This document shows, piece by piece, positions 1 to 64,000 of a stretch of 64,000 nucleotides of DNA. The notes beneath the pieces were generated by a model that saw only the letters and a program-made list of their open reading frames with translations, had not been told where the DNA came from and did not search any database. This DNA comes from Methylomonas albis (GTDB lineage Bacteria > Pseudomonadota > Gammaproteobacteria > Methylococcales > Methylomonadaceae): contig NZ_JACXSS010000001.1 in assembly GCF_014850955.1 (NCBI RefSeq), positions 1,674,001-1,738,000 of the forward strand, in the 5' to 3' direction. Within the stretch, counting starts at the first letter, position 1, and every line of letters begins with the position of its first letter. The position numbers and the translations under genes are program-made.

Positions 1-1590
1 ATAGCGTTTCAGAAAAGGCACAGATGCATCTGCAACTACAAAACTAGGTATCATGCGGGATTTTACGATCCAGAAGTATTCGCGATATAACTTTATTCGT
101 GAAAATAGGCTAAGATGCTTCCTAGCCCAGAGTAGACGGTTTCTGGCCATAAAATATTCGAATATCGGGGATTCTGGGCCGCCGAAAGACACTGATACCT
201 TATGCCATATCTTTGCGGCCGGTATATAGTAGCTTTCGTATCCAAGCTTTTTGGCCCTATAGCACCAATCAGTTTCTTCGTAAGTAAGAAAAAAATCTTC
301 GTCTAATAGGCCGACTTGGTGAAATATTTCGGCAGGAATAAACATCAAACAACCAGTAACATAGTCTACCCTAGAGAATCGGTCGAAAGCAGGATCGTCT
401 TTTTGACCTAATCCTATATGTTCAAAATCAAGTTTACTAGGTAGCCAACGAGCACCAGCGTACCAAAGTCTATCTGGATGCGAATAATAGTATATTTTAC
501 CCCCCATAATGCTTGGATTATCTATAATTGCACTCGCCTCAATAAACGATTTTATTACTAGTTTATCCACAATCGTATCATTGTTCAATAATATAATATA
601 TTCTGCTCCAATTTCGAGAGCGTGCCTAATACCAGCATTATTGCCACCCGCATAGCCTTTGTTATGTCCAGTTTCGATTAAAATAACATCTGGGAACAGT
701 TTTTTAATCGATGTCAGCGAATCATCGTTTGAACCGTTATCAACAACTAAAATATTGTAGTTTAAATAATCGATTTCTTTAACCGAATTGAGGCATTCAA
801 TTGTGTCGTCTTTGCCATTCCAGTTTAGTATGATCACTGCGACTTTTGGGGTTGCAACAAGATTTTTTGCTCTTTTCGCCTCGACAAGGAATTGAAAGGT
901 TTGTCCATCCTGTTCAAGTGCTTCATACGATAGCCCTTCCGCTTCTAAAACCTTAGTAAGTCTGCGAGGAGGCAGGGGGCCATGGATGGTCCTAGAGATT
1001 TTGTTGATATTAAAACCTGCAGACCAAAAAAGTTCTTCAACACTTTTTCTGGTAAAAAACCTGAGGTGTGTGCGATCGAGAATACCCTCATTACAGTAGT
1101 CCCAACGACCTTGAATAAGCTCAGAAACTATACCCCAGTTTTGAATGTTGGGGATACTAGCAACTATTTTTCCATCTTGAGCTAATTTGCGCTTGAGACT
1201 GGCTAAAACCGTCCCTGGGTCAACGAGGTGTTCAAGTATGTCTGCGATGACGATACAGTCATAATACTCTTCTGGAATTTCATGAAGGGCGTCTTCAATC
1301 GAGTAGTTCCAAACGTGATCAAGATGCAATTTAGCAGTTTCAGCCGCTCGGGGGGAAAGTTCGACTCCGTGTATTTCTACACTCTGTCGTGATTTTAATG
1401 TAGCGCTAAATCCTCCTGCACCGCACCCGACATCGAGAACTCTGCGCGCAGAGATAGGTACCAATTCAAGTACCTCCGGGCGGGCATGTAGGTAGTAATT
1501 CTCCAAATTTGATTCTAAAGAACTGCATGTTGCCTTATCTAGCATCAATTTATTTTCTTTTATTTCGGAAAGAGTGTTTTGGAAAGGCAT
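1..1590 (-). CDS. Methyltransferase-glycosyltransferase (GT2) fusion, 3' partial
   Basis: The frame is open from an ATG at 1590 to the left edge (530 codons seen), so the C-terminus lies outside the window. The N-terminal ~220 residues are a class I SAM methyltransferase: motif I reads VLDVGCGAGG, followed by an acidic motif-II region and IADILEHL. From about residue 250 a GT-A family 2 glycosyltransferase begins (VAVIILNWNGKDDT, then LLNNDT as the nucleotide-sugar/metal motif, then GGNNAGI). It is the last gene visible in the minus-strand run behind wzt (13-bp gap). In ABC-exported glycans a methyltransferase often caps the non-reducing end and sets chain length; a capping role here is inferred from position, not shown. 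Confidence 0.85.
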   Translation of the reverse strand, partial: MPFQNTLSEIKENKLMLDKATCSSLESNLENYYLHARPEVLELVPISARRVLDVGCGAGGFSATLKSRQSVEIHGVELSPRAAETAKLHLDHVWNYSIEDALHEIPEEYYDCIVIADILEHLVDPGTVLASLKRKLAQDGKIVASIPNIQNWGIVSELIQGRWDYCNEGILDRTHLRFFTRKSVEELFWSAGFNINKISRTIHGPLPPRRLTKVLEAEGLSYEALEQDGQTFQFLVEAKRAKNLVATPKVAVIILNWNGKDDTIECLNSVKEIDYLNYNILVVDNGSNDDSLTSIKKLFPDVILIETGHNKGYAGGNNAGIRHALEIGAEYIILLNNDTIVDKLVIKSFIEASAIIDNPSIMGGKIYYYSHPDRLWYAGARWLPSKLDFEHIGLGQKDDPAFDRFSRVDYVTGCLMFIPAEIFHQVGLLDEDFFLTYEETDWCYRAKKLGYESYYIPAAKIWHKVSVSFGGPESPIFEYFMARNRLLWARKHLSLFSRIKLYREYFWIVKSRMIPSFVVADASVPFLKRY

Positions 1591-1603
1591 AATTTAACCA
1601 ATA

Positions 1604-2866
1604 TCATGTTTGAAAGTTTAGGGTATTCTGGTCATGAGGAGTCAAGTCCCACTGACCACTTAGAGCAATAAATCCCTCGTCTTGGGGAGATAGAATCGCA
1701 CGATTGATATCGTTCGCGACAACCTGTAAGGGCAAAGTATTTTCACTATAAAATACAGGTTGGTATGAGCCGGCAAGTGCTACGCCTAATCTTAAGGAAT
1801 AAATCCCGGGCAAAAATGGGAAGCTACTAACCTTATAACTTAATATATATTTTCCAGGAACTAATTTTCCTAATTGAAGTTGGTCAAGGCTTTGGCTTGT
1901 CGTTAAATAGAAAAAATCAGTAGTATGAACTCCTACGCCAAATATGGGCTCTGGTAGGGTTTTATTTATTCGGTATGTTATTTTAAACTCTATATCTTGG
2001 AGATACTTGATACTCGAAATTGGTTGTTCGTTAATGTCTAGTATTTCTATTGAGTCTAATTCGATGTCGCCACTAGTCTCTATACGAGCTTGTTTTGAGG
2101 ATATTTTTGCCTCATGAATTTGTTTATCGCTGAGTTCATAAAAAGCATTGCAGACATCTTTTGGTGAGCCATCAATAATAATTTTGCCGTGGTCCAGAAG
2201 TATTGTACGAGAACATATACGCTCTACTTGTCGGATATTATGGGAAACAAGCAATACGGTTCTTCCCTGACGATTAATCATATCCTCCATACGATCAAAA
2301 CATTTACGCTGAAAAGCTAAGTCGCCTACTGCTAATACCTCGTCGATAATCAAAATATCCGCATCCATGCTGGTCGCTATGGAAAATCCAAGCTTAACAG
2401 TCATGCCTGAACTGTATCGCTTAACCGGGGTATCTATAAATTGTTCAAGCTCTGAAAAGTCTATGATCTCGTCGAGCTTTTGTTGAATGATCCTTTTAGG
2501 GATACCTAAGATAGCGCCATTTAAAAAAATGTTTTCTCGCCCAGTCAGTTCTGGGTTTACGCCGGCGCCAACTTCAATTAAGGGGGCCACACTACCTCGA
2601 ACAATGACTTCTCCTTTCGTAGGCTTGCTTATATTGGCCAAGTGTTTGAGTAGTGTGCTTTTTCCAGCCCCGTTATGACCTATGATGCCGACGACTTCAC
2701 CTTCCTCAATATGAAAATTGACATCATTCAGTGCTTTAAATCTTTCACGTTCTTTTATAGATTGAAAACTTAGCCGTCTCAGCGTGTTTAGTGCGGTTTC
2801 TTTCAGACTGGTCAGGCTGCCTAGATGATATTCTTTGGTGAGGTGGTTGACTTCTATAATGGCCAT
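1604..2866 (-). CDS. wzt: Polysaccharide ABC exporter ATPase, Wzt-type with C-terminal glycan-binding domain
   Basis: About 420 residues. The N-terminal ATPase carries Walker A GHNGAGKST, signature YSSGM and Walker B ILIIDEV followed by LAVGD, as in the Wzt/KpsT/TagH branch. A ~170-residue C-terminal extension matches the Wzt_C-type beta-sandwich that in E. coli O8/O9a binds the modified chain terminus. The frame is open to 2935, which would overlap wzm. I prefer the ATG at 2866 because the protein then begins MAIIEVNHLTKEY, the usual start of these ATPases, although no clear Shine-Dalgarno precedes it. It pairs with the permease just upstream. Confidence 0.88.
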   Translation of the reverse strand: MAIIEVNHLTKEYHLGSLTSLKETALNTLRRLSFQSIKERERFKALNDVNFHIEEGEVVGIIGHNGAGKSTLLKHLANISKPTKGEVIVRGSVAPLIEVGAGVNPELTGRENIFLNGAILGIPKRIIQQKLDEIIDFSELEQFIDTPVKRYSSGMTVKLGFSIATSMDADILIIDEVLAVGDLAFQRKCFDRMEDMINRQGRTVLLVSHNIRQVERICSRTILLDHGKIIIDGSPKDVCNAFYELSDKQIHEAKISSKQARIETSGDIELDSIEILDINEQPISSIKYLQDIEFKITYRINKTLPEPIFGVGVHTTDFFYLTTSQSLDQLQLGKLVPGKYILSYKVSSFPFLPGIYSLRLGVALAGSYQPVFYSENTLPLQVVANDINRAILSPQDEGFIALSGQWDLTPHDQNTLNFQT

Positions 2867-2918
2867 ATAGATAAAAAATACTGTTTGATTAATCGCTGGA
2901 TGATTGAAAGTGATAGCG

Positions 2919-3737
2919 TTAGATGACATCCGCAAACCAGCTCTCGGCCCGTTTGAAGAACCAGTAGCTAAATGGCAGTATCATCAGTGTCAAGATTAAG
3001 CCTGGATAAAGAGCATGCAAATCAGGCTCGCTGGCTTTGAGTAAAACGTTTTGAAAACCGTCAATAATCCCTACCAATGGGTTGAGGGTATAAAGGGTAT
3101 AAAGTTTGTCAGACCATTCGCCAGCTGCTTGTTCTTCCAGTAGTTTTTTTTGTACCAAACTTAAAGGGTAGATTACAGGAGAACCGTACATCAATAAGGA
3201 TAGTGCGATAGGTATTGCTTGCCCGACATCCCGGTAATAAACATTCATGGCCGCGCCGAAAAAACTTATGGTTAACGCAACAATCATGGTGTAAAGGATA
3301 AATGCCGGTATCCATAATGCATAAACACTGGGAACGATTTGGTAATACGCCATCATGGCTGCGAGTATGACAAAGCTGATCAGTAACTCAACTGTTTTAG
3401 TCACCATAGCCGTTAATGGAAACACTTCACGAGGAAAATAGATTTTTTTGATCAGCGCGGCGTTGGACGTGACGCTATTCACGCCTTCCGAAACCGACTC
3501 CTGAAAGAACACCCAAGGGATTAAGGCGGCAAAAGTAATCAGCGGATAAGGAAGGTCGCCAGTTTCAATACCAACAAAACTTTTGACTAGAGTAAATACT
3601 AGCATCAGCATTATTGGCTTTAACACTGCCCATAAAATACCGAGATAAGCCTGCTTGTAACGGATAACGATATTTTTCCAAGTCAGCGCCCCAATTAATT
3701 CCCGATAAATATATACATTCTTTACGATTCCAATCAT
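2919..3737 (-). CDS. wzm: Polysaccharide ABC exporter permease, Wzm-type
   Basis: 272 residues of the ABC2_membrane family, the usual Wzm/TagG length. The N-terminal part (ELIGALTWKNIVIRYKQA) matches the cytoplasmic helix that docks on the ATPase, followed by about six membrane segments. It forms the inner-membrane channel moving undecaprenyl-linked glycan to the periplasm together with the Wzt protein encoded 52 bp downstream. The ATG at 3737 gives a normal N-terminus. Confidence 0.9.
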   Translation of the reverse strand: MIGIVKNVYIYRELIGALTWKNIVIRYKQAYLGILWAVLKPIMLMLVFTLVKSFVGIETGDLPYPLITFAALIPWVFFQESVSEGVNSVTSNAALIKKIYFPREVFPLTAMVTKTVELLISFVILAAMMAYYQIVPSVYALWIPAFILYTMIVALTISFFGAAMNVYYRDVGQAIPIALSLLMYGSPVIYPLSLVQKKLLEEQAAGEWSDKLYTLYTLNPLVGIIDGFQNVLLKASEPDLHALYPGLILTLMILPFSYWFFKRAESWFADVI

Positions 3738-3797
3738 GCTCTGCTTCTAGGTGTAAGGTTTATTCAGGCTGTTTTTACAGTATTTTGTATTTAAGTT

Positions 3798-4391
3798 CTA
3801 TTTTTTTAATTTTGCCAAACGTTTTAAAAGTGGCTTGGAGTCGGGTTTTTTTTCAAGGCCTTTTTGCAAGGTGTCTATTGCTTCTTTTGGTCGATTTAGT
3901 TTGACCTGCAGATCACTTAAGGCAGCGTAACTGAGCCAAATCTTTGGATTGATTTCAATGCTTTTTTTGTACAATTCTATAGCGCTTTTATAGTCTTCCG
4001 CTCCTTCAAGAGCTTTAGCTATGTCATAATACATTTTGGGCAGTAGTACAAAATTAGGAGCTATGCCATGTTCAAGCGGATAGCTCATTTCTCCGGCGGC
4101 TTGTTTTAGTTTATAGATTCGTTCGTCTTTATTGCTAATCTTCCATGCTATGTTGTATGTAAAGAGACCTGCACAATAATGATGAATTCCTCCATTGCCT
4201 GCTAGTCGTTTTTCCCACTGTAAAGCTCGTGCCGTGCCTTGATTACCTTTTTGATGCATTTCCTTACAATACGTTGGTAGGCCTAGGTAATCTAAATCGG
4301 TTGCTGGGAAATCTGCTTTAGCTTTTGGAATTAGCATAAAATAACTTATTAATATAAAAACTTTTATAGTATTTGATAGGAGTTTTTTCAT
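3798..4391 (-). CDS. Secreted TPR-repeat protein of the polysaccharide locus
   Basis: The ATG at 4391 gives 197 residues beginning MKKLLSNTIKVFILISYFML, a signal peptide with likely cleavage near AKA-DFP. The frame is open to 4436 but that would overlap the upstream glycosyltransferase gene and hide the signal peptide. The C-terminal ~80 residues hold two TPR units (around YKSAIELYKKSIEINP and PKEAIDTLQKGLEKKP). TPR proteins are common in exosortase/EPS loci as assembly scaffolds; no precise role can be assigned. It sits between a GT4 gene and wzm in the same orientation. Confidence 0.72.
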   Translation of the reverse strand: MKKLLSNTIKVFILISYFMLIPKAKADFPATDLDYLGLPTYCKEMHQKGNQGTARALQWEKRLAGNGGIHHYCAGLFTYNIAWKISNKDERIYKLKQAAGEMSYPLEHGIAPNFVLLPKMYYDIAKALEGAEDYKSAIELYKKSIEINPKIWLSYAALSDLQVKLNRPKEAIDTLQKGLEKKPDSKPLLKRLAKLKK

Positions 4392-4404
4392 GGCAGTATT
4401 TAAT

Positions 4405-5691
4405 TCAAATATCAATAATATTTTTTGAAAAAGCAAATAATCTATTATAAATATCTTGGATTTTTTGAGTATGAGTATGTATCGAAAATACTTCGAAAGC
4501 TTTTATTTGTGCTTTTTTGCCCAGTTGTGTGGCAAAATTTGCGTTTTGATAAAGTTTAAGAATCGATGCTGACAAGTCTTCGGCGTCCTTGGCTCGAAAC
4601 AATATGCCTGTTTCTTCATGATTTAGCATTTCAGCTGCACCGCCGTGATCAGGGCCAATTAATGGCCGTCCCATGGCCATTGCCTCTATGACAACAGTTC
4701 CCAAGGGTTCTGGGCTTGTCGAAGCTGATATGACAATATTTAGCCCATTATAAAGTGGTTCCATTTCTGCAATATGGCCAGTAAATATTATAGTGTTCGT
4801 TAGTTCTTCTTTGATCACTCGCTGCCTAAGCATTTCTCCATATGCCACACAATCATCTGGAGTGCCACCGATAATAATCATTTTTAGTTTCGGTATTTTA
4901 TCTTTTAGACTTTTAGCGGCATCAATAAATAACTCCTGACCTTTCCAAGGAATCAGCAATCCGACTAAGCCGACAGCAAATGCGTCATCAGTAATGTTGA
5001 ATTTTTGTCTGAATGCATGACCATCTGCTAGTAAGTTTAGATTGTTCAGAGCGATGCCGTCATATACCACGCTAATTTTTTCATCCGGTATTGTTAGTCT
5101 TTCGCGCATGCTGTTGGCAACCCAATGCGAGACCGAGATGAAATGATTGGGCAAGGAGTAAGCCCAGCGTGCTGAGTGAGGTCCATCAGGGTTGCCGCGG
5201 ACATGGCAAATGCTGGGGATGCGCAGAATCTTGGCAACTAATAGCGCTGCTCTGTTACAAAGCGGCTCGTTATTGGCATGGATCAGATCGGCTTTGAACC
5301 GCCATGTGCTCCAAAGTAAGTGAAGAAAAAAAGGTAAAAAATTAAATAAGTCATCGCTTCTGGCTATCAGTTGATTGAGGCAAAACCGTAGCAGTGGCAC
5401 CTTTGTTAACCAATGTATGGATTCGGTTTTTGCCCGCCATGCCACGATGTCGATATGGCGATCTGGGATATGCTCCCATAAAGCTTCATCGGCGATTTCT
5501 TGGTATTGCGGACCGTTGCGTCCCGTTACCACCAGTGGGAGGAAACGATCACGATCAAGATTTTTAACCAGATGCCTTAGGCAAATAATGGCACCGCCAT
5601 AACCAATGCCGTTTTCCACGTACACAATTCTTTTTGGGGTGTTATTGGTTGGCATGGAATCAGAAATTGGCGATATCATCGGAGAAAACAT
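4405..5691 (-). CDS. Glycosyltransferase family 4 (GT-B)
   Basis: 428 residues. An N-terminal Glyco_transf_4 domain opens with IVYVENGIGYGGA. The C-terminal Glycos_transf_1 domain has GLVGLLIPWKGQE and the sugar-nucleotide EX7E region SPEPLGTVVIEAMAMG followed by GGAAEM. It should transfer a sugar from an NDP donor to the growing cytoplasmic glycan. Start choice is uncertain: in-frame ATGs also lie at 5679 and 5655, and the domain begins shortly after the last of these. It lies 20 bp after a GT2 gene in the same run. Confidence 0.85.
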   Translation of the reverse strand: MFSPMISPISDSMPTNNTPKRIVYVENGIGYGGAIICLRHLVKNLDRDRFLPLVVTGRNGPQYQEIADEALWEHIPDRHIDIVAWRAKTESIHWLTKVPLLRFCLNQLIARSDDLFNFLPFFLHLLWSTWRFKADLIHANNEPLCNRAALLVAKILRIPSICHVRGNPDGPHSARWAYSLPNHFISVSHWVANSMRERLTIPDEKISVVYDGIALNNLNLLADGHAFRQKFNITDDAFAVGLVGLLIPWKGQELFIDAAKSLKDKIPKLKMIIIGGTPDDCVAYGEMLRQRVIKEELTNTIIFTGHIAEMEPLYNGLNIVISASTSPEPLGTVVIEAMAMGRPLIGPDHGGAAEMLNHEETGILFRAKDAEDLSASILKLYQNANFATQLGKKAQIKAFEVFSIHTHTQKIQDIYNRLFAFSKNIIDI

Positions 5692-5711
5692 TAATGAATA
5701 TTCTCATATAC

Positions 5712-6665
5712 TCAGGGTTTTGCGAATTTTTGTTTGATGACGCGTAGTGTATCGATCAACGGGGCTGGCAAGCTACTGGAGATAAAATAGAGTAGGGTGC
5801 CGAGCTTAAATTTCTGCGATAAGCTTTTGCTAAAAGCCTGTCTGGCTTTGGCATTGTCACCGCCATTAAAGTACCAGTAGCCGAGCGTCCATTGTGCCTC
5901 AGCCACTAGATTATCTGGTGATACGCCTTGATTAATCAACTGAGGCGCGGCAAAGTCACAAATCGAGTCCATGACTTTGGTCAAATTGATTAGCATGGCC
6001 TCGCTGGCTTGGGTGGCATTATTGCCGTGCTGGCGGCGCAACATCAAAATGTCGGGAAGACAGGTAATCGGGTGGCACGCGGCAATTTTTGCCCATAATT
6101 CCAAATCCTCGCCGAAGCGAATTTCAGCATTGAACATCCCTGTCTCAATCAGCGTATGGCGTTTCACCAAAACCGTGCCCGTAGGTATAAAATTTTTCAT
6201 TACCAACGCCGCGAGGGCGTTCGGAACCGGTTTGCCGGCTAGATGCTGGAAGCTTGCCAACATCTGATGTTTGGCTAATACAGAGTTTGTTATCAGCAGG
6301 TCGTCGTTGTCAATTTCGGTCATGTCTCCCGCAATCAGGTGGAGTTCCGGATGGGCTTGCAGTGTTTGGATCTGCTTGGCGATTTTATCCGGTGTCCATT
6401 GATCGTCGGCGTCCAGGAATGCAATCCAGTCGCCACTTGCTAGTTCTATGCCTTTATTACGAGCAGCGGAGGGGCCTTGATTGAGTTGTTTGTGATAAAT
6501 GATGGCATGGGAAATATCCTTAACGATCTGTTCAGTGTCGTCCATTGAACCATCGTCCACCACAATAATTTCGTCTACTTTACTGGTTTGAGCCTGAATG
6601 CTGCTGATGGCGGCGCGAATAAATTTCGCACTGTTATACGCAGGGATGACGGCGCTGATTTTCAT
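5712..6665 (-). CDS. Glycosyltransferase family 2 (GT-A)
   Basis: 317 residues beginning MKISAVIPAYNSAKFI, with IIVVDDGSMDDTE and the metal/nucleotide-binding motif FLDADDQW: a canonical inverting GT2 core in the first ~220 residues. The remaining ~90 residues are helical and similar in style to O-antigen transferases. It has no membrane segment, so it probably acts on lipid-linked glycan at the inner face of the membrane. Neighbours on both sides are polysaccharide genes on the same strand. Confidence 0.87.
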   Translation of the reverse strand: MKISAVIPAYNSAKFIRAAISSIQAQTSKVDEIIVVDDGSMDDTEQIVKDISHAIIYHKQLNQGPSAARNKGIELASGDWIAFLDADDQWTPDKIAKQIQTLQAHPELHLIAGDMTEIDNDDLLITNSVLAKHQMLASFQHLAGKPVPNALAALVMKNFIPTGTVLVKRHTLIETGMFNAEIRFGEDLELWAKIAACHPITCLPDILMLRRQHGNNATQASEAMLINLTKVMDSICDFAAPQLINQGVSPDNLVAEAQWTLGYWYFNGGDNAKARQAFSKSLSQKFKLGTLLYFISSSLPAPLIDTLRVIKQKFAKP

Positions 6666-6701
6666 GTGTGGCTGAGTAAAGTTTTCAATACTTTAGAGAT
6701 T

Positions 6702-7940
6702 TTATGAACTGGTTTTGCAAATTAGCCAGGCTGGAATAAATAAACCCGTGAAATAACCGATCAGTGCTAATTTTTTATGCCGATAGTATAGCCGATATAG
6801 AAAGGCGCCGATTTTACGGTAGATACGGGCTAGTTTTAGTGTCGGCCATAGGCGCTGGTTGAAACGATTACGGATATTGTCGGTTTGGTGTTGCAAAAAC
6901 TCACCAAGTTCGGGGGATGCCAAGAAGCGGATATTGGGCAAGTCTACGCTAATTTGCGTTAAAAGCTGATCGAGCCCGGCTATAGCCTGTTGGCATTCTT
7001 CCGCCGAGCGCGTGTAATTGTAACGGTGCGTGGAAATACTGACAGGCAGGGCTTGGCGATACGCTATTTCGGCTTCGGCAAACGCGCTATTCGGGGTGTT
7101 TTTGCCGTCGACTGGCTCGTACATTACGTTGCGAACCAGATAGGTCTGTTCGAAACGATTGGTATTTCCTACCCGAATTAGAGGCGGGTCCTGAAAATAA
7201 TGACCGGTTTGATCACGCCCGGTACAACGGTAGCCGGCGGTTTGAATGGCAATGATATTTTGCTGTTGCCAACTTTGCTCGATGTCATCGTTCCATAGAT
7301 AGCATGGAGCGACGGTGCTGAGGCTGGGATAACCGAACATGCCGGTGAAGTAGTTCATCGCGTTTGCGACTAATGATTGGGCGTCTTCAGCGCTGATTGC
7401 TTGGGTAGGTAAATGACGGCCGTCTACATAATGGCCTTGCAGAGGCGAATCTAGTTTCTCCCAGTCCCACCAATCGATACTTGAACGGGCTGTGGAGAGA
7501 CGCGGGTCTTGTTGTTGGCATAATTCAGCAAAAGCCTTGCCGTTTAGATGTTCCATGCCATGCAGTTGCGGCACCAAGGTGTCTTGCTGTATGCCTAGCT
7601 GCAGGGCTGCATAAATAGTTGGGAAGTCTTTGTCCAGCATGCGTCTGTGGTATTGGCCCGTGGCGTCGATTTTCGCAACATCGGGTACGGCTAAGACCAT
7701 ATCGGCGGTCAGTATTGCGGAGCGATTCACCGAATCTTTATGTTGGGATAGCATGCCGAGCAGTTGCTTTAAGCGTTCTGCGTGAAAGTCGCCGCCGGGC
7801 CCCCAATCGTCGCTTTCGATTAAAACCGGTGTATCGGCAAAATACGGTTCACGCCACGTGGCGATAAATAAGGATTTCTTCCATAGCCATAACGCGGCTA
7901 TGCACGTCAGCCAGAAACCTAAAAAAAACAGAACTACCAT
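6702..7940 (-). CDS. Membrane-anchored NodB-like (polysaccharide deacetylase fold) protein
   Basis: 412 residues with a hydrophobic segment at each end (residues 1-20 and about 385-405). The middle is a distant carbohydrate-esterase-4 domain: VLIESDDWGPGG supplies the paired Asp of motif 1, HGMEH matches the HxxxH metal motif 2, and a late STHRYNYTR may supply further active-site residues. Such proteins remove N- or O-acetyl groups from exported polysaccharide. Sequence divergence leaves the substrate unknown, and the call rests on motif spacing. It is the first gene of the minus-strand run and is divergent from the exosortase gene. Confidence 0.55.
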   Translation of the reverse strand: MVVLFFLGFWLTCIAALWLWKKSLFIATWREPYFADTPVLIESDDWGPGGDFHAERLKQLLGMLSQHKDSVNRSAILTADMVLAVPDVAKIDATGQYHRRMLDKDFPTIYAALQLGIQQDTLVPQLHGMEHLNGKAFAELCQQQDPRLSTARSSIDWWDWEKLDSPLQGHYVDGRHLPTQAISAEDAQSLVANAMNYFTGMFGYPSLSTVAPCYLWNDDIEQSWQQQNIIAIQTAGYRCTGRDQTGHYFQDPPLIRVGNTNRFEQTYLVRNVMYEPVDGKNTPNSAFAEAEIAYRQALPVSISTHRYNYTRSAEECQQAIAGLDQLLTQISVDLPNIRFLASPELGEFLQHQTDNIRNRFNQRLWPTLKLARIYRKIGAFLYRLYYRHKKLALIGYFTGLFIPAWLICKTSS

Positions 7941-8199
7941 AGATTTTGTTTAATAATTAAAAAGCTTGATTATCGTATCGACCAACGCACTGAGCTTTCA
8001 TCGTAGCAGAGATTAGCGAAGTAGCTTAAAACCAATCGGCAAATTTTAAACGCCGTCGATCTTTCAGCGAACTAATGATAGCCGCGGGAAATTACAATTC
8101 GCTAAAATTTGGAATGAGTCTAGGCTCAACAGCATACAGACTACACGGGTGTTCATGCTGGGATACCTGCATAAGACTCTAAATAGCAGAGGAAATAGA

Positions 8200-9723
8200 A
8201 TGTTAAAAGCGTTAGGACTGCCAGAGCATTGGCGTAAACCGCTACTGGGTGTCGGATTGGTTACATTGGTTTCGGTAGCTGTTTTTTTTGAGACATGGGA
8301 TTCAATTGTAGCCATTTGGTCGCGGTCGGAAACTTTCACGCATGGTTTTTTAGTGGCCCCGGTCAGTCTATGGTTGATTTGGTTACGTCGGGATCACTAT
8401 CGAGATTTACAGCCGGCTTTTAGTAAATTGGGTTTGCTGTTTATTGTCGCCAGCGGATTTGGTTGGTTAATTGCCGATTTGGTGCATGTGGCGGTGATCC
8501 AGCAATGGGCCGTAGTTGGGGTTTTGGTCGGTGGTTTTTGGGCGGTGCTTGGCGGCCATGTCATCGCGCAAATGTTGTTTCCGATGGCATTCTTATTTTT
8601 GATGGTGCCATTTGGGGAAGCATTTATTCCTCCATTAATGGAATATACCGCCACTTTTGTCGTTACCTTGATCAGGCTATCGGGAATGAGTGTTTATCGG
8701 GAAGGGTTGTTCTTCACTCTAACATCGGGTAACTGGTCGGTAGTAGAAGGATGCAGCGGCTTACGTTATTTGATCTCGTCGCTAACGCTAGGGTCGGTAT
8801 ACGCTTATCTCAATTACAGCAGCTATAAGAAGCGTACTATCTTCATTGCGCTCTCGTTTTTCATCCCGATTCTAGCAAACGGTTTGCGTGCATATTTGAT
8901 CGTGATGATAGGGCATTTCAGCAATATGAAACTTGCTGCGGGCGTTGATCATATCGTTTACGGCTGGGTGTTTTTTGGGCTTGTCATGTTTGCCTTGTTT
9001 TATTTCGGCTCTTTTTGGCACGATAAAGATGCAGGTGGGCCGGCCTCTTCCGTCCTTGAATCGCCACTGGATGGTACCGCTGGGGGTTCAGCGACGAGTT
9101 ATAGGCATTACTGGTCCGCGCTAACCGTAACAGCTTTATGCGTTTCAATTTGGCCAATTGCCTTGCAAAGGTTATCGGCACTGCAAGCAGCACATATAGA
9201 AGTGCCTGCGCGATTTAGTCGACCTGCTATGCCTAATTGGCAGTCGGTTGTAGGGCCGGATTGGGGTTGGGAACCCAGTTTTAAAGGCGTGGTGGCGGAT
9301 GCCAAAGTTTATCTAAGCGACGGTCAATCGGTAGTCGGTATGTATTTTGCCAATTTCGGCGATGAAACCCAAGGTGGTGAATTGGTCAACTCGCAAAATT
9401 ATCTGGTGCCGCAAAAACATCCGGTATGGCGAATACTGCATGACGATATGATTCCCATGCAGTGGGCGGATGATAAAATCGGAGGCATCGAAGAACTGGT
9501 ATTGAACAGTACGCAACGGAGCCTGTTGGTGGAACGTTGGTATCGGGTTGGTGACAAAAATACCGCCAATGCCTATCAGGCTAAATGGTGGCAATTGCTT
9601 AAACGTTTGTCGGGCGATGCATCCCCGGAATTGCTTGTGGTGTTGTTTACTGATACGCCAAATGGCGATTACGGTTTGGCCCGGCAAAAATTGAAACAGC
9701 TCGCCGTGGCGTGTTGTAATTAA
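8200..9723 (+). CDS. xrtA: Exosortase A fused to an EpsI domain
   Basis: The ATG at 8200 is preferred over one at 8149 because AGAGG at 8188-8192 sits 7 bases upstream. The 507-residue product begins [11 protein letters not shown]. The first ~290 residues are a multi-pass exosortase with the expected catalytic triad: Cys in [10 protein letters not shown], Arg in NGLRAYLI and His in VDHIVYGW. The C-terminal ~210 residues are a periplasmic EpsI domain ([13 protein letters not shown], then MYFANF), the fusion typical of XrtA. Exosortases cleave PEP-CTERM tails and pass proteins to the envelope. No PEP-CTERM substrate is seen in this window, but the EPS genes around it fit the family's usual setting. 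Confidence 0.92.
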
Positions 9724-9761
9724 TTCAGACGCGTTGCGATAAATTCAAGTCGAGCGGGGCT

Positions 9762-9787
9762 GCCCTTCGACAGTCTCAGGGCGAACG
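9762..9787. repeat. Short dispersed-repeat-like palindrome
   Basis: GCCCT (9762-9766) and AGGGC (9778-9782) are inverted around a TCGACAGTCTC core and followed by GAACGG. This resembles the CCCTTCGAC...CAGGGCGAACGG sequence seen dispersed between genes in many proteobacteria. It lies in the 229-bp gap between xrtA and manC. Confidence 0.4.
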
Positions 9788-9952
9788 GTTAAGCTTTAAT
9801 TAAACGGGGGGCAATGTATTGAGTCAATCTGATGAAAGCCATAGCGCAAATGACCCGCTTAAGCCGCTCAAACCAAGGCTTGACCTCAACAGTTATCGAG
9901 ATGTTAGACTAGCTCAACACATTTTCATTCAGCCCGTAAGGAAAACGACATT

Positions 9953-11353
9953 ATGATACCGGTAGTTTTATCAGGTGGTTCAGGGACTCGGCTATGGCCA
10001 TTGTCTCGCGGTCAGTATCCCAAGCAATTTTTACCCTTGGTGTCCGGCAACACCATGCTTCAAGAAACCATTTTAAGGCTTGATGGCGTTGCCGGCTTAC
10101 AAGCGCCAATTGCGGTTTGTAATGAAGATCATCGATTTATGCTCGCAGAGCAAATGCGGGAAATCGGCATCAAACCTGCCGCTATTATTTTGGAGCCGGT
10201 CGGCAAAAATACCGCGCCTGCCGTGGCGATGGCCGCATTGAGCGCGCGTTCCGAAAATGATGTGTTATTGATTTTGCCGGCCGATCATGTGGTTGGCAAT
10301 CGTCCGGCTTTCCATCGAGCGGTGCTACAAGCCGAACTGTTGGCGAAACAGGATCTGCTGGTAACGTTTGGAATAGTCGCCACTGAGCCGGAAACCGGCT
10401 ATGGCTACATCAAGCGGGGAGATACTCGTTATGGCGAGGCGTATAAGGTTGGCGCTTTTGTTGAAAAGCCCGATTCGCAAACCGCGCAACGTTATCTGGA
10501 AAGTGGTGAATATTTCTGGAACAGCGGTATGTTTGCCTTTAAAGCCGGTTGTTTTTTACGTGAATTGGAAAAATTCAATCCGGAAATGTTGGAAGTTTGT
10601 AGAGAAGCCTTACGGGTGGCGAAACCGGACTTGGATTTTGTCCGTTTGGATAAGCAGATTTTTTCGACATGCCCGTCTGATTCCATTGATTACGCCGTGA
10701 TGGAGAAAACCGATAAGGCGGTGGTGATCCCGTTGGATGCAGAATGGAACGATGTCGGTTCTTGGTCCGCTCTTTGGGATGTAACTGAGAAAGACGTCGC
10801 CGGCAACGCCATCAAAGGCGATGTGCTAACCGTGGATACTCACAATTCCTATATCCACTCGGCCAATAAATTGGTTGCGGTGATCGGTGTCGACAATTTG
10901 GTTGTAGTCGAAACCGATGATGCCGTGATGATAGCCGCGAAAGACCGTGTCCAAGATGTCAAGGAAGTGGTCGAGCAACTGAAAAAATTGAAACGTAGCG
11001 AAGCCAGTGTGCATCGTAAAGTATACAGACCATGGGGGCATTACGATTTAGTCGATAGCGGTGAACGCCATCAAACCAAGCGGATTGTGGTGAAACCGGG
11101 TGCAAAATTATCGGTACAAAAACATCATCACCGCGCCGAGCACTGGGTTGTTGTCAAAGGCACGGCTTGGGTCGATAAAAGCGGTGAGAAAATTTTGGTC
11201 ACCGAAAACGAATCGATTTATATCCCCTTGGGCGTTATTCACAGTTTGGAAAATCCGGGCGTGATTCCGCTGGAAATGGTGGAAGTCCAATCGGGCAGTT
11301 ATCTCGGCGAAGACGACATTGTCCGTTACGAAGATCAATACGGTCGTATTTAA
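9953..11353 (+). CDS. manC: Mannose-1-phosphate guanylyltransferase / mannose-6-phosphate isomerase
   Basis: 466 residues, the normal length of the bifunctional ManC/AlgA/XanB family. The nucleotidyltransferase begins PVVLSGGSGTRLWPLSR with the PKQFLPL signature, and FVEKPD and NSGMFAF follow. The C-terminal cupin, type II phosphomannose isomerase, has RPWGHYD, VKPGAKLSVQKHHHRAEHW with its metal-binding His cluster, and IPLGVIHSLENPG. It makes GDP-mannose for the adjacent polysaccharide locus. AAGGAAAA precedes the ATG. Confidence 0.93.
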   Translation: MIPVVLSGGSGTRLWPLSRGQYPKQFLPLVSGNTMLQETILRLDGVAGLQAPIAVCNEDHRFMLAEQMREIGIKPAAIILEPVGKNTAPAVAMAALSARSENDVLLILPADHVVGNRPAFHRAVLQAELLAKQDLLVTFGIVATEPETGYGYIKRGDTRYGEAYKVGAFVEKPDSQTAQRYLESGEYFWNSGMFAFKAGCFLRELEKFNPEMLEVCREALRVAKPDLDFVRLDKQIFSTCPSDSIDYAVMEKTDKAVVIPLDAEWNDVGSWSALWDVTEKDVAGNAIKGDVLTVDTHNSYIHSANKLVAVIGVDNLVVVETDDAVMIAAKDRVQDVKEVVEQLKKLKRSEASVHRKVYRPWGHYDLVDSGERHQTKRIVVKPGAKLSVQKHHHRAEHWVVVKGTAWVDKSGEKILVTENESIYIPLGVIHSLENPGVIPLEMVEVQSGSYLGEDDIVRYEDQYGRI

Positions 11354-11530
11354 TCAGGCCTGTTTGTTATAGCTGCGTCTATGCGTGGCTTGGCGACATG
11401 TTTTTTGTGTAATTCATCTGGTATGTCTTTATCACTGTTAAGTAGATGATTTACACGGAACAATTGATTGATGTGTCGTTAACATTAAGTAGAGTTGTCT
11501 AAATTTACTAAAGTTCGCCATTTGAAGAAG

Positions 11531-11548
11531 ATCGGCGACCGATTTTTT
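11531..11548 (+). terminator. Weak Rho-independent terminator after manC
   Basis: ATCGG-CGA-CCGAT forms a 5-bp stem with a 3-base loop, followed at once by a run of T. It sits about 180 bp past the manC stop and before the next start. Confidence 0.35.
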
Positions 11549-11628
11549 GTCAGCGTTTTGGTTTAAAGTTAGCCGTTTTATACCCGCCGAATAAAAAATT
11601 TGGTGCTTGCTTTATTCCGGAGTTGCTC

Positions 11629-12906
11629 TTGTCACTACAAACAGTCAACGATCTGTTGAAAAAACATAAGCTTGTCGAAGGCATGCTGAATAATCAGCCC
11701 ATGCCGCGTCGCAAGCTGATTACTGCCCTGGTACAAAAGCAGCATATGGTGGAGCTGCGTAGTTTATTGGCGCGGCTTTCTGCTATCGAAATTGGCCAAA
11801 TTCTGCATGCGCTGGATCTGGAGGATGCGCGTTTGGTCTGGCAGCAGGTCGAGGAGAACAGGCAGGACGATGTGCTTTGGGAGTTGTCCGATACCTTACG
11901 CGAGGAATTGGTTGGCGACCGGGAACCGCATTGTGGCGTTGGGCAAATGAGTGCGTTCGAGTTGTTGGAAGGTCGGCTCGCTAAAGTGGCGATCACTTGC
12001 CGCCACGATTTGTATGCCATCAAGCCGATCTGGGTCGATTTATTGGCACCGAGCAAGGCGCAGCGGCTGCTCGTCGGACAACATTATGGCCTGGAGTTAC
12101 CCGATCCTTTGGATTTGACCGATTTGGAAGCCAGTGCCCGGTTCTATGTCGAGGATCAGCACGAGATTCATATTCACTCGGATTTTTTACTGGATCGCGA
12201 AGGCAAATCGCGCAGTGTGCCGGTCGCATTTATATTGCGTGGCGACATGCTGTTTTCGGTGCGTAGTGAAGAGTTGCCCGTGTTTCGTTTACAGCGTTTA
12301 CGGGCTCGTACCCAACCGGGTTTCGTTTCGGATTGCAAGGATATGTTGCTGGATTTATATGGTGCCGAAGCCGAATATTCTGCCGATGCGCTGGAGAATA
12401 TTTACGAACAGTTGGAAATTGTCAGCAAAAAAGTATTGAGTCAGGATATTAGCGACGAAGAAGCCGCGGATATTTTGACCGATATTGCCGAAGAGGAGGA
12501 TTTGAATGGCCGAATCCGCCGAAATATGCTTGATACTCAGCGTGCGGTTTCTTTTCTGATTCGCCGCAAATTGCTGAATACCACCCAGCTGGAAGATGCT
12601 CAGCAAATTCTGCGGGATATAGAGTCGCTTAATAGCCACACTGCGTTTTTGTTCGACAAGATTAATTTTCTGATGGATGCCACAGTCGGTTTTATCAATA
12701 TCAATCAGAACAAGGTAATCAAAATTTTCTCTGTGGCTTCGGTGGCGATGTTGCCACCCACTTTGATAGCCAGTATTTACGGAATGAATTTTGAAAATAT
12801 GCCGGAATTGCAGTGGATGCTTGGCTACCCTTTCGCGCTTGGATTAATGACGGTCTCGGTCTTGTTGCCGTTTATTTTCTTTAAACGCAAGGGGTGGTTG
12901 AGGTGA
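11629..12906 (+). CDS. CorA-type Mg2+ channel with MgtE N-like N-terminal domain
   Basis: The best start is a TTG at 11629: GGAG at 11619-11622 is 6 bases upstream, while a TTG at 11623 touches the SD. About 425 residues. The first ~120 (RKLITALVQKQHMVELRSLL, then AIEIGQILHALDLEDARLVW) resemble the helical MgtE N domain that senses cytoplasmic Mg2+. The rest is CorA-like, ending in two membrane helices joined by the YGMNF selectivity loop and a basic tail (FFKRKGWLR). It likely imports Mg2+ or Co2+. A strong terminator follows. Confidence 0.85.
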   Translation: MSLQTVNDLLKKHKLVEGMLNNQPMPRRKLITALVQKQHMVELRSLLARLSAIEIGQILHALDLEDARLVWQQVEENRQDDVLWELSDTLREELVGDREPHCGVGQMSAFELLEGRLAKVAITCRHDLYAIKPIWVDLLAPSKAQRLLVGQHYGLELPDPLDLTDLEASARFYVEDQHEIHIHSDFLLDREGKSRSVPVAFILRGDMLFSVRSEELPVFRLQRLRARTQPGFVSDCKDMLLDLYGAEAEYSADALENIYEQLEIVSKKVLSQDISDEEAADILTDIAEEEDLNGRIRRNMLDTQRAVSFLIRRKLLNTTQLEDAQQILRDIESLNSHTAFLFDKINFLMDATVGFININQNKVIKIFSVASVAMLPPTLIASIYGMNFENMPELQWMLGYPFALGLMTVSVLLPFIFFKRKGWLR

Positions 12907-13062
12907 AGGATGGGCATGGGTTCATGCTCATTTTAAGATTGGATGCAGCCTGCGACAATATGTCACATTTAAATTTGAAATTTACGTAACTATTATTAGC
13001 CTAACTTTTTCGTTCGGTTTGATAGTTAAAAGTTGCGTTATATTTCTTCCTATTGCTTCCAA

Positions 13063-13093
13063 GGTGGTTACTAAAAATAGCCGCCTTTTTTTT
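13063..13093 (+). terminator. Rho-independent terminator after the CorA-type gene
   Basis: GGTGGTTA (13063-13070) pairs with TAGCCGCC (13078-13085), with two G-U pairs and a 7-base loop, followed by eight T (13086-13093). Correct position and strand for the upstream transporter gene. Confidence 0.8.
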
Positions 13094-13112
13094 GGGCTAA
13101 AATAAAGTGTGA

Positions 13113-14357
13113 TTAGTGTTTGGGATTGAATTTAATCAGCTTGATGGCGTTTTCATCACGCTTAATTATTTCGATGACGTGTCCATGTAACTTCACGCTG
13201 GTACCGGGTTCCGGAATGGTCTCCATGTATTCGATTACCAGGCCATTCAAAGTTTTTGGGCCTTCGGTGGGTAAATCCCAATGCGTGATGCGATTGAGTT
13301 CGCGGATGGTTACGCCGGCATCCACTAGATAGCTGCCGTCTTTTTGCATTTTTATATCGGGTTCTTCCGAAACCAATTCGCCGACAATCTCCTGCAATAA
13401 GTCATCGAGTGTCACCAATCCCTGTACATCCCCATATTCGTCTACCACCAGGCCAATACGTAATTTTTCGGCCTTAAAGACTTGCATTTGTTTATGAATA
13501 GAGGTGCTGGCCGGAATGAAGAAAGGCTTGGACAGGCTGTTGGTGATATTGTGTTTGTCGAAACCGGGATGACTAATTTGCGACAAAATTGTTCTTAAAT
13601 GTAGAAAGCCTATCACCCGGTCGATATTTTTTTTGTACACCGGTAGGCGAGTATGCGGACTATTTTGTAGTTGTTTGATAATATCTTCTACCGATTCCTC
13701 CAAATCGATACCAATAATTTCATTGCGATGCGTCATGATATCGGTAACGCTAGCCGATTCCAGATCCAAAATACTCAACAGCATGTTTTGATAACGTGCC
13801 GGCAAGTGATTGGCTTCCGACACGATGCTTTTTAACTCGTCTTTATTAAGTGATTCGACAGCTGTAATGCTCGTGCTTTTAATGCCGAACGGCCACAATA
13901 GCAGGTTGGATATAGAGTTAATAACCCAAACTAACGGGTAAAAGACTTTCAATAATGGGATGTAAATCCAGGAAGATAGTAACGCTAAAAGCTCAGGCTT
14001 GAGGGCGCCTAAGGTTTTTGGGGTGACTTCGGAAAACACCAACATTCCAAACGTTAAAAGGCCGATAGCAGGTGCTACAGCGTTGTCGCCGCTGAGACGG
14101 ATCGCCATCAAGGTGGTTAGGGACGCTGCCAGGATATTGACGAAATTGTTGCCCAGCAGAATCAGGCCTATCAAGCGATCCGGCCTTTTCAGGAGTTGAT
14201 GGGCTTTAATCGCACCCTTATGATTTTTCTTCACCAAATGCTGTAACCGATAACGGTTCAGCGTCATCAACGCGGTTTCAGAGCCGGAAAAAAAAGCTGA
14301 AATTATCAGTAGGGCTGCCAGTATACCGAACAGTATACTCAAAGATATGTCGTTCAA
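13113..14357 (-). CDS. CNNM/CorB-type transporter (DUF21-CBS-CorC domains)
   Basis: 414 residues. An N-terminal DUF21 membrane domain of about four helices (AFFSGSETALMTLNRYRL, GLILLGNNFVNI) is followed by a CBS pair (VTDIMTHRNEIIGID, TRLPVYKKNIDRVIGFLHLR, GLVVDEYGDVQGLVTLDDLL) and a C-terminal CorC_HlyC domain. This is the E. coli YfjD/CorB architecture, linked to Mg2+/Co2+ homeostasis. The first in-frame start is a TTG at 14357 with no strong SD, so the start is tentative. It is convergent with the CorA-type gene. Confidence 0.87.
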   Translation of the reverse strand: MNDISLSILFGILAALLIISAFFSGSETALMTLNRYRLQHLVKKNHKGAIKAHQLLKRPDRLIGLILLGNNFVNILAASLTTLMAIRLSGDNAVAPAIGLLTFGMLVFSEVTPKTLGALKPELLALLSSWIYIPLLKVFYPLVWVINSISNLLLWPFGIKSTSITAVESLNKDELKSIVSEANHLPARYQNMLLSILDLESASVTDIMTHRNEIIGIDLEESVEDIIKQLQNSPHTRLPVYKKNIDRVIGFLHLRTILSQISHPGFDKHNITNSLSKPFFIPASTSIHKQMQVFKAEKLRIGLVVDEYGDVQGLVTLDDLLQEIVGELVSEEPDIKMQKDGSYLVDAGVTIRELNRITHWDLPTEGPKTLNGLVIEYMETIPEPGTSVKLHGHVIEIIKRDENAIKLIKFNPKH

Positions 14358-14585
14358 GGCAACGGGGCTCTTGGCTGTTAAACATGGGGCTAGTTTCTAT
14401 GTTGTGGAAAATTTGTCAAGCTGCAAAATTGGATCGCCTATTAGTCAATCGATGTAAACAACATGAACTAAACTATGCAATAGCTTGAAATGAGGCCATT
14501 TTGACAATAACCGGATTCGATGCTTAACTTAAAACCAGCAACACCATTCCGCCTTAAAACAACGTAGTTCGCAGAGATTATACGC

Positions 14586-16001
14586 ATGGCTTTGCCAGAA
14601 ATTTTGCTCATTGATGACAACACTAACCGCATACAGCAGGTGGAAGGTATACTCCGATTTTTGGAATACCGGGTGGAGACGGTTGCCAGTAGCGATTTCG
14701 AAGCAGTGCTTCGCCAGCATGATAATTTCGATGCAGTGTTTGTCGGCTGCGGTGGGGACAAACAAGCCAGCTTGATCAAAATGGTCGCAGAAAACGTCGG
14801 TGATATTCCCGTTGTGCTGCTGGTGGAGGCCGGCGGACCGCAAGTCGTCAGCGCTATTCAACAAATGGTCAACAAAACTTTGGAGTGGCCGACTGTTTAC
14901 CCGCAATTGATTCAATTGCTGGACAGTTTGCCTCAGCCTGTTCAATCTACTAAAAAATCTCTACCGGACAAGGGCTTGGCCGGTAAAAGTAAAGCCATTC
15001 AAAAAACCCGTTCGCAAATCGATCAAGTTGCAAAATCCGACGCCACAGTGCTTATTTTGGGCGAATCCGGTACGGGTAAGGAAGTAGTGGCCCAAGCGTT
15101 GCATCGTGCCTCCTCGCGCAGAGACAGGCCGTTCGTGCCGGTCAATTGCGGCGCTATCCCGGGCGAATTGTTGGAAAGCGAATTGTTTGGGCATGAGAAG
15201 GGGGCATTTACCGGCGCTTTGACCTCGCGACAAGGTCGTTTCGAGATGGCGGAAGGCGGTACGCTATTTTTGGATGAAATCGGCGATATGCCGATGCCGA
15301 TGCAGGTTAAGCTGCTAAGGGTATTGCAGGAACGCACTTTCGAGCGTGTCGGTAGCAACAAAACCATCCATTGCGATGTGCGTATTATCGCGGCGACGCA
15401 TCGTTACTTGGAACAGGAAATCGCCGAAAAGCGCTTTCGCGAAGATTTATTTTACCGCCTTAATGTGTTTCCGATCGAAGTGCCGGCCTTGCGGGAAAGG
15501 GCAGAAGACATTCCTTATTTAATCAATGATTTGGTCGCCCGCATGGAAACCGCCAATAGGGGAACCGTCAGCTTATTGCCCAGGGCTATCGCGACCTTGA
15601 TGCAACATAGCTGGCCCGGTAACGTTCGAGAGTTGTCCAATTTGATCGAACGCTTGGCTATCATTAGTCCGGATGCTAGCGTCGATGTCGGCGATTTGCC
15701 GGAAAAATTTCAGGCCTACGAAGTGCCGGAAGGTGTACAGATTTCCCTGCCGGAGCAAGACATTCATATCGTACGGCCGGCAGAGAGAGAAGCGCTGGCG
15801 ATGCCCGCTCCCGGCGCAGTTGCTGCGGTACACTTGCCGGAACAAGGTATCGACCTAAAGGAATACCTGACCGATCTTGAGAACGAACTGATTCGCCAGG
15901 CACTGGAGGAATGTAACGGCGTGGTCGCGCATGCGGCTAAGTTGTTGAATATGCGCAGAACCACTCTGGTGGAAAAACTTCGCAAATCCGATGTGGCTTA
16001 G
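14586..16001 (+). CDS. fleQ: Sigma-54-dependent regulator FleQ
   Basis: 471 residues in three parts. Residues 1-~120 are a FleQ-type receiver-like domain (EILLIDDNTNRIQQVEGILRF). A sigma-54 AAA+ domain has Walker A GESGTGKE, the sigma-contact loop GAFTGA and Walker B TLFLDEIGDM. The Fis-type HTH tail reads NGVVAHAAKLLNMRRTTLVE, very close to the Pseudomonas FleQ C-terminus. In Pseudomonas, FleQ activates flagellar genes and, via c-di-GMP, switches exopolysaccharide genes. No flagellar genes are near; the polysaccharide locus is 2 kb away. Confidence 0.9.
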   Translation: MALPEILLIDDNTNRIQQVEGILRFLEYRVETVASSDFEAVLRQHDNFDAVFVGCGGDKQASLIKMVAENVGDIPVVLLVEAGGPQVVSAIQQMVNKTLEWPTVYPQLIQLLDSLPQPVQSTKKSLPDKGLAGKSKAIQKTRSQIDQVAKSDATVLILGESGTGKEVVAQALHRASSRRDRPFVPVNCGAIPGELLESELFGHEKGAFTGALTSRQGRFEMAEGGTLFLDEIGDMPMPMQVKLLRVLQERTFERVGSNKTIHCDVRIIAATHRYLEQEIAEKRFREDLFYRLNVFPIEVPALRERAEDIPYLINDLVARMETANRGTVSLLPRAIATLMQHSWPGNVRELSNLIERLAIISPDASVDVGDLPEKFQAYEVPEGVQISLPEQDIHIVRPAEREALAMPAPGAVAAVHLPEQGIDLKEYLTDLENELIRQALEECNGVVAHAAKLLNMRRTTLVEKLRKSDVA

Positions 16002-16036
16002 CCGGTTTTTATCCCCAACGTTTCACTGATGGTTCC

Positions 16037-17257
16037 ATGAATAAATCCGAGGCTGAATCGTCGTCAGCCGATCTAATACCGGAAATTGTCGCCAATATTG
16101 CCGGAATTCGTGAGTTGCGCCGCGATATGCATGCTCACCCGGAGTTGTGCTTCCAAGAGCGCCGTACCGCTGAGTTGGTTGCAGCTAAATTAACCGAATG
16201 GGGGATTCCGGTTCATCGCGGCTTGGGTAAAACCGGGGTAGTCGGGATTGTTAAAGCGGGTAGTGCCGATAGGGCTATTGGGCTACGCGCCGATATGGAC
16301 GCCTTGCCCATGCATGAGCAAAACAGCTTTGCGCATGCTTCACTATACCCCGGTAAAATGCACGGATGCGGGCATGACGGCCACACTGCCATGCTGTTGG
16401 CTGCCGCGCAATATCTGGCAACCCAGCGTCATTTTGACGGCACCGTCTATCTGATATTTCAACCGGCCGAAGAGGGCGGGGGCGGTGCCGATGAAATGAT
16501 CAAGGACGGTCTGTTCGACTTGTTTCCGATGCAATCGGTGTATGGTATGCACAATTGGCCGGAGTTGCCGGCCGGCCAATTTGCGGTCAGCCCAGGGCCG
16601 GTAATGGCCTCTTTGAACACCTTTCGCATCTTGATTCGCGGCAAAGGCTGTCATGCAGCATTGCCGCATTTGGGATTAGACCCCGTGCCGGTGGCTGCGC
16701 AAATGATTATGGCGTTTCAAACAATCTTGACTCGCAACGCCAACCCCTTGGATAACGGCTTGATTTCAGTGACCATGGTGCACGCGGGCGAGGCAACTAA
16801 TATCATCGCTGATACCTGTGAGTTGGCGGGTACCGTGCGTACATTTTCCAATCAGTTGTTGGATTTGATTGAAACCCGCATGAGGGAAATCGCCCGGCAT
16901 ATTTGTCTGGCACACGGCATGGAATGTGATTTTGAATTTAGCCGTAGTTATCCAGCGACGGTTAATCATGATCAGGCAGTTGCCGTTTCCCGATGGGTAA
17001 TGAGCGGTATCGTCGGCGAGCAGCATGTGCTAGAGCAAAAAGCTACGATGGGCGCTGAAGATTTTGCGTTTATGCTGCAAAAATTACCCGGCAGCTATTG
17101 CTTTATCGGCAACGGCGTCGGCGATCACCGCATTCAAGGCCATGGTGCGGGCCCTTGCACTCTCCATAACACCAGTTACGATTTTAACGACGATATTTTG
17201 CCCTTGGGAGCCACTTATTGGGTGAGATTGGTGGAAGCTTGTCTGGCAGCTGAGTAA
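16037..17257 (+). CDS. M20D-family amidohydrolase (hippurate hydrolase-like)
   Basis: 406 residues, typical for the HipO/AmhX group. Metal and catalytic motifs are intact: GLRADMDALPM, KMHGCGHDGHTAML, FQPAEEGGGGADEM, and the late MGAEDFAFML. A dimerisation (lid) domain interrupts the catalytic domain at about residues 190-300. It should be a cytoplasmic di-metal enzyme cleaving N-acyl amino acids or similar amides; substrate not predictable. The ATG at 16037 follows fleQ by 35 bp on the same strand, so cotranscription is possible without functional linkage. Confidence 0.88.
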   Translation: MNKSEAESSSADLIPEIVANIAGIRELRRDMHAHPELCFQERRTAELVAAKLTEWGIPVHRGLGKTGVVGIVKAGSADRAIGLRADMDALPMHEQNSFAHASLYPGKMHGCGHDGHTAMLLAAAQYLATQRHFDGTVYLIFQPAEEGGGGADEMIKDGLFDLFPMQSVYGMHNWPELPAGQFAVSPGPVMASLNTFRILIRGKGCHAALPHLGLDPVPVAAQMIMAFQTILTRNANPLDNGLISVTMVHAGEATNIIADTCELAGTVRTFSNQLLDLIETRMREIARHICLAHGMECDFEFSRSYPATVNHDQAVAVSRWVMSGIVGEQHVLEQKATMGAEDFAFMLQKLPGSYCFIGNGVGDHRIQGHGAGPCTLHNTSYDFNDDILPLGATYWVRLVEACLAAE

Positions 17258-17302
17258 TTGCTGTCATACGATTCTTACAGGGCCGGCTAAAACTGCCGGT
17301 TT

Positions 17303-17330
17303 TGTCACAAATCTGGCAGTTTTTGTGACA
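17303..17330. other. 9-bp perfect inverted repeat downstream of the M20 gene
   Basis: TGTCACAAA (17303-17311) and TTTGTGACA (17322-17330) are perfect inverted arms around a 10-base spacer. A weaker CCGGC/GCCGG stem with TTTT lies just before it (17283-17303). It could be a terminator region or a dimeric-repressor operator; neither is shown. Confidence 0.5.
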
Positions 17331-17427
17331 CAGTTGTCATGTCAGCAACCTATTTGAGAGAGTAGGGTCACTCGAGAAAAAGTTGTTTCGTCTTTTCTAT
17401 TGAAAGCGGTAACCCAGGAAAAGCAAA

Positions 17428-17516
17428 AGTCCGGATCCCCTTTGCGCGGGGTTGATGGACTCCAGAGGTTCTTGGCGATTGCCCTTTTGTATTCAAAATA
17501 TTGAATCTTAATCGCC
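17428..17516 (+). promoter_or_regulatory. Two consecutive hairpins upstream of an orphan small ORF
   Basis: First hairpin: AGTCC (17428-17432) with GGACT (17457-17461), inside it CCCC (17437-17440) with GGGG (17448-17451). Second: GGCGATT (17474-17480) with AATCGCC (17510-17516), enclosing a separate hairpin ATTCAA-AATA-TTGAAT (17491-17506). It fits no riboswitch consensus I know. It lies just upstream of a sigma-54-like promoter, so it may be DNA-level regulatory sequence rather than an mRNA leader. Confidence 0.45.
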
Positions 17517-17524
17517 GAATGAGT

Positions 17525-17540
17525 TGGCTTGGATCATGCT
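17525..17540 (+). promoter_or_regulatory. Candidate sigma-54 promoter
   Basis: TGGCTTGGATCATGCT has the invariant GG and GC with exactly 10 bases between them and 9 of the 12 fixed consensus bases. The predicted transcript start is near 17551, giving a ~30-base leader before the ATG at 17580. Confidence 0.5.
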
Positions 17541-17579
17541 GCTTACTAGTCGGGTTTAACCAGAAAATAGGTGAGGGTC

Positions 17580-17792
17580 ATGAACACGTCAAGCAGCGAA
17601 ATTACACAACTCAGCAGCACACGCACCCTGTTCGTTGAAACACTGAGCCAGCAATTTATTGCCCTAACCGGCTGCGGAGTTTATGTCTATCTCAATCCGG
17701 TTGATATTAACGGTTTATTCAACCAATACTTAAGCGATACCCTGTCGATTGATACTTTCGCCAGACAGTGTGTCAAAAACGTAATGGAATAG
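17580..17792 (+). CDS. Small protein of unknown function
   Basis: 70 residues from the ATG at 17580, preceded by AGGTGAGGG; a GTG at 17571 is the alternative but lies within the SD. The protein has no membrane segment or signal peptide and contains two Cys (TGCGVYVYL and QCVKNV). I recognise no family. The gene stands alone with a sigma-54-like promoter and structured DNA upstream, downstream of the fleQ-M20 pair and convergent with mgtC. Confidence 0.6.
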   Translation: MNTSSSEITQLSSTRTLFVETLSQQFIALTGCGVYVYLNPVDINGLFNQYLSDTLSIDTFARQCVKNVME

Positions 17793-17882
17793 CTCCGATA
17801 ATTGAATTAAGCAAATGGGCTTTGGAAGTAGGGCGTGATAGTGATTCCCTGCTTCCTGATTTTCCTTGAAATCCTCATAAAT

Positions 17883-18629
17883 CTAATTTCGCGCAAAGGC
17901 GACTTGGTAACCGCTGATAAAATCGCAGCGATCCAAGCTTTCAGCTATGGCAGTTATCGATATTTTATGATTGCCGCTCGCTATAAAAACCAGATGCCAT
18001 TCTTCGTGTTTATTATTGCTGATCACGGTAATCGAACCTTCGGCCAGACGATAACCTAAGGCTTTTGCCAAGTTATCTATCTCGGTTTGACTGGATCTAT
18101 AACCCGTTTGAAAGCGTAAAATTACCGCAACGGCGTGGCGGGACGGTAGCGCCGCTTCGATTTGTCCGCCCCATATCATGGTCGCCGAGGCTATCAAAGA
18201 CAGCACAATTGCCGCAAAATAAAACCCGGCGCCGCACAGAATGCCAATAGCAGAAGATGCCCAAATCGATGCGGCGGTAGTCAGCCCACTGATATTCAGA
18301 CCTTCCTTCATGATCACGCCTGCACCCAAGAAGCCAATGCCTGTCACGATACCCTGAATGACTCGGGTGGGGTCGGCAGTAGCGGTGAGCGGCAATAAGC
18401 CGCCAAACCAGAACTGCGGGTAACCAACGATTACCGTTACCGCAGCCGATGCCATGCACACCAGCCCATAGGTACGCATGCCGGCGGCGCGGCCATGGTA
18501 GGAGCGTTCGTAGCCGACTACCATGCCTAAAAACAGGGCGCCGACGATGTTCATCAAAATCACCAGGCTAGCCTCTAATTGGGCGGTGGACCAGTAGGAA
18601 ATTAGCCGGTCTGGTGAGATTGGGTTCAT
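17883..18629 (-). CDS. MgtC/SapB-family membrane protein
   Basis: 248 residues. The N-terminal ~140 form about five membrane helices with the family signatures GMVVGYERSYHGRAAGMRTY and GIGFLGAGVIMKEG. A ~90-residue cytoplasmic ACT-like tail follows. MgtC proteins modulate ATP synthase, Mg2+ and phosphate physiology in pathogens; the environmental homologues are poorly defined. It lies 26 bp downstream of gspD on the same strand, so it may be read through from the secretion operon. Confidence 0.88.
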   Translation of the reverse strand: MNPISPDRLISYWSTAQLEASLVILMNIVGALFLGMVVGYERSYHGRAAGMRTYGLVCMASAAVTVIVGYPQFWFGGLLPLTATADPTRVIQGIVTGIGFLGAGVIMKEGLNISGLTTAASIWASSAIGILCGAGFYFAAIVLSLIASATMIWGGQIEAALPSRHAVAVILRFQTGYRSSQTEIDNLAKALGYRLAEGSITVISNNKHEEWHLVFIASGNHKISITAIAESLDRCDFISGYQVAFARN

Positions 18630-18655
18630 GATTTAGTCTGTAAGGTTAGGTCGCA

Positions 18656-20959
18656 TTATTGGATGGTTTCGACATCAATTTGCAAGGGTTGCTGATAATA
18701 GATGCCGGACAATTTCCGTTTGAACTCCTCGGTCACATCTTGGGCATCCGAACGGCTTTTCACGACACGAGGAGTGATCAATACCACCAGTTCGGTTTTG
18801 TCTTTGTTTCTGGTGGTACCGCCAAATAATGGGCCGATTAACGGGATTTCATGCAATAGCGGCACACCGTCGCGCAGATAGTCATTGTTTTCCTTGATTA
18901 ACCCGCCCAGGACGATGGTTTCACCGCTTTGCACCGCGACACTACTCTCTATCTCTCTTTTTTGAATGGTAGGTGAATCGATTGTGTCGCTGGTTGTGGT
19001 TTTAATGGCCTGATTCACGCTTTGTAATATGTCCATCAGAACCAGTCCACCGGCATTGACCCTGGGTCTAACCGACAAATTAACACCGGTATCGATCATT
19101 TGTATCGAGCTGGTCTGCACGATACCGTTATTGGTGTTAGTGCTGCTTAAATTGCTGGAGACTGAGGAGCGTATTGGTACCGAATCGCCGACCTTAATGG
19201 TAGCTTCCTGGTTGTTGAGTACCATCAACGAGGGCGATGAAATGACATTGACATTATTGTTTTTTGCGCTGGCATTCAATACAGCTTGAATGTCCTTGGA
19301 ACCGCTGGAAAACGCGTAAGAAAAACCGCCTGTTGAAAACGTTTTTGCAGTCTCTGTTGTCAAGTTGATCAAATCTATTCCCTGCGCTGATCCCCCATTT
19401 ATGTGATTAGCGCCACCATTATTGTGACTGAAATACCATTGCAGTCCGTATTTCAAATCGTCGTTTAGAGTAACTTCCACTATCGTCGCATCGATCATCA
19501 CCTGTAAGGGTAATACATCCAATTGCTTTAACACGCGCTCGATCACCGCGTATTCCTGCGCGGTCGCCACGATGATTAACGCATTGTTGCCTTCATCGGC
19601 GATGATTTTCACGTTAGGCATATCGTTGCTATTGCTGCCGCTGGTGCCACCGCTACTACTCAAGCTGCCGCCGAGGGCACCGCTGCCGCGGGTGTTGCTC
19701 TTGTCTTGCGTTCTGTCGCTTAAGGTTCTTTCGCTACCTGAGCTGCCGGTACTGCCACTAGTGCCGCTATTGCTACTAGAGCCACCAGTACTACTATTAT
19801 TGCTGCTGGAATTGCCTCGGCTGCTTTTATTGCTCGCTGACATCGATTTGCGACCGGATGCAATCGACGCTTTGCTGCTTCTGCCTGAACCACCACTGCC
19901 GAAAATATTGCTTAAGGTATCGGCTAAATCCGTGGCACTAACATGTTGAGCCCTATAGACATTCACGCCGCCGGCTGCTGCGGTGTTGATCCGGTCCAGC
20001 CGCAACACCCAGTTTTCTATATCCTTCAAATAATTGGCTTGATGAGTAATCGCCAACACCGCATTCAGCCGTTCTATCTCAATAAAGCGGAAAAAGCTAG
20101 CTTCATCGTCCTTGCCATTTTTAGCATTGAAAATTTGTTCCAACTCTTCAATGATTTTGCCGGCGCTGACGTTGGACGGGGTAAATAATGCAAACGAACG
20201 GCCCTTTAATATATCAACATCAAAGGTATTGACTACATCCAGCGCCCTAGAGATTTCCAAGCCTGAACCGGCGATCAATATCAGGTTTCGGTTCGGATCA
20301 ACATGCAGCAATGATTTTTCCGGTAGCAGCGGTTTTAAGATTTCCGCCAGTTCAGAGGCTGCAACGTTTTTCACCGGAATCACTCTGACTTGATAACCGT
20401 TGGGCATTTTGGCGCTGGATAGCGAACTGATCGAACTGCTGTACAGGGCTTCGTTGGAGGGTTTGATCAAATACATGCCGGCCTGTTCGGTCAGCGCGGC
20501 GTTGTTCAAACTCAGCAGCATATCCAGGGTTGGGATCAGCTCGTCCTTGCTCAAGGGTTTGGAGGTTTGCAAGGTTACCTTGCCGACCACTTGGGGACTG
20601 ATGGTGTAGTTCCGGCCCAGAATGTCGCTGAGGATTACTTTAGCCACTTCGCCAAGATCAGCGTCGTCGAAATTTAGACTGTATTCGCCCTTGCCGCTGC
20701 TTTTTCCACCGCCGGCATGGCTGGTTTGCGGCGCGATACTCACTTCTCCGCTGGGAAATAACTCTACTTTTGTGGTTCTGTTTTCGGCATTTTTAGAGGC
20801 GTCGTTAGCCAATTCCGGAATCAACAATGTCTCCTCTTGAATCGGTTTGTTATCGGCGATAGCCAGTTTTTCATGCAATTGCGGACCGATAAATTCACAG
20901 CCGGTCATGGACAGCGCCAACGCCAACATAGGAGAAATGTTGATTTTTTTAGTTGTCAT
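18656..20959 (-). CDS. gspD: Type II secretion system secretin GspD
   Basis: The ATG at 20959 (MTTKKINIS) is preferred over one at 20980: it has CCCGAGAAC upstream and overlaps the previous stop by 11 bp, as elsewhere in the operon. A lipobox (LSMTGC) ends the signal peptide, so it is a lipoprotein. N0-N3 domains are followed by the secretin core (VPIRSSVSS, SVAVQSGETIVLGGLIKENN, LLHEIPLIGPLFGG). A ~90-residue Ser/Gly/Asn-rich insert at about residues 350-440 lies in the N-domain region, unusually long. It forms the outer-membrane pore of the T2SS. Confidence 0.93.
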   Translation of the reverse strand: MTTKKINISPMLALALSMTGCEFIGPQLHEKLAIADNKPIQEETLLIPELANDASKNAENRTTKVELFPSGEVSIAPQTSHAGGGKSSGKGEYSLNFDDADLGEVAKVILSDILGRNYTISPQVVGKVTLQTSKPLSKDELIPTLDMLLSLNNAALTEQAGMYLIKPSNEALYSSSISSLSSAKMPNGYQVRVIPVKNVAASELAEILKPLLPEKSLLHVDPNRNLILIAGSGLEISRALDVVNTFDVDILKGRSFALFTPSNVSAGKIIEELEQIFNAKNGKDDEASFFRFIEIERLNAVLAITHQANYLKDIENWVLRLDRINTAAAGGVNVYRAQHVSATDLADTLSNIFGSGGSGRSSKASIASGRKSMSASNKSSRGNSSSNNSSTGGSSSNSGTSGSTGSSGSERTLSDRTQDKSNTRGSGALGGSLSSSGGTSGSNSNDMPNVKIIADEGNNALIIVATAQEYAVIERVLKQLDVLPLQVMIDATIVEVTLNDDLKYGLQWYFSHNNGGANHINGGSAQGIDLINLTTETAKTFSTGGFSYAFSSGSKDIQAVLNASAKNNNVNVISSPSLMVLNNQEATIKVGDSVPIRSSVSSNLSSTNTNNGIVQTSSIQMIDTGVNLSVRPRVNAGGLVLMDILQSVNQAIKTTTSDTIDSPTIQKREIESSVAVQSGETIVLGGLIKENNDYLRDGVPLLHEIPLIGPLFGGTTRNKDKTELVVLITPRVVKSRSDAQDVTEEFKRKLSGIYYQQPLQIDVETIQ

Positions 20960-21566
20960 TGTTGTTCTCGGGATTTTCATTAGGTACTGGTTCTATAGGT
21001 TTGGCAACGGCATTGGGCTGCGGGGGCCTAGGTGGCACGGCTGGTTTGCCGGGCATGGGGGGCTTGACTTGTACGCGCGGCTTTCTTAATACGACCGACT
21101 TTTCCTGGCCGGCCTGCTGCAGCAATACATGATCGGCTTGTATTTGTTTCAGCAGCCAACCGGAAATGCTTTGTTCCTCGGTAACTTTTAAAAACTTTTT
21201 GGCTTCGTTGCGTTTTCTAAATAAGGCTGTCGGCTTGTTGGCTTTGTCGTAAACGCCGATTAACTCCCAATCGTCAATTTGCCCGGACTCTTGAGTTTGT
21301 AAATTATCGGTTGGACTGGCATCGGCGAATGGTTTTCTGCCTTCGACAAATAAAGGTCTATCGACAATATCGCTGTAACTTTCTGCAGAGCCTTTGCTAT
21401 CGGCAAGGTTGGGCAGTTGTTCGGCTGGCGAGTCGGTTTGGGCGCGCGGCTCAAGTAACGTTTGCAATTGAGTCAGCGTAAATTGACTATAAGTCCATTC
21501 CGCAACCAACAGCAGGCTCAAGGCACCACAACCCAGTAATTGCAATCTGATCAGCTTTTGGTTCAT
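20949..21566 (-). CDS. GspC-like inner-membrane protein lacking a PDZ domain
   Basis: 205 residues. One membrane helix lies near the N-terminus (LLGCGALSLLLVAEWTYSQF). The HR-like domain has YSDIVDRPLFVEGRKPF and DDWELIGVYDKANKPTALF. A proline-rich tail ends PNENPENNNDN. In GspC the HR domain contacts secretin N0; the usual C-terminal PDZ or coiled-coil is absent, so it could also be labelled GspN-type. It overlaps gspM by 4 bp and gspD by 11 bp. Confidence 0.72.
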   Translation of the reverse strand: MNQKLIRLQLLGCGALSLLLVAEWTYSQFTLTQLQTLLEPRAQTDSPAEQLPNLADSKGSAESYSDIVDRPLFVEGRKPFADASPTDNLQTQESGQIDDWELIGVYDKANKPTALFRKRNEAKKFLKVTEEQSISGWLLKQIQADHVLLQQAGQEKSVVLRKPRVQVKPPMPGKPAVPPRPPQPNAVAKPIEPVPNENPENNNDN

Positions 21567-22141
21567 GGGGTTTTGGCTCGCATAAAACTGATCACTTCAA
21601 AGCTGACGTTTAACTGAGAACTGGGGTCCATTTTGTTGGTGCTGCGGTTGCGCGCACCGCGCACCGGCGAAATATCCAATTGATCGACTAGTAACAAGGG
21701 CGCGTTGGTATCCAGGCTGTGCAATACCGCGCGCAACGCTTCGATGCTGCCGCTCATGCGCACTTTGACCGCGATGCGGACAAAATCTTCTTCGGCCTTA
21801 CCTGGCAAGCCTTGAGTACTGGTCAGCTGGCCGCCGGCTTCCGTTACGGCGGTTTTGACGATGTTTTGCAGCTCGGCCGAAGCTAGCGCTTCGGTATCGC
21901 TATCGCTCAGATAGCTTTGCTGCTGATATTGCTGATTTAATGATGTCAGATTTTGCGCAACGCTATCGCGGCGGGCGACGATGGTTTGTTGGCGTTGTAA
22001 ACGAAACAGCAAGTCGTTTTTTTGCTCGCGATAATCGAGCCAACTGCTGAATAAAGGCAGCATCACCAGAAATATTACAGTCGATAACACCAATCCCAGT
22101 AATGCCAGCGCCAGCCAGCGCTGATAGCGGGCATCATTCAT
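21563..22141 (-). CDS. gspM: Type II secretion system protein GspM
   Basis: 192 residues: a short cytoplasmic start, one membrane helix (LALALLGLVLSTVIFLVML), a coiled coil with YREQKNDLLFRLQRQQ, and a ferredoxin-like periplasmic domain. It partners GspL in the inner-membrane platform. Its ATG overlaps the gspL stop as ATGA. Confidence 0.82.
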   Translation of the reverse strand: MNDARYQRWLALALLGLVLSTVIFLVMLPLFSSWLDYREQKNDLLFRLQRQQTIVARRDSVAQNLTSLNQQYQQQSYLSDSDTEALASAELQNIVKTAVTEAGGQLTSTQGLPGKAEEDFVRIAVKVRMSGSIEALRAVLHSLDTNAPLLLVDQLDISPVRGARNRSTNKMDPSSQLNVSFEVISFMRAKTP

Positions 22142-23310
22142 TGCGTAGAGTCTCCATTTTCCGCCGGCTCAGTTACGCTGGGATGGTTACTCGTAGTCGC
22201 TTCGGTGTCTGACTTGGGCTCGGCCGGCGGCGGGCTAACATCCATACTAATTTGGAAGCGCTCCCGTCCGGTCGCTTTATCCTGGGTCAATGGCGAAACG
22301 AAACTGACATTACTAAAAAATCCGGAGCTTTCCAACAAACCGATCAAGGAAGACGCGGCCGGCGATTGCCCCTGAATTTGCAAGCGCTTGTCCGCAAACT
22401 GAAAATGCGTTAGCCAGCTGTCGTCTTTTAATAGAATGCTAAGTTCGTTCAAGACTGCAACCAGGGCAGGAGATTGGGCTTTGATGTCTATCAAACGCTG
22501 TGTTTGCTGGCGTAAGGCATCGGTTTCATGTTGTTGCTCTTCTATCACGCGGGTTTCTTTTTCCAGCGTTTTGATTTGGTTTTTCAATACATCGACGGCT
22601 CGGCCTTCCTGCCAAACCGGCCAAATCAATACCGCGAGAGTTAACAGCAACAGTATGCCATTCAGCAACCAGTGCACGGCTTGGCCTAATGCATCACCAC
22701 GTGGCCGGTAGCGTTCAGGGAGTAAATTGTAGGCAGGTGCATTGGCCGGGCAGGCGGTACAGGCTTGGCAAAAATCTACCAAAACCGGCTGTATGCCTAA
22801 GGTCTGCAGTTTACCAAGTTGTTCGTCCAGCAATGTTTTGGGGGTAAATACCAGCAATACTTCAATTTGGCCGTGTTCGGTTTTGCCGAGTGGTATGGCG
22901 GCGAAATAGACCTGTTCGGCCTTGAATGGTGTATAGCGGTCTAATTCAAACCCGACAACTTGTTGCAGATTCTCTTGCGCGGCCGCGGGTAAATAGATGG
23001 TTTTTTTTAACGCCTGCGTATTGTCTAGGCGCAAGATAGACTCGGCTTTTTCAAAGTCCGGGTTTTGGGCTTTTAAGGTTTGATAGCTGTCCGCGATATT
23101 GCTGTCCAGCCGCCATGTCATTGGCGTTTGCTGTTCGGCTTGTCGGTAAAAGTTGATTTGAAAATCCGCGTCTGCAGCGCTGAATACGATTGCGCCGCTA
23201 CTGTCGCTAAGCGATGATTTAAGACGGTTCGGCACTAAAAATGCCAATTCCCGCCCCCACCAATGGAAGAAACGTTTCAGATCAAAATCAATGGTCGTTT
23301 GTAAACTCAT
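22138..23310 (-). CDS. gspL: Type II secretion system protein GspL
   Basis: 390 residues. The cytoplasmic actin-like (PilM-type) domain contains YLPAAAQENLQQVVGFELDR followed by YTPFKAEQVYF. A single membrane helix near residue 220 (LLNGILLLLTLAVLIWPVW) leads to a coiled coil and a periplasmic PilN-like domain. It couples the GspE ATPase to the platform. The N-terminus overlaps gspK by 23 bp. The tail is rich in Pro, Glu and Thr. Confidence 0.85.
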   Translation of the reverse strand: MSLQTTIDFDLKRFFHWWGRELAFLVPNRLKSSLSDSSGAIVFSAADADFQINFYRQAEQQTPMTWRLDSNIADSYQTLKAQNPDFEKAESILRLDNTQALKKTIYLPAAAQENLQQVVGFELDRYTPFKAEQVYFAAIPLGKTEHGQIEVLLVFTPKTLLDEQLGKLQTLGIQPVLVDFCQACTACPANAPAYNLLPERYRPRGDALGQAVHWLLNGILLLLTLAVLIWPVWQEGRAVDVLKNQIKTLEKETRVIEEQQHETDALRQQTQRLIDIKAQSPALVAVLNELSILLKDDSWLTHFQFADKRLQIQGQSPAASSLIGLLESSGFFSNVSFVSPLTQDKATGRERFQISMDVSPPPAEPKSDTEATTSNHPSVTEPAENGDSTQ

Positions 23311-24259
23311 CTTGAACGGTTATTAGCTGGGATTCCTTTGCCGAGTCGAATAAGGCCAAAACTTGCTGACCTTGTTTCCAATCCAGGATTTGATAGGGCG
23401 CTTGGCTGGGGTCTTGATTCTGGATTCTTAACACTGCTTCAATAGCTGCTGTTGCCTGATCCGTCAGCAGGGTTTGCACCACAATAGTATACGTTTGCGC
23501 TTCATCTGCCAATGCCGGATCGGTTTGCTCGGCATTGTCATCATCGTTGGAAGCCGATTCAGCCAGCCGATTTTCTAGGTTTACATCATGAATATTTTGT
23601 TCCTTGAGGCTATCACCGACGATTTGCAGTAGCTCGGGTGACGCGAGTCGCGAATTTAATTCGGCTTGACCGGAATAGATGGTGATCCATGGTAGCAGGC
23701 GTTCAAAAATATCGGCGTTGAAACCCAGCACCAATTGTAGTTCTTCCAAGGATTGAAACGGCTGATTGCTGGGCTGATAAGCCAGGCCGGCTTGCCGATA
23801 TTGCTTTTTCTCTGCACCTTGCGGGCGCGGCTCGTCGTCGGCATCGCGCCAATCCAGAAGCGCGTCGAGCAAGTGTTGTTGCAGTTTTTCGTCGTCGCTC
23901 ACCGAGTTAAGCAAGGCCTTTAGCAAGGGTTCTTCGGCTGCGTTAATATCGACTTTGCCGGATTCCGCGAGAATTCTGATGCGGATTTCAGCATCGTTGG
24001 TCGGTATCCGATAGATGCTGCCGTCTACATGCCAGCGTTGTTTGGGATCGGGATGTTGCAGCATGAATTGGGCAATACTCAGACCGGTTTCCGCCAGGGC
24101 CTGCGCTTGGGCATTGTTTTTCAAGGCGCCGGCAACGCTGCTTTCCCGACGCATGCTTAACGCAAAACTGCCGGCCATCAGACTCAGCAACGTTAAGATC
24201 CAAATCACGATCACCAACGCCAGTCCGCCTTGCCGATTGAGTCTATGTACACTATGCAT
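23288..24259 (-). CDS. gspK: Minor pseudopilin GspK
   Basis: The ATG at 24259 (MHSVHRLNRQGGLALVIVIW) directly follows the gspJ stop (TAACATG); a GTG at 24277 is the less likely alternative. The pseudopilin leader ends QG-GLALVIV and lacks Glu5 of the mature pilin, which is normal for GspK. The long helical insertion (QHLLDALLDWRDADDEPRP, then QSLEELQLVLGF) is the GspK alpha domain. With GspI and GspJ it caps the pseudopilus tip. Confidence 0.87.
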   Translation of the reverse strand: MHSVHRLNRQGGLALVIVIWILTLLSLMAGSFALSMRRESSVAGALKNNAQAQALAETGLSIAQFMLQHPDPKQRWHVDGSIYRIPTNDAEIRIRILAESGKVDINAAEEPLLKALLNSVSDDEKLQQHLLDALLDWRDADDEPRPQGAEKKQYRQAGLAYQPSNQPFQSLEELQLVLGFNADIFERLLPWITIYSGQAELNSRLASPELLQIVGDSLKEQNIHDVNLENRLAESASNDDDNAEQTDPALADEAQTYTIVVQTLLTDQATAAIEAVLRIQNQDPSQAPYQILDWKQGQQVLALFDSAKESQLITVQDEFTNDH

Positions 24260-24260
24260 G

Positions 24261-24968
24261 TTAGTGAAAACTCGCACCGGACTGATTTTGCTCGCCGACC
24301 AGGCCTTCCGTATTCGGCTGACCGGTGATTTTCAACGCAAATATCATGTCCGGCCAAAAACTGTCGTCGCTCAGCGCGATGCTGATTTTCACCAACTTGG
24401 GTAACTGACCGGTCGTTTGCCCTTGCCATTCGTCCACCCAGCCGCTGGTGCCGTCGCCATTGCCCGTGTCGGCGCCGAAATAGCTGATTTTGAAATGCCG
24501 TAAATTTTCCAAAATCACTACCGGTTCGGCGTCGGTCGGTATGGATTCGGTTTGCCGGTAAGGCGTCAACGCTACTTTGAGTGTCGATGGCTTTTGCGGG
24601 TCCAGCCCGACATGAAACACTTGCAAGCCCTTACGTGCCGAGGCGGCTGGCAGGGCAGAGACAAAACTGATGCTTTGCGGCAAGCCGGTAAAAGCCAGTT
24701 TCGGCACGTCTTGCAAATCCTGTTGTTGATTGTTTTGCTGTTGGTCTGGGATGACCGGGAATGGTTTGGTATTGCTCAAATGCCGCTTGAAGAATTGGTA
24801 AACCACGGCTTTTTTATTCACTTCGCTGATTTTGGCTTCGCCGCTGTTCCAGCTTTCCGCAGCAATTCGCAAACTGGCAAATAGCAATGCCACCATGATG
24901 CTCAGCAGGCTGAGGGCAATCAGCATTTCAATCAGCGTAAAGCCTTTTGCGGATGAGCGGTTCAGCAC
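24261..24968 (-). CDS. gspJ: Minor pseudopilin GspJ
   Basis: The frame is open to 25040, but a GTG at 24968 shares bases with the gspI stop (TAGTG) and gives a normal short leader, LNRSSAKG-FTLIEMLIALSL with Glu5, so I choose it. 235 residues. The prepilin peptidase site KG-F is intact and followed by a hydrophobic helix. It forms the pseudopilus tip with GspI and GspK. No prepilin peptidase gene is in the window. Confidence 0.85.
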   Translation of the reverse strand: MLNRSSAKGFTLIEMLIALSLLSIMVALLFASLRIAAESWNSGEAKISEVNKKAVVYQFFKRHLSNTKPFPVIPDQQQNNQQQDLQDVPKLAFTGLPQSISFVSALPAASARKGLQVFHVGLDPQKPSTLKVALTPYRQTESIPTDAEPVVILENLRHFKISYFGADTGNGDGTSGWVDEWQGQTTGQLPKLVKISIALSDDSFWPDMIFALKITGQPNTEGLVGEQNQSGASFH

Positions 24969-25387
24969 TAGCCAGGGCCTTGATGCTGCAGTTTTAAAGT
25001 GTGTAATTCCACGGAGCGCGGTTGTTTTTCCTCGCCCCAAGCAACGACTACTCGCACGGACATCAGTTCCGGCGTGGCTCTTTGTTGATCCGAATTCGTG
25101 TCTCTAAGGCTGGGACGTGATAGTGCTGGTACCGAAGGCCTGACAGTGATTTGCCAGTCGTATTTATCACCTTCCGTACCCTGAGTCTCGCCGGCTGTCA
25201 GCGCGGTTTCCACGCCGGTACGAGCCATCAGCGATTCGGCGATTTGCACCGCGATAGTGTATTCCTCGGAAATCACGGCATTGTTAACGCCGGTGCCGAA
25301 GATGCGCAGCAGCACGGTCAGCGCAATCGCCATGATGGAAAAGGCCACCAGTATTTCCAGCAGGGAAAAGCCTTTATGCCGCAGCAT
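24968..25387 (-). CDS. gspI: Minor pseudopilin GspI
   Basis: 139 residues beginning MLRHKG-FSLLEILVAFSIM, a minimal class III prepilin leader with Glu5. The C-terminal domain contains the GspI-type region YDWQITVRPS. It starts 14 bp inside the end of gspH and ends in a TAGTG overlap with gspJ, so translation is probably coupled. Confidence 0.87.
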   Translation of the reverse strand: MLRHKGFSLLEILVAFSIMAIALTVLLRIFGTGVNNAVISEEYTIAVQIAESLMARTGVETALTAGETQGTEGDKYDWQITVRPSVPALSRPSLRDTNSDQQRATPELMSVRVVVAWGEEKQPRSVELHTLKLQHQGPG

Positions 25388-25886
25388 CGGAAATACTGAC
25401 CTCGCCGGTAATCCAGTTGACGTCGATACGGCGCAATTGATTGCCCCATTCTAGCGTGATGCGACCACCGGTGGACGAGCCGTCGCCGAAGAAACGAATA
25501 TTGCCTTGTTCTCCTTCGCTAAACTCTTCTTCCGCAACGACGAGGGAAACGTCGATATCTTCGGCAAACGGATAGTTCTTGTCACGGTTGCTGATTGAAT
25601 AGCTATTGTCTTGCAGATCTATTGCCACACTCACCGGTTTTTGCGTCATCACGGCTTGGCCGTGCGCATAACGCAGCGCCGAGGCCATATCCCTGGCTAC
25701 CGCTTGGAGTTTGGTGCTGCGGTTGCCGGAACCAATATTGCTGCCCAGTACCGCAAAACCCAGCACGCTGATCAGCAGTACGATAATCAACTCGATCAAG
25801 GTGAAACCGCCATTGCGATTAGGGCGCAGCCGCCGAGACGCAAAATCTTGCGTTTCTAGCAGCTTAATGGCGGGTAGCGCGTTCAT
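25374..25886 (-). CDS. gspH: Minor pseudopilin GspH
   Basis: 170 residues. The leader is long (about 27 residues) and ends NGG-FTLIELIIVLLI with Glu5. The body has the GspH/FimT pattern DMASALRYAHGQAVMTQKPV. The ATG immediately follows the gspG stop (TAAATG). It sits between the tip complex and the GspG shaft of the pseudopilus. Confidence 0.85.
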   Translation of the reverse strand: MNALPAIKLLETQDFASRRLRPNRNGGFTLIELIIVLLISVLGFAVLGSNIGSGNRSTKLQAVARDMASALRYAHGQAVMTQKPVSVAIDLQDNSYSISNRDKNYPFAEDIDVSLVVAEEEFSEGEQGNIRFFGDGSSTGGRITLEWGNQLRRIDVNWITGEVSISDAAA

Positions 25887-26312
25887 TTATTCCCAACTGT
25901 TGATGTCCTGATCTTCGCCTTCGCCGCCTTCTTTTTCATCGGCGCCAAAGCTAAACAAATCGAACTTGCCGTGCTGGCCGGGAAAGACATAGTGGTAATC
26001 TTGATTCCAGGGATCTTGCGGGATTTTGTCCTTGCGTAAGTAAGGGCCGTTCCAGCGTTTGGCGTCGGCGGGTCGTTCCACCAGTGCAGCCAAACCTTGT
26101 TGGGCGGTGGGGTAACGGCCTTCGTCGAGCTTATACATATCCAGCGATGCCGCCAGATCCTCGATTTGCACCCTGGCGGCCTTGGTTTTGGAGGCGCCCA
26201 TATGTTTCATCACCTGCGGGCCGACAATCCCGGCCAGCATGGCGATAATGCCCAACACCACCAACAGTTCCAGCAAGGTAAAACCGCCGTGGCGGGGAAG
26301 CATGTGTTTCAT
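25887..26312 (-). CDS. gspG: Major pseudopilin GspG
   Basis: A start at 26312 (MKHMLPRHGG) is fixed by AGGAGT 7 bases upstream; the longer frame from 26330 would place this SD inside the gene. 141 residues. The leader ends HGG-FTLLELLVVLGIIAML with Glu5. The C-terminal signature has YPTAQQGLAALVERP and GPYLRKDKIPQDPWNQDYHY, including residues around the usual calcium site. It is the main subunit of the T2SS pseudopilus. Confidence 0.93.
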   Translation of the reverse strand: MKHMLPRHGGFTLLELLVVLGIIAMLAGIVGPQVMKHMGASKTKAARVQIEDLAASLDMYKLDEGRYPTAQQGLAALVERPADAKRWNGPYLRKDKIPQDPWNQDYHYVFPGQHGKFDLFSFGADEKEGGEGEDQDINSWE

Positions 26313-26330
26313 TTGATTAACTCCTTTCAT

Positions 26331-27548
26331 TTAAAAAGCAAGATCGTTCACGCTCAAGATCGCCAACAAAATCGAGACGATAATGCCGCCTATCATCAAG
26401 CCCAGCGAGATGATCAAGGCCGGCTCCAGCAAGGCCAACATCCGTTGGATGGTGGTTTTCAGCTGCTTGTCGTAAATCACCGCCACCCGCATCAGCATTT
26501 CCTCCAGGCGGCCGGTTTCCTCGCCCATTTTAATCATTTGCACGGCCAGTTTGGGAAACAGGTTTTGCTGAGCCAAGGCATCCGACATGGTACGGCCTTG
26601 TTTAAGCTGCGCTTCTGCATTCTCCAACATATCGGCCAAGACCATATTGCCAACCGTTTCCCGGACGATGCCCAACGATTTCAGGATGGACACGCCGTTA
26701 CCCAATAAAGTGCCGAAGGTGCGGCTGAAATTCGCTACCTCCATGGTCAGGATAATCTCGCCAAACAGGGGTAGCTTCAAAAATCGGCCATCCCAGGTTT
26801 TTTTACCGACAGGGTCGGCCAGTTGCGACTTCATGGTCTGTACGCTGCCAAGAATAACAATCAGCATTACCCACCAGTAACTTTGCAGAAATTCCGCCAG
26901 ACCCACCACAATCTGGGTCGGCACCGGCAAAGCTTGGCCGGCGCTGTCGAACATTTCCTTGAATTGAGGAACTACAAAGGTCAGCATTACAAATAAGGAT
27001 GCCAACGACATCACCAACAAAATGGCCGGATAAATCAACGCGGTGCTGACCGTGTCTTTTAGCTCCTGCGAACGCTCCATGTATTCAGATAAGCGCAGCA
27101 ACACCCCGCCCAGATTGCCGCCCATTTCCCCGGCGCGGATCATGTTTAGATAAAACTTGGAAAACACCCCGCTCTGGCTTTCCAGCGAATCGGCCAGCGC
27201 CTTGCCGGCCTTGACCTTTTCCAACACCTCGCCGGTCAATTTATTCAGTTTCGGATTTTCTTCGGTCAACTGCATCAGAATCGTTAACGACCGATCCAGC
27301 GGCAGACCTGATTCAAGCAAAGTGGCCAATTCGCCGGTCAGCATCCCGATTTCTTTTTGCGACAGTTTAACGGCGGCTGACTTCAGCTTGAAACCAAGGA
27401 AGGTCTTGTCTTTAGCCAGCTCGATGCGGATTGGAATCAAGCCCTGGTTTTGCAACTCTAACAGTAAAGCCTGCTCGTCGGCGGCGTTACGCAAACCTTC
27501 CTCGGCGATACCTTGGTTGTTGACGACTTTGTAAGAGAATAATGGCAT
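26331..27548 (-). CDS. gspF: Type II secretion system inner-membrane protein GspF
   Basis: 405 residues, the usual length. There are two homologous cytoplasmic helical domains (MLTGELATLLESGLPLDRSL; NFSRTFGTLLGNGVSILKSL), each followed by membrane segments, with three helices in total. GspF is the platform protein around which GspE drives pseudopilus assembly. The 244 bp before the next gene upstream (autotransporter) hold no gene. Confidence 0.92.
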   Translation of the reverse strand: MPLFSYKVVNNQGIAEEGLRNAADEQALLLELQNQGLIPIRIELAKDKTFLGFKLKSAAVKLSQKEIGMLTGELATLLESGLPLDRSLTILMQLTEENPKLNKLTGEVLEKVKAGKALADSLESQSGVFSKFYLNMIRAGEMGGNLGGVLLRLSEYMERSQELKDTVSTALIYPAILLVMSLASLFVMLTFVVPQFKEMFDSAGQALPVPTQIVVGLAEFLQSYWWVMLIVILGSVQTMKSQLADPVGKKTWDGRFLKLPLFGEIILTMEVANFSRTFGTLLGNGVSILKSLGIVRETVGNMVLADMLENAEAQLKQGRTMSDALAQQNLFPKLAVQMIKMGEETGRLEEMLMRVAVIYDKQLKTTIQRMLALLEPALIISLGLMIGGIIVSILLAILSVNDLAF

Positions 27549-27792
27549 TGAATTGTTCAGTTGGCGTTCAGCTGGGTTTACGGCTATGGTTTAGTGCTGC
27601 AAATAAATAGACCCGCGGTAAGCGCTGCGGAGTTTCAATCTGCTGATGTATTGCCATAGATTAAACTATTGAGCCTTAAGATAGAGCATCTGATTTAACC
27701 GGGGTTACCATTAGTCGCCGGGGTCTGGATGGGCGGCATTTATTTCCGCAGGCAAAACATGGCCGCCACTATAAAGTAGTTGGAAGCGTATC

Positions 27793-30700
27793 TCAAAACT
27801 CCATCCGTATACCGACGTTGAAGGCGTGGCGGGAGACATATTCCTGGCCGATGGTGGTGTCGTATTGAATGAAAGCCGAGCCGCCAAACGGCAGTTGGGC
27901 CGATAAACCGGCGCGCAAATTGATGTAATCCTTGTCGACACTAAAACTGTTGGTGGTAAAGGCGTTGTTAGGCGCGTCGACGAAGCGGGTGGTAATCAAG
28001 GAGTTTTTATTGAACCACTGGTGCTCCCATTCGACATTCACTTGCGAAACCAGAACGCCCATCGGCGTGCTCAGCGCATGCGAGATCATCGCCCCAATAC
28101 TGCTGCTTAACGACTCGTTGTTCAAATCGCCGACTATCATGTTCATGCCTAAACCGGCGCCTTGTTCTTTGCGGCCGTTGACAAAGTTGTAACCGTATTC
28201 GGTGCGGCCTCTAAGGCCAAACGTCCATTCTTTTAGCGCTATGTCGTAACCGCTGCTGAGGCTGGTGCGATTTTGCCAGCCGTCGGTTTGGCTGGATGCC
28301 GTTTCATTGATCGCTGTGCCGATGGCATCGTTATAAAGCGTGACCCGCTTGGAATCGTATTGGTTGTAAGTCAGGTTGTTCACTAGATCAACATACCAGT
28401 TATCGGTTAGATTTAACGAGCCAAAGGCTGATAGGGTATATCCGTCTATGCTTTGGCTGCCGCCCTGTTGGGAAATCAGTGCAGTACTGCTGCCGTAGCC
28501 GGCAGACAAACCCATCAGTAGTCGTTTGCTCAAGCGATAGTCGGCACCGGCAGTGACGGCGGACATGGTTGACGCGTAACCGCGTTGAACAACCGTCGCG
28601 GTTCTATCCGCCCATTCAAACTGGCCGTTAATGAATAGGCCCAAATTATTGAAACCGGAGAAAAGATCGGTGCCGTCGTTGTCGTTATCTGTGCTCAAGG
28701 AAATACTGACCGAGGAGGGGGTATTTGATGAGGGTTGACCTTCTTTTTCCGGCGTGGAAGCCTGAATGCTGATAGCGTTAGAACTGGGCGAACTGGGTGC
28801 ACTACTGGGCGTGTTTATGCTGCTTGACGCATTCGGCGTGCTGACACTGTTCGTTGCGCTGGGTGTACCTAAACTACTTGCACCGCCGGCATTAAATGAG
28901 CTCGTTACAGTGCTATTGAGGTTGGCGGGCGCATTGAAACTGGAAAGAGTGCCGGCGCCGACGTTTGGGGATCTCAGAGTGATGAGTCGCTGGGTGATGT
29001 TGCTGGTTTGCAGTTTAGCTATTTGGTTGGATACGTTTTGTTCCGCCGCGATTTGGCCCGGGCTGATTTGTCGTAAGGCGCTGATGAATTGATCCACTTT
29101 GCTGGCATCGGCGGTACCGTTTGCTAAAAAGGGTTTCAAGCCGTTCAATAGATTCTGCAGATTGGCCGAGGTCGAGGCACTGCAATCTATCTGTTGTAAG
29201 GCACTGGCTAGGGATTGCACGTCGGCGGGGACCAGATTGGGCAATCGGGGCACCATGGTCAGCAAAAACTGTTTTTCTTGCTTGGAAAATATAAACATAT
29301 CGCTGGAGCCTTCAGGACAAGTAATGCTCTGATTAAAATTTCCGGTGATGCTGCCGCTGGTGGTTTGCAACAGCACAGACTGCGAAAAAGCCTGTTGTGG
29401 CGAGAAATTAGGCTGGCTGGCTAGGCGTTGTAAGTTAAGCTTTGCCCCTTGAATATCGATGCTGCGCGCGGTAATCGAATCGGTCACCAATTGTCCGTTT
29501 ACTCCACCCAATTCCAAATTCAAGCTACTGGATTGGCGGAAGATCAAATCAGCTGATGTGGCATCGATGGCCGCTATCCCCTGACCATTGGCACCTGGCC
29601 CTGGCGAGAAGCTGTTGTTTATGTCTACACTGCCGGCGTAAGAACCGCTGCCGGATACCGGGCCGTTTAAGGTTAAATGTGAACCTGCGATGCCCACCGT
29701 ACCATTGTTGATGACCGGACCGCTGATGTTGCCGTTGCCGCCGAAGGTACCTGCTTGTATCTCGGTCAAAGCTTGGCTCCAAACGCCGTCCACCTGGGTA
29801 GTGCCGGCGGTTTGCCGGTAAGTGCCCGTGCCGGTAAAGGTCGCGTTGCCGGTCACTCGCACATTGCCTGAATTGATGACGGTCGATTGATTGTTGAGGA
29901 TGAAATTGCCGTTTAGCAATAAATCGCTGGCAGAGCCTCCCGAGCCGCTGATAATCAAACTGCCGGGGCCTTGCATCTCACCGCCGGAAAGCACTGCCGA
30001 TTGCACTCTTAATTCGCCCGGACCCGACAATATGCCGCCAGTCTGCTCGTAACGACTGACCTCCGTGCTGGTGTGCTGTAAATTGACGGTGCCGCCTTTT
30101 ATGGTAAAGGTGCTGCCCAGGTTGAGCAGCTTGGTCGCCGCGGACGAAAAATTAACGATGCCGCCGGATACCTCGGTGGAATTGCTTACCGAATAATCGC
30201 CGGCGATAGTGGTTGTTCCGCCGCTGAACACCGCATCGGTGGCCGTTAGCGCAACGTCGGCGTTGACTAGATTGGTCCCGCCGCTAAAGGTAATATTAGC
30301 TGTGCCAAGATTGGTGCCCGCATTGAATTGGTGGGTGCCTGCGCCAAATTCCAAGGTACCGTTACCGGTGAAATTGCCGGAGTGGGTATTGCTGCCGGTA
30401 AAATTCAATTTGCCGGCATCTACAAGTGTGTTACCGGTGTAGCTGTTAGTGCCGCCCAAGGTCACCGTACCCGAAGTGGTTTTATTCAAGCCCACGCTGC
30501 CGGCTAAATTGGCACTGACCGTGCCGGCTTGCAGATCGAACGCACTGTTCGACGTTAACGTGCCGGTGCCGGTAATCGAACCCGACAGTAATTGCACGCC
30601 GGCCACCGTGTCGCTGTTTGCGCCCAGAGCGAAGATGCCGCCGTTGACGATCAGGCTGGAGGCATTGGCGAGCACATCGCTGGCGCCCAAGGCTAAGGTG

Positions 30701-32892
30701 CCGGCGCTGACTTGCGTGTTGCCGGTGTAAGCGTTGATGCCGCTGAGCGTGACGGTGCCTGCGGTAGTTTTGGTCAAGCCCACGCTGCCGCCCAGCGCGG
30801 CACTGACCGTGCCGGCTTGCACATCAAACGTGCTGGTCGAGGTCAAGGTGCCGGTGCCGGTAATAGACCCGGACAACAATTGCACGCCGGTCACCGTGTC
30901 GTTATTACTGCCCAGATCGAAAGTGCCGCCATTGACAATCAGGCTGGAGGCATTGGCGAGCACATCGCTGGCCCCCAAAGCCAACGTGCCGGCACTGACT
31001 TGCGTATTGCCGGTGTAAGCGTTGGTGCCGCTGAGCGTGACGGTGCCTGCGGTAGTTTTGGTCAAGCCCACGCTGCCGCCCAGCGCGGCGCTGACCGTGC
31101 CGGATTGCACATCAAACGTGCTGGTCGAGGTCAAGGTGCCGGTGCCGGTAATAGACCCGGACAACAATTGCACGCCGGTCACCGTGTCGTTATTACTGCC
31201 CAGATCGAAAGTGCCGCCATTGACAATCAGGCTGGAGGCATTGGCGAGCACATCGCTGGCGCCCAAGGCTAAGGTGCCGGCGCTGACTTGCGTGTTGCCG
31301 GTGTAAGCGTTGGTGCCGCTGAGCGTGACGGTGCCTGCGGTAGTTTTGGTCAAGCCCACGCTGCCGCCTAGCGCGGCACTGACCGTGCCGGATTGCACAT
31401 CAAACGTGCTGGTCGAGGTCAAGGTGCCGGTGCCGGTAATAGACCCGGACAACAATTGCACGCCGGCCACCGTGTCGCTGTTTGCGCCCAGAGCGAAGAT
31501 GCCGCCGTTGACGATCAGGCTGGAGGCATTGGCGAGCACATCGCTGGCGCCCAAGGCTAAGGTGCCGGCGCTGACTTGCGTGTTGCCGGTGTAAGCGTTG
31601 ATGCCGCTGAGCGTGACGGTGCCTGCGGTAGTTTTGGTCAAGCCCACGCTGCCGCCCAGCGCGGCACTGACCGTGCCGGCTTGCACATCAAACGTGCTGG
31701 TCGAGGTCAAGGTGCCGGTGCCGGTAATAGACCCGGACAACAATTGCACGCCGGTCACCGTGTCGTTATTACTGCCCAGATCGAAAGTGCCGCCATTGAC
31801 AATCAGGCTGGAGGCATTGGCGAGCACATCGCTGGCCCCCAAAGCCAACGTGCCGGCACTGACTTGCGTATTGCCGGTGTAAGCGTTGGTGCCGCTGAGC
31901 GTGACGGTGCCTGCGGTAGTTTTGGTCAAGCCCACGCTGCCGCCCAGCGCGGCGCTGACCGTGCCGGATTGCACATCAAACGTGCTGGTCGAGGTCAAGG
32001 TGCCGGTGCCGGTAATAGACCCGGACAACAATTGCACGCCGGTCACCGTGTCGTTATTACTGCCCAGATCGAAAGTGCCGCCATTGACAATCAGGCTGGA
32101 GGCATTGGCGAGCACATCGCTGGCGCCCAAGGCTAAGGTGCCGGCGCTGACTTGCGTGTTGCCGGTGTAAGTATTGGTGCCGCTCAGCGTGACGGTGCCG
32201 GTGGTAGTTTTGGTCAAGCCCACGCTGCCGCCCAGCGCGGCACTGACCGTGCCGGATTGCACATCAAACGTGCTGGTCGAGGTCAAGGTGCCGGTGCCGG
32301 TAATAGACCCGGACAACAATTGCACCAAGGCTACCGTGTCGTTGTTTACGCCCAGATCGAAGATGCCGCCGTTGACGAGCAGGCTGGAGGCATTGGCGAG
32401 CACATCGCTGGCGCCCAAGGCTAAGGTGCCGGCGCTGACTTGCGTGTTGCCGGTGTAAGTATTGGTGCCGCTGAGCGTGACGGTGCCGGCGGTAGTTTTG
32501 GTCAATCCGACACTGCCGGCTAAATTGGCATTGACCGTACCGGCTTGCATATCAAAGTCGGTGGTTGAGGTTAATGTTTCAGTGCCGCTCAATATCGCGG
32601 CTGAATTTGCTAACGTGAATTTCGTCACCGTGGGCGAAATATCAAGATCCACAGTTTGGCCGACGTCGATAACCGCGTCATCGGCGGCTCCAGGGCTCGC
32701 GGCGCACGACCAATTAGCGGGAGTAGACCAAGTGGAGTCTATAACCAGCCAGTTACAAGTGGTGGCGTCGGCTGTTGAAAAAAATCCGAGCAGCAATGCC
32801 GAGAAAGCATAAGTGAGGCTTGTGCCGGCGTCGCGTGAATGCCGTTCGCCTGTCAGGGGATTATTTGTGGGCTCGGCTGGCGATTGACACAT
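27793..32892 (-). CDS. Giant autotransporter with PATR-type passenger repeats
   Basis: 1699 residues. A signal peptide (hydrophobic LTYAFSALLLGFF, cleavage near TADA-TTC) is followed by a beta-helix-type passenger of 'autotransporter-associated beta strand' repeats (for example GTVTLSGTNTYTGNTQVSAG). Eight ~96-residue units fall at about residues 100-830, then diverged beta-solenoid, a Ser/Asn/Thr-rich linker (~1310-1410), and a C-terminal beta-barrel of ~280 residues ending in Phe (HAFNVGIRMEF). It is a type V secreted adhesin-like surface protein. It interrupts the T2SS operon between gspE and gspF; whether that is functional or an insertion is open. Confidence 0.9.
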   Translation of the reverse strand: MCQSPAEPTNNPLTGERHSRDAGTSLTYAFSALLLGFFSTADATTCNWLVIDSTWSTPANWSCAASPGAADDAVIDVGQTVDLDISPTVTKFTLANSAAILSGTETLTSTTDFDMQAGTVNANLAGSVGLTKTTAGTVTLSGTNTYTGNTQVSAGTLALGASDVLANASSLLVNGGIFDLGVNNDTVALVQLLSGSITGTGTLTSTSTFDVQSGTVSAALGGSVGLTKTTTGTVTLSGTNTYTGNTQVSAGTLALGASDVLANASSLIVNGGTFDLGSNNDTVTGVQLLSGSITGTGTLTSTSTFDVQSGTVSAALGGSVGLTKTTAGTVTLSGTNAYTGNTQVSAGTLALGASDVLANASSLIVNGGTFDLGSNNDTVTGVQLLSGSITGTGTLTSTSTFDVQAGTVSAALGGSVGLTKTTAGTVTLSGINAYTGNTQVSAGTLALGASDVLANASSLIVNGGIFALGANSDTVAGVQLLSGSITGTGTLTSTSTFDVQSGTVSAALGGSVGLTKTTAGTVTLSGTNAYTGNTQVSAGTLALGASDVLANASSLIVNGGTFDLGSNNDTVTGVQLLSGSITGTGTLTSTSTFDVQSGTVSAALGGSVGLTKTTAGTVTLSGTNAYTGNTQVSAGTLALGASDVLANASSLIVNGGTFDLGSNNDTVTGVQLLSGSITGTGTLTSTSTFDVQAGTVSAALGGSVGLTKTTAGTVTLSGINAYTGNTQVSAGTLALGASDVLANASSLIVNGGIFALGANSDTVAGVQLLSGSITGTGTLTSNSAFDLQAGTVSANLAGSVGLNKTTSGTVTLGGTNSYTGNTLVDAGKLNFTGSNTHSGNFTGNGTLEFGAGTHQFNAGTNLGTANITFSGGTNLVNADVALTATDAVFSGGTTTIAGDYSVSNSTEVSGGIVNFSSAATKLLNLGSTFTIKGGTVNLQHTSTEVSRYEQTGGILSGPGELRVQSAVLSGGEMQGPGSLIISGSGGSASDLLLNGNFILNNQSTVINSGNVRVTGNATFTGTGTYRQTAGTTQVDGVWSQALTEIQAGTFGGNGNISGPVINNGTVGIAGSHLTLNGPVSGSGSYAGSVDINNSFSPGPGANGQGIAAIDATSADLIFRQSSSLNLELGGVNGQLVTDSITARSIDIQGAKLNLQRLASQPNFSPQQAFSQSVLLQTTSGSITGNFNQSITCPEGSSDMFIFSKQEKQFLLTMVPRLPNLVPADVQSLASALQQIDCSASTSANLQNLLNGLKPFLANGTADASKVDQFISALRQISPGQIAAEQNVSNQIAKLQTSNITQRLITLRSPNVGAGTLSSFNAPANLNSTVTSSFNAGGASSLGTPSATNSVSTPNASSSINTPSSAPSSPSSNAISIQASTPEKEGQPSSNTPSSVSISLSTDNDNDGTDLFSGFNNLGLFINGQFEWADRTATVVQRGYASTMSAVTAGADYRLSKRLLMGLSAGYGSSTALISQQGGSQSIDGYTLSAFGSLNLTDNWYVDLVNNLTYNQYDSKRVTLYNDAIGTAINETASSQTDGWQNRTSLSSGYDIALKEWTFGLRGRTEYGYNFVNGRKEQGAGLGMNMIVGDLNNESLSSSIGAMISHALSTPMGVLVSQVNVEWEHQWFNKNSLITTRFVDAPNNAFTTNSFSVDKDYINLRAGLSAQLPFGGSAFIQYDTTIGQEYVSRHAFNVGIRMEF
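30446..32590 (-). repeat. 288-bp tandem repeats (96 codons) in the autotransporter passenger
   Basis: Units recur every 288 bp, with equivalent positions at 30734, 31022, 31310, 31598, 31886, 32174 and 32462, plus a diverged unit at the C-terminal side. A higher-order copy is also visible: the sequence from about 30590 to 31304 recurs with offset 864 bp (31454-32168), apparently unchanged, pointing to a recent three-unit duplication. Confidence 0.9.
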
Positions 32893-33030
32893 CTTTAATC
32901 AGTGATATTGGTTGGAAAGCGGGGGTTAGTCATATTCCGCTTGTTACGATTCGCAGTGAGGGATCTTAGCCTGGGCATTCAGCACCTTTCTAGATTCAGA
33001 TCAAGGAAAGCCTATTTGTCCAGGGCCAAC

Positions 33031-34737
33031 TCAAGCCTCTGTCGTCACCCGCAACACTTCCTCCAATGTCGTAACGCCCTGCAACGCTTTGCCGACGCCG
33101 TCTTCGTACATGGTTTGCATGCCTTCCTGGATAGCGGTTTGCTGGATCACAAAGGCTTCTTCGTGTTTCATGATCTGTTTACGTATCGTGTCGGTCATGG
33201 TCAAAAACTCGATGATCGCAAACCGACCTTTGTAGCCGATACCGTTGCAGGTCGGGCAGCCGACCGGTTTGTGCAGCAGGATTTCGCCGGACGGTTGCCA
33301 GTGCCGTAATTTCATTTCCTCGATCAGTGTCTCTGAGGCCGGATGGGCTAGCTTGCAATGCGGACAGAGGCGGCGCACCAAGCGTTGTGCCAGGATGCCG
33401 TTGATGGTGGAGCTAAGCAGGTATTCTTCCAAACCCATGTCTTGCAAGCGGGTAACGCCGGCGGCGGCATCGTTGGTGTGTAGCGTGGATAGTACCAAGT
33501 GGCCGGTCAGCGCGGATTGCACGGCGATTTTCGCGGTTTCCAGGTCGCGCATCTCGCCGATCATGATCACGTCCGGGTCTTGGCGGACGATGGAGCGCAA
33601 GGCCGACGCAAAGGTCAGGCCGATTTGCGGTTTGGCTTGAATTTGGTTGATGCCTTCCAGTTGATATTCCACCGGATCTTCGACGGTGATGATCTTACGT
33701 TCCGAGGTGTTCAGGGTTTTTAACGCCGCGTAAAGCGAGGTGGATTTACCGCTACCGGTCGGGCCCGTAATCAACAGAATGCCGTGTGGTTGGGCCAATA
33801 CTTCCATGAAGCGCTCGGCCTGTTTGCCGACGAAGCCCAGGGTTTCGAAATCCAGCACCGCGTTTTCCTTGTCCAGCAAACGGATCACCACGCTTTCGCC
33901 GTGCAGGGTAGGGATGGTGGAAACCCGCAAATCCAGCTCCTTGCCGATCATTTGCAATTTGATACGGCCGTCTTGCGGCAAGCGCCGTTCGGCGATGTTG
34001 AGCTTGGCCATGATTTTGATCCGTGAAAGCACAGCGGCGGTCGAGGCTACTGGCGGCGAATCGATGTCCTGTAACACGCCGTCGATACGCAGACGCACTT
34101 TCAGGCTTTGTTCGAAGGGTTCGATATGTACGTCGGAGGCACGGCTTTCCACGGCTTTTTGCAGGATGAAGTTCACCATTTTGATGATGGGTGCTTCGCT
34201 AGCCAGGTCTTTCAAATGCTCCAGATCTTCGCTGCCTTCTTCCTCGACATTGAGGTTGTCCATCAGCTTGTCCATTTGCGACTTGCCTTCACCGTATTGC
34301 AATTCCAGCGCGGCGTCGATTTCCGAAAGTTGGCCTATTTGCAATTTAATGGGTTTACCGGTAGCCAGTTGCAAGGCTTGGGTGACGTAATCGTCTTCCG
34401 GGTCCATCACCGCAATTTGGATGTGCTCGTCGTCCGCTGCCAGTCCCACCGCGTGGTATTGCTTTAAAAAACGCTGGGAAACGCTATCGGGCAGTGGCGT
34501 TTGCGGTGGGTAGTGTTCCGGCGTCACACGGGCGATACCGCTGGCTTCGGCGAAGCTGCCGGCGATGTCGCTGTCCGAACACAAGCCCAGTTTGATCAAC
34601 AGTTGCGGCACGGAGTCGTCCAATGCCGATTTTTGCATGCGACGGACTTTGCCCAAATCGCTGTCTGAGAGTTTACCCTTGCTTTTTAACAAGCTGAGAA
34701 AGGCAGCGTATTTTTCGGATTTTTCGACGGTTTCCAT
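33031..34737 (-). CDS. gspE: Type II secretion ATPase GspE
   Basis: About 568 residues from the ATG at 34737 (a GTG lies two codons earlier). The N-terminal MshEN-type domain is followed by the RecA-like ATPase: Walker A GPTGSGKSTSLYAAL, Asp box ITVEDPVEYQ, Walker B DPDVIMIGEMRD and His box TGHLVLSTLHTNDA. A CxxC zinc module (CPHCKLAHP, then CPTCNG) is intact. It powers pseudopilus assembly. It is separated from gspF by the autotransporter gene, but the strand is the same. Confidence 0.93.
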   Translation of the reverse strand: METVEKSEKYAAFLSLLKSKGKLSDSDLGKVRRMQKSALDDSVPQLLIKLGLCSDSDIAGSFAEASGIARVTPEHYPPQTPLPDSVSQRFLKQYHAVGLAADDEHIQIAVMDPEDDYVTQALQLATGKPIKLQIGQLSEIDAALELQYGEGKSQMDKLMDNLNVEEEGSEDLEHLKDLASEAPIIKMVNFILQKAVESRASDVHIEPFEQSLKVRLRIDGVLQDIDSPPVASTAAVLSRIKIMAKLNIAERRLPQDGRIKLQMIGKELDLRVSTIPTLHGESVVIRLLDKENAVLDFETLGFVGKQAERFMEVLAQPHGILLITGPTGSGKSTSLYAALKTLNTSERKIITVEDPVEYQLEGINQIQAKPQIGLTFASALRSIVRQDPDVIMIGEMRDLETAKIAVQSALTGHLVLSTLHTNDAAAGVTRLQDMGLEEYLLSSTINGILAQRLVRRLCPHCKLAHPASETLIEEMKLRHWQPSGEILLHKPVGCPTCNGIGYKGRFAIIEFLTMTDTIRKQIMKHEEAFVIQQTAIQEGMQTMYEDGVGKALQGVTTLEEVLRVTTEA

Positions 34738-35089
34738 GTTCACTTTATCAGCCTAAACTTTTAGAACTCGATCACATTGTAGCGATTTTCCACACAGGCC
34801 GGCAGTAATTGTTTAGAGGGCAGTGACTCCTGCCGCGCGCTTGAGAGGGAATCTCGAGCCGCTCGAACAGATCTTAATTTTTGGGATAGTGAGTGTCGGG
34901 GTTTTGGACTTACTTGGGTTCCCTCTTTTGTCAGATCGTGCCGTTGCAGTCGATTGATCCATCTGCTTCAATGACGGCAAGTTGACCTATATTGGTCAAC
35001 ATGCGTAGCCTGGATGAAGCGCGGCGCAATCCGAGATTTGGTAGCTGTCATTTCCCGGATTCCATTTAATTGCATTGGGTGATAGGTAG
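34738..35089. other. Intergenic region upstream of gspE
   Basis: About 350 bp without a convincing gene. It should contain the gspE promoter, but I see no clear consensus box. The right end grades into sequence flanking the REP hairpin. Confidence 0.4.
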
Positions 35090-35116
35090 GCTGGGTTGAA
35101 TGACGTGAAACCCAGC
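35090..35116. repeat. REP hairpin, left of RAYT
   Basis: GCTGGGTT (35090-35097) pairs with AACCCAGC (35109-35116), preceded by GTAG. It is an inverted near-copy of the hairpin at 35672-35698. Confidence 0.85.
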
Positions 35117-35135
35117 TCATGAAGCGGAAAAGATC

Positions 35136-35666
35136 ATGCGCACTTATATTCGTAGCTATTCCAAAGGCGGCACATATTTTTTTACCGTAAATCTCGCCCA
35201 GAGAAAACAAAACGACTTGTTGATTCGGCATATTGATGAATTACGTAGTGCATGCCGTTATACCCAACAACGTCATCCCTTAATCATTGAGGCGATGGTA
35301 GTGTTACCAGAACATTTACATTGCATTTGGCGATTACCTGAAGGCAACGATGATTATCCGATGCGTTGGCGCTTGCTTAAATCACATTTTTCCAGACAGA
35401 TTCAAAAGAAGGAATTCGTTTCCGATAGTCGAAGACGGAAAAACGAACGTGGGGTATGGCAACGCCGGTATTGGGAGCACCAAATTCGTGACGATGCGGA
35501 TTTTCAACAACATATGGATTATATTCATTACAATCCGGTAAAACATGGACATGTGAAGAAAGCAACGGATTGGCCTTATTCATCGATCCATCGCTGGATC
35601 AATCTAGGCGCTTATCCTGAAGACTGGGCCGCTCCACCAAAAGTGATCGAACGCCACTGGGAATAG
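35136..35666 (+). CDS. REP-associated tyrosine transposase (RAYT)
   Basis: 176 residues of the Y1/TnpA_REP family. The HUH pair lies in PEHLHCIWRLP, the catalytic Tyr in MDYIHYNPVKHG, and the family tail is W-P-Y-SS (DWPYSSIHRWI). RAYTs are single-copy domesticated relatives of IS200/IS605 transposases that mobilise REP sequences. The gene lies exactly between two inverted REP hairpins, 20 bp after the left one and 5 bp before the right one, which supports an active REP-RAYT unit. Confidence 0.93.
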   Translation: MRTYIRSYSKGGTYFFTVNLAQRKQNDLLIRHIDELRSACRYTQQRHPLIIEAMVVLPEHLHCIWRLPEGNDDYPMRWRLLKSHFSRQIQKKEFVSDSRRRKNERGVWQRRYWEHQIRDDADFQQHMDYIHYNPVKHGHVKKATDWPYSSIHRWINLGAYPEDWAAPPKVIERHWE

Positions 35667-35671
35667 GCAAT

Positions 35672-35698
35672 GCTGGGTTTCACGCTGTTCAACCCAGC
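35672..35698. repeat. REP hairpin, right of RAYT
   Basis: GCTGGGTT (35672-35679) pairs with AACCCAGC (35691-35698), followed by CTAC. Read in reverse it matches the left REP except for three loop bases. Confidence 0.85.
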
Positions 35699-35921
35699 CT
35701 ACGGTCCTGATTTTCGATGATCTGCGGAAGGTAAGAGATCTTGTCTGTCGCAATTTCATTTTTTTATCCAAGTGTAGTAAAAACATCGCGTATCAGGCAA
35801 TGATGCACTTCCGTACGTCAGACAGCTTATTTAGTGACAATAAGCCCAGCATGTATTCAATGCAGGAAAATGCATCAATGAAAGTAGCTAGAGTTTTCTC
35901 ACAGCAGGGTGACAGCCAGCT

Positions 35922-36920
35922 ATGACGTGGGAGAATAATACAAAATCGCAGCACTTTGTTTCACAGGTAGAGCAGCGCTTTAATGCACTCAATCCAAACG
36001 CGGCTACGAAGAATCAAAGGATATACGACTTTGAGATCATCAATCGAGAGACTCCAGAACTCCGATTGTTAAGCCACAATGGACAGAACATTTCCAGGAC
36101 TCTCGCATACTCAGATTTATACAGTTTCGAGTTGGAACAGGACAAACAAATTCGAAACAACTTCGAGAATGCTTTCTATCGCTACGAGAAAGACATCAAG
36201 ACACACACAGAAAACCTACTTCAGAAACTCATTTCTAGGCGAATAGACATAAACGTAAATGATGAGGTCGTAAACCTCTTCACCACAAAGTTACTCAATT
36301 GCGCCCGTAATCCTTTTTCGATTCATAAAATGCTCAACACTTTTGGTGCATTGACGGATTATTTACCTACATCTCCCGAACAACAAACGCCATTTAATCG
36401 AATTCTAAATGGAAGCAAGCCCCATCAGAAGCGATTATGTCATGACTTCGGTATTAGCGAAACGGAATATGAACAATGGCTACGCATGTTATTTATGTTG
36501 TTTATTCCTTCAGGAGAAGGTGACTTGAATATGCTAGAGAGCATTGTGAAAACCGGCTTCACCGATCCTAGGTTTGAAATTGGTGTGTTAGTAAGCCTTT
36601 ATTCTTCTCCTCAATGTTTGTTGTCTGACCGTTCATTCAGTAGCAATATTGAAAAACCTGGGATGGACGGCTTCGACTTCAACTTATCGTCGAAGGCATT
36701 TATTCGTTACATGTTCGCCAATATTGATGAGATTGTGTCGTCTTGTAAACCACCAGAGATCCTCAGTGCCTTTAAGGCTGAACGTAAGAAACTGCCACGT
36801 CAAATTCAGCTAAATTATTGTTTTAACAATATGGAACTACTTGGAGGATTTAACCGCAATGTGATCTACCAAAGCAATCGCCACGTTTATTGTGCTTCCA
36901 AAACGCCATTCATCTTCTGA
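35922..36920 (+). CDS. Orphan AT-rich gene, possibly DUF4238-like
   Basis: 332 residues, no signal peptide or membrane segment. The start (KSQHFVSQVEQRF, then YDFEI) resembles the H-[YF]-V/P...RF opening of DUF4238 proteins, a family of unknown function; the match is by eye and weak. Base composition is clearly more AT-rich than the neighbours, and the gene sits between REP elements, an IS and no operon partners, so recent acquisition is likely. The SD is weak (CAGGGTGA). Confidence 0.55.
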   Translation: MTWENNTKSQHFVSQVEQRFNALNPNAATKNQRIYDFEIINRETPELRLLSHNGQNISRTLAYSDLYSFELEQDKQIRNNFENAFYRYEKDIKTHTENLLQKLISRRIDINVNDEVVNLFTTKLLNCARNPFSIHKMLNTFGALTDYLPTSPEQQTPFNRILNGSKPHQKRLCHDFGISETEYEQWLRMLFMLFIPSGEGDLNMLESIVKTGFTDPRFEIGVLVSLYSSPQCLLSDRSFSSNIEKPGMDGFDFNLSSKAFIRYMFANIDEIVSSCKPPEILSAFKAERKKLPRQIQLNYCFNNMELLGGFNRNVIYQSNRHVYCASKTPFIF

Positions 36921-36955
36921 TGGGAGTCTGATTCTGGTTGATCCTTAGTGTGGGG

Positions 36956-37011
36956 GTGGGCACCCCTGTTTGTGCCCACGCGGATCGAAATGGTGGGCAA
37001 ATTTGCCCACC
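36956..37011. repeat. Pair of REP-type hairpins
   Basis: GTGGGCAC (36956-36963) pairs with GTGCCCAC (36972-36979). A perfect 20-bp palindrome GGTGGGCAAATTTGCCCACC follows at 36992-37011, then CTACG. Two related GTGGGC hairpins in tandem are the layout of a BIME, here of a different family from the REPs at 35.1-35.7 kb. Confidence 0.75.
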
Positions 37012-37580
37012 CTACGTTTGCATGTCAGCAACTCCGATCAAACCAGTCCTTCATTGGCTTGATATTCGACTGTCCAACCGGCTGCTAATGGCCGGGAGTT
37101 ACCAATCATAATTCTTTTAACGAACCTATAGGTTTGGGTGAGGCAGCGCCTCCCCCCAACATCTCGACCGGCACAACCTCCCAGTATCGATAGCTGTTTG
37201 CTGGATCGATGTTTAGCTGTCGGAGTTTGTTGGGTAGACGGGGGGCTTGTCGTGTTGGGGTTCCTGTCGTGAACCGACGAGCTAATATTTTCTACCCAGT
37301 CTTGGTATTGATCGTTCCTAATTGGGATCTTGCAAGGTATTTTGCCAGTCGCGAAAGGCTAGTCGGCTTGCGCGCAAGCTTGAGTTGCTTTGCGTTTTGA
37401 GCGATTTGGCTGGCGCGAATAGCTTTTTACCTTGCGCACAAGCTTATCCTGGCTGGCGATTAAAGCGATTTGCCGTGGGCGAGCACGGTTTTGGCTTGCA
37501 CACAAGCTTGTGTCGCTTTGCGTTTGTAGCGATTTGGCTGGTGTGAATAGCTTTTTACATTGCGCGCAAGCTTATCCTGG

Positions 37581-38912
37581 GGGGCATCCCGAATTTTGTG
37601 TAAACGGGTTTAAGTTATCGGTTAGGGATTCGGTCTTCGAACTGAATACTAAACCGGTTTAATGCGGCTTTCCAGTCATAGACGGGCATGGTCCACTTTT
37701 GGCTGATATTCTTCAATGCCAGATAGAGCAACTTGGATAATGCGTCATCGCTGGGGAAGATCGCGCGATTTTTTATGATTTTTCTCAGGCTTCGGTTCAC
37801 CGATTCGATGGTATTAGTGGTGTAGATCACCTTGCGAATCTCGGGCGGATAGTCGAAAAACGGGATGATACGGTCCCAGTTTCGTCGCCAGATCGGGGCA
37901 ATGGTGGGATAGGCTTCGTGCCAGTTGGCCTCGAATTCGGCCAGTTTTTGTTCGGCTTCCCTGACGGTAGCGGCTTGATAGATACGCTTGAGGTCGTCGG
38001 CGACCGACTGGCGCCTTTTGTAGCTGACGTAGTTAAGGCTGTTACGGACCAAGTGCACGATGCACAACTGCACAGTGGCTTTGGGAAACACGGTTTCGAT
38101 CGCTTCCGGAAACCCCTTTAGACCGTCGACACAGGCGATAAAAACGTCGTTGACGCCACGGTTCTTGAGCTCGGTGACCACTTGCAGCCAAAATTTGGCG
38201 CCTTCGCTTTGGGCAATCCACAGCCCCAGCACCTCTTTGTGGCCGTCCAGATTGACACCAATAGCCAGATAGACCGCCTTGATCCGCACACTGCCACTGT
38301 CCCGCACTTTGGTGTGTAGGCAGTCGAGGTAGACGATGGGGTAAATCGGATCCAGCGGACGGGTTTGCCAGGCGCTCACCTCCTCAAGGACCGCGTCGGT
38401 CACCGAGGAAATCAAGGTGGGTGACACCTCCGTGTGATAGAACTCCAATAGATGGGCCTGGATTTCCCGTACCGTCAGGCCGCGGGCGTACAACGAGATG
38501 ATCTTGTCGTCGAAGCCCGTCCAGCGCCGTTGATGCTTGGCGATAATCTGGGGTTCGAATTCGCCATGACGGTCACGGGGAATCTCGATGGGTAAGTCGC
38601 CGAAGTCGCCTTTGAGCGTTTTCCGGCTCTTGCCGTTACGGGCATTGCTATTGGCGTTGGTCACCGCCTCATGCTTGCCGTGGCCCAAATGCGCGGTCAT
38701 TTCCGCTTCCAGGGCGCGTTCGACAATGGCTTTGGTCAACTGCTTTAACAGTCCATTGGCACCGATCAGGTCTTCGGGTGTTTGATAGTTCGACATTAAG
38801 GCATCGAGTAATTCATCAGGAATGGCTTTGGGTGATACGGTCATTTTTTCATCCTCATCAGGATCAGTAGTTTCCTACCTCATGGCCGTTTACACAAAAA
38901 TTCTTACACCCT
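37581..38912 (-). mobile_element. IS256-family insertion sequence
   Basis: 1332 bp. The ends share an inverted ATTTTGTGTAAACGG (37593-37607; complement at 38886-38900, one mismatch nearby). The element is flanked by a direct repeat CTTATCCTGG at 37571-37580 and 38913-38922, compatible with the 8-10 bp target duplication of this family. It carries a single transposase gene and appears complete. Confidence 0.85.
37615..38844 (-). CDS. IS256-family (mutator-type) transposase
   Basis: 409 residues, full length. DDE residues lie in IVYLDCLHTKV, IACVDGLKGFPEAI and TTNTIESVNRSLRK. The Transposase_mut signature VQLCIVHLVRNSL is present. The N-terminal KAIVERALEAEMTAHLG is typical. There is no frameshift, so the element may be active. 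Confidence 0.95.
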   Translation of the reverse strand: MTVSPKAIPDELLDALMSNYQTPEDLIGANGLLKQLTKAIVERALEAEMTAHLGHGKHEAVTNANSNARNGKSRKTLKGDFGDLPIEIPRDRHGEFEPQIIAKHQRRWTGFDDKIISLYARGLTVREIQAHLLEFYHTEVSPTLISSVTDAVLEEVSAWQTRPLDPIYPIVYLDCLHTKVRDSGSVRIKAVYLAIGVNLDGHKEVLGLWIAQSEGAKFWLQVVTELKNRGVNDVFIACVDGLKGFPEAIETVFPKATVQLCIVHLVRNSLNYVSYKRRQSVADDLKRIYQAATVREAEQKLAEFEANWHEAYPTIAPIWRRNWDRIIPFFDYPPEIRKVIYTTNTIESVNRSLRKIIKNRAIFPSDDALSKLLYLALKNISQKWTMPVYDWKAALNRFSIQFEDRIPNR

Positions 38913-39247
38913 CTTATCCTGGCTGGTGATTAAAGCGATTTGCCATTGACGAGCACCGTTTTGGCTTGCGCGTTGGCTTATGCAGGTTTGCGATGGCAGA
39001 GATTGGCTGGGCGCGAATGGTATTTCGGCTTGCAGGTATGCCGAAATGCTTGGCGGTTAAGGATAAAAGGTATGCGGGAGCAGTAAAAGTCTAATCTCGA
39101 TAGCTTTGCAGCCAAGCGGCTCAGGCATTTTGCCGAGCCGTCTTCCGCCGTCGGCTGCGAATTTCGCCACAAAGCAATAAGCAATTAGTCCGGACGGAAT
39201 CGAGGGTTCGCAGCCGACATCCTCATTCATTAATGAGAGAACAAAAA

Positions 39248-39616
39248 ATGATAAGAGTTTTAGTAACAGGGTCTACAGTTTGGAACGATGAAGATGCAAT
39301 AAAAAGAGAGTTGAGAAAATTGGGCCGGGAGCTTGTCATAGTCACAGGCGACACTCCCGGTGTTGATGCGGTAGCAATTTCTATTGCCTCGGATGACGGA
39401 TTGAAATTTGAAGCAATGAAGAAGAATCAAGAGGATTATGAACGTTACCCCAAGGAGGCTTGGAAAGGGTTAAACGAGCGAATGCTGGCCTCGGGAATCG
39501 ACTTAGTACTTGCATTTCACGCTGAGTATAATGTGCAAGGCAAAGCTCGAGGAACAATCCACGCGGTAGAATTAGCCATGCAATCCGGTGTGGAGGTAAA
39601 AGTGTTCACATGCTAA
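39248..39616 (+). CDS. YspA-type SLOG-fold (DUF2493-like) protein
   Basis: 122 residues from the ATG at 39248 (MIRVLVTGSTVWNDE), which has AGAG 8 bases upstream and gives the usual family N-terminus; an ATG at 39233 is possible. VTGDTPGVDAVAI and the late ARGTIHAVELA are the Rossmann-like SLOG nucleotide-binding signatures. SLOG proteins bind or process nucleotides, and some act in phage-defence signalling, but stand-alone YspA-like proteins have no assigned role. It is AT-rich relative to neighbours and isolated next to an IS. Confidence 0.7.
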   Translation: MIRVLVTGSTVWNDEDAIKRELRKLGRELVIVTGDTPGVDAVAISIASDDGLKFEAMKKNQEDYERYPKEAWKGLNERMLASGIDLVLAFHAEYNVQGKARGTIHAVELAMQSGVEVKVFTC

Positions 39617-39782
39617 CTATTTTTATGAGCAATACCATCCACAAGATCGGCCTAGTTTGCCTCAATATTTGTTCAACGTGGCGTTTAAACCCCAAGCTCG
39701 GCAGCGATTTGCTGCCGGCTCTTGCCGCCCAATCGATACCAATGAAACATTTGTCGGTTGGGCAGAGGTGCGCGGTATAACC

Positions 39783-39810
39783 AGAGGCTGACCGGCCTCT
39801 ACCGTTTTTT
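39783..39810 (+). terminator. Candidate Rho-independent terminator
   Basis: AGAGGC (39783-39788) pairs with GCCTCT (39795-39800), then ACCG and six T. It lies between the SLOG gene and the small lipoprotein gene. The four-base offset before the T run weakens it. Confidence 0.4.
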
Positions 39811-39863
39811 CCGCAAGCTTTAAACCGGGGCTTTTTCCGGTACTGAATGTAAGAGGAGAGAAT

Positions 39864-40064
39864 ATGGGAAGAATTAAGGCCTTAACATGTTGGTCTTTGG
39901 TATTGGTCATGTGCGGCGCTTGCAGCGCTGACTGGCCGCAACGCCTTGGCTATCATGCGGTGCAGAACGCCGGTCAATTGCAGTGCCAAAAAGCCATGGC
40001 CAACGATTGCGAACGGCGGCAGAGTTACGACGAGTACCAGCGCGAGCGGGAACGGATGCAATAG
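39864..40064 (+). CDS. Small predicted lipoprotein
   Basis: 66 residues. A signal peptide (ALTCWSLVLVMCGAC) ends in a lipobox-like VMCGAC-S, with Cys20 as the probable lipidated residue. The mature part is short and charged (DCERRQSYDEYQRERERMQ). A strong SD (AGGAG at 39854-39858) 5 bases before the ATG supports translation. No family recognised. It is convergent with the YbgA-like gene, 4 bp apart. Confidence 0.65.
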   Translation: MGRIKALTCWSLVLVMCGACSADWPQRLGYHAVQNAGQLQCQKAMANDCERRQSYDEYQRERERMQ

Positions 40065-40068
40065 CGGT

Positions 40069-41013
40069 TCAAATGCCGTTCAACAAGGACAACTCTGCCG
40101 GATGCGGCTGCATGTAATAGGAGTTGTCGATAAAGGCGTCAGGTTCTCTGCGGAAATGATGGCGGAGTAGGGTCAGCGGCACGATCAGCGGCAACAAACC
40201 GATCCGATAATTTTCGATGGTTTCTACCAGTTCCTGTTTGTCGTCGCTGTCCAGTTTGTGCTTTAAATAGCCCTGGATGTGTTGCAAGACATTGACATGG
40301 TTGCCGCGAGTGGCGACGATTTTCAGACAAGTCATCAAGGCGCCAATATAGGCAGCGCCGGTATTTTCAATATCAGCGTTGGTGACGCCGGCAATAATCC
40401 GCCCCAGCTCACGCGCCTGGTTTTGTTCGTGACTCATCGCGATCAATTTATGCCGGCTGTGAAAGCTGATCAAACCATGCGGGGTCAAACCTTGTCCGCA
40501 TAAATCCTGCCAGCGGCGCATCACAAACACGCGCTGGATAAAGTTTTCGCGCAGGCCGGGATCGCCCAATCGGCCCTCTTCTTCCACCGGCAGGCTGGGG
40601 AAAGTGCGCTGTAAATAGTCCGCAAAAATACCGATGCCTTGCCGCGCGGGGATGTCGTTCTTGTAGATTTTGACGCGGGTCATGCCGCAGCTGGGTGAGT
40701 CTTTTTTCAGAATATATCCACACAAGCCACCCAGCCAATCGTGTTGCCGGGCCGAGGCCTGTTCCAATCGTTCCGTCACGTCCAGGCTGTGATCCTTCAC
40801 GCCGACGCAACGGATGGTGCCGTCGGCGGTTTCCCGCAATTGCACGCAAGGACGCGGTACGCCCAAGCCGGCCTCGACTTCCGGGCAGAAAGGTTTAAAG
40901 TCGAAATACTGGCCCAGCGTGCGCTCAATGTAGCTGTGATACTTGTGCGCACCGTCGTAGCGCACTTCGTGGCCTAACAGGCAGGCGCTGATGCCGACCG
41001 CAATTTTCTGCAT
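40069..41013 (-). CDS. YbgA-like protein (DUF523-DUF1722)
   Basis: 314 residues. The N-terminal DUF523 has GISACLLGHEVRYDGAHK, FCPEVEAGLGVPR and the Cys motif KKDSPSCGM. The C-terminal DUF1722 (YbgA) has HGLISFHSRHKLIAMSH. The biochemical role is unknown, but this two-domain protein recurs beside photolyase genes, and E. coli ybgA adjoins phrB. It is the last gene of the ten-gene minus-strand run, 13 bp after the lipocalin gene. Confidence 0.88.
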   Translation of the reverse strand: MQKIAVGISACLLGHEVRYDGAHKYHSYIERTLGQYFDFKPFCPEVEAGLGVPRPCVQLRETADGTIRCVGVKDHSLDVTERLEQASARQHDWLGGLCGYILKKDSPSCGMTRVKIYKNDIPARQGIGIFADYLQRTFPSLPVEEEGRLGDPGLRENFIQRVFVMRRWQDLCGQGLTPHGLISFHSRHKLIAMSHEQNQARELGRIIAGVTNADIENTGAAYIGALMTCLKIVATRGNHVNVLQHIQGYLKHKLDSDDKQELVETIENYRIGLLPLIVPLTLLRHHFRREPDAFIDNSYYMQPHPAELSLLNGI

Positions 41014-41026
41014 GCTTAATCCTTGG

Positions 41027-41545
41027 TTATTGCTTGGGGTGTTGGTCGAAAATCAGTTTTTCGGTGGCAAAGCCGAGCGCTTTGGCTTGTTGAATCAGAT
41101 CTTGTTGGATGCTCGGTGCCAGCTCCGGGCTGCGGGCCAGTATCCATAAATAATCGCGATCCGGGCCGGCGATCATCACATACCGGTAAGCGATTTTATC
41201 CAGCGCGATGATGTTATAGGCGCCGTAAAACGGCCCGAAGAAAGAGACTTTCAGGCGGCCGATGTCCGGTTTGTCGATAGAATAAGCTTTGCCTTCGGCG
41301 ATTTTTCGTTGGCCTTGCTCGGCGTCGTAGCCGCTGTTTAATACCTTAACGCCGCCGTCATCGCGCAGGCTGTATTCGGCGCTGATGTCGGTCAGGCCAC
41401 GCTCGAAGCTGTGATCCAGGTGGGCGATTTCGTACCAGGTGCCCAGATAGCGTTCCAATTCGAAGCCGTCTATCACTTTTACACCTTCCGGGATGCCTGT
41501 GCAGGCGCATAGCAAGCTTAATAGCAGTATCGGTAGATAACGCAT
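41027..41545 (-). CDS. blc: Bacterial lipocalin (Blc family)
   Basis: 172 residues. The signal peptide ends LLSLLCACTG, a lipobox. The lipocalin SCR1 motif ERYLGTWYEIAHLDHSFERG is followed by YSLRDDGGVKVLNSGY, FFGPFYGAYNIIAL and DRDYLWILARSP. Blc proteins sit in the outer membrane, bind lysophospholipid or fatty acids, and are induced by envelope stress. It lies 3 bp after phrB and 13 bp before the ybgA-like gene, so it is clearly cotranscribed. Confidence 0.92.
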   Translation of the reverse strand: MRYLPILLLSLLCACTGIPEGVKVIDGFELERYLGTWYEIAHLDHSFERGLTDISAEYSLRDDGGVKVLNSGYDAEQGQRKIAEGKAYSIDKPDIGRLKVSFFGPFYGAYNIIALDKIAYRYVMIAGPDRDYLWILARSPELAPSIQQDLIQQAKALGFATEKLIFDQHPKQ

Positions 41546-41548
41546 GGT

Positions 41549-42940
41549 TTACTCCGCTGTAGCCGCGGTATTGCCTAAGGCCTTGAATTGGGCTTTGATC
41601 GATTGGCTTTGTACCGCATGGTCGACGCACGGTGCGGGATAGTCGCCGGCTTGCGGATACTTTTCCCATTTATGAATCACCGCTGCCGGGAAGCGTTGCA
41701 ACTCCGGAATCCAGGTCTTGATATACAGGCATTGCGGATCGAATTTTTTCTGCTGTAGCCAGGGATTGAAGATCCGGAAATACGGTTGCGCGTCGCAGCC
41801 GGTGGAGGCTGCCCATTGCCAGTTGCCGTTGTTGACGCAAGGGTCGTAATCCAGCAAACGTTGCGCGAAATAACGTTCGCCCCAGCGCCAGGACACATGT
41901 AAATCCTTGACCAAAAACGAGGCAACGATCATGCGTAAACGATTATGCATCCAGCCGGTTTGATTCAATTCGCGCATGGCTGCGTCCACAATCGGGAAGC
42001 CGGTTTGGCCGTTGGTCCAGGCCCAGAAATCGGTTTGGCCGTTGCGCCAGAGCATGCCGTCGTAACGTCTATCAAAAGCGTGACCGAACACATGCGGAAA
42101 ATGAAAGCCGATATGGGTGAAAAAGTCTCGCCAATATAACTGGCGCAGCAAGGGATGGTCGGGATCGAGTTCAGCTTGGATGCTATGAAAAACTTCTCGT
42201 ACCGAGCAGCAGCCAAATTTCAAATAGGCCGACAGTTGGCTGGTGGCAGCCATGGCCGGAAAATCGCGGACCGCGAGGTAGTTTTTGCAGTTGCCAATGA
42301 TGGCTAATCGCGCCAAGGCTGCTTGTCGGCCACCGGGCAACGCGTTTTGGTGCGGCTGTTGGAGTTGCTGTAGCAGCTCGGGTTTGTGGCCGACATAGGC
42401 TGTTGCCAATAGTTTACCGGCCGCCAGCCGTTGCGGTGCTGGCACCGGCAGGAGTTGGGCTTGCCGATGAAACGCGGTGAACACTTGATAAGGTTTGCCG
42501 TTACTTTTTAAACCTTGTTCCGGTTCGGTCAGCAGTAAATCGGCTTGGCTGTGAAAAGCCAGATGCAGTGTTTCGCACTGTTTTCGTAGCTCGGCGTCGC
42601 GCTGCCGGCTGAACGGGCTGTAATCGCGATTGACAAACACCGCTTCGATACCGAAATCCTGTTTCAGTGGCTCGACAAGATGTGCAGACTGACCGTTGAA
42701 AATATACAGCAGGGCACCTTGTTGTTGCAGCTGCTGCTGCAAATCAGCCAGTGATTCCAGCATGAATTGCAAGCCGGGTGTGCTTTGATAAGGATGAGAT
42801 TGTATTTGTCGCGGATCGAAAATAAAGCAAGCCAAAACCTGAGTTGATTCACGTAAGGCCGCGTTCAGGCCGCTGTTGTCCTCCAGACGTAAATCACGGC
42901 GGAAAATAAACAGCGAAGTTTTGTAGCGTTTTTTTGCCAT
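41549..42940 (-). CDS. phrB: Deoxyribodipyrimidine photolyase
   Basis: 463 residues, normal for class I photolyases. The N-terminal antenna-binding alpha/beta domain begins LFIFRRDLRLEDNSGL. The FAD-binding domain carries YWRDFFTHIG, TGFPIVDAAMRELNQTGWMH followed by NRLRM, and CVNNGNWQWAASTGCDAQP, with the DNA-contact and Trp electron-transfer residues expected of a CPD photolyase. It repairs UV dimers with blue light, fitting the surrounding light-sensor genes. It lies 7 bp from the previous gene. Confidence 0.95.
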   Translation of the reverse strand: MAKKRYKTSLFIFRRDLRLEDNSGLNAALRESTQVLACFIFDPRQIQSHPYQSTPGLQFMLESLADLQQQLQQQGALLYIFNGQSAHLVEPLKQDFGIEAVFVNRDYSPFSRQRDAELRKQCETLHLAFHSQADLLLTEPEQGLKSNGKPYQVFTAFHRQAQLLPVPAPQRLAAGKLLATAYVGHKPELLQQLQQPHQNALPGGRQAALARLAIIGNCKNYLAVRDFPAMAATSQLSAYLKFGCCSVREVFHSIQAELDPDHPLLRQLYWRDFFTHIGFHFPHVFGHAFDRRYDGMLWRNGQTDFWAWTNGQTGFPIVDAAMRELNQTGWMHNRLRMIVASFLVKDLHVSWRWGERYFAQRLLDYDPCVNNGNWQWAASTGCDAQPYFRIFNPWLQQKKFDPQCLYIKTWIPELQRFPAAVIHKWEKYPQAGDYPAPCVDHAVQSQSIKAQFKALGNTAATAE

Positions 42941-42947
42941 CAGCTAG

Positions 42948-43457
42948 TTAGCAGTCGCCCCAATGAATAATCATTTGCTGGCAATTAAACAGGATGTTGG
43001 GGTAATACTGATAAATCACCCAGCGCAACAGCAAGTCGAAATACGCCGCTACTGTCATCATGCGCGCCACTGCAGCCCAAATTCTGCTAGCGCCTTTATC
43101 CGAACAGCGCCACACGGCGCCGGTCCAATAAATCAGCGGCATTGCCATGATGATATGGATGGTAACCCAGCTAGCGACCGTGAAGTTACCTTCGTTAATC
43201 CGGTAGTCGATGAAAAACAATACCGCGTTGTAGAGGATAAAAAATGGATAGAAGGCGTCTTTTAAGCGCAGATAACCTAGCCAGCTCCATTGCAGATAAA
43301 AATACAGCGTGGCCGGTGTGCGTTCTTCCCATTCCTGGGCCGGTGAAGGGGTTAAATAAAATATCAGGATGCCCAGGGCAAGGGCGACCAACAGCGCTTC
43401 GTACCAGGTGATAAACGAAGTAAAGGCAAATAGTAAGGAAAGACTGTCGATCAACAT
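42948..43457 (-). CDS. Membrane protein of unknown function in the photolyase run
   Basis: 169 residues with about four hydrophobic helices (WYEALLVALALGILIFYL; FILYNAVLFFIDY; IHIIMAMPLIYWTGAVW; VAAYFDLLLRWVIYQYY). Cys residues occur at WRCSDKG, NCQQM and the C-terminal GDC. I do not recognise the family. It is tightly packed (19 bp after the epimerase gene, 7 bp before phrB), so coexpression with the repair genes is very likely. Confidence 0.75.
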   Translation of the reverse strand: MLIDSLSLLFAFTSFITWYEALLVALALGILIFYLTPSPAQEWEERTPATLYFYLQWSWLGYLRLKDAFYPFFILYNAVLFFIDYRINEGNFTVASWVTIHIIMAMPLIYWTGAVWRCSDKGASRIWAAVARMMTVAAYFDLLLRWVIYQYYPNILFNCQQMIIHWGDC

Positions 43458-43476
43458 AAATGTGCCCGTTGTTTAT

Positions 43477-44388
43477 CTAAGGTTTATCCAGAATATCGCG
43501 CAAGGCGGTATCCAACAGTGAGTATTTAAATGCAAAGCCTTGTGCCAGTAAACGTTCCGGCAGCACGCGTTGGCTACCCAAGACCAGCGCCGCCATTTCG
43601 CCCAGCAATAATTTAAGAACCACTTCCGGCATGGGCAGCAACAGCGGTCTATTTAGTACGCTGGCCAAGCTGGCGCTGAATTGTTGGTTGCTGGCCGGGT
43701 TGGGTGCTGTGGCGTTGTATGGGCCGCGCATTTCCGGCTGTTCTAGCATCGCTTCGACAATAGCCAGCCAGTCGTGCAAATGTACCCAGGACATCCATTG
43801 CGACCCCTTACCCAAGCGTCCGCCCAATCCTAAACGAAACGGCAGCAACATGCGTTTCAGTATGCCACCATTATCACCCAGCACCAAGCCGGTGCGTATC
43901 AGGCAGACCCGACTGCCGAATTTTTCCGCTTGCAAGGCTGCGGATTCCCAATCGGCGCAAAGCTGTTGAGAAAAGTCGGCAACGCTCGCGCTATTTTCAG
44001 TCAGGAACTTGTCGCCTTGATCGCCGTAAACGCCGATAGCCGAGCCGCTTACCAGGACGGGGGCTGGCTGCGAGGAGGAGGCTATCCAGGCCACCAATTG
44101 TTCGGTCAGTTTAATCCGGCTATCACGCAACAACTGCTTGCGTGCCTCGGTCCAGCGTTGATCGAAAATGCCTGCGCCAGCCAGATTGACTACCGCTTTG
44201 AAAGTGCCGGCATCGGGTAAATCGGCAACTGAACTTATCGCTTGTACGCTGTTGCCGAAAGTAGCAACTACTTTTTCGGCGCTACGGCTCAGCACCGTCA
44301 CAGAATAATTTTTTTGTATTAATTGTTTGGCAAGTGCGCTACCTAGAAAGCCGGTGCCACCGCTAATTAAAATCGAATTTGTATTCAT
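43477..44388 (-). CDS. TIGR01777-family NAD-dependent epimerase (YfcH-like)
   Basis: 303 residues. The extended-SDR N-terminus ILISGGTGFLGSALAKQL is followed by VNLAGAGIFDQRWTEARKQL, VSGSAIGVYGDQGDK and LIRTGLVLGDNGGILKRML. The C-terminal DUF1731 part has NRPLLLPMPEVVLKLLLGEM. Reaction unknown. Homologues often accompany photolyase and lipocalin genes in light- or stress-inducible clusters. It is in the same run, 61 bp after msrQ. Confidence 0.9.
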   Translation of the reverse strand: MNTNSILISGGTGFLGSALAKQLIQKNYSVTVLSRSAEKVVATFGNSVQAISSVADLPDAGTFKAVVNLAGAGIFDQRWTEARKQLLRDSRIKLTEQLVAWIASSSQPAPVLVSGSAIGVYGDQGDKFLTENSASVADFSQQLCADWESAALQAEKFGSRVCLIRTGLVLGDNGGILKRMLLPFRLGLGGRLGKGSQWMSWVHLHDWLAIVEAMLEQPEMRGPYNATAPNPASNQQFSASLASVLNRPLLLPMPEVVLKLLLGEMAALVLGSQRVLPERLLAQGFAFKYSLLDTALRDILDKP

Positions 44389-44449
44389 GAGATTGTGCTC
44401 GTGGAATTAAAAGGCTAAATCCAACCATCAATTCAGTGCTTGGCGGGTG

Positions 44450-45091
44450 TTAATCGGATTCTGTATCGATGGCGGCTCGGCCTTTGGGAATCATCATTTG
44501 GCGTAACTGCCTATTTTTAAACCAGATCACAGCCCGAAAACCCAATAGCATAAATATGATAAGCAAGTAGAACAAAGGTTCTGCCAGATTGCCTTTAAGC
44601 TGCCAGAAATAATGAATCATTGCCGAACCGGCAGCTATATAAATAAAACGGTGCAGTTTTTTCCAGCTTTTGCCCAAGCGCTTCTTCGCCGCTTTAGAGG
44701 AAGTAATACCTAATGAAAAAATGATAATAAAGGCAAGTAGTCCAAACCAGATATACGAGCTTTCGATAATATCGATGGCTATCATGCGCCAGGCAAAAAC
44801 CTGATCAACCAAAAGATAGGCCAGTACATGCAGGCTGGCGTAAAAAAAAGCATATAAGCCGAATAATTGTCGATAGTCGGTCATGCCGCGCCATTTTGTA
44901 ACGGTCTGTACCGGGGTGATAGCCAGGGTTAGCCATAAAAATCGCAGGGCCCAATCGCCTAAACGAATATGTAAGGCTTGCATTTGATTCGAGCCCAGGT
45001 TATCGAAGGCAATATCGAAAAATATCCAAAGCAGCGGTATAAGACAAACCGCGATGGTTAAGGACCGCAAATTATTAATTTGCATAATCAT
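44450..45091 (-). CDS. msrQ: Heme-binding quinone-linked subunit MsrQ (YedZ)
   Basis: 213 residues, six membrane helices of the ferric-reductase-like domain. Candidate heme ligands are in FFYASLHVLAYLL, KKLHRFIYIAAGSAMIHYFW. The family motif TGxWALRFL-like stretch appears as GDWALRFLWLTLAITPV. It passes electrons from quinol to MsrP. The start overlaps the msrP stop by one base (TAATG), so the two are translationally coupled. Confidence 0.92.
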   Translation of the reverse strand: MIMQINNLRSLTIAVCLIPLLWIFFDIAFDNLGSNQMQALHIRLGDWALRFLWLTLAITPVQTVTKWRGMTDYRQLFGLYAFFYASLHVLAYLLVDQVFAWRMIAIDIIESSYIWFGLLAFIIIFSLGITSSKAAKKRLGKSWKKLHRFIYIAAGSAMIHYFWQLKGNLAEPLFYLLIIFMLLGFRAVIWFKNRQLRQMMIPKGRAAIDTESD

Positions 45092-46047
45092 TAGAAAAAA
45101 TGCCTCAAATCCATATCACGATACATGTGCGCGACTTGTTCGGCATAACCGTTAAATAATTCGGTTTGCCGGCGTGGGGTGAAAAAGCCGCTGCCCAATT
45201 GTCGCTCGCTATTTTGGCTCCAACGCGGATGCGGCACATTCGGGTTGACGTTGGCGTAAAAGCCGTATTCGTTGGGGGCAAACTTGTTCCAACTGCTAAT
45301 CGGCGGCCTTTTTAAGAGTTCTATTTTGACCACGGCTTTGATGCTTTTAAAACCGTATTTCCAGGGCACCACCAAACGCAGAGGAGCGCCGTTTTGCTTC
45401 GGCAAAATATCGCCGTACATACCGGTCGCCAGTATCGTCAAAGGATGCATGGCTTCGTCGATGCGCAAGCCCTCGACATAGGGCCATTCCAGCATCGCGT
45501 TATTGCCTTGTTTGGGCATGGTGTCGGGTTGATAAACAGAAGTCAGTTTTACGAACTTGGCGGTCGACAAAGGTTGAGCGGTTTTCAGCCAATCGCCTAG
45601 CGAGAAGCCCACCCAGGGTACCACCATGGACCACGCTTCGACGCACCGGAAACGATAGATATATTCCTGTATTGTTTGCTGGCGCAGAATATCTTCCAGC
45701 TGATAAATGCCGGGTTTTTCCACTTCGCCGGCTATCTCGACAGACCAGGGATCGATGCGCAGGTTTTGAGCCAGGCTGCTTGGGTCTTCCTTGTTAAAGG
45801 CAAATTCGTAGTAATTATTGTAATTTTTTACTTGGTCGGCCGGGGTGATGTCCAAGGCATTCGCCGAGAACCGGTTTTGGGGCACGGCGCTCCAAATGGG
45901 TTTTGCGGGTTCGGCCCAACTGTTACGAATGCTGGTCCCGTTCAGCATCATGGCGGCCAGTGCTTTAATGATGGTGCGACGCTGCTGGAAAACCAAAGGA
46001 TCGGTAATTTCACTGCCGGGAATATTTTTTATTGTTTTTATAATCAT
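45091..46047 (-). CDS. msrP: Periplasmic methionine sulfoxide reductase MsrP (YedY)
   Basis: 318 residues. The N-terminus has a twin-arginine signal (QQRRTIIKALAAM), so it is exported folded with its molybdopterin cofactor. The oxidoreductase core has FRCVEAWSMVVPWVGF, whose Cys is the Mo ligand, then PLRLVVPWKYGFKSIK. With MsrQ it repairs oxidised methionines in envelope proteins. It lies 35 bp after the hydroxylase gene, inside the photolyase run, consistent with an oxidative or light-stress role. Confidence 0.94.
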   Translation of the reverse strand: MIIKTIKNIPGSEITDPLVFQQRRTIIKALAAMMLNGTSIRNSWAEPAKPIWSAVPQNRFSANALDITPADQVKNYNNYYEFAFNKEDPSSLAQNLRIDPWSVEIAGEVEKPGIYQLEDILRQQTIQEYIYRFRCVEAWSMVVPWVGFSLGDWLKTAQPLSTAKFVKLTSVYQPDTMPKQGNNAMLEWPYVEGLRIDEAMHPLTILATGMYGDILPKQNGAPLRLVVPWKYGFKSIKAVVKIELLKRPPISSWNKFAPNEYGFYANVNPNVPHPRWSQNSERQLGSGFFTPRRQTELFNGYAEQVAHMYRDMDLRHFF

Positions 46048-46082
46048 GGCTTAATTACCGGCAACTTATGCAAAGAGTTTCA

Positions 46083-46907
46083 TCACTTTTTACCTTTTGG
46101 AATCCAGCCGAATAATTGTCGAATCTTACGCTCGGTAATAAATGCCAAAGAAAATAGTTGAATAAAATTATCGGCCTCAATCAAATCTAATCCTATCTGA
46201 GCGGGTACCAGTTCTTTTCGCGTACCAAATATCCGATCCCAAACAGCTAAGACAATTCCGTAATTACTGTCATGTTCCGAACGCAAAGTGGAATGATGGG
46301 TGCGATGCAGGGAAGGGGTAATAATCACTTGGGAAATAGCGGCTTCGTTGGGGATGCGAATATTGCTGTGATGGAAAAATATAAAAAATAACTCGATAAT
46401 TTCTATGGAAAGCACTAAATAAGCATTTACGCCAATGACTACTACGAATACACATTTATAAATTATTTCCAGGAGTAAATCGAAAACATGAAAGCGAAAG
46501 CCAGTGGAAACGTTAAAACATTTATCGCTGTGGTGAACTTTATGGAATCGCCATAAATATTCAGACTTGTGACTGGCGTAATGCCAAACAAAAATAGCCA
46601 AGTCGAAAAAAGCGAAAGCCAATAACCATTTAAGCGGACCATTATTCAGGCCGCTTAATAAACCGAAGCTGGCGAATTGCTGGGCAACCAGAAATAGGGA
46701 AGAGGCCCTAAGCACGGTTAAAATTAAGTTATTGACTAAAAATGCGGTGGTGTTGGTAACGAAAGACTCTTTGTAAGTCTTGGCCGGAAATTGCCGATAG
46801 GGTTTAGTTTTCTCGATGATTAGCAACAGCACGAAAGCTAATATCGCCAGACCGAATAAGGCTTCGTTAAAAAACAGGCCATCGTTGGCGTTTGCAGTTG
46901 TATTCAT
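46083..46907 (-). CDS. Fatty acid hydroxylase / sterol desaturase family protein
   Basis: 274 residues, about five membrane helices. The di-iron histidine boxes are intact: HYASH, HKVHHSD, FHHSNI and LHRTHHS. The substrate is a membrane lipid of unknown type. AGAGGAT precedes the ATG at 46907. Its place in a photolyase/LOV run suggests membrane-lipid modification under light stress, which is inference. Confidence 0.88.
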   Translation of the reverse strand: MNTTANANDGLFFNEALFGLAILAFVLLLIIEKTKPYRQFPAKTYKESFVTNTTAFLVNNLILTVLRASSLFLVAQQFASFGLLSGLNNGPLKWLLAFAFFDLAIFVWHYASHKSEYLWRFHKVHHSDKCFNVSTGFRFHVFDLLLEIIYKCVFVVVIGVNAYLVLSIEIIELFFIFFHHSNIRIPNEAAISQVIITPSLHRTHHSTLRSEHDSNYGIVLAVWDRIFGTRKELVPAQIGLDLIEADNFIQLFSLAFITERKIRQLFGWIPKGKK

Positions 46908-46943
46908 GGATATCCTCTAAGGTATGTATTTATCGCACGTAAT

Positions 46944-47399
46944 TTAACTTCCTTGAATCGCATCTAATAGGCTGGTTAACTCCTTAATTTCATTGTTGGC
47001 ATTTACCTGTTCCGTAATGTCATATTGCACACCTAGATAATAAATTACTCTATTCTTTTTATCTAATAATGGGGTTATCTTTAAACGATTATGAAACAAT
47101 GTGCCGTCTTTTTTATAATTTCTTAATGTTACTTCAACCGATTCATGTTTCTTCATGGCTTCGATAATTTTAAAACGTGCCTCTTGTTCTCTATCTTCGC
47201 CTTGTAAAAAACGGCAGTTATGACCAATTATCTCGTCATGAGCATATCCGGTTAAACGTTCGAATGCTTTATTGGCGTATATAATAGGTGCGTCTTCAAG
47301 GTCAGGGTCAGCCAGCGTGACGCCGTTTACGCATTCATCCAAAATAGCGGAAAGTACTTGCGGAATAAGACCGCTATCTTTTTCAACAATAAAAGCCAT
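46944..47399 (-). CDS. Short LOV-domain photoreceptor
   Basis: 151 residues consisting almost only of one PAS/LOV core. GHNCRFLQG has the photoactive Cys62 that forms the flavin adduct. The flavin-contact Asn (TLFHNRLKI) and Gln (YYLGVQYDITEQ) are in place. A ~20-residue C-terminal helix (NNEIKELTSLLDAIQGS) follows and no effector domain, as in the short LOV proteins of Pseudomonas putida. It probably signals by dimer rearrangement. A good SD (GGAG) precedes it. Second gene of the run. Confidence 0.92.
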   Translation of the reverse strand: MAFIVEKDSGLIPQVLSAILDECVNGVTLADPDLEDAPIIYANKAFERLTGYAHDEIIGHNCRFLQGEDREQEARFKIIEAMKKHESVEVTLRNYKKDGTLFHNRLKITPLLDKKNRVIYYLGVQYDITEQVNANNEIKELTSLLDAIQGS

Positions 47400-47441
47400 G
47401 GTTAAACTCCGGGTTTTATAATAATTATGAGTTTGTATATG

Positions 47442-47927
47442 CTAGTTGCATTCTACGAGAACTAAATTCTTGATGTTTTCGACGGTGTTTTCTGCGCCGT
47501 CTTCGATGGCGCAACGAATTAATTTCTCAAAAGGCCGCATAAATACTTCAAGCTCTAAAAATTCAAAACGAAAAATCAAGCGTGTGGGCTGACTTTCTGC
47601 TTGAGTGGCTTCAAGAAAATAACTGTGCTTATAAGGTGCGGTGACTCCTTGAAAGATAAGTTTTGATTGGGGGTGATAGTCGGTAATTTCAAAAACGGAC
47701 TCTATTTCGCCGTTATTGTCTTTACGAATTTGCTTGGCTTTGGCGCCGACAAAAACTTTTTTGCCGTCGAGCGGTTCAAAATCGATTACTTCTACTGCCC
47801 ATTTCGGGTAGTTTTCAAAAAAATTTTCACCAATATAATGGAAAACATCGTCAACCCGTTTATCAATATCGATGCATGCCTCGCCGGCAATGGGTTTGTG
47901 TGAGTCGAATGGAAATTTGATTTGCAT
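47442..47927 (-). CDS. SRPBCC (START/Bet v1-like) family protein
   Basis: 161 residues with the Bet v1-like pattern: a first strand at IDIDKRVDDVFHYI, central ESVFEITDYHPQSKLIFQG, and a long C-terminal helix from RPFEKLIRCAIEDGAENTVE. Such domains bind hydrophobic ligands; the ligand is unknown. AAAGGA precedes the ATG. It is the first gene of the ten-gene minus-strand run (gaps of -1 to 61 bp down to 40069). Confidence 0.75.
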   Translation of the reverse strand: MQIKFPFDSHKPIAGEACIDIDKRVDDVFHYIGENFFENYPKWAVEVIDFEPLDGKKVFVGAKAKQIRKDNNGEIESVFEITDYHPQSKLIFQGVTAPYKHSYFLEATQAESQPTRLIFRFEFLELEVFMRPFEKLIRCAIEDGAENTVENIKNLVLVECN

Positions 47928-47965
47928 TTTATCCTTTCCCCTCGCCGAGCTTGCTGCTCAGCGTA

Positions 47966-47996
47966 ATTATAATTTTTCTGGATACGTGAAGCGTAT
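47966..47996 (-). promoter_or_regulatory. Candidate promoter of the ten-gene photolyase run
   Basis: On the minus strand a perfect -10 TATAAT lies at 47971-47966, about 40 bases before the first ATG. The matching -35 position has no TTGACA; instead it coincides with an inverted repeat ATACG-TGAAG-CGTAT (47982-47996, plus strand), suggesting activator control or a different sigma factor. Confidence 0.45.
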
Positions 47997-48227
47997 AAAA
48001 CCGTATTTAAATTAACAGAAACAAATCGTTATTCGGCCGAGATAGGCCTTGTAATGTGTTGCTCAGTATACCTCGACGATTTTGGTGTAGAGATAATTTT
48101 ATTGAATACTGGCTTGCAAAAGGAATATAAACTTGCTTTATTAGGGCTGTAAGCAAGGCCGTTTGAGGAAAAACAAAATAGCTAACAGTCAAATTGTAGA
48201 CTGTTTGTGTCTAAGAACTGTAAAACA
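47997..48227. other. Intergenic region without supported gene
   Basis: AT-rich, about 230 bp. A 61-codon minus-strand frame (48007-48192) has no SD or recognisable product and is not called. Confidence 0.4.
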
Positions 48228-48647
48228 CTAGTTTTCCTGGTGCCGCATGGCCGCGCAGCCGCCATATAGTAGATGTGATAATCCGGAGTATATAAATAAC
48301 TTGCTATAGTTCTCGTCGATTTCAATTTGATTGATCGAGCAGTAAAACTCTAACGAACCGATTAATAGCAAAAGAAAAATGCCTAATGCGGCCAATGCTT
48401 CAGGACTGTTACTTAATTTATAAAAACTGTAAGCCGCGATTTGTATCAAGCATAAATAAAACATCATTAAACGCATGTTATTTGCTAATGGGCCGTACAA
48501 GTCGCTATTATCTTCAAAAAACAGGGTATTGCCGAATATAGTGGCAGCACCGCTGATCAATAATAGAATCACCGCCACATTCAAATTAATCTGCAACAAC
48601 AATTGCAGTAAGTTCAGGGTTTTTGTAGTTATCGATTGAGTATGCAT
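48228..48647 (-). CDS. Small membrane protein of unknown function
   Basis: 139 residues from the ATG at 48647 (MHTQSITTK); the longer frame to 48677 would run into the ftsH terminator. About four hydrophobic segments (INLNVAVILLLISGAATIF; MRLMMFYLCLIQIAAYSFY; ALGIFLLLLIGSLEFYC; KLFIYSGLSHLLYGG). No family recognised. It lies between the ftsH terminator and the photolyase run, on the same strand. Confidence 0.6.
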   Translation of the reverse strand: MHTQSITTKTLNLLQLLLQINLNVAVILLLISGAATIFGNTLFFEDNSDLYGPLANNMRLMMFYLCLIQIAAYSFYKLSNSPEALAALGIFLLLLIGSLEFYCSINQIEIDENYSKLFIYSGLSHLLYGGCAAMRHQEN

Positions 48648-48659
48648 ATTGCTACCGCT

Positions 48660-48696
48660 AAAAAAGATACCCTCCAAGAGTACTGCGTTTGGAGGG
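48660..48696 (-). terminator. Strong Rho-independent terminator after ftsH
   Basis: On the minus strand, ACCCTCCAA and TTGGAGGGT are perfect 9-bp arms (48696-48688 and 48676-48668) with an 11-base loop, followed by ATC and T5. It closes the sigma-hflK-hflC-ftsH unit 18 bp past the ftsH stop. Confidence 0.85.
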
Positions 48697-48713
48697 TATA
48701 TAGAGGAGGACTT

Positions 48714-50618
<1,905 letters not shown>

Positions 50619-50635
50619 GATAGCTATCTCCTAAC

Positions 50636-51502
50636 TCACTTTTCGCTGGAGAAGTATTTGAAAAAATCGGAGTTTGGTTTTAACACCAAAGTATCCTGAG
50701 TTTTTTCAAATGACGTTTGGTATGCCTGTAAGCTGCGGTAGAACGCATAGAACTCCGGATTTTTACCGTAGCTTTTCGCGTAAATCTCCGCCGATTGCGC
50801 ATCGCCGCGACCGCGTATGTTCTCTGAGTCGCGTTGGGCATTGGCCACTATCACGTGTTTTTGCTTGTCGGCTTCCGCACTGATTTGCTCAGCACTTTCC
50901 GCGCCTTGCGAACGAAACTCGCGGGCTACACGCTCCCGTTCGGCGCGCATCCGTTGATAAACCGAGCTGCTTACTTCCGGCGGCAAGTCGATACGTTTCA
51001 CGCGAATATCGATTAGCTCTATACCGAATTTTTCCGCGGTGGGCGCCAATTTAGCCAACAAGGTTTGTCTCAGTTCGTTACGATCTTCGGAGATCAATTG
51101 TTTGATGGTCCGCACGCCGAATTCGCTACGCATCGCGTCTTTCATGATTTGGTCGAGGCGTAGATTGGCTTGAAACTCGTCGCCGCCGACCGTGGTGTAA
51201 AAGAGACCCACATCACCGATTCGCCATTTGACGAATGAGTCAACAATTACGTTCTTCTTCTCGGAGGTAAGAAAACGCTCGGATTTGGCATCCAAGGTCA
51301 GCACACGCGCATCAAATGTGCTGACGTTATTGATGATAGGGGTCTTGAAATGTAGTCCGGGAGTGTAATCGGATGTCACCATCTCTCCGAGACGAAACAG
51401 AATGGCTTTTTCGTTTTCTTTCACGTAAAAAACCGACATATAGGCCAGTACGCACAGAGTCAAACCGGCCGGAATTAAAACTTGGGTGGTTTTGCTGCTC
51501 AT
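50636..51502 (-). CDS. hflC: FtsH regulator HflC
   Basis: 288 residues: an N-terminal membrane anchor (LIPAGLTLCVLAYMSVFYV), an SPFH/Band 7 domain (ILFRLGEMVTSDYTPGLHFK) and a coiled coil (MRAERERVAREFRSQGAESA). It assembles with HflK into the periplasmic cage around FtsH. The start overlaps the hflK stop (ATGA), and 17 bp separate it from ftsH. Confidence 0.93.
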   Translation of the reverse strand: MSSKTTQVLIPAGLTLCVLAYMSVFYVKENEKAILFRLGEMVTSDYTPGLHFKTPIINNVSTFDARVLTLDAKSERFLTSEKKNVIVDSFVKWRIGDVGLFYTTVGGDEFQANLRLDQIMKDAMRSEFGVRTIKQLISEDRNELRQTLLAKLAPTAEKFGIELIDIRVKRIDLPPEVSSSVYQRMRAERERVAREFRSQGAESAEQISAEADKQKHVIVANAQRDSENIRGRGDAQSAEIYAKSYGKNPEFYAFYRSLQAYQTSFEKTQDTLVLKPNSDFFKYFSSEK

Positions 51503-52662
51503 GGTTTGCTCCTGCTAGGACGTAATTCATTACCGGCGGTTTTGCGAGCGCCGTTTTTGTCGCTGCTGTGTTGCTCGGCACTAAGTTCCGGTTCCGAGTT
51601 GCCGGTTGCAGGTTGCGTATGTTGCGTAACGGTTTGCGGCAAAGGCATGTACATCATGGGGTTGGACTGATCGTCGTTCAGCATGATTTTATTAGTGCTG
51701 CTGTACAGTTTTTCCTTGGCTTCCAGGTATAAACGTTTACGGGTAATGGCAGGGTTTTTTTCGTATTCCACCAGCAGCTGATCGAAACGCTCGGTTTCAC
51801 CTTTGGCTTTGGCGACCTTCTCGGCTTCGTAAGCTTCCGCTTCTTGAATAATTCGCGATGCCGCACCGCGCGCTTTAGGAATGACTTCGTTGCTGTAGGC
51901 TTCGGCTTCGTTGATCAAGCGTTGCTTGTCTTCTCTAGCCCGAATCGCATCCTCGAAAGCGCCTTGTACTTCTTCCGGTGGCTGCGCGTCTTGCAAGTTG
52001 ACACTGGCAATGCTGATGCCGGCTTTGTAGCCGTCCATCGCTTCCTGGGTTTGCTCTTTTATCTCCGCGACGATTTGGCTGCGGCCTTCGGTTAACACGA
52101 AATCCATGCTATTGCGGCCGATTACCGCGCGTTCCACGCTTTCAGTCAGTTGCTTCAGCGTGTTTTCATTGTTTTTGACGTTAAACAAATAGTCGCGAGC
52201 ATTATTGATCTGATACTGCACGGCCAGACGCACGGTAATGATGTTTTCGTCGGCGGTCAGCATCAGCGATTCCTGCGGAATAACTGACGATTTGTTAACC
52301 CGGCTGGTGTCGGTGTAACCGACTTCGATAAACCGTTGTTGCTCGACGTTGACATTGGCGACGCTTTCGATAGGTGCCGGAATATGCCAATGCGGGCCTG
52401 GCAAAGTGGTTTCCGAATACGCACCGAAGCGGCTGACCACGCCTCGGTTACCCTGGTCCACGATGTAAACACCGCTGGCCAGCCAGACTACGGTCAAGGT
52501 GCCGCCCACGGCCGCCGCTATATTGGTTAAAGAAAACATGCTTTTATGATCGTTAAAGAAGTCGCCTGCTTTAGATGAGACGTGCTTCCACTGCTTATCC
52601 ATTTCCAACTTCCAGTCGGGCTGCGGCGTTTGCTTGCTGGTGTTTTGTTTTTCTGATGACAT
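51499..52662 (-). CDS. hflK: FtsH regulator HflK
   Basis: 387 residues from the ATG at 52662, which has AGGAGT 4 bases upstream; a GTG at 52668 would overlap that SD. After a polar N-terminus lies one membrane helix (IAAAVGGTLTVVWLASGVYI), an SPFH domain (GNRGVVSRFGAYSETTLPGP) and long coiled-coil helices (AFEDAIRAREDKQRLINEAE). Partner of HflC in the FtsH holocomplex. It starts 50 bp after the sigma gene. Confidence 0.93.
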   Translation of the reverse strand: MSSEKQNTSKQTPQPDWKLEMDKQWKHVSSKAGDFFNDHKSMFSLTNIAAAVGGTLTVVWLASGVYIVDQGNRGVVSRFGAYSETTLPGPHWHIPAPIESVANVNVEQQRFIEVGYTDTSRVNKSSVIPQESLMLTADENIITVRLAVQYQINNARDYLFNVKNNENTLKQLTESVERAVIGRNSMDFVLTEGRSQIVAEIKEQTQEAMDGYKAGISIASVNLQDAQPPEEVQGAFEDAIRAREDKQRLINEAEAYSNEVIPKARGAASRIIQEAEAYEAEKVAKAKGETERFDQLLVEYEKNPAITRKRLYLEAKEKLYSSTNKIMLNDDQSNPMMYMPLPQTVTQHTQPATGNSEPELSAEQHSSDKNGARKTAGNELRPSRSKP

Positions 52663-52712
52663 AATCACTCCTCTTGTAGTGTTAGCCTGACCTGGGTCAA
52701 TGATTGTTATTG

Positions 52713-53969
52713 TTAGCCATCCTTGGGTTCGAGAAATAGCATAAGGTCAAAGCCGAATTGTTGTTTCAATTTTTTTAAAGCTTCATTTTGAATTTGCCTA
52801 ACTCTCTCCCGAGTAACATGCAGCTGATCCGCTACTGCCTGCAACGTCATCTCCGTGTGATCGCGCAAACCGAAACGCATGGTCAAAATCGCCGCCTGTT
52901 TTTCAGGTAGCGAAGCAACTGCTTTGTCGACATATTGAGCGAGGTCCTGATCAATTAGTTCATCGAGTGGCAGGCTGAATTGATGCTGCTGCATTTTTGC
53001 CATCAATTCCAGGTTATCGTCGTCACCTATCGCCGCGTCCAGGGAATGGGTGGCCTGATAGTAACTGCTGATGGTTTTAATCTCTTGCTCGGATAAATCG
53101 CAGGCCAGTTTTAATTCGGCTAAGCTCGGCCAGCGCTCGTATTTAAGGTAACAACTGCGCATGGCCTCGAATACGGTGGCGGCTTTTTCGGCCAGAGCGA
53201 CCGGTAAACGCACAATTTTTTCTTGTTTGACTATCAGTCGCGAGATGGCTTGTCTGATCCAATAAATGGCATAAGTGGAAAAACAGATGCCGCGATCCGG
53301 ATCGAATCTATCCACCGCTTTAATTAAGCCTACCAAGCCTTCCTGCATCAAATCCTCAAAGCTCAAGTTACTGGTTTTGTACTTGTGAGCGACGAAAGCC
53401 ACCAAGCCGGTGTTGGCGGAAATCATTTGCTGACGCAAGGTTTTTAAATCGCGCTTGGCTTTGCCCAGGCGTTTTTTGAAGTCTGCGCTGTCCTCGGTGT
53501 CTGCGGTCAATATGCCGTCTGCTTGTGCCGCGCTGTCCAGTAAAAATACCGGTAATAAATGTAAGCTGTACAACAAGCGATTGACCGAGCGAGCGACTAA
53601 GGATTGCTGCGCAAATTCCGAACCCATAAGTTGTACAACATTCTCAGCTTGTACAACTTTGTCCTGTCCGTTATTCTCACCGGAGATGCCCTGATTCTGT
53701 CTGGCCGCGGCTTGGTTATTAACTAGAAATTGCAGCAGTCGTTTGTAGTCTTCGGAGCTCTTGGCGACGATCAGATCCGAGCAGTCCGCACCCGAATTGA
53801 GATCGTGTAAGAATCTATTAATTATCAAAGCGTTAGTTTGTTTGTTCTCCAGCAATAACGCTAAGAGACTTTGCCTGGCCTGTTCAACTTGAACGGCAAG
53901 TGAGTTAGGTTGGGATTCTGTTACCGAATCCATCTCGCTATCAATTGGCAATGCGGCTAAGTTGGACAT
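52713..53969 (-). CDS. Divergent sigma-70 family factor with long N-terminal extension
   Basis: 418 residues from the ATG at 53969. Region 2 is clear (NLSFEDLMQEGLVGLIKAVD, then FSTYAIYWIRQAISR), region 3 follows, and region 4 has LPEKQAAILTMRFGLRDHTE and VTRERVRQIQNEALKKLKQ. The core resembles group 2 (RpoS/RpoD-like) factors, yet the first ~190 residues have no region 1.2 I recognise and region 2.1 is altered (NTGLVAFVAHKYKT). It is transcribed with hflK-hflC-ftsH and divergent from litR, so it probably directs the local stress regulon. Confidence 0.82.
   Translation of the reverse strand: MSNLAALPIDSEMDSVTESQPNSLAVQVEQARQSLLALLLENKQTNALIINRFLHDLNSGADCSDLIVAKSSEDYKRLLQFLVNNQAAARQNQGISGENNGQDKVVQAENVVQLMGSEFAQQSLVARSVNRLLYSLHLLPVFLLDSAAQADGILTADTEDSADFKKRLGKAKRDLKTLRQQMISANTGLVAFVAHKYKTSNLSFEDLMQEGLVGLIKAVDRFDPDRGICFSTYAIYWIRQAISRLIVKQEKIVRLPVALAEKAATVFEAMRSCYLKYERWPSLAELKLACDLSEQEIKTISSYYQATHSLDAAIGDDDNLELMAKMQQHQFSLPLDELIDQDLAQYVDKAVASLPEKQAAILTMRFGLRDHTEMTLQAVADQLHVTRERVRQIQNEALKKLKQQFGFDLMLFLEPKDG
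53631..53656. promoter_or_regulatory. Pair of TTGTACAA palindromes inside the sigma gene
   Basis: TTGTACAA occurs at 53631-53638 and again at 53649-53656, 18 bp apart, with a partial CTGTACAA copy about 70 bp away. GTAC-centred sites recall MerR/CarH-type operators, but these lie within coding sequence, about 330 bp from the litR-sigma intergenic gap. Confidence 0.3.
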
Positions 53970-54059
53970 AATCAATTCACTTGGTTATTTAAGTTGTTGG
54001 CAAATAACTTACTAGAATGTAGAATGTTTGTCAAAGTATTTTCTATACAAAAGTTGAAC

Positions 54060-54965
54060 ATGTACTCAATTAAAGCGATTACCTCCTTAACCGGATTAAC
54101 AGCGGAAACACTAAGAGCCTGGGAACGTCGCTACGCCTGCATCATGCCGGAGCGAAACAGTACGGGGCGGCGTTTCTATTCACAACAGGATTTGGAAAAG
54201 TTGACGCTGTTGGTCAATCTCACCCGCAAGGGCCATCCCATCGGCAAGCTGGCCGCCTTGGACAGCCAGCAACTGCAGGATTTTCAGAAACAAGTCGCTG
54301 TACAACCGGCAACAGAATCCTCGCCGTTGCTGGCGCAGATCATCGATTCTTTAAAGCATTACCGAATCGAACGCTGCGAACAATTGTTGAAGAAGGCGCT
54401 GATTGCTGCCGAGCCGTTGGACTACGCCAGAGACATTTTGTTGCCTGCCTTGCAATCAGTGGGTGAACTTTGGCATGACGGCAAATTGAATATCGCTCAG
54501 GAACACATGTTTTCCAGCTGTATCAAGCGGATTGTGTTGAGCATGGTCAACAACCTGCATCATCATTCTAAAAATAATCCGGGCATGTTGTTCGCCACGC
54601 CGAGTGGCGATCCGCATGAGTTTGGGATTTTGGTGAGCTGCTTGATTGCCGCCAATCAGGGCTATAACTGTTACTATCTGGGCGCGGACCTGCCTGCCAA
54701 GGATATAGTCGAGGCCTGCCAACACTTGAAGCCGGACGTAATTGTGATGGGTTTGGTCAAGACTCCGCCGGAGCAGGTCACCATCGACGAATTACAGCTG
54801 ATAGTCGACGCGGTCAACGGCGAAGCAACCAAGGTTTGGTTGGGCGGCAGCGGGGCCTATTTTTATTACCAGCAATTACAAAAGGGTTTAATAAGCAATT
54901 GCGAATTGATCACCGATATCGATCATTTCAATGCCAAGGCCCAGCAACAGCAATTATCCAACTGA
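54060..54965 (+). CDS. litR: B12-dependent photoreceptor/repressor LitR (CarH-type)
   Basis: 301 residues from the ATG at 54060 (MYSIKAITSLTGLTAETLRA); a TTG frame start at 53994 adds unlikely sequence. The MerR HTH has AWERRY and STGRRFYS. The helical bundle keeps the adenosyl-capping set W138-x9-E148-H149 (ELWHDGKLNIAQEHMF). The B12 Rossmann domain has the base-off ligand His186 in SGDPHEFG. All CarH light-sensing residues are therefore present, with nearly the spacing of Thermus CarH. In the dark such proteins repress; light splits AdoCbl and releases DNA. It is divergent from the sigma-hflKC-ftsH operon. Confidence 0.92.
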   Translation: MYSIKAITSLTGLTAETLRAWERRYACIMPERNSTGRRFYSQQDLEKLTLLVNLTRKGHPIGKLAALDSQQLQDFQKQVAVQPATESSPLLAQIIDSLKHYRIERCEQLLKKALIAAEPLDYARDILLPALQSVGELWHDGKLNIAQEHMFSSCIKRIVLSMVNNLHHHSKNNPGMLFATPSGDPHEFGILVSCLIAANQGYNCYYLGADLPAKDIVEACQHLKPDVIVMGLVKTPPEQVTIDELQLIVDAVNGEATKVWLGGSGAYFYYQQLQKGLISNCELITDIDHFNAKAQQQQLSN

Positions 54966-55139
54966 TTGTGTATTAAGTCCTTAAACTCGACGCAGTGCTA
55001 GCTGCTGCTTACCCGGCTGGTAGCGTCTTCTAGCTGTATCCGATGCTGTTAAGCCATCGCCGAATAATTGGCATTTTTGCAAGTTTGCCACTATCTTGAT
55101 CGCTCAAATGACGCGAATTTCAAACCGTTACGAGTACAT

Positions 55140-55571
55140 ATGATAATTTTTGTCAGAAATATTCCGGCAAACAGCCAAATTAGCGAACTGCAAGAATATG
55201 TGGCTGCGGCCGTGAAAAGAAACTTCTTTTTCCGTTCCGGACGAATATTGAAAACAGAAATTCTGGTCATACAGGACACGCGCGCGAAAGCCTACGAATT
55301 TCACGGTATGGTGCATGTCGATTCGGATAGGGCCGGTGCGCGCGCGATACAGAAACTGAAGGGCAGGCGATTTAAGAACAAGCTGGTGATGGTCAGAGAG
55401 TATAAATTTCGCAGCTGGCATAATGATCGAAGACTCAATCTCGACAAAGTGCCGGATATAATCCGAGACAAACGGCTTACCGAACGTCGGTGCGGACGAA
55501 GCGTTGAAATTATTAAAGATATTTCCAAGATTTTTAGTTCGTCCGAGGACTTTTCTCGAAAGCTTCTTTAG
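55140..55571 (+). CDS. RRM-domain RNA-binding protein
   Basis: 143 residues from the ATG at 55140 (MIIFVRNIPANS); an upstream TTG at 55068 adds unrelated sequence. Residues 1-~88 fit one RNA-recognition motif: RNP2-like IIFVRNIP, a degenerate RNP1 at FHGMVHV, and LKGRRFKNKLVMVREY at the end. The tail is basic (RSWHNDRRLNLDKVPDIIRD). Bacterial RRM proteins are mostly stress- or cold-related; the target is unknown. Codirectional with litR after a 174-bp gap. Confidence 0.75.
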   Translation: MIIFVRNIPANSQISELQEYVAAAVKRNFFFRSGRILKTEILVIQDTRAKAYEFHGMVHVDSDRAGARAIQKLKGRRFKNKLVMVREYKFRSWHNDRRLNLDKVPDIIRDKRLTERRCGRSVEIIKDISKIFSSSEDFSRKLL

Positions 55572-55635
55572 ACCGGCAAGCGGCAATAGATTATTTGCCC
55601 ATGCCATTTAATCAACCCCTTAGCAGGTGATCGGC

Positions 55636-55842
55636 ATGAACGAAGACACATTTAATATGGAAATCAGAAAATTCCTAAAAACTGTCGGTATCAGTTCGCA
55701 ACGCGAAATTGAACACGCCGTGGTCAAAGCGTTGGAATCCGGAAGATTAAACGGTTCGGAGAGTATTAGTGTGAAAATGACTTTGGAAGCACCGGCGGCA
55801 GGCATCAGCCATTGTATTGAGGGAACTATCGCGCTGGAATGA
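55636..55842 (+). CDS. DUF6494-family small protein
   Basis: 68 residues from the ATG at 55636, preceded by AGGTGA; a GTG at 55627 lies within that SD. NEDTFNMEIRKFLKTVGISS followed by QREIEHAV matches the conserved start of DUF6494 proteins. The function is unknown. Compact, soluble, no signal peptide. Confidence 0.8.
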   Translation: MNEDTFNMEIRKFLKTVGISSQREIEHAVVKALESGRLNGSESISVKMTLEAPAAGISHCIEGTIALE

Positions 55843-55876
55843 CGGGCGCGGTTTCTAAAGCCTTTCCAGGGCGAGA

Positions 55877-55896
55877 CCAGTGTGAATTCACACTGG
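55877..55896. repeat. Perfect 20-bp palindrome
   Basis: CCAGTGTGAATTCACACTGG reads the same on both strands with no spacer. It lies between the convergent DUF6494 and Lys-rich small-protein genes, 34 bp past the first stop and 24 bp past the second. No T run follows on either strand; it could be an operator, a transcription stall site, or a REP. Confidence 0.7.
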
Positions 55897-55919
55897 CCGC
55901 GGGGCTTGGCTTGAAGTGT

Positions 55920-56024
55920 TTAAGACAGCGATTCTTTTTTGGCTTTTTTCGCGGCTTTTTTTTCTTTTGGGCTCAAGGCCGGCTGTTTCTTGGCTTCTTT
56001 GTTGCTTTTTTGGGCTTTGCTCAT
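55920..56024 (-). CDS. 34-residue lysine-rich small protein
   Basis: The frame begins MSKAQKSNKEAKKQPALSPK and ends in a KKAAKKAKKESLS tail: 14 of 34 residues are Lys. GGAG lies 7 bases before the ATG, and the stop is TAA. I recall very similar tiny Lys-rich proteins annotated as hypothetical across beta- and gammaproteobacteria, which supports it as a real gene. The function is unknown; the charge suggests nucleic-acid or ribosome contact. The 246 bp upstream hold nothing else I can support. Confidence 0.75.
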   Translation of the reverse strand: MSKAQKSNKEAKKQPALSPKEKKAAKKAKKESLS

Positions 56025-56270
56025 GATGTGTACTCCGTATTTTTTGATGGTTTTGTCCGACAAATAATCTCAATGATGCCTGTATGCCAGTGAACACCAA
56101 CGACTCGAAATAACCCGCCAGCAAACTTATACACCTATTCAGGTGGATTAGAGTTGTTTCGATAGCGCCCAATGTTCTGGTGGGAAGAGTGTTCAAGCAA
56201 ATAAACCCTGATCAACTGGTGCCAAGTTTGCTTAAATTAAGGATTCCAGGCACTTTCATCATTTCACGTT

Positions 56271-57080
56271 ATGAACGAAATTAGCTACGACATCAATAGT
56301 CTACTGATCGCCTGCTTGCTGCTGGGGTCAATGGCGCTGGCAATCGAGCTGGGTTATCGGTTGGGTTTACGTATCAAGCCTAAGGTGGACGATAATTTCA
56401 AAGGTCATGTCAACTCGATTTCGGGGTCTTTACTCGGTATTCTGGCATTGTTGCTGGGTTTTACCTTTTCGCTGTCCTTGCAGCGCTACGACAGTCGGAG
56501 CGAGGCGGTAGTGGACGAAGCCAATGCAATCGGCACTGCGTATTTGCGCGCGCAGCTATTACCGTTGACGGTACGCGAGGATGTGATTGGCTTGATGCGT
56601 AACTATGTGGATTTGCGGGTGCGGACCGGCAGCGTCGATCTGACCCAACATGGACAGCGGGAAGCTCTGATCGCCGAGGCCGCAAGGATGCAAGCTATCC
56701 TCTGGGACTACGCCCGCCAGGCGAATGAACAGGCGCCGAGTCCGGTGACCACCGGCTTATTTATCCCCGCTCTGAACGATTTGATCGATAATTTTAGCAA
56801 GCGTGATGCCGAGCTGAATCGACATGTACCCGAGTTAGTGCTGGCCTTGTTGTACACCACCTTCGTGATGGCCGGTGCGCTCGTCGGCTATACCAATGGT
56901 TTGGCAGGACATCGCACATCGTTTGTCACCTACATATTAGTTTGGCTGATTGTAGTGATGGTTTTCATTATTCTGGATTTGGACCGACCTTATCGGGGCG
57001 TAATTAGGGTGAACGGGCAGAGTCTGATCGACTTGCAAACCGCTATTCACGCTGAAGGCAAGATAGACAATCGGCATTGA
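56271..57080 (+). CDS. DUF4239-like (bestrophin-like) membrane protein
   Basis: 269 residues with two N-terminal helices (LLIACLLLGSMALAIELGY; SGSLLGILALLLGFTFSLSL), a cytoplasmic helical middle, and two C-terminal helices (LLYTTFVMAGALVGYTNGL; VTYILVWLIVVMVFIIL). The pattern LLGFTFSLSLQRYDSRSEAV followed by DEANAIGTAYLRA is characteristic of this family. An ion-channel-like role is only suggested by the family name. Confidence 0.75.
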   Translation: MNEISYDINSLLIACLLLGSMALAIELGYRLGLRIKPKVDDNFKGHVNSISGSLLGILALLLGFTFSLSLQRYDSRSEAVVDEANAIGTAYLRAQLLPLTVREDVIGLMRNYVDLRVRTGSVDLTQHGQREALIAEAARMQAILWDYARQANEQAPSPVTTGLFIPALNDLIDNFSKRDAELNRHVPELVLALLYTTFVMAGALVGYTNGLAGHRTSFVTYILVWLIVVMVFIILDLDRPYRGVIRVNGQSLIDLQTAIHAEGKIDNRH

Positions 57081-57105
57081 CTTCGCCCGTTCTGAACAGC
57101 TTGGT

Positions 57106-57333
57106 TTAGGTCCGCTGTTTCAGCCAATACAGTGCATAGATGCCGGCAATCAAAGAATAAATGCTTAACTCGGTTTTCAGATCGTCAAACTGGTCAGCAC
57201 TCTTGGTATGAAGTGTGGGCAAGTTACTGGTGGGAATTATGTCTGCGGACAATGGCTGTGACTGAGCGTTAACGCTGCTCGTATTCAGCAAATTCAACAT
57301 TAAGATGCCGGTTATTATCATTATTTTGCGCAT
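57106..57333 (-). CDS. Small exported protein of unknown function
   Basis: The frame is open to 57597, but GGAGAG 7 bases before the ATG at 57333 and an immediate signal peptide (MRKIMIITGILMLNLLNTSS, cleavage near VNA-QSQ) fix the start there. 75 residues. A second hydrophobic stretch near the C-terminus (YSLIAGIYALYWL) may anchor it. No family recognised. An inverted repeat lies just upstream, and the neighbour at 57500 is divergent. Confidence 0.65.
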   Translation of the reverse strand: MRKIMIITGILMLNLLNTSSVNAQSQPLSADIIPTSNLPTLHTKSADQFDDLKTELSIYSLIAGIYALYWLKQRT

Positions 57334-57350
57334 GCTAGGCTCTCCGGTAA

Positions 57351-57383
57351 GGTATTGTATCGATATAGTAGCGATACAATACC
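57351..57383. promoter_or_regulatory. 12-bp perfect inverted repeat between divergent envelope genes
   Basis: GGTATTGTATCG (57351-57362) and CGATACAATACC (57372-57383) flank a 9-base spacer. It lies 18 bp before the start of the small exported protein and about 117 bp before the divergent gene. The symmetry and place suggest an operator for a dimeric repressor, or a stable hairpin in the 5' leader. Confidence 0.6.
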
Positions 57384-57499
57384 ATGTGTGCAAATATTTT
57401 TTGCCACCCCGTTTTCGAGTAAGTTTTAGGCTTCTGCTTGCTTGCCCAAACCGCCACAAATAGTCAAGCTGCCAGGCAACTGGTCCAGGGTCGAGGTAA

Positions 57500-58228
57500 A
57501 TGCTTAACGAAGGATGCAAGGCAAAAATTGCGCTAGGGTGTTTCGCGCTTCTGATTTTGTTCTTTGTTGACGTAACAGCCAAAGAACGCGCCGACACCGG
57601 TCAGCACAAGAAACCGGTACGCAATATGCCGGAAATCGACGCGACAGACGTGGGTACTGTCGATATTGAACAGGAAACCAATATTTTTGCCGCGGCGGCG
57701 GTTGCCAATCTCTCGGCCAATTACGGTTTGGCAGCGGGCTGGGATTTGGGGCTGAGTTTGCTGAACGGGCAATTTGTATCCACAGCCGTGCCTTCAGTGC
57801 CTTTTCAGCCGGACCTGATGTTAAGCGTGGAAAAACACTGGCTGACGCAAGATAGGCAACTTATCGCCGGCACCCAGAGCGGCCTTGGCCTGCTGGCGCA
57901 AACTACCGTATTTATGAGTTTTTCCTACCTGGAATATCAACGACATTTGCCGGACTGGGACACGAATGTCGATACAGGTCTGTATTACGCCAATGCGGCT
58001 TTGGCCGGCTTTCAGAGCGTAGGACTGCATGTGAATATAGAAGCGCCGTTGTTCGACAAGCTGCGGATCAATGGCGATTATTTATCCGGCAGCAATGCTT
58101 TGGGGGCGGCGACGGTCAAATTGCTTTATCCCGTCGTCGGTGACTGGCGATTGGGTTTGGGCGTTCAACGCCCGAATGCCTATGCCGGCGATCATTGGGT
58201 GGGATTGGTGGGTATTTATTGGCATTGA
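57500..58228 (+). CDS. Exported protein, probable outer-membrane beta-barrel
   Basis: 242 residues. The N-terminal signal (IALGCFALLILFFVDVTA) is followed by a polar linker, then alternating amphipathic strands with aromatic girdles (GWDLGLSLLNGQF; VDTGLYYANAALAGF; VGDWRLGLGVQRPNAY) and an aromatic-rich C-terminus (WVGLVGIYWH). This is the look of a small 8- to 10-strand porin-like barrel. No family recognised. SD GAGG precedes the ATG. Confidence 0.6.
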   Translation: MLNEGCKAKIALGCFALLILFFVDVTAKERADTGQHKKPVRNMPEIDATDVGTVDIEQETNIFAAAAVANLSANYGLAAGWDLGLSLLNGQFVSTAVPSVPFQPDLMLSVEKHWLTQDRQLIAGTQSGLGLLAQTTVFMSFSYLEYQRHLPDWDTNVDTGLYYANAALAGFQSVGLHVNIEAPLFDKLRINGDYLSGSNALGAATVKLLYPVVGDWRLGLGVQRPNAYAGDHWVGLVGIYWH

Positions 58229-58315
58229 ACAAAATATCGTCTGCAATGGCGTAATGAAAAGTCCACCTTGGCTGAGTTATCATCTTGTTTTTTAACAAAA
58301 TCGGAGCCCGCTGCC

Positions 58316-58849
58316 ATGTTAGAAATAATCCTGATCGTCTTTGCTATGGCGGTACTGATAGTGCTGGCATTGGCCAGCAAACAACCGAACCAATTCCAAG
58401 TCACCCGTTCCGCCAGCATAGCCGCGCCGCCGGCAAGTGTTTTTGCCCAAGTTAACGATTTGCAAAACTGGGAAGCTTGGTCGCCGTGGGCAAAACTAGA
58501 CCCAAACGCCAAAAACAGTTTTTCCGGTCCGCAAGCCGGTGTCGGTGCAAACATGAGCTGGGCCGGTAACAACAAAGTAGGCGAGGGCAGTATGACCATC
58601 GTCGAGAGCCGTCCGTACGATTTGATACGTTTTAGGCTCGATTTTCTTAAACCGTTTAAAGCCAGCAGCATCGCCGAATTTACGTTCAAAGCAGATGGGG
58701 GCAACACCATTCTGGTCTGGAGCATGTCCGGAAAAAATAACTTCATCGGCAAAGTCATGAGTTTAATCATGAATTGCGACAAAATGGTCGGCGGCCAGTG
58801 GGAGCAGGGCTTGTCGGCCATTAAAGCGATAGTGGAAGCGGGTGGCTAG
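58316..58849 (+). CDS. Membrane-anchored SRPBCC family protein
   Basis: 177 residues from the ATG at 58316 (GGAG 9 bases upstream; a frame start at 58268 is weaker). One N-terminal helix (MLEIILIVFAMAVLIVLALA) is followed by a polyketide-cyclase-type START domain (SASIAAPPASVFAQVNDLQN, then WEAWSPWAKLDPN, FTFKADGGNTILVWSMSG). The hydrophobic ligand is unknown. Codirectional with the barrel protein, 87 bp apart. Confidence 0.8.
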   Translation: MLEIILIVFAMAVLIVLALASKQPNQFQVTRSASIAAPPASVFAQVNDLQNWEAWSPWAKLDPNAKNSFSGPQAGVGANMSWAGNNKVGEGSMTIVESRPYDLIRFRLDFLKPFKASSIAEFTFKADGGNTILVWSMSGKNNFIGKVMSLIMNCDKMVGGQWEQGLSAIKAIVEAGG

Positions 58850-59162
58850 GTTTTATTGATCGTATTGGAGCGTGGGTTTGGCATTAAACTGGCCGGACTT
58901 GAGCTTGAGCGAATGGGGTGGCGTTCTCTTGCAATTGTTCGATGCTCGTTTTACCAGCCTGATACAACGGTGGTGTTAGGCGGGAGACAGGCTATGAGGT
59001 TTAGTAGGTAGGGCGAGAATAGGTGACGTTGTATGGTGCCGTTAGAATCGGTTGACATTCGGCATAAGCCCGTTGGCTATTGCAACTTACCGCTGAGTAT
59101 TACGACCAGAGCAGCCACTTCCGATAAATATCCAGCGAGCTTTCGAGTGCTGGAGATCGGCC
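58850..59162. other. Intergenic region left of the IS1182-type element
   Basis: About 310 bp with no supported gene or clear repeat. It does not continue the reading frame of the membrane-fusion protein truncated on the other side of the IS. Confidence 0.4.
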
Positions 59163-60836
59163 CAGACTGTGTAAAAACGTTGAATAGATGAAATACCCAG
59201 CCCGTATCGACCAATTCTGTTGAAATCGCGCGGTCCTGAGCGGCTAACGTTTCTGAATGGCGTTAACTGGTTTATCGACTTGATTTGACCAAATTGATGC
59301 TGATAGCCATCGGTAATAGGCTAAAAAAGAGCAATAAATGGCCGTCAGGCCACCATTGCTTCCATCAATGCAGTGGTTCCCAGTAGATTCATCACCCTTT
59401 TAAGGTTGTAGGCCAGTACATGTAGGCTCATCTCGGTGCTGACGCGATCAAGTGTCTTGGTCAGAAAATGGGTTGCACCCATCCATGCCTTGAGGGTGCC
59501 GAAGGGATGCTCCACCGTCTGGCGCCGAATACGCATGCTGTCTGGTGCTTGGTCTAAACGCGTTTGCATGGCATCCAGAACATCTTCATGCTCCCAACGT
59601 GTAATCCGTCGCTGTTCGCCTGGGGTGCACTTGGCTTTGAGTTCACATTGTTGGCAGCATGAACTCCAATAACGGTGTACTTTCATTTCTCGCTCAACAG
59701 TACTGTATCGCCAGATGAGGCGTTGGCCGGCCGGACATCGGTACTCGTTGTTCTCGGCGTCGTAAATAAAATCTGCCTTATCAAATCTTCCAGCAGCTTT
59801 GGCTGAAGAGGTTTTGCATTTGGGGACGAGGGGTGTGATACCGGCTTCATGGCAGGCCAGAATTTCTTCACTCTTGAAATAGCCGCGATCAGCAATGGCC
59901 GTTAGGTCTTGGACACCCATGGCTGTGCGGGCTTGCTTAGCCATTGAGGTCAGCTGGTCTCGGTCAATGCCGACATTGGTCACCTCATGGGTAACAATCA
60001 GGTGATGCTGGGTATCGACGGCCGTCTGAACATTGTAGCCAACGATGCCGGTGCCACGCGTCTTCATGGAACGGGCATCCGGATCGGTCAGGGAAATCTG
60101 TTTGTCGGGTGTCTTATTGAGCTCGACTTCGATGTCCTTGAGCGCTTTCATCTGCGCTTTCAGGGCAGCAATCTTATCTTGCAGGCGTTCGGACTTGGCC
60201 TTGGCAATGGCTGGCTCTTGCCGGTCGGCAGTGTCGAGTGCTGTCAGATAGCGATTGATGCTTGACTCGATTTCTTCCATTCGCCTTTGCAACTTGGCGC
60301 TGGTGAAATTCCGATCCCGGTTATTGACCGCCTTGAATTTGCTACCATCGATGGCCACTAAAGCTTCCGAGAACAAACCCAGTTGCTGGCACAACACGAT
60401 AAACTGACGGCAGACGCTTTGAATCGCTTTGCCGTTGTCTTTACGGAAATTGGCAATGGTCTTGAAGTCGGGCGTCAGTCGTCCAACCAGCCACATCAGT
60501 TCGACATTACGTTGTGTCTCTTTCTCAAGACGCCGACTGGATTGAATGCGATTGAGGTAACCGTAGATGTAAATCTTCAAGAGAATGGCGGGATGATAGG
60601 CCGGCCTACCGGTGATCGCCGGTTCAACGCCGTCAAATCCAAGCTTGCCCAGGTCCAGTTCGTCGACAAAAACATCAACGACGCGCACTGGATTGGTATC
60701 GGTGATGTAGTCGTCGATACTTTCCGGCAATAACGTTGTTTGTGTTCGGCATTCACCTTCAATGAAACGTTTCATCGGCTGACCTCATCAATAACCTGAG
60801 CCTATTATATCAAGTTAGGCGTTTTGACACAGTCTG
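59163..60836 (-). mobile_element. IS1182-family insertion sequence
   Basis: 1674 bp. Terminal inverted repeats CAGACTGTGTAAAAACG (59163-59179) and, in reverse, CAGACTGTGTCAAAACG (60836-60820) differ at one base. A palindromic GGCC flanks both ends (59159-59162, 60837-60840), consistent with a 4-bp target duplication. One intact transposase gene. Confidence 0.88.
59345..60775 (-). CDS. IS1182-family transposase
   Basis: 476 residues, full length. The N-terminal DUF772-type region (AYHPAILLKIYIYGYLNRIQ) is followed by the DDE domain (ALVAIDGSKFKAVN, TAIADRGYFKSEE, and late TVEHPFGTLKAWMG). A four-Cys zinc-like knuckle CCQQCELKAKC lies before the last acidic residue. The frame is unbroken, so the element may be mobile. 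Confidence 0.94.
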   Translation of the reverse strand: MKRFIEGECRTQTTLLPESIDDYITDTNPVRVVDVFVDELDLGKLGFDGVEPAITGRPAYHPAILLKIYIYGYLNRIQSSRRLEKETQRNVELMWLVGRLTPDFKTIANFRKDNGKAIQSVCRQFIVLCQQLGLFSEALVAIDGSKFKAVNNRDRNFTSAKLQRRMEEIESSINRYLTALDTADRQEPAIAKAKSERLQDKIAALKAQMKALKDIEVELNKTPDKQISLTDPDARSMKTRGTGIVGYNVQTAVDTQHHLIVTHEVTNVGIDRDQLTSMAKQARTAMGVQDLTAIADRGYFKSEEILACHEAGITPLVPKCKTSSAKAAGRFDKADFIYDAENNEYRCPAGQRLIWRYSTVEREMKVHRYWSSCCQQCELKAKCTPGEQRRITRWEHEDVLDAMQTRLDQAPDSMRIRRQTVEHPFGTLKAWMGATHFLTKTLDRVSTEMSLHVLAYNLKRVMNLLGTTALMEAMVA

Positions 60837-61425
60837 GGCCAATTTCCGACCTTCGATGTTGATTTCTGAATGGCCGGTTTATGTCATAAATTGCTCGTAT
60901 AACGTTTGAATTAACCGGCAGCCGAAAACATGCGAAGCTTGCTGTAGGCCGTTCGGTGGTTTCGATGCGCGCGCCATGGGCCGCCAGATCGCCGCGCAGC
61001 ACCGCCAGTTGCGAGCGTTTTTCCTGCACTTGTTCTTCCGGCAGAGTTTGTTGCCGGGCCAGGGTTTCGGCCTGCTGGAGTTGCCATTGCGCCAGTTCCA
61101 GCTTGGCCTGGGTGGCTAGCCTTTCGCCTTGCAGGCGCGAGCGTTCCAGCTCGAAATCCCGGCAGGCCAGTTGCACCAGCACCGCCCCGACCTTGACGCT
61201 GTCCCCGACTCGCACCGGCAAATCGACCACCAGCGCGTCGATTTGCGAGGCAATCGCCGAATGGTTCAGGCTCACCACCACCGCCGGCGCGGCGGATTCG
61301 GGATAAATCGCCAGTTGCGAGAGCGGCGCGGTGCGGACCTGAACCGCTTCGTCGGCCCAGGTAGTAATGGATAGGCTTAGCAACAAAGCGGGCAACCCGA
61401 TGACGAATCCTTCCACTATCCTCAT
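60805..61425 (-). pseudogene. Truncated HlyD-like membrane-fusion protein
   Basis: From the ATG at 61425 (overlapping the permease stop) it encodes a signal peptide (MRIVEGFVIGLPALLLSLSI), the first biotinyl-lipoyl half (ASQIDALVVDLPVRVGDSVK) and part of the helical hairpin (ELAQWQLQQAETLARQQTLP). After ARIETTER the sequence loses all similarity, and the frame runs into the IS end, stopping at 60805. The second lipoyl half and beta domains are missing, so it cannot make a normal adaptor. The left flank of the IS does not carry the missing part. Confidence 0.8.
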
Positions 61426-62885
61426 GCTTCGACCTTGACGCCGATCCGCCGCAACCTGCGCCAACCGCCAATCACCAATAACCACATTGGCAGTGATAAG
61501 CCGGCACAAGCGCCCAGCAATTGGGAGACATGCTCTTCAATGGATACGGGCGGTTGTTGGAATTGCGGTATCGCGTCGTATTCGGAAAACGTCGGTGTAT
61601 CCAGCGTAAATCTCGGAAAATAAAACGCCCGCAGCCGTCGATGATAATCGGCGACGGCAGCCAGAAAAGCTTGTTGATGATCCTGGCCTTGGCCGGTCAG
61701 TTGATGGACGAATTGCTGGTAGACGATGGCCGGCGACAAAAAGCGTAAGCGTTCGACGAAGTCGCGCTGATGGCGTTGCTGTTCGTCGAACTCGGCTTGG
61801 CCGGGTGCCAACACCCGTTCGGTTTCTTCATCCAGCGCGATGCGGGTCTGGATGAAGTCATCGACATTGACACTTTGGGTGTTCGGCACCCGATCCGGAT
61901 GGTCGATCAGATATTTGCCCAGCAATTCGGTCTTGCGCTTGCCGACTTCGATGGTGGCTTCCCGGCTGGCGTCGATGTATTCCATCCGCGAAGGCAACGG
62001 ATACCATTGCTTCAGGCTTAGATTCAAACAACCCGGCAAGACCACGACAAACAACAGCCACAAGCCCGCCAGCAGCAAGCCGTTTTCGGCGGTGCTTTTG
62101 CCGCGGGTATTGACCCAGAACGCACAGCTAAACCAGAACAGCAGATAAGCCGCCGTCACCGCCAACCAGCCGGCCAATGCCAAACCGGTGTGCGATTTTT
62201 CCGGCTGGGTTGTCCAAAACCAAAATGCCAGGCTGAGCGGCGCCAGCGTCAACAGCAAAAACACCACCGCTCTGACCGCAAAGCGAGCGGCGATGATGCG
62301 TCTTACCGCCGGCGGCTGGCAGCTCAGCAACGGCAAAGTACCCAGTTCCCGCTCGCCGGACAATTGGTTATAGCCGATGATCAACACCGCAATCGGTAGC
62401 AAAGTCAGGATGACGAAGGCCGCATCAAAACCGCCGAACAATAGCCGCAATGGGTTTTCCAGATTGCGGTGCAGTTGTTCGTCGTAAGCGCCGCCGATTT
62501 CCCAGGCTGTCACCGAAATACAGGCGTTGTACAGATCGCTTTGGCCGACGGCCAGCGCCGCCAAATCGCCGCCGTGCCGGCAGATGTGTTGCATTGCGCT
62601 GCCGAAGGCCAACGCATAACGCGGGTCGCCGTTGCGCGCCGTCAAACTTTGCGCGGGTGCCGCCCCTTGTTCGCGTAGGTCGTCGGCTGCCTTGCGCAGC
62701 GCCTCGAATTGTTGGCGGGTTTGAGTTTCGTAACCGGCGATTTGCGCCTGCTGACCGTCCAGCCAATGTTGGCCGTTCGCCAAGCCGAATAACAACGCCA
62801 GGCTGCTGAGCATAACGGTGGCCCAAAACACCCGGTCGAAACGCAGTTGCCTGGCTTCCAGTAAAAACAGGCTGAAGAGACTCAT
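61422..62885 (-). CDS. ABC-2-type permease with DUF3526 domain
   Basis: 487 residues from the ATG at 62885 (MSLFSLFLLEARQLRFDRVF), which overlaps the previous gene's end (TGAGATG). One N-terminal helix and a ~120-residue periplasmic domain are followed by a block of five helices with NQLSGERELGTLPLLSCQPP, the intracellular loop typical of ABC-2 permeases. It is the second of a permease pair; an ATPase gene should lie beyond the right edge. Confidence 0.82.
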   Translation of the reverse strand: MSLFSLFLLEARQLRFDRVFWATVMLSSLALLFGLANGQHWLDGQQAQIAGYETQTRQQFEALRKAADDLREQGAAPAQSLTARNGDPRYALAFGSAMQHICRHGGDLAALAVGQSDLYNACISVTAWEIGGAYDEQLHRNLENPLRLLFGGFDAAFVILTLLPIAVLIIGYNQLSGERELGTLPLLSCQPPAVRRIIAARFAVRAVVFLLLTLAPLSLAFWFWTTQPEKSHTGLALAGWLAVTAAYLLFWFSCAFWVNTRGKSTAENGLLLAGLWLLFVVVLPGCLNLSLKQWYPLPSRMEYIDASREATIEVGKRKTELLGKYLIDHPDRVPNTQSVNVDDFIQTRIALDEETERVLAPGQAEFDEQQRHQRDFVERLRFLSPAIVYQQFVHQLTGQGQDHQQAFLAAVADYHRRLRAFYFPRFTLDTPTFSEYDAIPQFQQPPVSIEEHVSQLLGACAGLSLPMWLLVIGGWRRLRRIGVKVEA

Positions 62886-62886
62886 C

Positions 62887-64000
62887 TCACACCCCAGACA
62901 GCCGGGATACGGCGTATCGGGCAAAGCCAACGGCGGCCATCGCCCAGGCCAACATCAGTGCGATGGCCAAGGGATAGGCGTTCAGCGCGCTGCTTGCGTT
63001 TGGCGGGCGATAGCTAAACGGCGGAATGCTTTGCCACAATGCGGCGTCGGCCTTGATCAAGGTATTGTCCCAACCGTTGGCGCCTTTTTGCTGAAGCTGG
63101 GCGACATAATCGTTAAGCAAGGTGTTCATGGCGCGGCGGTGCTGTTCCACCTGCCGGGTGAAATCCTGATGCTGAAGCAAGTCGTTGCCGGTCAGCGCCA
63201 TCGACAACAGCGAAACGCCGACCGACGGCGCGATCAGCGTGCCCCATTCCAGGAGACGATTTTGCCGGCTGTACAGGTCGAAGCGTTGTCGTGCGTACGC
63301 TTCGCAAACCCGCCAGGCGGCTTGTTCGCCGACCTGCATGCTCTGGCCGGTGTAATCGAACGGCAAATCCTCAATACGTTCGACCCGATATTCCGCCAGC
63401 AGTTTTTTCCGTAAGGCGTCTTCGTCGTCTTGCCAGGCCTGATTCAAATCCTTCATGAAAGACTGCCAGAACTCGACATTGGCTGGCGTCGGGTAAAATC
63501 GGCCGCCGACATCCAGTAGAGCTCTCGGCACGGCAAACACCGTGACGCCCCAGAACACCAGCAAAAGTGCCAACGCGGTACGCGCGGACCGGCAGCAGGC
63601 CGACACGCCCAGCGACAGCAACAACAGGATGCCCAGATATAGACCGTAGAGCAACACCAACAAAACGGCGCGCAGCATTTCGTCGCCGCGCGACTCGACC
63701 GGCGCCAGCCAGCCAGTGCCGGCAATGCCCAACACGGCCACCGGCAACAGCACCGCCGCCAAGACCTTGGCAATACCGGCGACCTTGCCCCACAAAACCG
63801 CATTGGGCCGCACACCCAGGCTCAACAGTTGCCGTAAAGTGCCTTGTTCACGCTCGCCGGCGAAGGCTGGAAAGCTCAACAATATCACCAACAACGGTAA
63901 TAAGGTCTGCGCGGCGAGGGCCGGGCTCAAGTCGCCGAAGCGTTGCAAGGCGCTCATGTCCCGAGCCGGCGGAAACTCCATCTCACCCTGAATATGCGCG
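62887..64000 (-). CDS. ABC-2-type permease with DUF3526 domain, 5' partial
   Basis: The frame is open to the right edge: codons upstream of the ATG at 63981 read AHIQGE, so the true start is probably outside the window. The visible ~370 residues contain FAGEREQGTLRQLLSLGVRP, the same loop as its downstream partner, and alternate membrane helices with a ~150-residue periplasmic domain. The two permeases are related and likely form a heterodimeric exporter that worked with the now truncated adaptor. Confidence 0.82.
   Translation of the reverse strand, partial: AHIQGEMEFPPARDMSALQRFGDLSPALAAQTLLPLLVILLSFPAFAGEREQGTLRQLLSLGVRPNAVLWGKVAGIAKVLAAVLLPVAVLGIAGTGWLAPVESRGDEMLRAVLLVLLYGLYLGILLLLSLGVSACCRSARTALALLLVFWGVTVFAVPRALLDVGGRFYPTPANVEFWQSFMKDLNQAWQDDEDALRKKLLAEYRVERIEDLPFDYTGQSMQVGEQAAWRVCEAYARQRFDLYSRQNRLLEWGTLIAPSVGVSLLSMALTGNDLLQHQDFTRQVEQHRRAMNTLLNDYVAQLQQKGANGWDNTLIKADAALWQSIPPFSYRPPNASSALNAYPLAIALMLAWAMAAVGFARYAVSRLSGV

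What the first reader, a model, noticed from the sequence alone, without database searches (positions are those of the whole stretch)
40069..54965. Candidate light/oxidative-stress regulon: LitR, sigma factor, HflKC-FtsH and a ten-gene repair run with a LOV photoreceptor
Seen: an intact CarH-type litR is divergent from a sigma-hflK-hflC-ftsH unit with its own terminator. A ten-gene run on the same strand follows: SRPBCC, LOV, di-iron hydroxylase, msrP, msrQ, TIGR01777, membrane protein, phrB, blc, ybgA-like, with gaps of -1 to 61 bp. Known: LitR/CarH control photolyase-containing gene sets in several bacteria. Inference: here the same light input also drives membrane proteolysis (FtsH/HflKC) and periplasmic Met repair, a wider response than usually described, with two chemically different photosensors (AdoCbl and flavin).
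Basis: partly seen in the sequence, partly recalled or inferred. Interest (0 to 1): 0.82.

Follow-up and report, generated by a model that had tools for sequence, protein, structure and literature searches.

The report
Light-switch locus with hidden operator
In methane-eating Methylomonas bacteria a vitamin-B12 light-sensor gene sits opposite, and very probably controls, an operon for a sigma factor and a spare membrane-protein-clearing machine, through a DNA switch partly hidden inside the sigma gene; repair genes follow behind.

Summary
The arrangement is real and conserved: 41 of 43 named methanotroph LitR loci have the sigma gene divergent from litR, against 0 of 37 more distant LitR loci. 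LitR keeps both CarH cobalamin motifs. HflK-HflC-FtsH is a second set beside housekeeping copies.

(1) A perfect LitR operator, TGTACA-N12-TGTACA, lies inside the sigma gene: the only exact copy in the 5.4-Mb genome, exact in 33 of 36 litR-linked sigma genes with codon choice showing DNA-level selection, absent from five litR-less ones. (2) The sigma promoter carries 11-bp CarH-type repeats, one such promoter per genome in 31 of 37 genus genomes. (3) The "own terminator" after ftsH is a conserved RNA element (UCCUCCUCUAU plus hairpin), once in each of 84 of 201 order genomes; elsewhere it precedes orf149 without ftsH.

Most likely dark LitR represses sigma-hflKC-ftsH at two places and light releases it. 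Whether the ten-gene repair run follows by read-through, through the sigma, or independently is open. No expression data. Reader partly supported.

The parts
54060..54965 (+). litR, CarH-type MerR + B12-binding regulator
   Evidence: Pfam MerR_1, B12-binding_2, B12-binding; CarH structures E 2e-27; Wx9EH and axial His invariant in 14 of 14 aligned
54029..54060 (-). O1: 11-bp repeat TGTTCA-N5-TGTATA plus -35 box TTGACA of the sigma promoter, touching the litR start codon
   Evidence: only match of this pattern in the genome; conserved in relatives
54006..54011 (-). proposed -10 box TAAGTT of the sigma promoter
   Evidence: the -10 varies among relatives
53632..53655 (.). O2: TGTACA-N12-TGTACA inside the sigma gene
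52713..53975 (-). sigma-70 family factor (ATG 53969)
   Evidence: Pfam Sigma70_r2, r4 over cut-off, r3 below it; best structures RpoS/RpoD
51499..52668 (-). hflK (second copy)
   Evidence: TIGR01933 over cut-off; 60% to the copy in L164
50636..51502 (-). hflC (second copy)
   Evidence: TIGR01932 over cut-off; 61% to the copy in L164
48714..50618 (-). ftsH (one of three full copies)
   Evidence: TIGR01241 over cut-off; 64% to L001, 76% to L003
48661..48712 (-). conserved RNA element: TCCTCCTCTAT + terminator-like hairpin
48228..48647 (-). orf149, conserved small protein of four long helices, probably membrane
   Evidence: no family over cut-off
47442..47927 (-). SRPBCC-type protein
   Evidence: PF10604
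46944..47399 (-). short LOV protein
   Evidence: PAS_9; structures 5luv and 3sw1 among the best; sequence GHNCRFLQG
46083..46907 (-). fatty-acid-hydroxylase-type di-iron enzyme
   Evidence: PF04116
45091..46047 (-). msrP
   Evidence: NF003767 over cut-off
44450..45091 (-). msrQ
   Evidence: NF003831 over cut-off
43477..44388 (-). TIGR01777-type epimerase (DUF1731)
   Evidence: PF01370, PF08338
42948..43457 (-). membrane protein of 169 aa
   Evidence: no Pfam family; conserved in relatives
41549..42940 (-). phrB photolyase
   Evidence: PF00875, PF03441
41027..41545 (-). blc lipocalin
   Evidence: PF08212
40069..41013 (-). RudS-type (DUF523/2-thiouracil desulfurase + DUF1722)
   Evidence: PF04463, PF08349

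Best explanation
A light switch with one main target. In the dark, AdoCbl-loaded LitR (a tetramer in studied CarH proteins) binds the 11-bp repeats before the sigma -35 box, which reach the litR start codon, and also the operator inside the sigma gene, so sigma-hflK-hflC-ftsH is off; the inner site acts by roadblock, looping or both. Light breaks the Co-C bond, LitR lets go, and the operon is transcribed. The cell gets an alternative sigma factor, a second HflKC-FtsH complex to clear photodamaged membrane proteins, and RNA ending at the UCCUCCUCUAU-hairpin element. Transcripts that pass the element express orf149 and, by read-through or through the sigma, the repair run. Shown by sequence: gene order, LitR motifs, sites and their conservation. 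Inferred: the light response, repression, roadblock or looping, and the targets of the sigma, FtsH and the RNA.
For: LitR motifs; single exact operator in the genome, exact in 32 of 35 litR-linked loci and 0 of 5 litR-less ones; codon test 33 of 36; one 11-bp-repeat promoter per genome in 31 of 37 genus genomes; sigma divergent in 41 of 43 named loci; L122 keeps the operator and promoter array in front of hflK though sigma is lost; the operator lies in a low-confidence linker of the sigma model.
Against: No expression or binding data. The operator consensus comes from class II LitR, not from a B12-type one. The O1-like promoter repeats match the window's -35 context but the -10 varies. No helical phasing between promoter and O2. 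Three litR-linked loci of 35 lack an exact O2 (L046, L056, L078). In other genera similar sites occur far from litR, and G194 has them without a LitR hit. LitR scores 125 bits against the 400-bit NCBIfam CarH cut-off.
Confidence: 0.62

Rival explanations
1. The repair run is not part of the LitR unit: it has its own promoter in the 300-bp gap before the SRPBCC gene, answers to another light or ROS signal (perhaps with LOV), and is a neighbour by clustering. Compatible with the LitR-sigma part of the main reading.
For: No LitR site before the run in the window and only one in the genome; a 300-bp gap with a conserved block next to the SRPBCC start in the close clade; run missing or partial at several litR-sigma loci.
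Against: In L047-L050 and L054 the run follows orf149 by about 60-80 bp, leaving little room for a promoter; all 16 genes together in 19 of 40 loci.
Confidence: 0.35
2. LitR here reads cobalamin status or oxidative state rather than light, and the locus is a membrane-stress operon.
For: Nothing here tests light; FtsH-HflKC and MsrPQ serve other stresses (general knowledge); litR-less sigma-hflK-hflC-ftsH modules exist (L062, L063, L066, L073).
Against: Photolyase, LOV and RudS genes close by; CarH-type motifs incl. Wx9EH, which cap the light-labile adenosyl group (PMC8156234, passages).
Confidence: 0.15
3. O2 is a protein motif (VQx4VQ) of the sigma factor, not an operator.
For: Always the same reading frame; V and Q nearly or fully invariant in 16 aligned sigmas; VQ..VK stays in L062, L063, L066.
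Against: GTA (16% of Val codons) with a preceding T (21%) at both half-sites in 33 of 36 genes, Gln wobble base free; only spacing 12 is enriched among exact pairs (32 against 0-4); the site survives where the sigma core is gone (L122).
Confidence: 0.05
4. The RNA element is not a trans-acting RNA but a cis attenuator (conditional terminator) of orf149 and what follows.
For: orf149 follows on the same strand in 17 of 17 of the 20 loci from other genera where it was recognised; start codon 49-75 nt after the element start in 21 of 22 measured; no room for a promoter between.
Against: The 5' motif stays while the stem changes, and pairing with the 3' arm does not hold in the GAAGGG clade, so an alternative fold is not evident; weak ribosome sites of orf149 do not covary (by eye).
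Confidence: 0.45

Closest known systems
CarH / class I LitR photoswitch (Thermus, Myxococcus, Bacillus megaterium)
   Same: MerR HTH + cobalamin domain with Wx9EH and axial His; 11-bp repeat sites at a promoter; divergent target
   Different: Known targets are mostly carotenoid genes; here a group-2-like sigma with hflKC-ftsH, and an extra site inside the target gene. PMC8156234 (passages) names no looping or roadblock
Class II LitR with short LOV (PplR of Pseudomonas putida, PmlR2/PmSB-LOV of P. mendocina)
   Same: Operator consensus T(G/A)TACA-N12-TGTA(C/T)A; short LOV and photolyase-type genes near by (PMC9758184, passages)
   Different: Class II lacks the full B12 domain; no hflKC-ftsH or sigma-70 group factor in the passages read; LOV here is not adjacent to litR
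RpoE-ChrR singlet-oxygen regulon (Rhodobacter, Vibrio cholerae)
   Same: A sigma factor drives photolyase and lipid/repair genes under photo-oxidative stress (PMC7074977, PMC5241685, passages)
   Different: ECF sigma with anti-sigma ChrR; here a sigma-70-type factor next to a photoreceptor repressor, no anti-sigma seen
CcsR1-4 sRNAs of Rhodobacter sphaeroides
   Same: 3'-UTR-derived RNAs of a photo-oxidative stress operon (PMC8307010, passages); CCUCC-type motif (recalled)
   Different: One copy, other hairpin, no evidence of a processed RNA; no Rfam match
lac operon auxiliary operator O2 in lacZ (recalled)
   Same: A second operator about 400 bp downstream inside the first gene, tetrameric repressor
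   Different: Unrelated repressor; looping not shown here

Membership tests
CarH / class I LitR | MerR-type HTH plus cobalamin-binding domains | tested here: met
   Pfam
CarH / class I LitR | Wx9EH motif and (D/E)xH axial histidine | tested here: met
   W138, E148, H149, H186 invariant in 14 of 14; aligned to CarH
CarH / class I LitR | NCBIfam CarH equivalog cut-off (NF052513, 400 bits) | tested here: not met
   125.4 bits; so filed as LitR/CarH family, not as the CarH equivalog
CarH / class I LitR | 11-bp direct repeats at the target promoter | tested here: met
   TGTTCA-N5-TGTATA
CarH / class I LitR | AdoCbl-dependent dark binding, loss in light | not testable with these tools
   needs purified protein
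sigma-70 group 2 (RpoS-like) | Sigma regions 2, 3 and 4 | tested here: met
   regions 2 and 4 over cut-off, region 3 below its Pfam cut-off; RpoS/RpoD structures cover residues about 160-405
sigma-70 group 2 (RpoS-like) | NCBIfam RpoS cut-off (TIGR02394, 378.7 bits) | tested here: not met
   204.4 bits; not filed as RpoS
FtsH protease | TIGR01241 cut-off; HEXXH and Walker A | tested here: met
   833.6 bits against 600; HEAGH and GPPGTGKT in the translation
Short LOV photoreceptor | LOV core with the flavin cysteine and no effector domain | tested here: met
   NCRFLQG in 151 aa; best structures incl. 5luv and 3sw1; that these are Pseudomonas short LOVs is recalled
RudS | 2-thiouracil desulfurase (TudS) domain fused to DUF1722 | tested here: met
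   PF04463 + PF08349
CcsR-type anti-Shine-Dalgarno sRNA | match to a described Rfam family | tested here: not met
   no family near its gathering score in 47900-48900
CcsR-type anti-Shine-Dalgarno sRNA | processed stable 3' RNA acting in trans | not testable with these tools
   needs RNA data

The most novel reading that the evidence does not exclude
A B12 photoreceptor with a single main genomic target runs a three-layer light response in methanotrophs: it represses from two sites, one buried in frame in the sigma gene it controls; light releases a dedicated sigma and a spare FtsH-HflKC machine for photodamaged, perhaps methane-oxidising, membranes; and the transcript ends in a new light-made RNA with a strongly conserved anti-Shine-Dalgarno-like seed that tunes translation.
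Probability: 0.3. Interest if true: 0.86.

Novelty: new variant of a known kind. Interest (0 to 1): 0.72.

Why it matters
It would link a CarH/LitR photoreceptor to membrane proteolysis, a link for which the papers listed gave no example (held open-access library only). FtsH clears photodamaged D1 in photosystem II repair (PMC9020784, passages), and in Methylocystis SC2 an ftsH lies beside pmoC and was proposed to screen methane monooxygenase (PMC3794950, passage); a light-switched FtsH-HflKC in non-photosynthetic methanotrophs would be a parallel. An operator kept by DNA-level selection inside a protein linker is an unusually clean case, and the RNA element is a new testable RNA. Cultured carriers named include Methylomonas sp. 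LW13 and Methylotuvimicrobium buryatense 5G.

Tried and rejected
Helical phasing of promoter-to-O2 distance: none seen. A shared sigma-dependent promoter before the SRPBCC gene: only a clade-specific block. O2 as protein motif: rejected on codon use. A shorter sigma starting after O2: not favoured, because the N-terminal frame is open and alignable across genera; Foldseek aligns most of the chain to sigma-70, but with TM-scores of only 0.22-0.40 in the 50 rows shown and a model of mean pLDDT 67.6, so this is weak. The element as ftsH's own terminator: rejected, since in 20 loci of other genera no ftsH was found next upstream. Pairing of UCCUCC with the hairpin's 3' arm: fits GGAGGG, not GAAGGG. 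Fold of orf149: no PDB match at E<=0.001. LitR-type sites beside litR in other genera: none of the patterns tried in L219-L240. Text search for CCUCCUCCC sRNAs: no paper held. Rfam hits to mir-1824 and SNORND104 are far below gathering score, taken as chance. Rows dropped: the 38 sequences of A2 were picked by the motif TCCTT?CCTCTAT and de-duplicated, so invariance of the motif within A2 is partly by construction.
Full report
What is there. The window lies in a Methylomonas genome (G000, 5.4 Mb, 2 contigs); the closest named LitR loci are M. methanica (two strains), M. fluvii, Methylomonas sp. LW13 and sp. WSC-7 at 93-95% identity (the genome's own record may be left out there). LitR's shared start is ATG 54060. 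A gene was missed between ftsH and the ten-gene run: orf149 (48228-48647), modelled as four long helices (mean pLDDT 86.5), with no NCBIfam match and only scattered weak Pfam matches among 23 members.

Conservation. A sigma search of 201 genomes of the order hit all of them, as sigma factors are universal; the close family is what matters. I fetched 40 of the listed places and mapped the window's proteins on them by tblastn: litR in 35, hflK and hflC in 36, ftsH in 39, orf149 in 33, LOV in 21, phrB in 23, and all 16 genes in 19 of 40; several loci are cut by contig ends or the 20-kb limit. The one genome-contig scan kept 80 of 171 LitR relatives. In L080-L122 (Methylomonas, Methylobacter, Methylomicrobium, Methylotuvimicrobium, Methylicorpusculum, Methyloprofundus and MAGs) a sigma lies divergent from litR in 41 of 43; in L123-L159 (42% identity or less) in 0 of 37. 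The named and unnamed sets overlap and must not be added.

A second membrane protease. The genome has three full-length ftsH. L001 has genes on its two sides that I read as rlmE and glmM, and L164 has hflK-hflC followed by genes I read as hisZ and purA (names by recall from the sequences), the usual housekeeping settings. The window set is an extra FtsH-HflKC: FtsH 64% to L001 and 76% to L003, HflK 60% and HflC 61% to L164. Sigma-hflK-hflC-ftsH also exists without litR within the fetched 20 kb in L062, L063, L066 and L073.

LitR and O2. Wx9EH and the axial His are invariant in 14 of 14 aligned LitR; the two motifs define CarH homologues (PMC8156234, passages). The published class II operator is T(G/A)TACA-N12-TGTA(C/T)A (PMC9758184, passages). 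The window's only exact copy (53632-53655) lies inside the sigma gene and is the only one in the genome. In the 40 loci, exact TGTACA pairs occur 32 times at spacing 12 and 0-4 times at each of 17 other spacings (13 bp: 4; 20 bp: 2; the rest 0 or 1); with one mismatch spacing 20 (25) and 18 (12) also rise, which I take for half-sites of the promoter array without having checked each. Exact O2 is in 32 of 35 litR-linked loci (not L046, L056, L078) and 0 of 5 litR-less ones (Fisher p 8.5e-5, not corrected for kinship). The consensus occurs in 33 of 37 genus genomes, once in 30, two or three times in G076, G152 and G167; where I held the locus one of the sites is the sigma gene, the others were not looked at. 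Both half-sites read Val-Gln in frame: the preceding T, GTA and CA are fixed, the Gln wobble base is free. Elsewhere in these genes GTA is 16% of Val codons and T 21% of third bases, so an exact double site is expected in about 0.1% of such sequences; 33 of 36 have it. O2 covers residues 105-113, within a stretch (92-123) of pLDDT below 50. In L122 (a MAG) the sigma is replaced by a short ORF with VQ..VQ, yet O2 and the promoter array stand before hflK-hflC-ftsH. In the named set 35 of the 41 sigma-bearing loci have exact O2; L100, L114, L116 and L118 have one mismatch, L115 two, L112 none recognisable.

Promoter. Between sigma and litR relatives share a half-site pair 11 bp apart, TGTT(C/T)A-N5-TGTA(C/T)A in most, then TTGACA; the -10 is TAAGTT in the window's clade but TAACTT, TAATTT, TAACGT or TATCTT elsewhere. 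The repeat plus -35 pattern is found once per genome in 31 of 37 genus genomes, with no hit of the reversed control; with TAANTT added, in 16 of 37. So LitR probably has this as its one main target; degenerate sites elsewhere are not excluded. The -35 to O2 distance is 366-401 bp in the genus, 280-291 in other genera and 568 in L077, without clean helical phasing, so I do not prefer looping to roadblock.

RNA element. After ftsH comes TCCTCCTCTAT, a hairpin and a T-run. In the window and L039-L122 it is found in 65 of 85 loci; of the other 20, five are litR-less, one is a sub-piece of the window, nine are cut short or lack the region, and five (L076, L096, L119, L120, L122) have a hairpin with the motif changed or missing (the sorting of the 20 is mine from the printed sequences). 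In 38 distinct copies, 4 of 6 stem pairs show changes on both sides (the alignment is imperfect in the most distant rows). A covariance model finds one copy in each of 84 of 201 genomes, 27 of 28 in the genus counting own. I fetched 20 of the 57 hits outside the genus, choosing ones not tied to the sigma: none has ftsH next upstream, and an orf149 relative follows on the same strand in 17 of 20 (not found in L200, L212, L214). The orf149 start is 49-75 nt after the element start in 21 of 22 measured, 138 in L055; 23 were tried, and L058, not among them, has a longer gap. In 12 of the 20 loci TTGACn-N16-18-TAAGTT lies within 400 nt upstream, and all 12 have half-sites within one mismatch of TGTACA exactly 11 bp apart before it; 0 of 1000 shuffled regions have the promoter. 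The -10 in that pattern was read off these sequences first, so this is description, not a blind test. It suggests that sigma-hflKC-ftsH sits inside what is elsewhere a promoter-element-orf149 unit. A LitR is found in 22 of 25 such genomes (not G194, G170, G048), away from these sites and without the patterns beside it; G194 has perfect repeats without a LitR hit, so the regulator there is unproven.

Mechanism. Dark repression by LitR of sigma-hflKC-ftsH, relieved by light, is the best-supported reading (0.62). E. coli FtsH degrades sigma-32 (PMC9020784, passage), so feedback on this sigma is possible. FtsH substrates are unknown; methane monooxygenase membranes are a guess helped by ftsH beside pmoC in Methylocystis SC2 (PMC3794950, passage). 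The element may be a trans-acting RNA, as CcsR RNAs are 3'-UTR-derived in Rhodobacter (PMC8307010, passages), or an attenuator of orf149. The run may be read through where it follows orf149 by about 60-80 bp (L047-L050, L054); in the window a 300-bp gap leaves this open. RudS often lies in light-responsive operons (PMC11417400, passages), so that part is not new.

Literature. Searches for LitR+FtsH (31 papers, 15 listed, several matching 'litre'), hflK+ftsH+sigma factor+light+photolyase (none), Methylomonas light terms (964, 20 listed), operator terms (12 listed, none with 'intragenic operator') and methanotroph terms (12 listed) showed no paper on this locus. Only the held open-access library was searched and only passages of the cited papers were read.

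Noticed in passing
54049-54065: The window lacks one base just before the litR ATG that its seven close relatives L039-L045 have, so AGTACA to TGTATA is 11 instead of 12 apart.
   Followed up: no
L062, L063, L066, L073: Paralogous sigma-hflK-hflC-ftsH modules without litR, O2 or the RNA element, in genomes that also carry the litR-linked one.
   Followed up: partly
L122:9400-10795: Sigma reduced to a short ORF, operator and promoter array kept in front of hflK-hflC-ftsH; a MAG, so assembly should be checked.
   Followed up: partly
L070, L075, L076, L101, L114, L119: Loci where hflKC is missing or reduced between sigma and ftsH; in L070 ftsH matches only over a short stretch.
   Followed up: no
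G194 (L207): Perfect 11-bp TGTACA repeats before the element, but no LitR found in that genome.
   Followed up: partly
42948-47927: The run looks modular: SRPBCC-LOV-hydroxylase-msrPQ is absent as a block in L046, while the SDR-to-RudS block stays.
   Followed up: no
37615-38844: Intact Mutator-family transposase (PF00872) about 1.2 kb beyond the end of the run.
   Followed up: no
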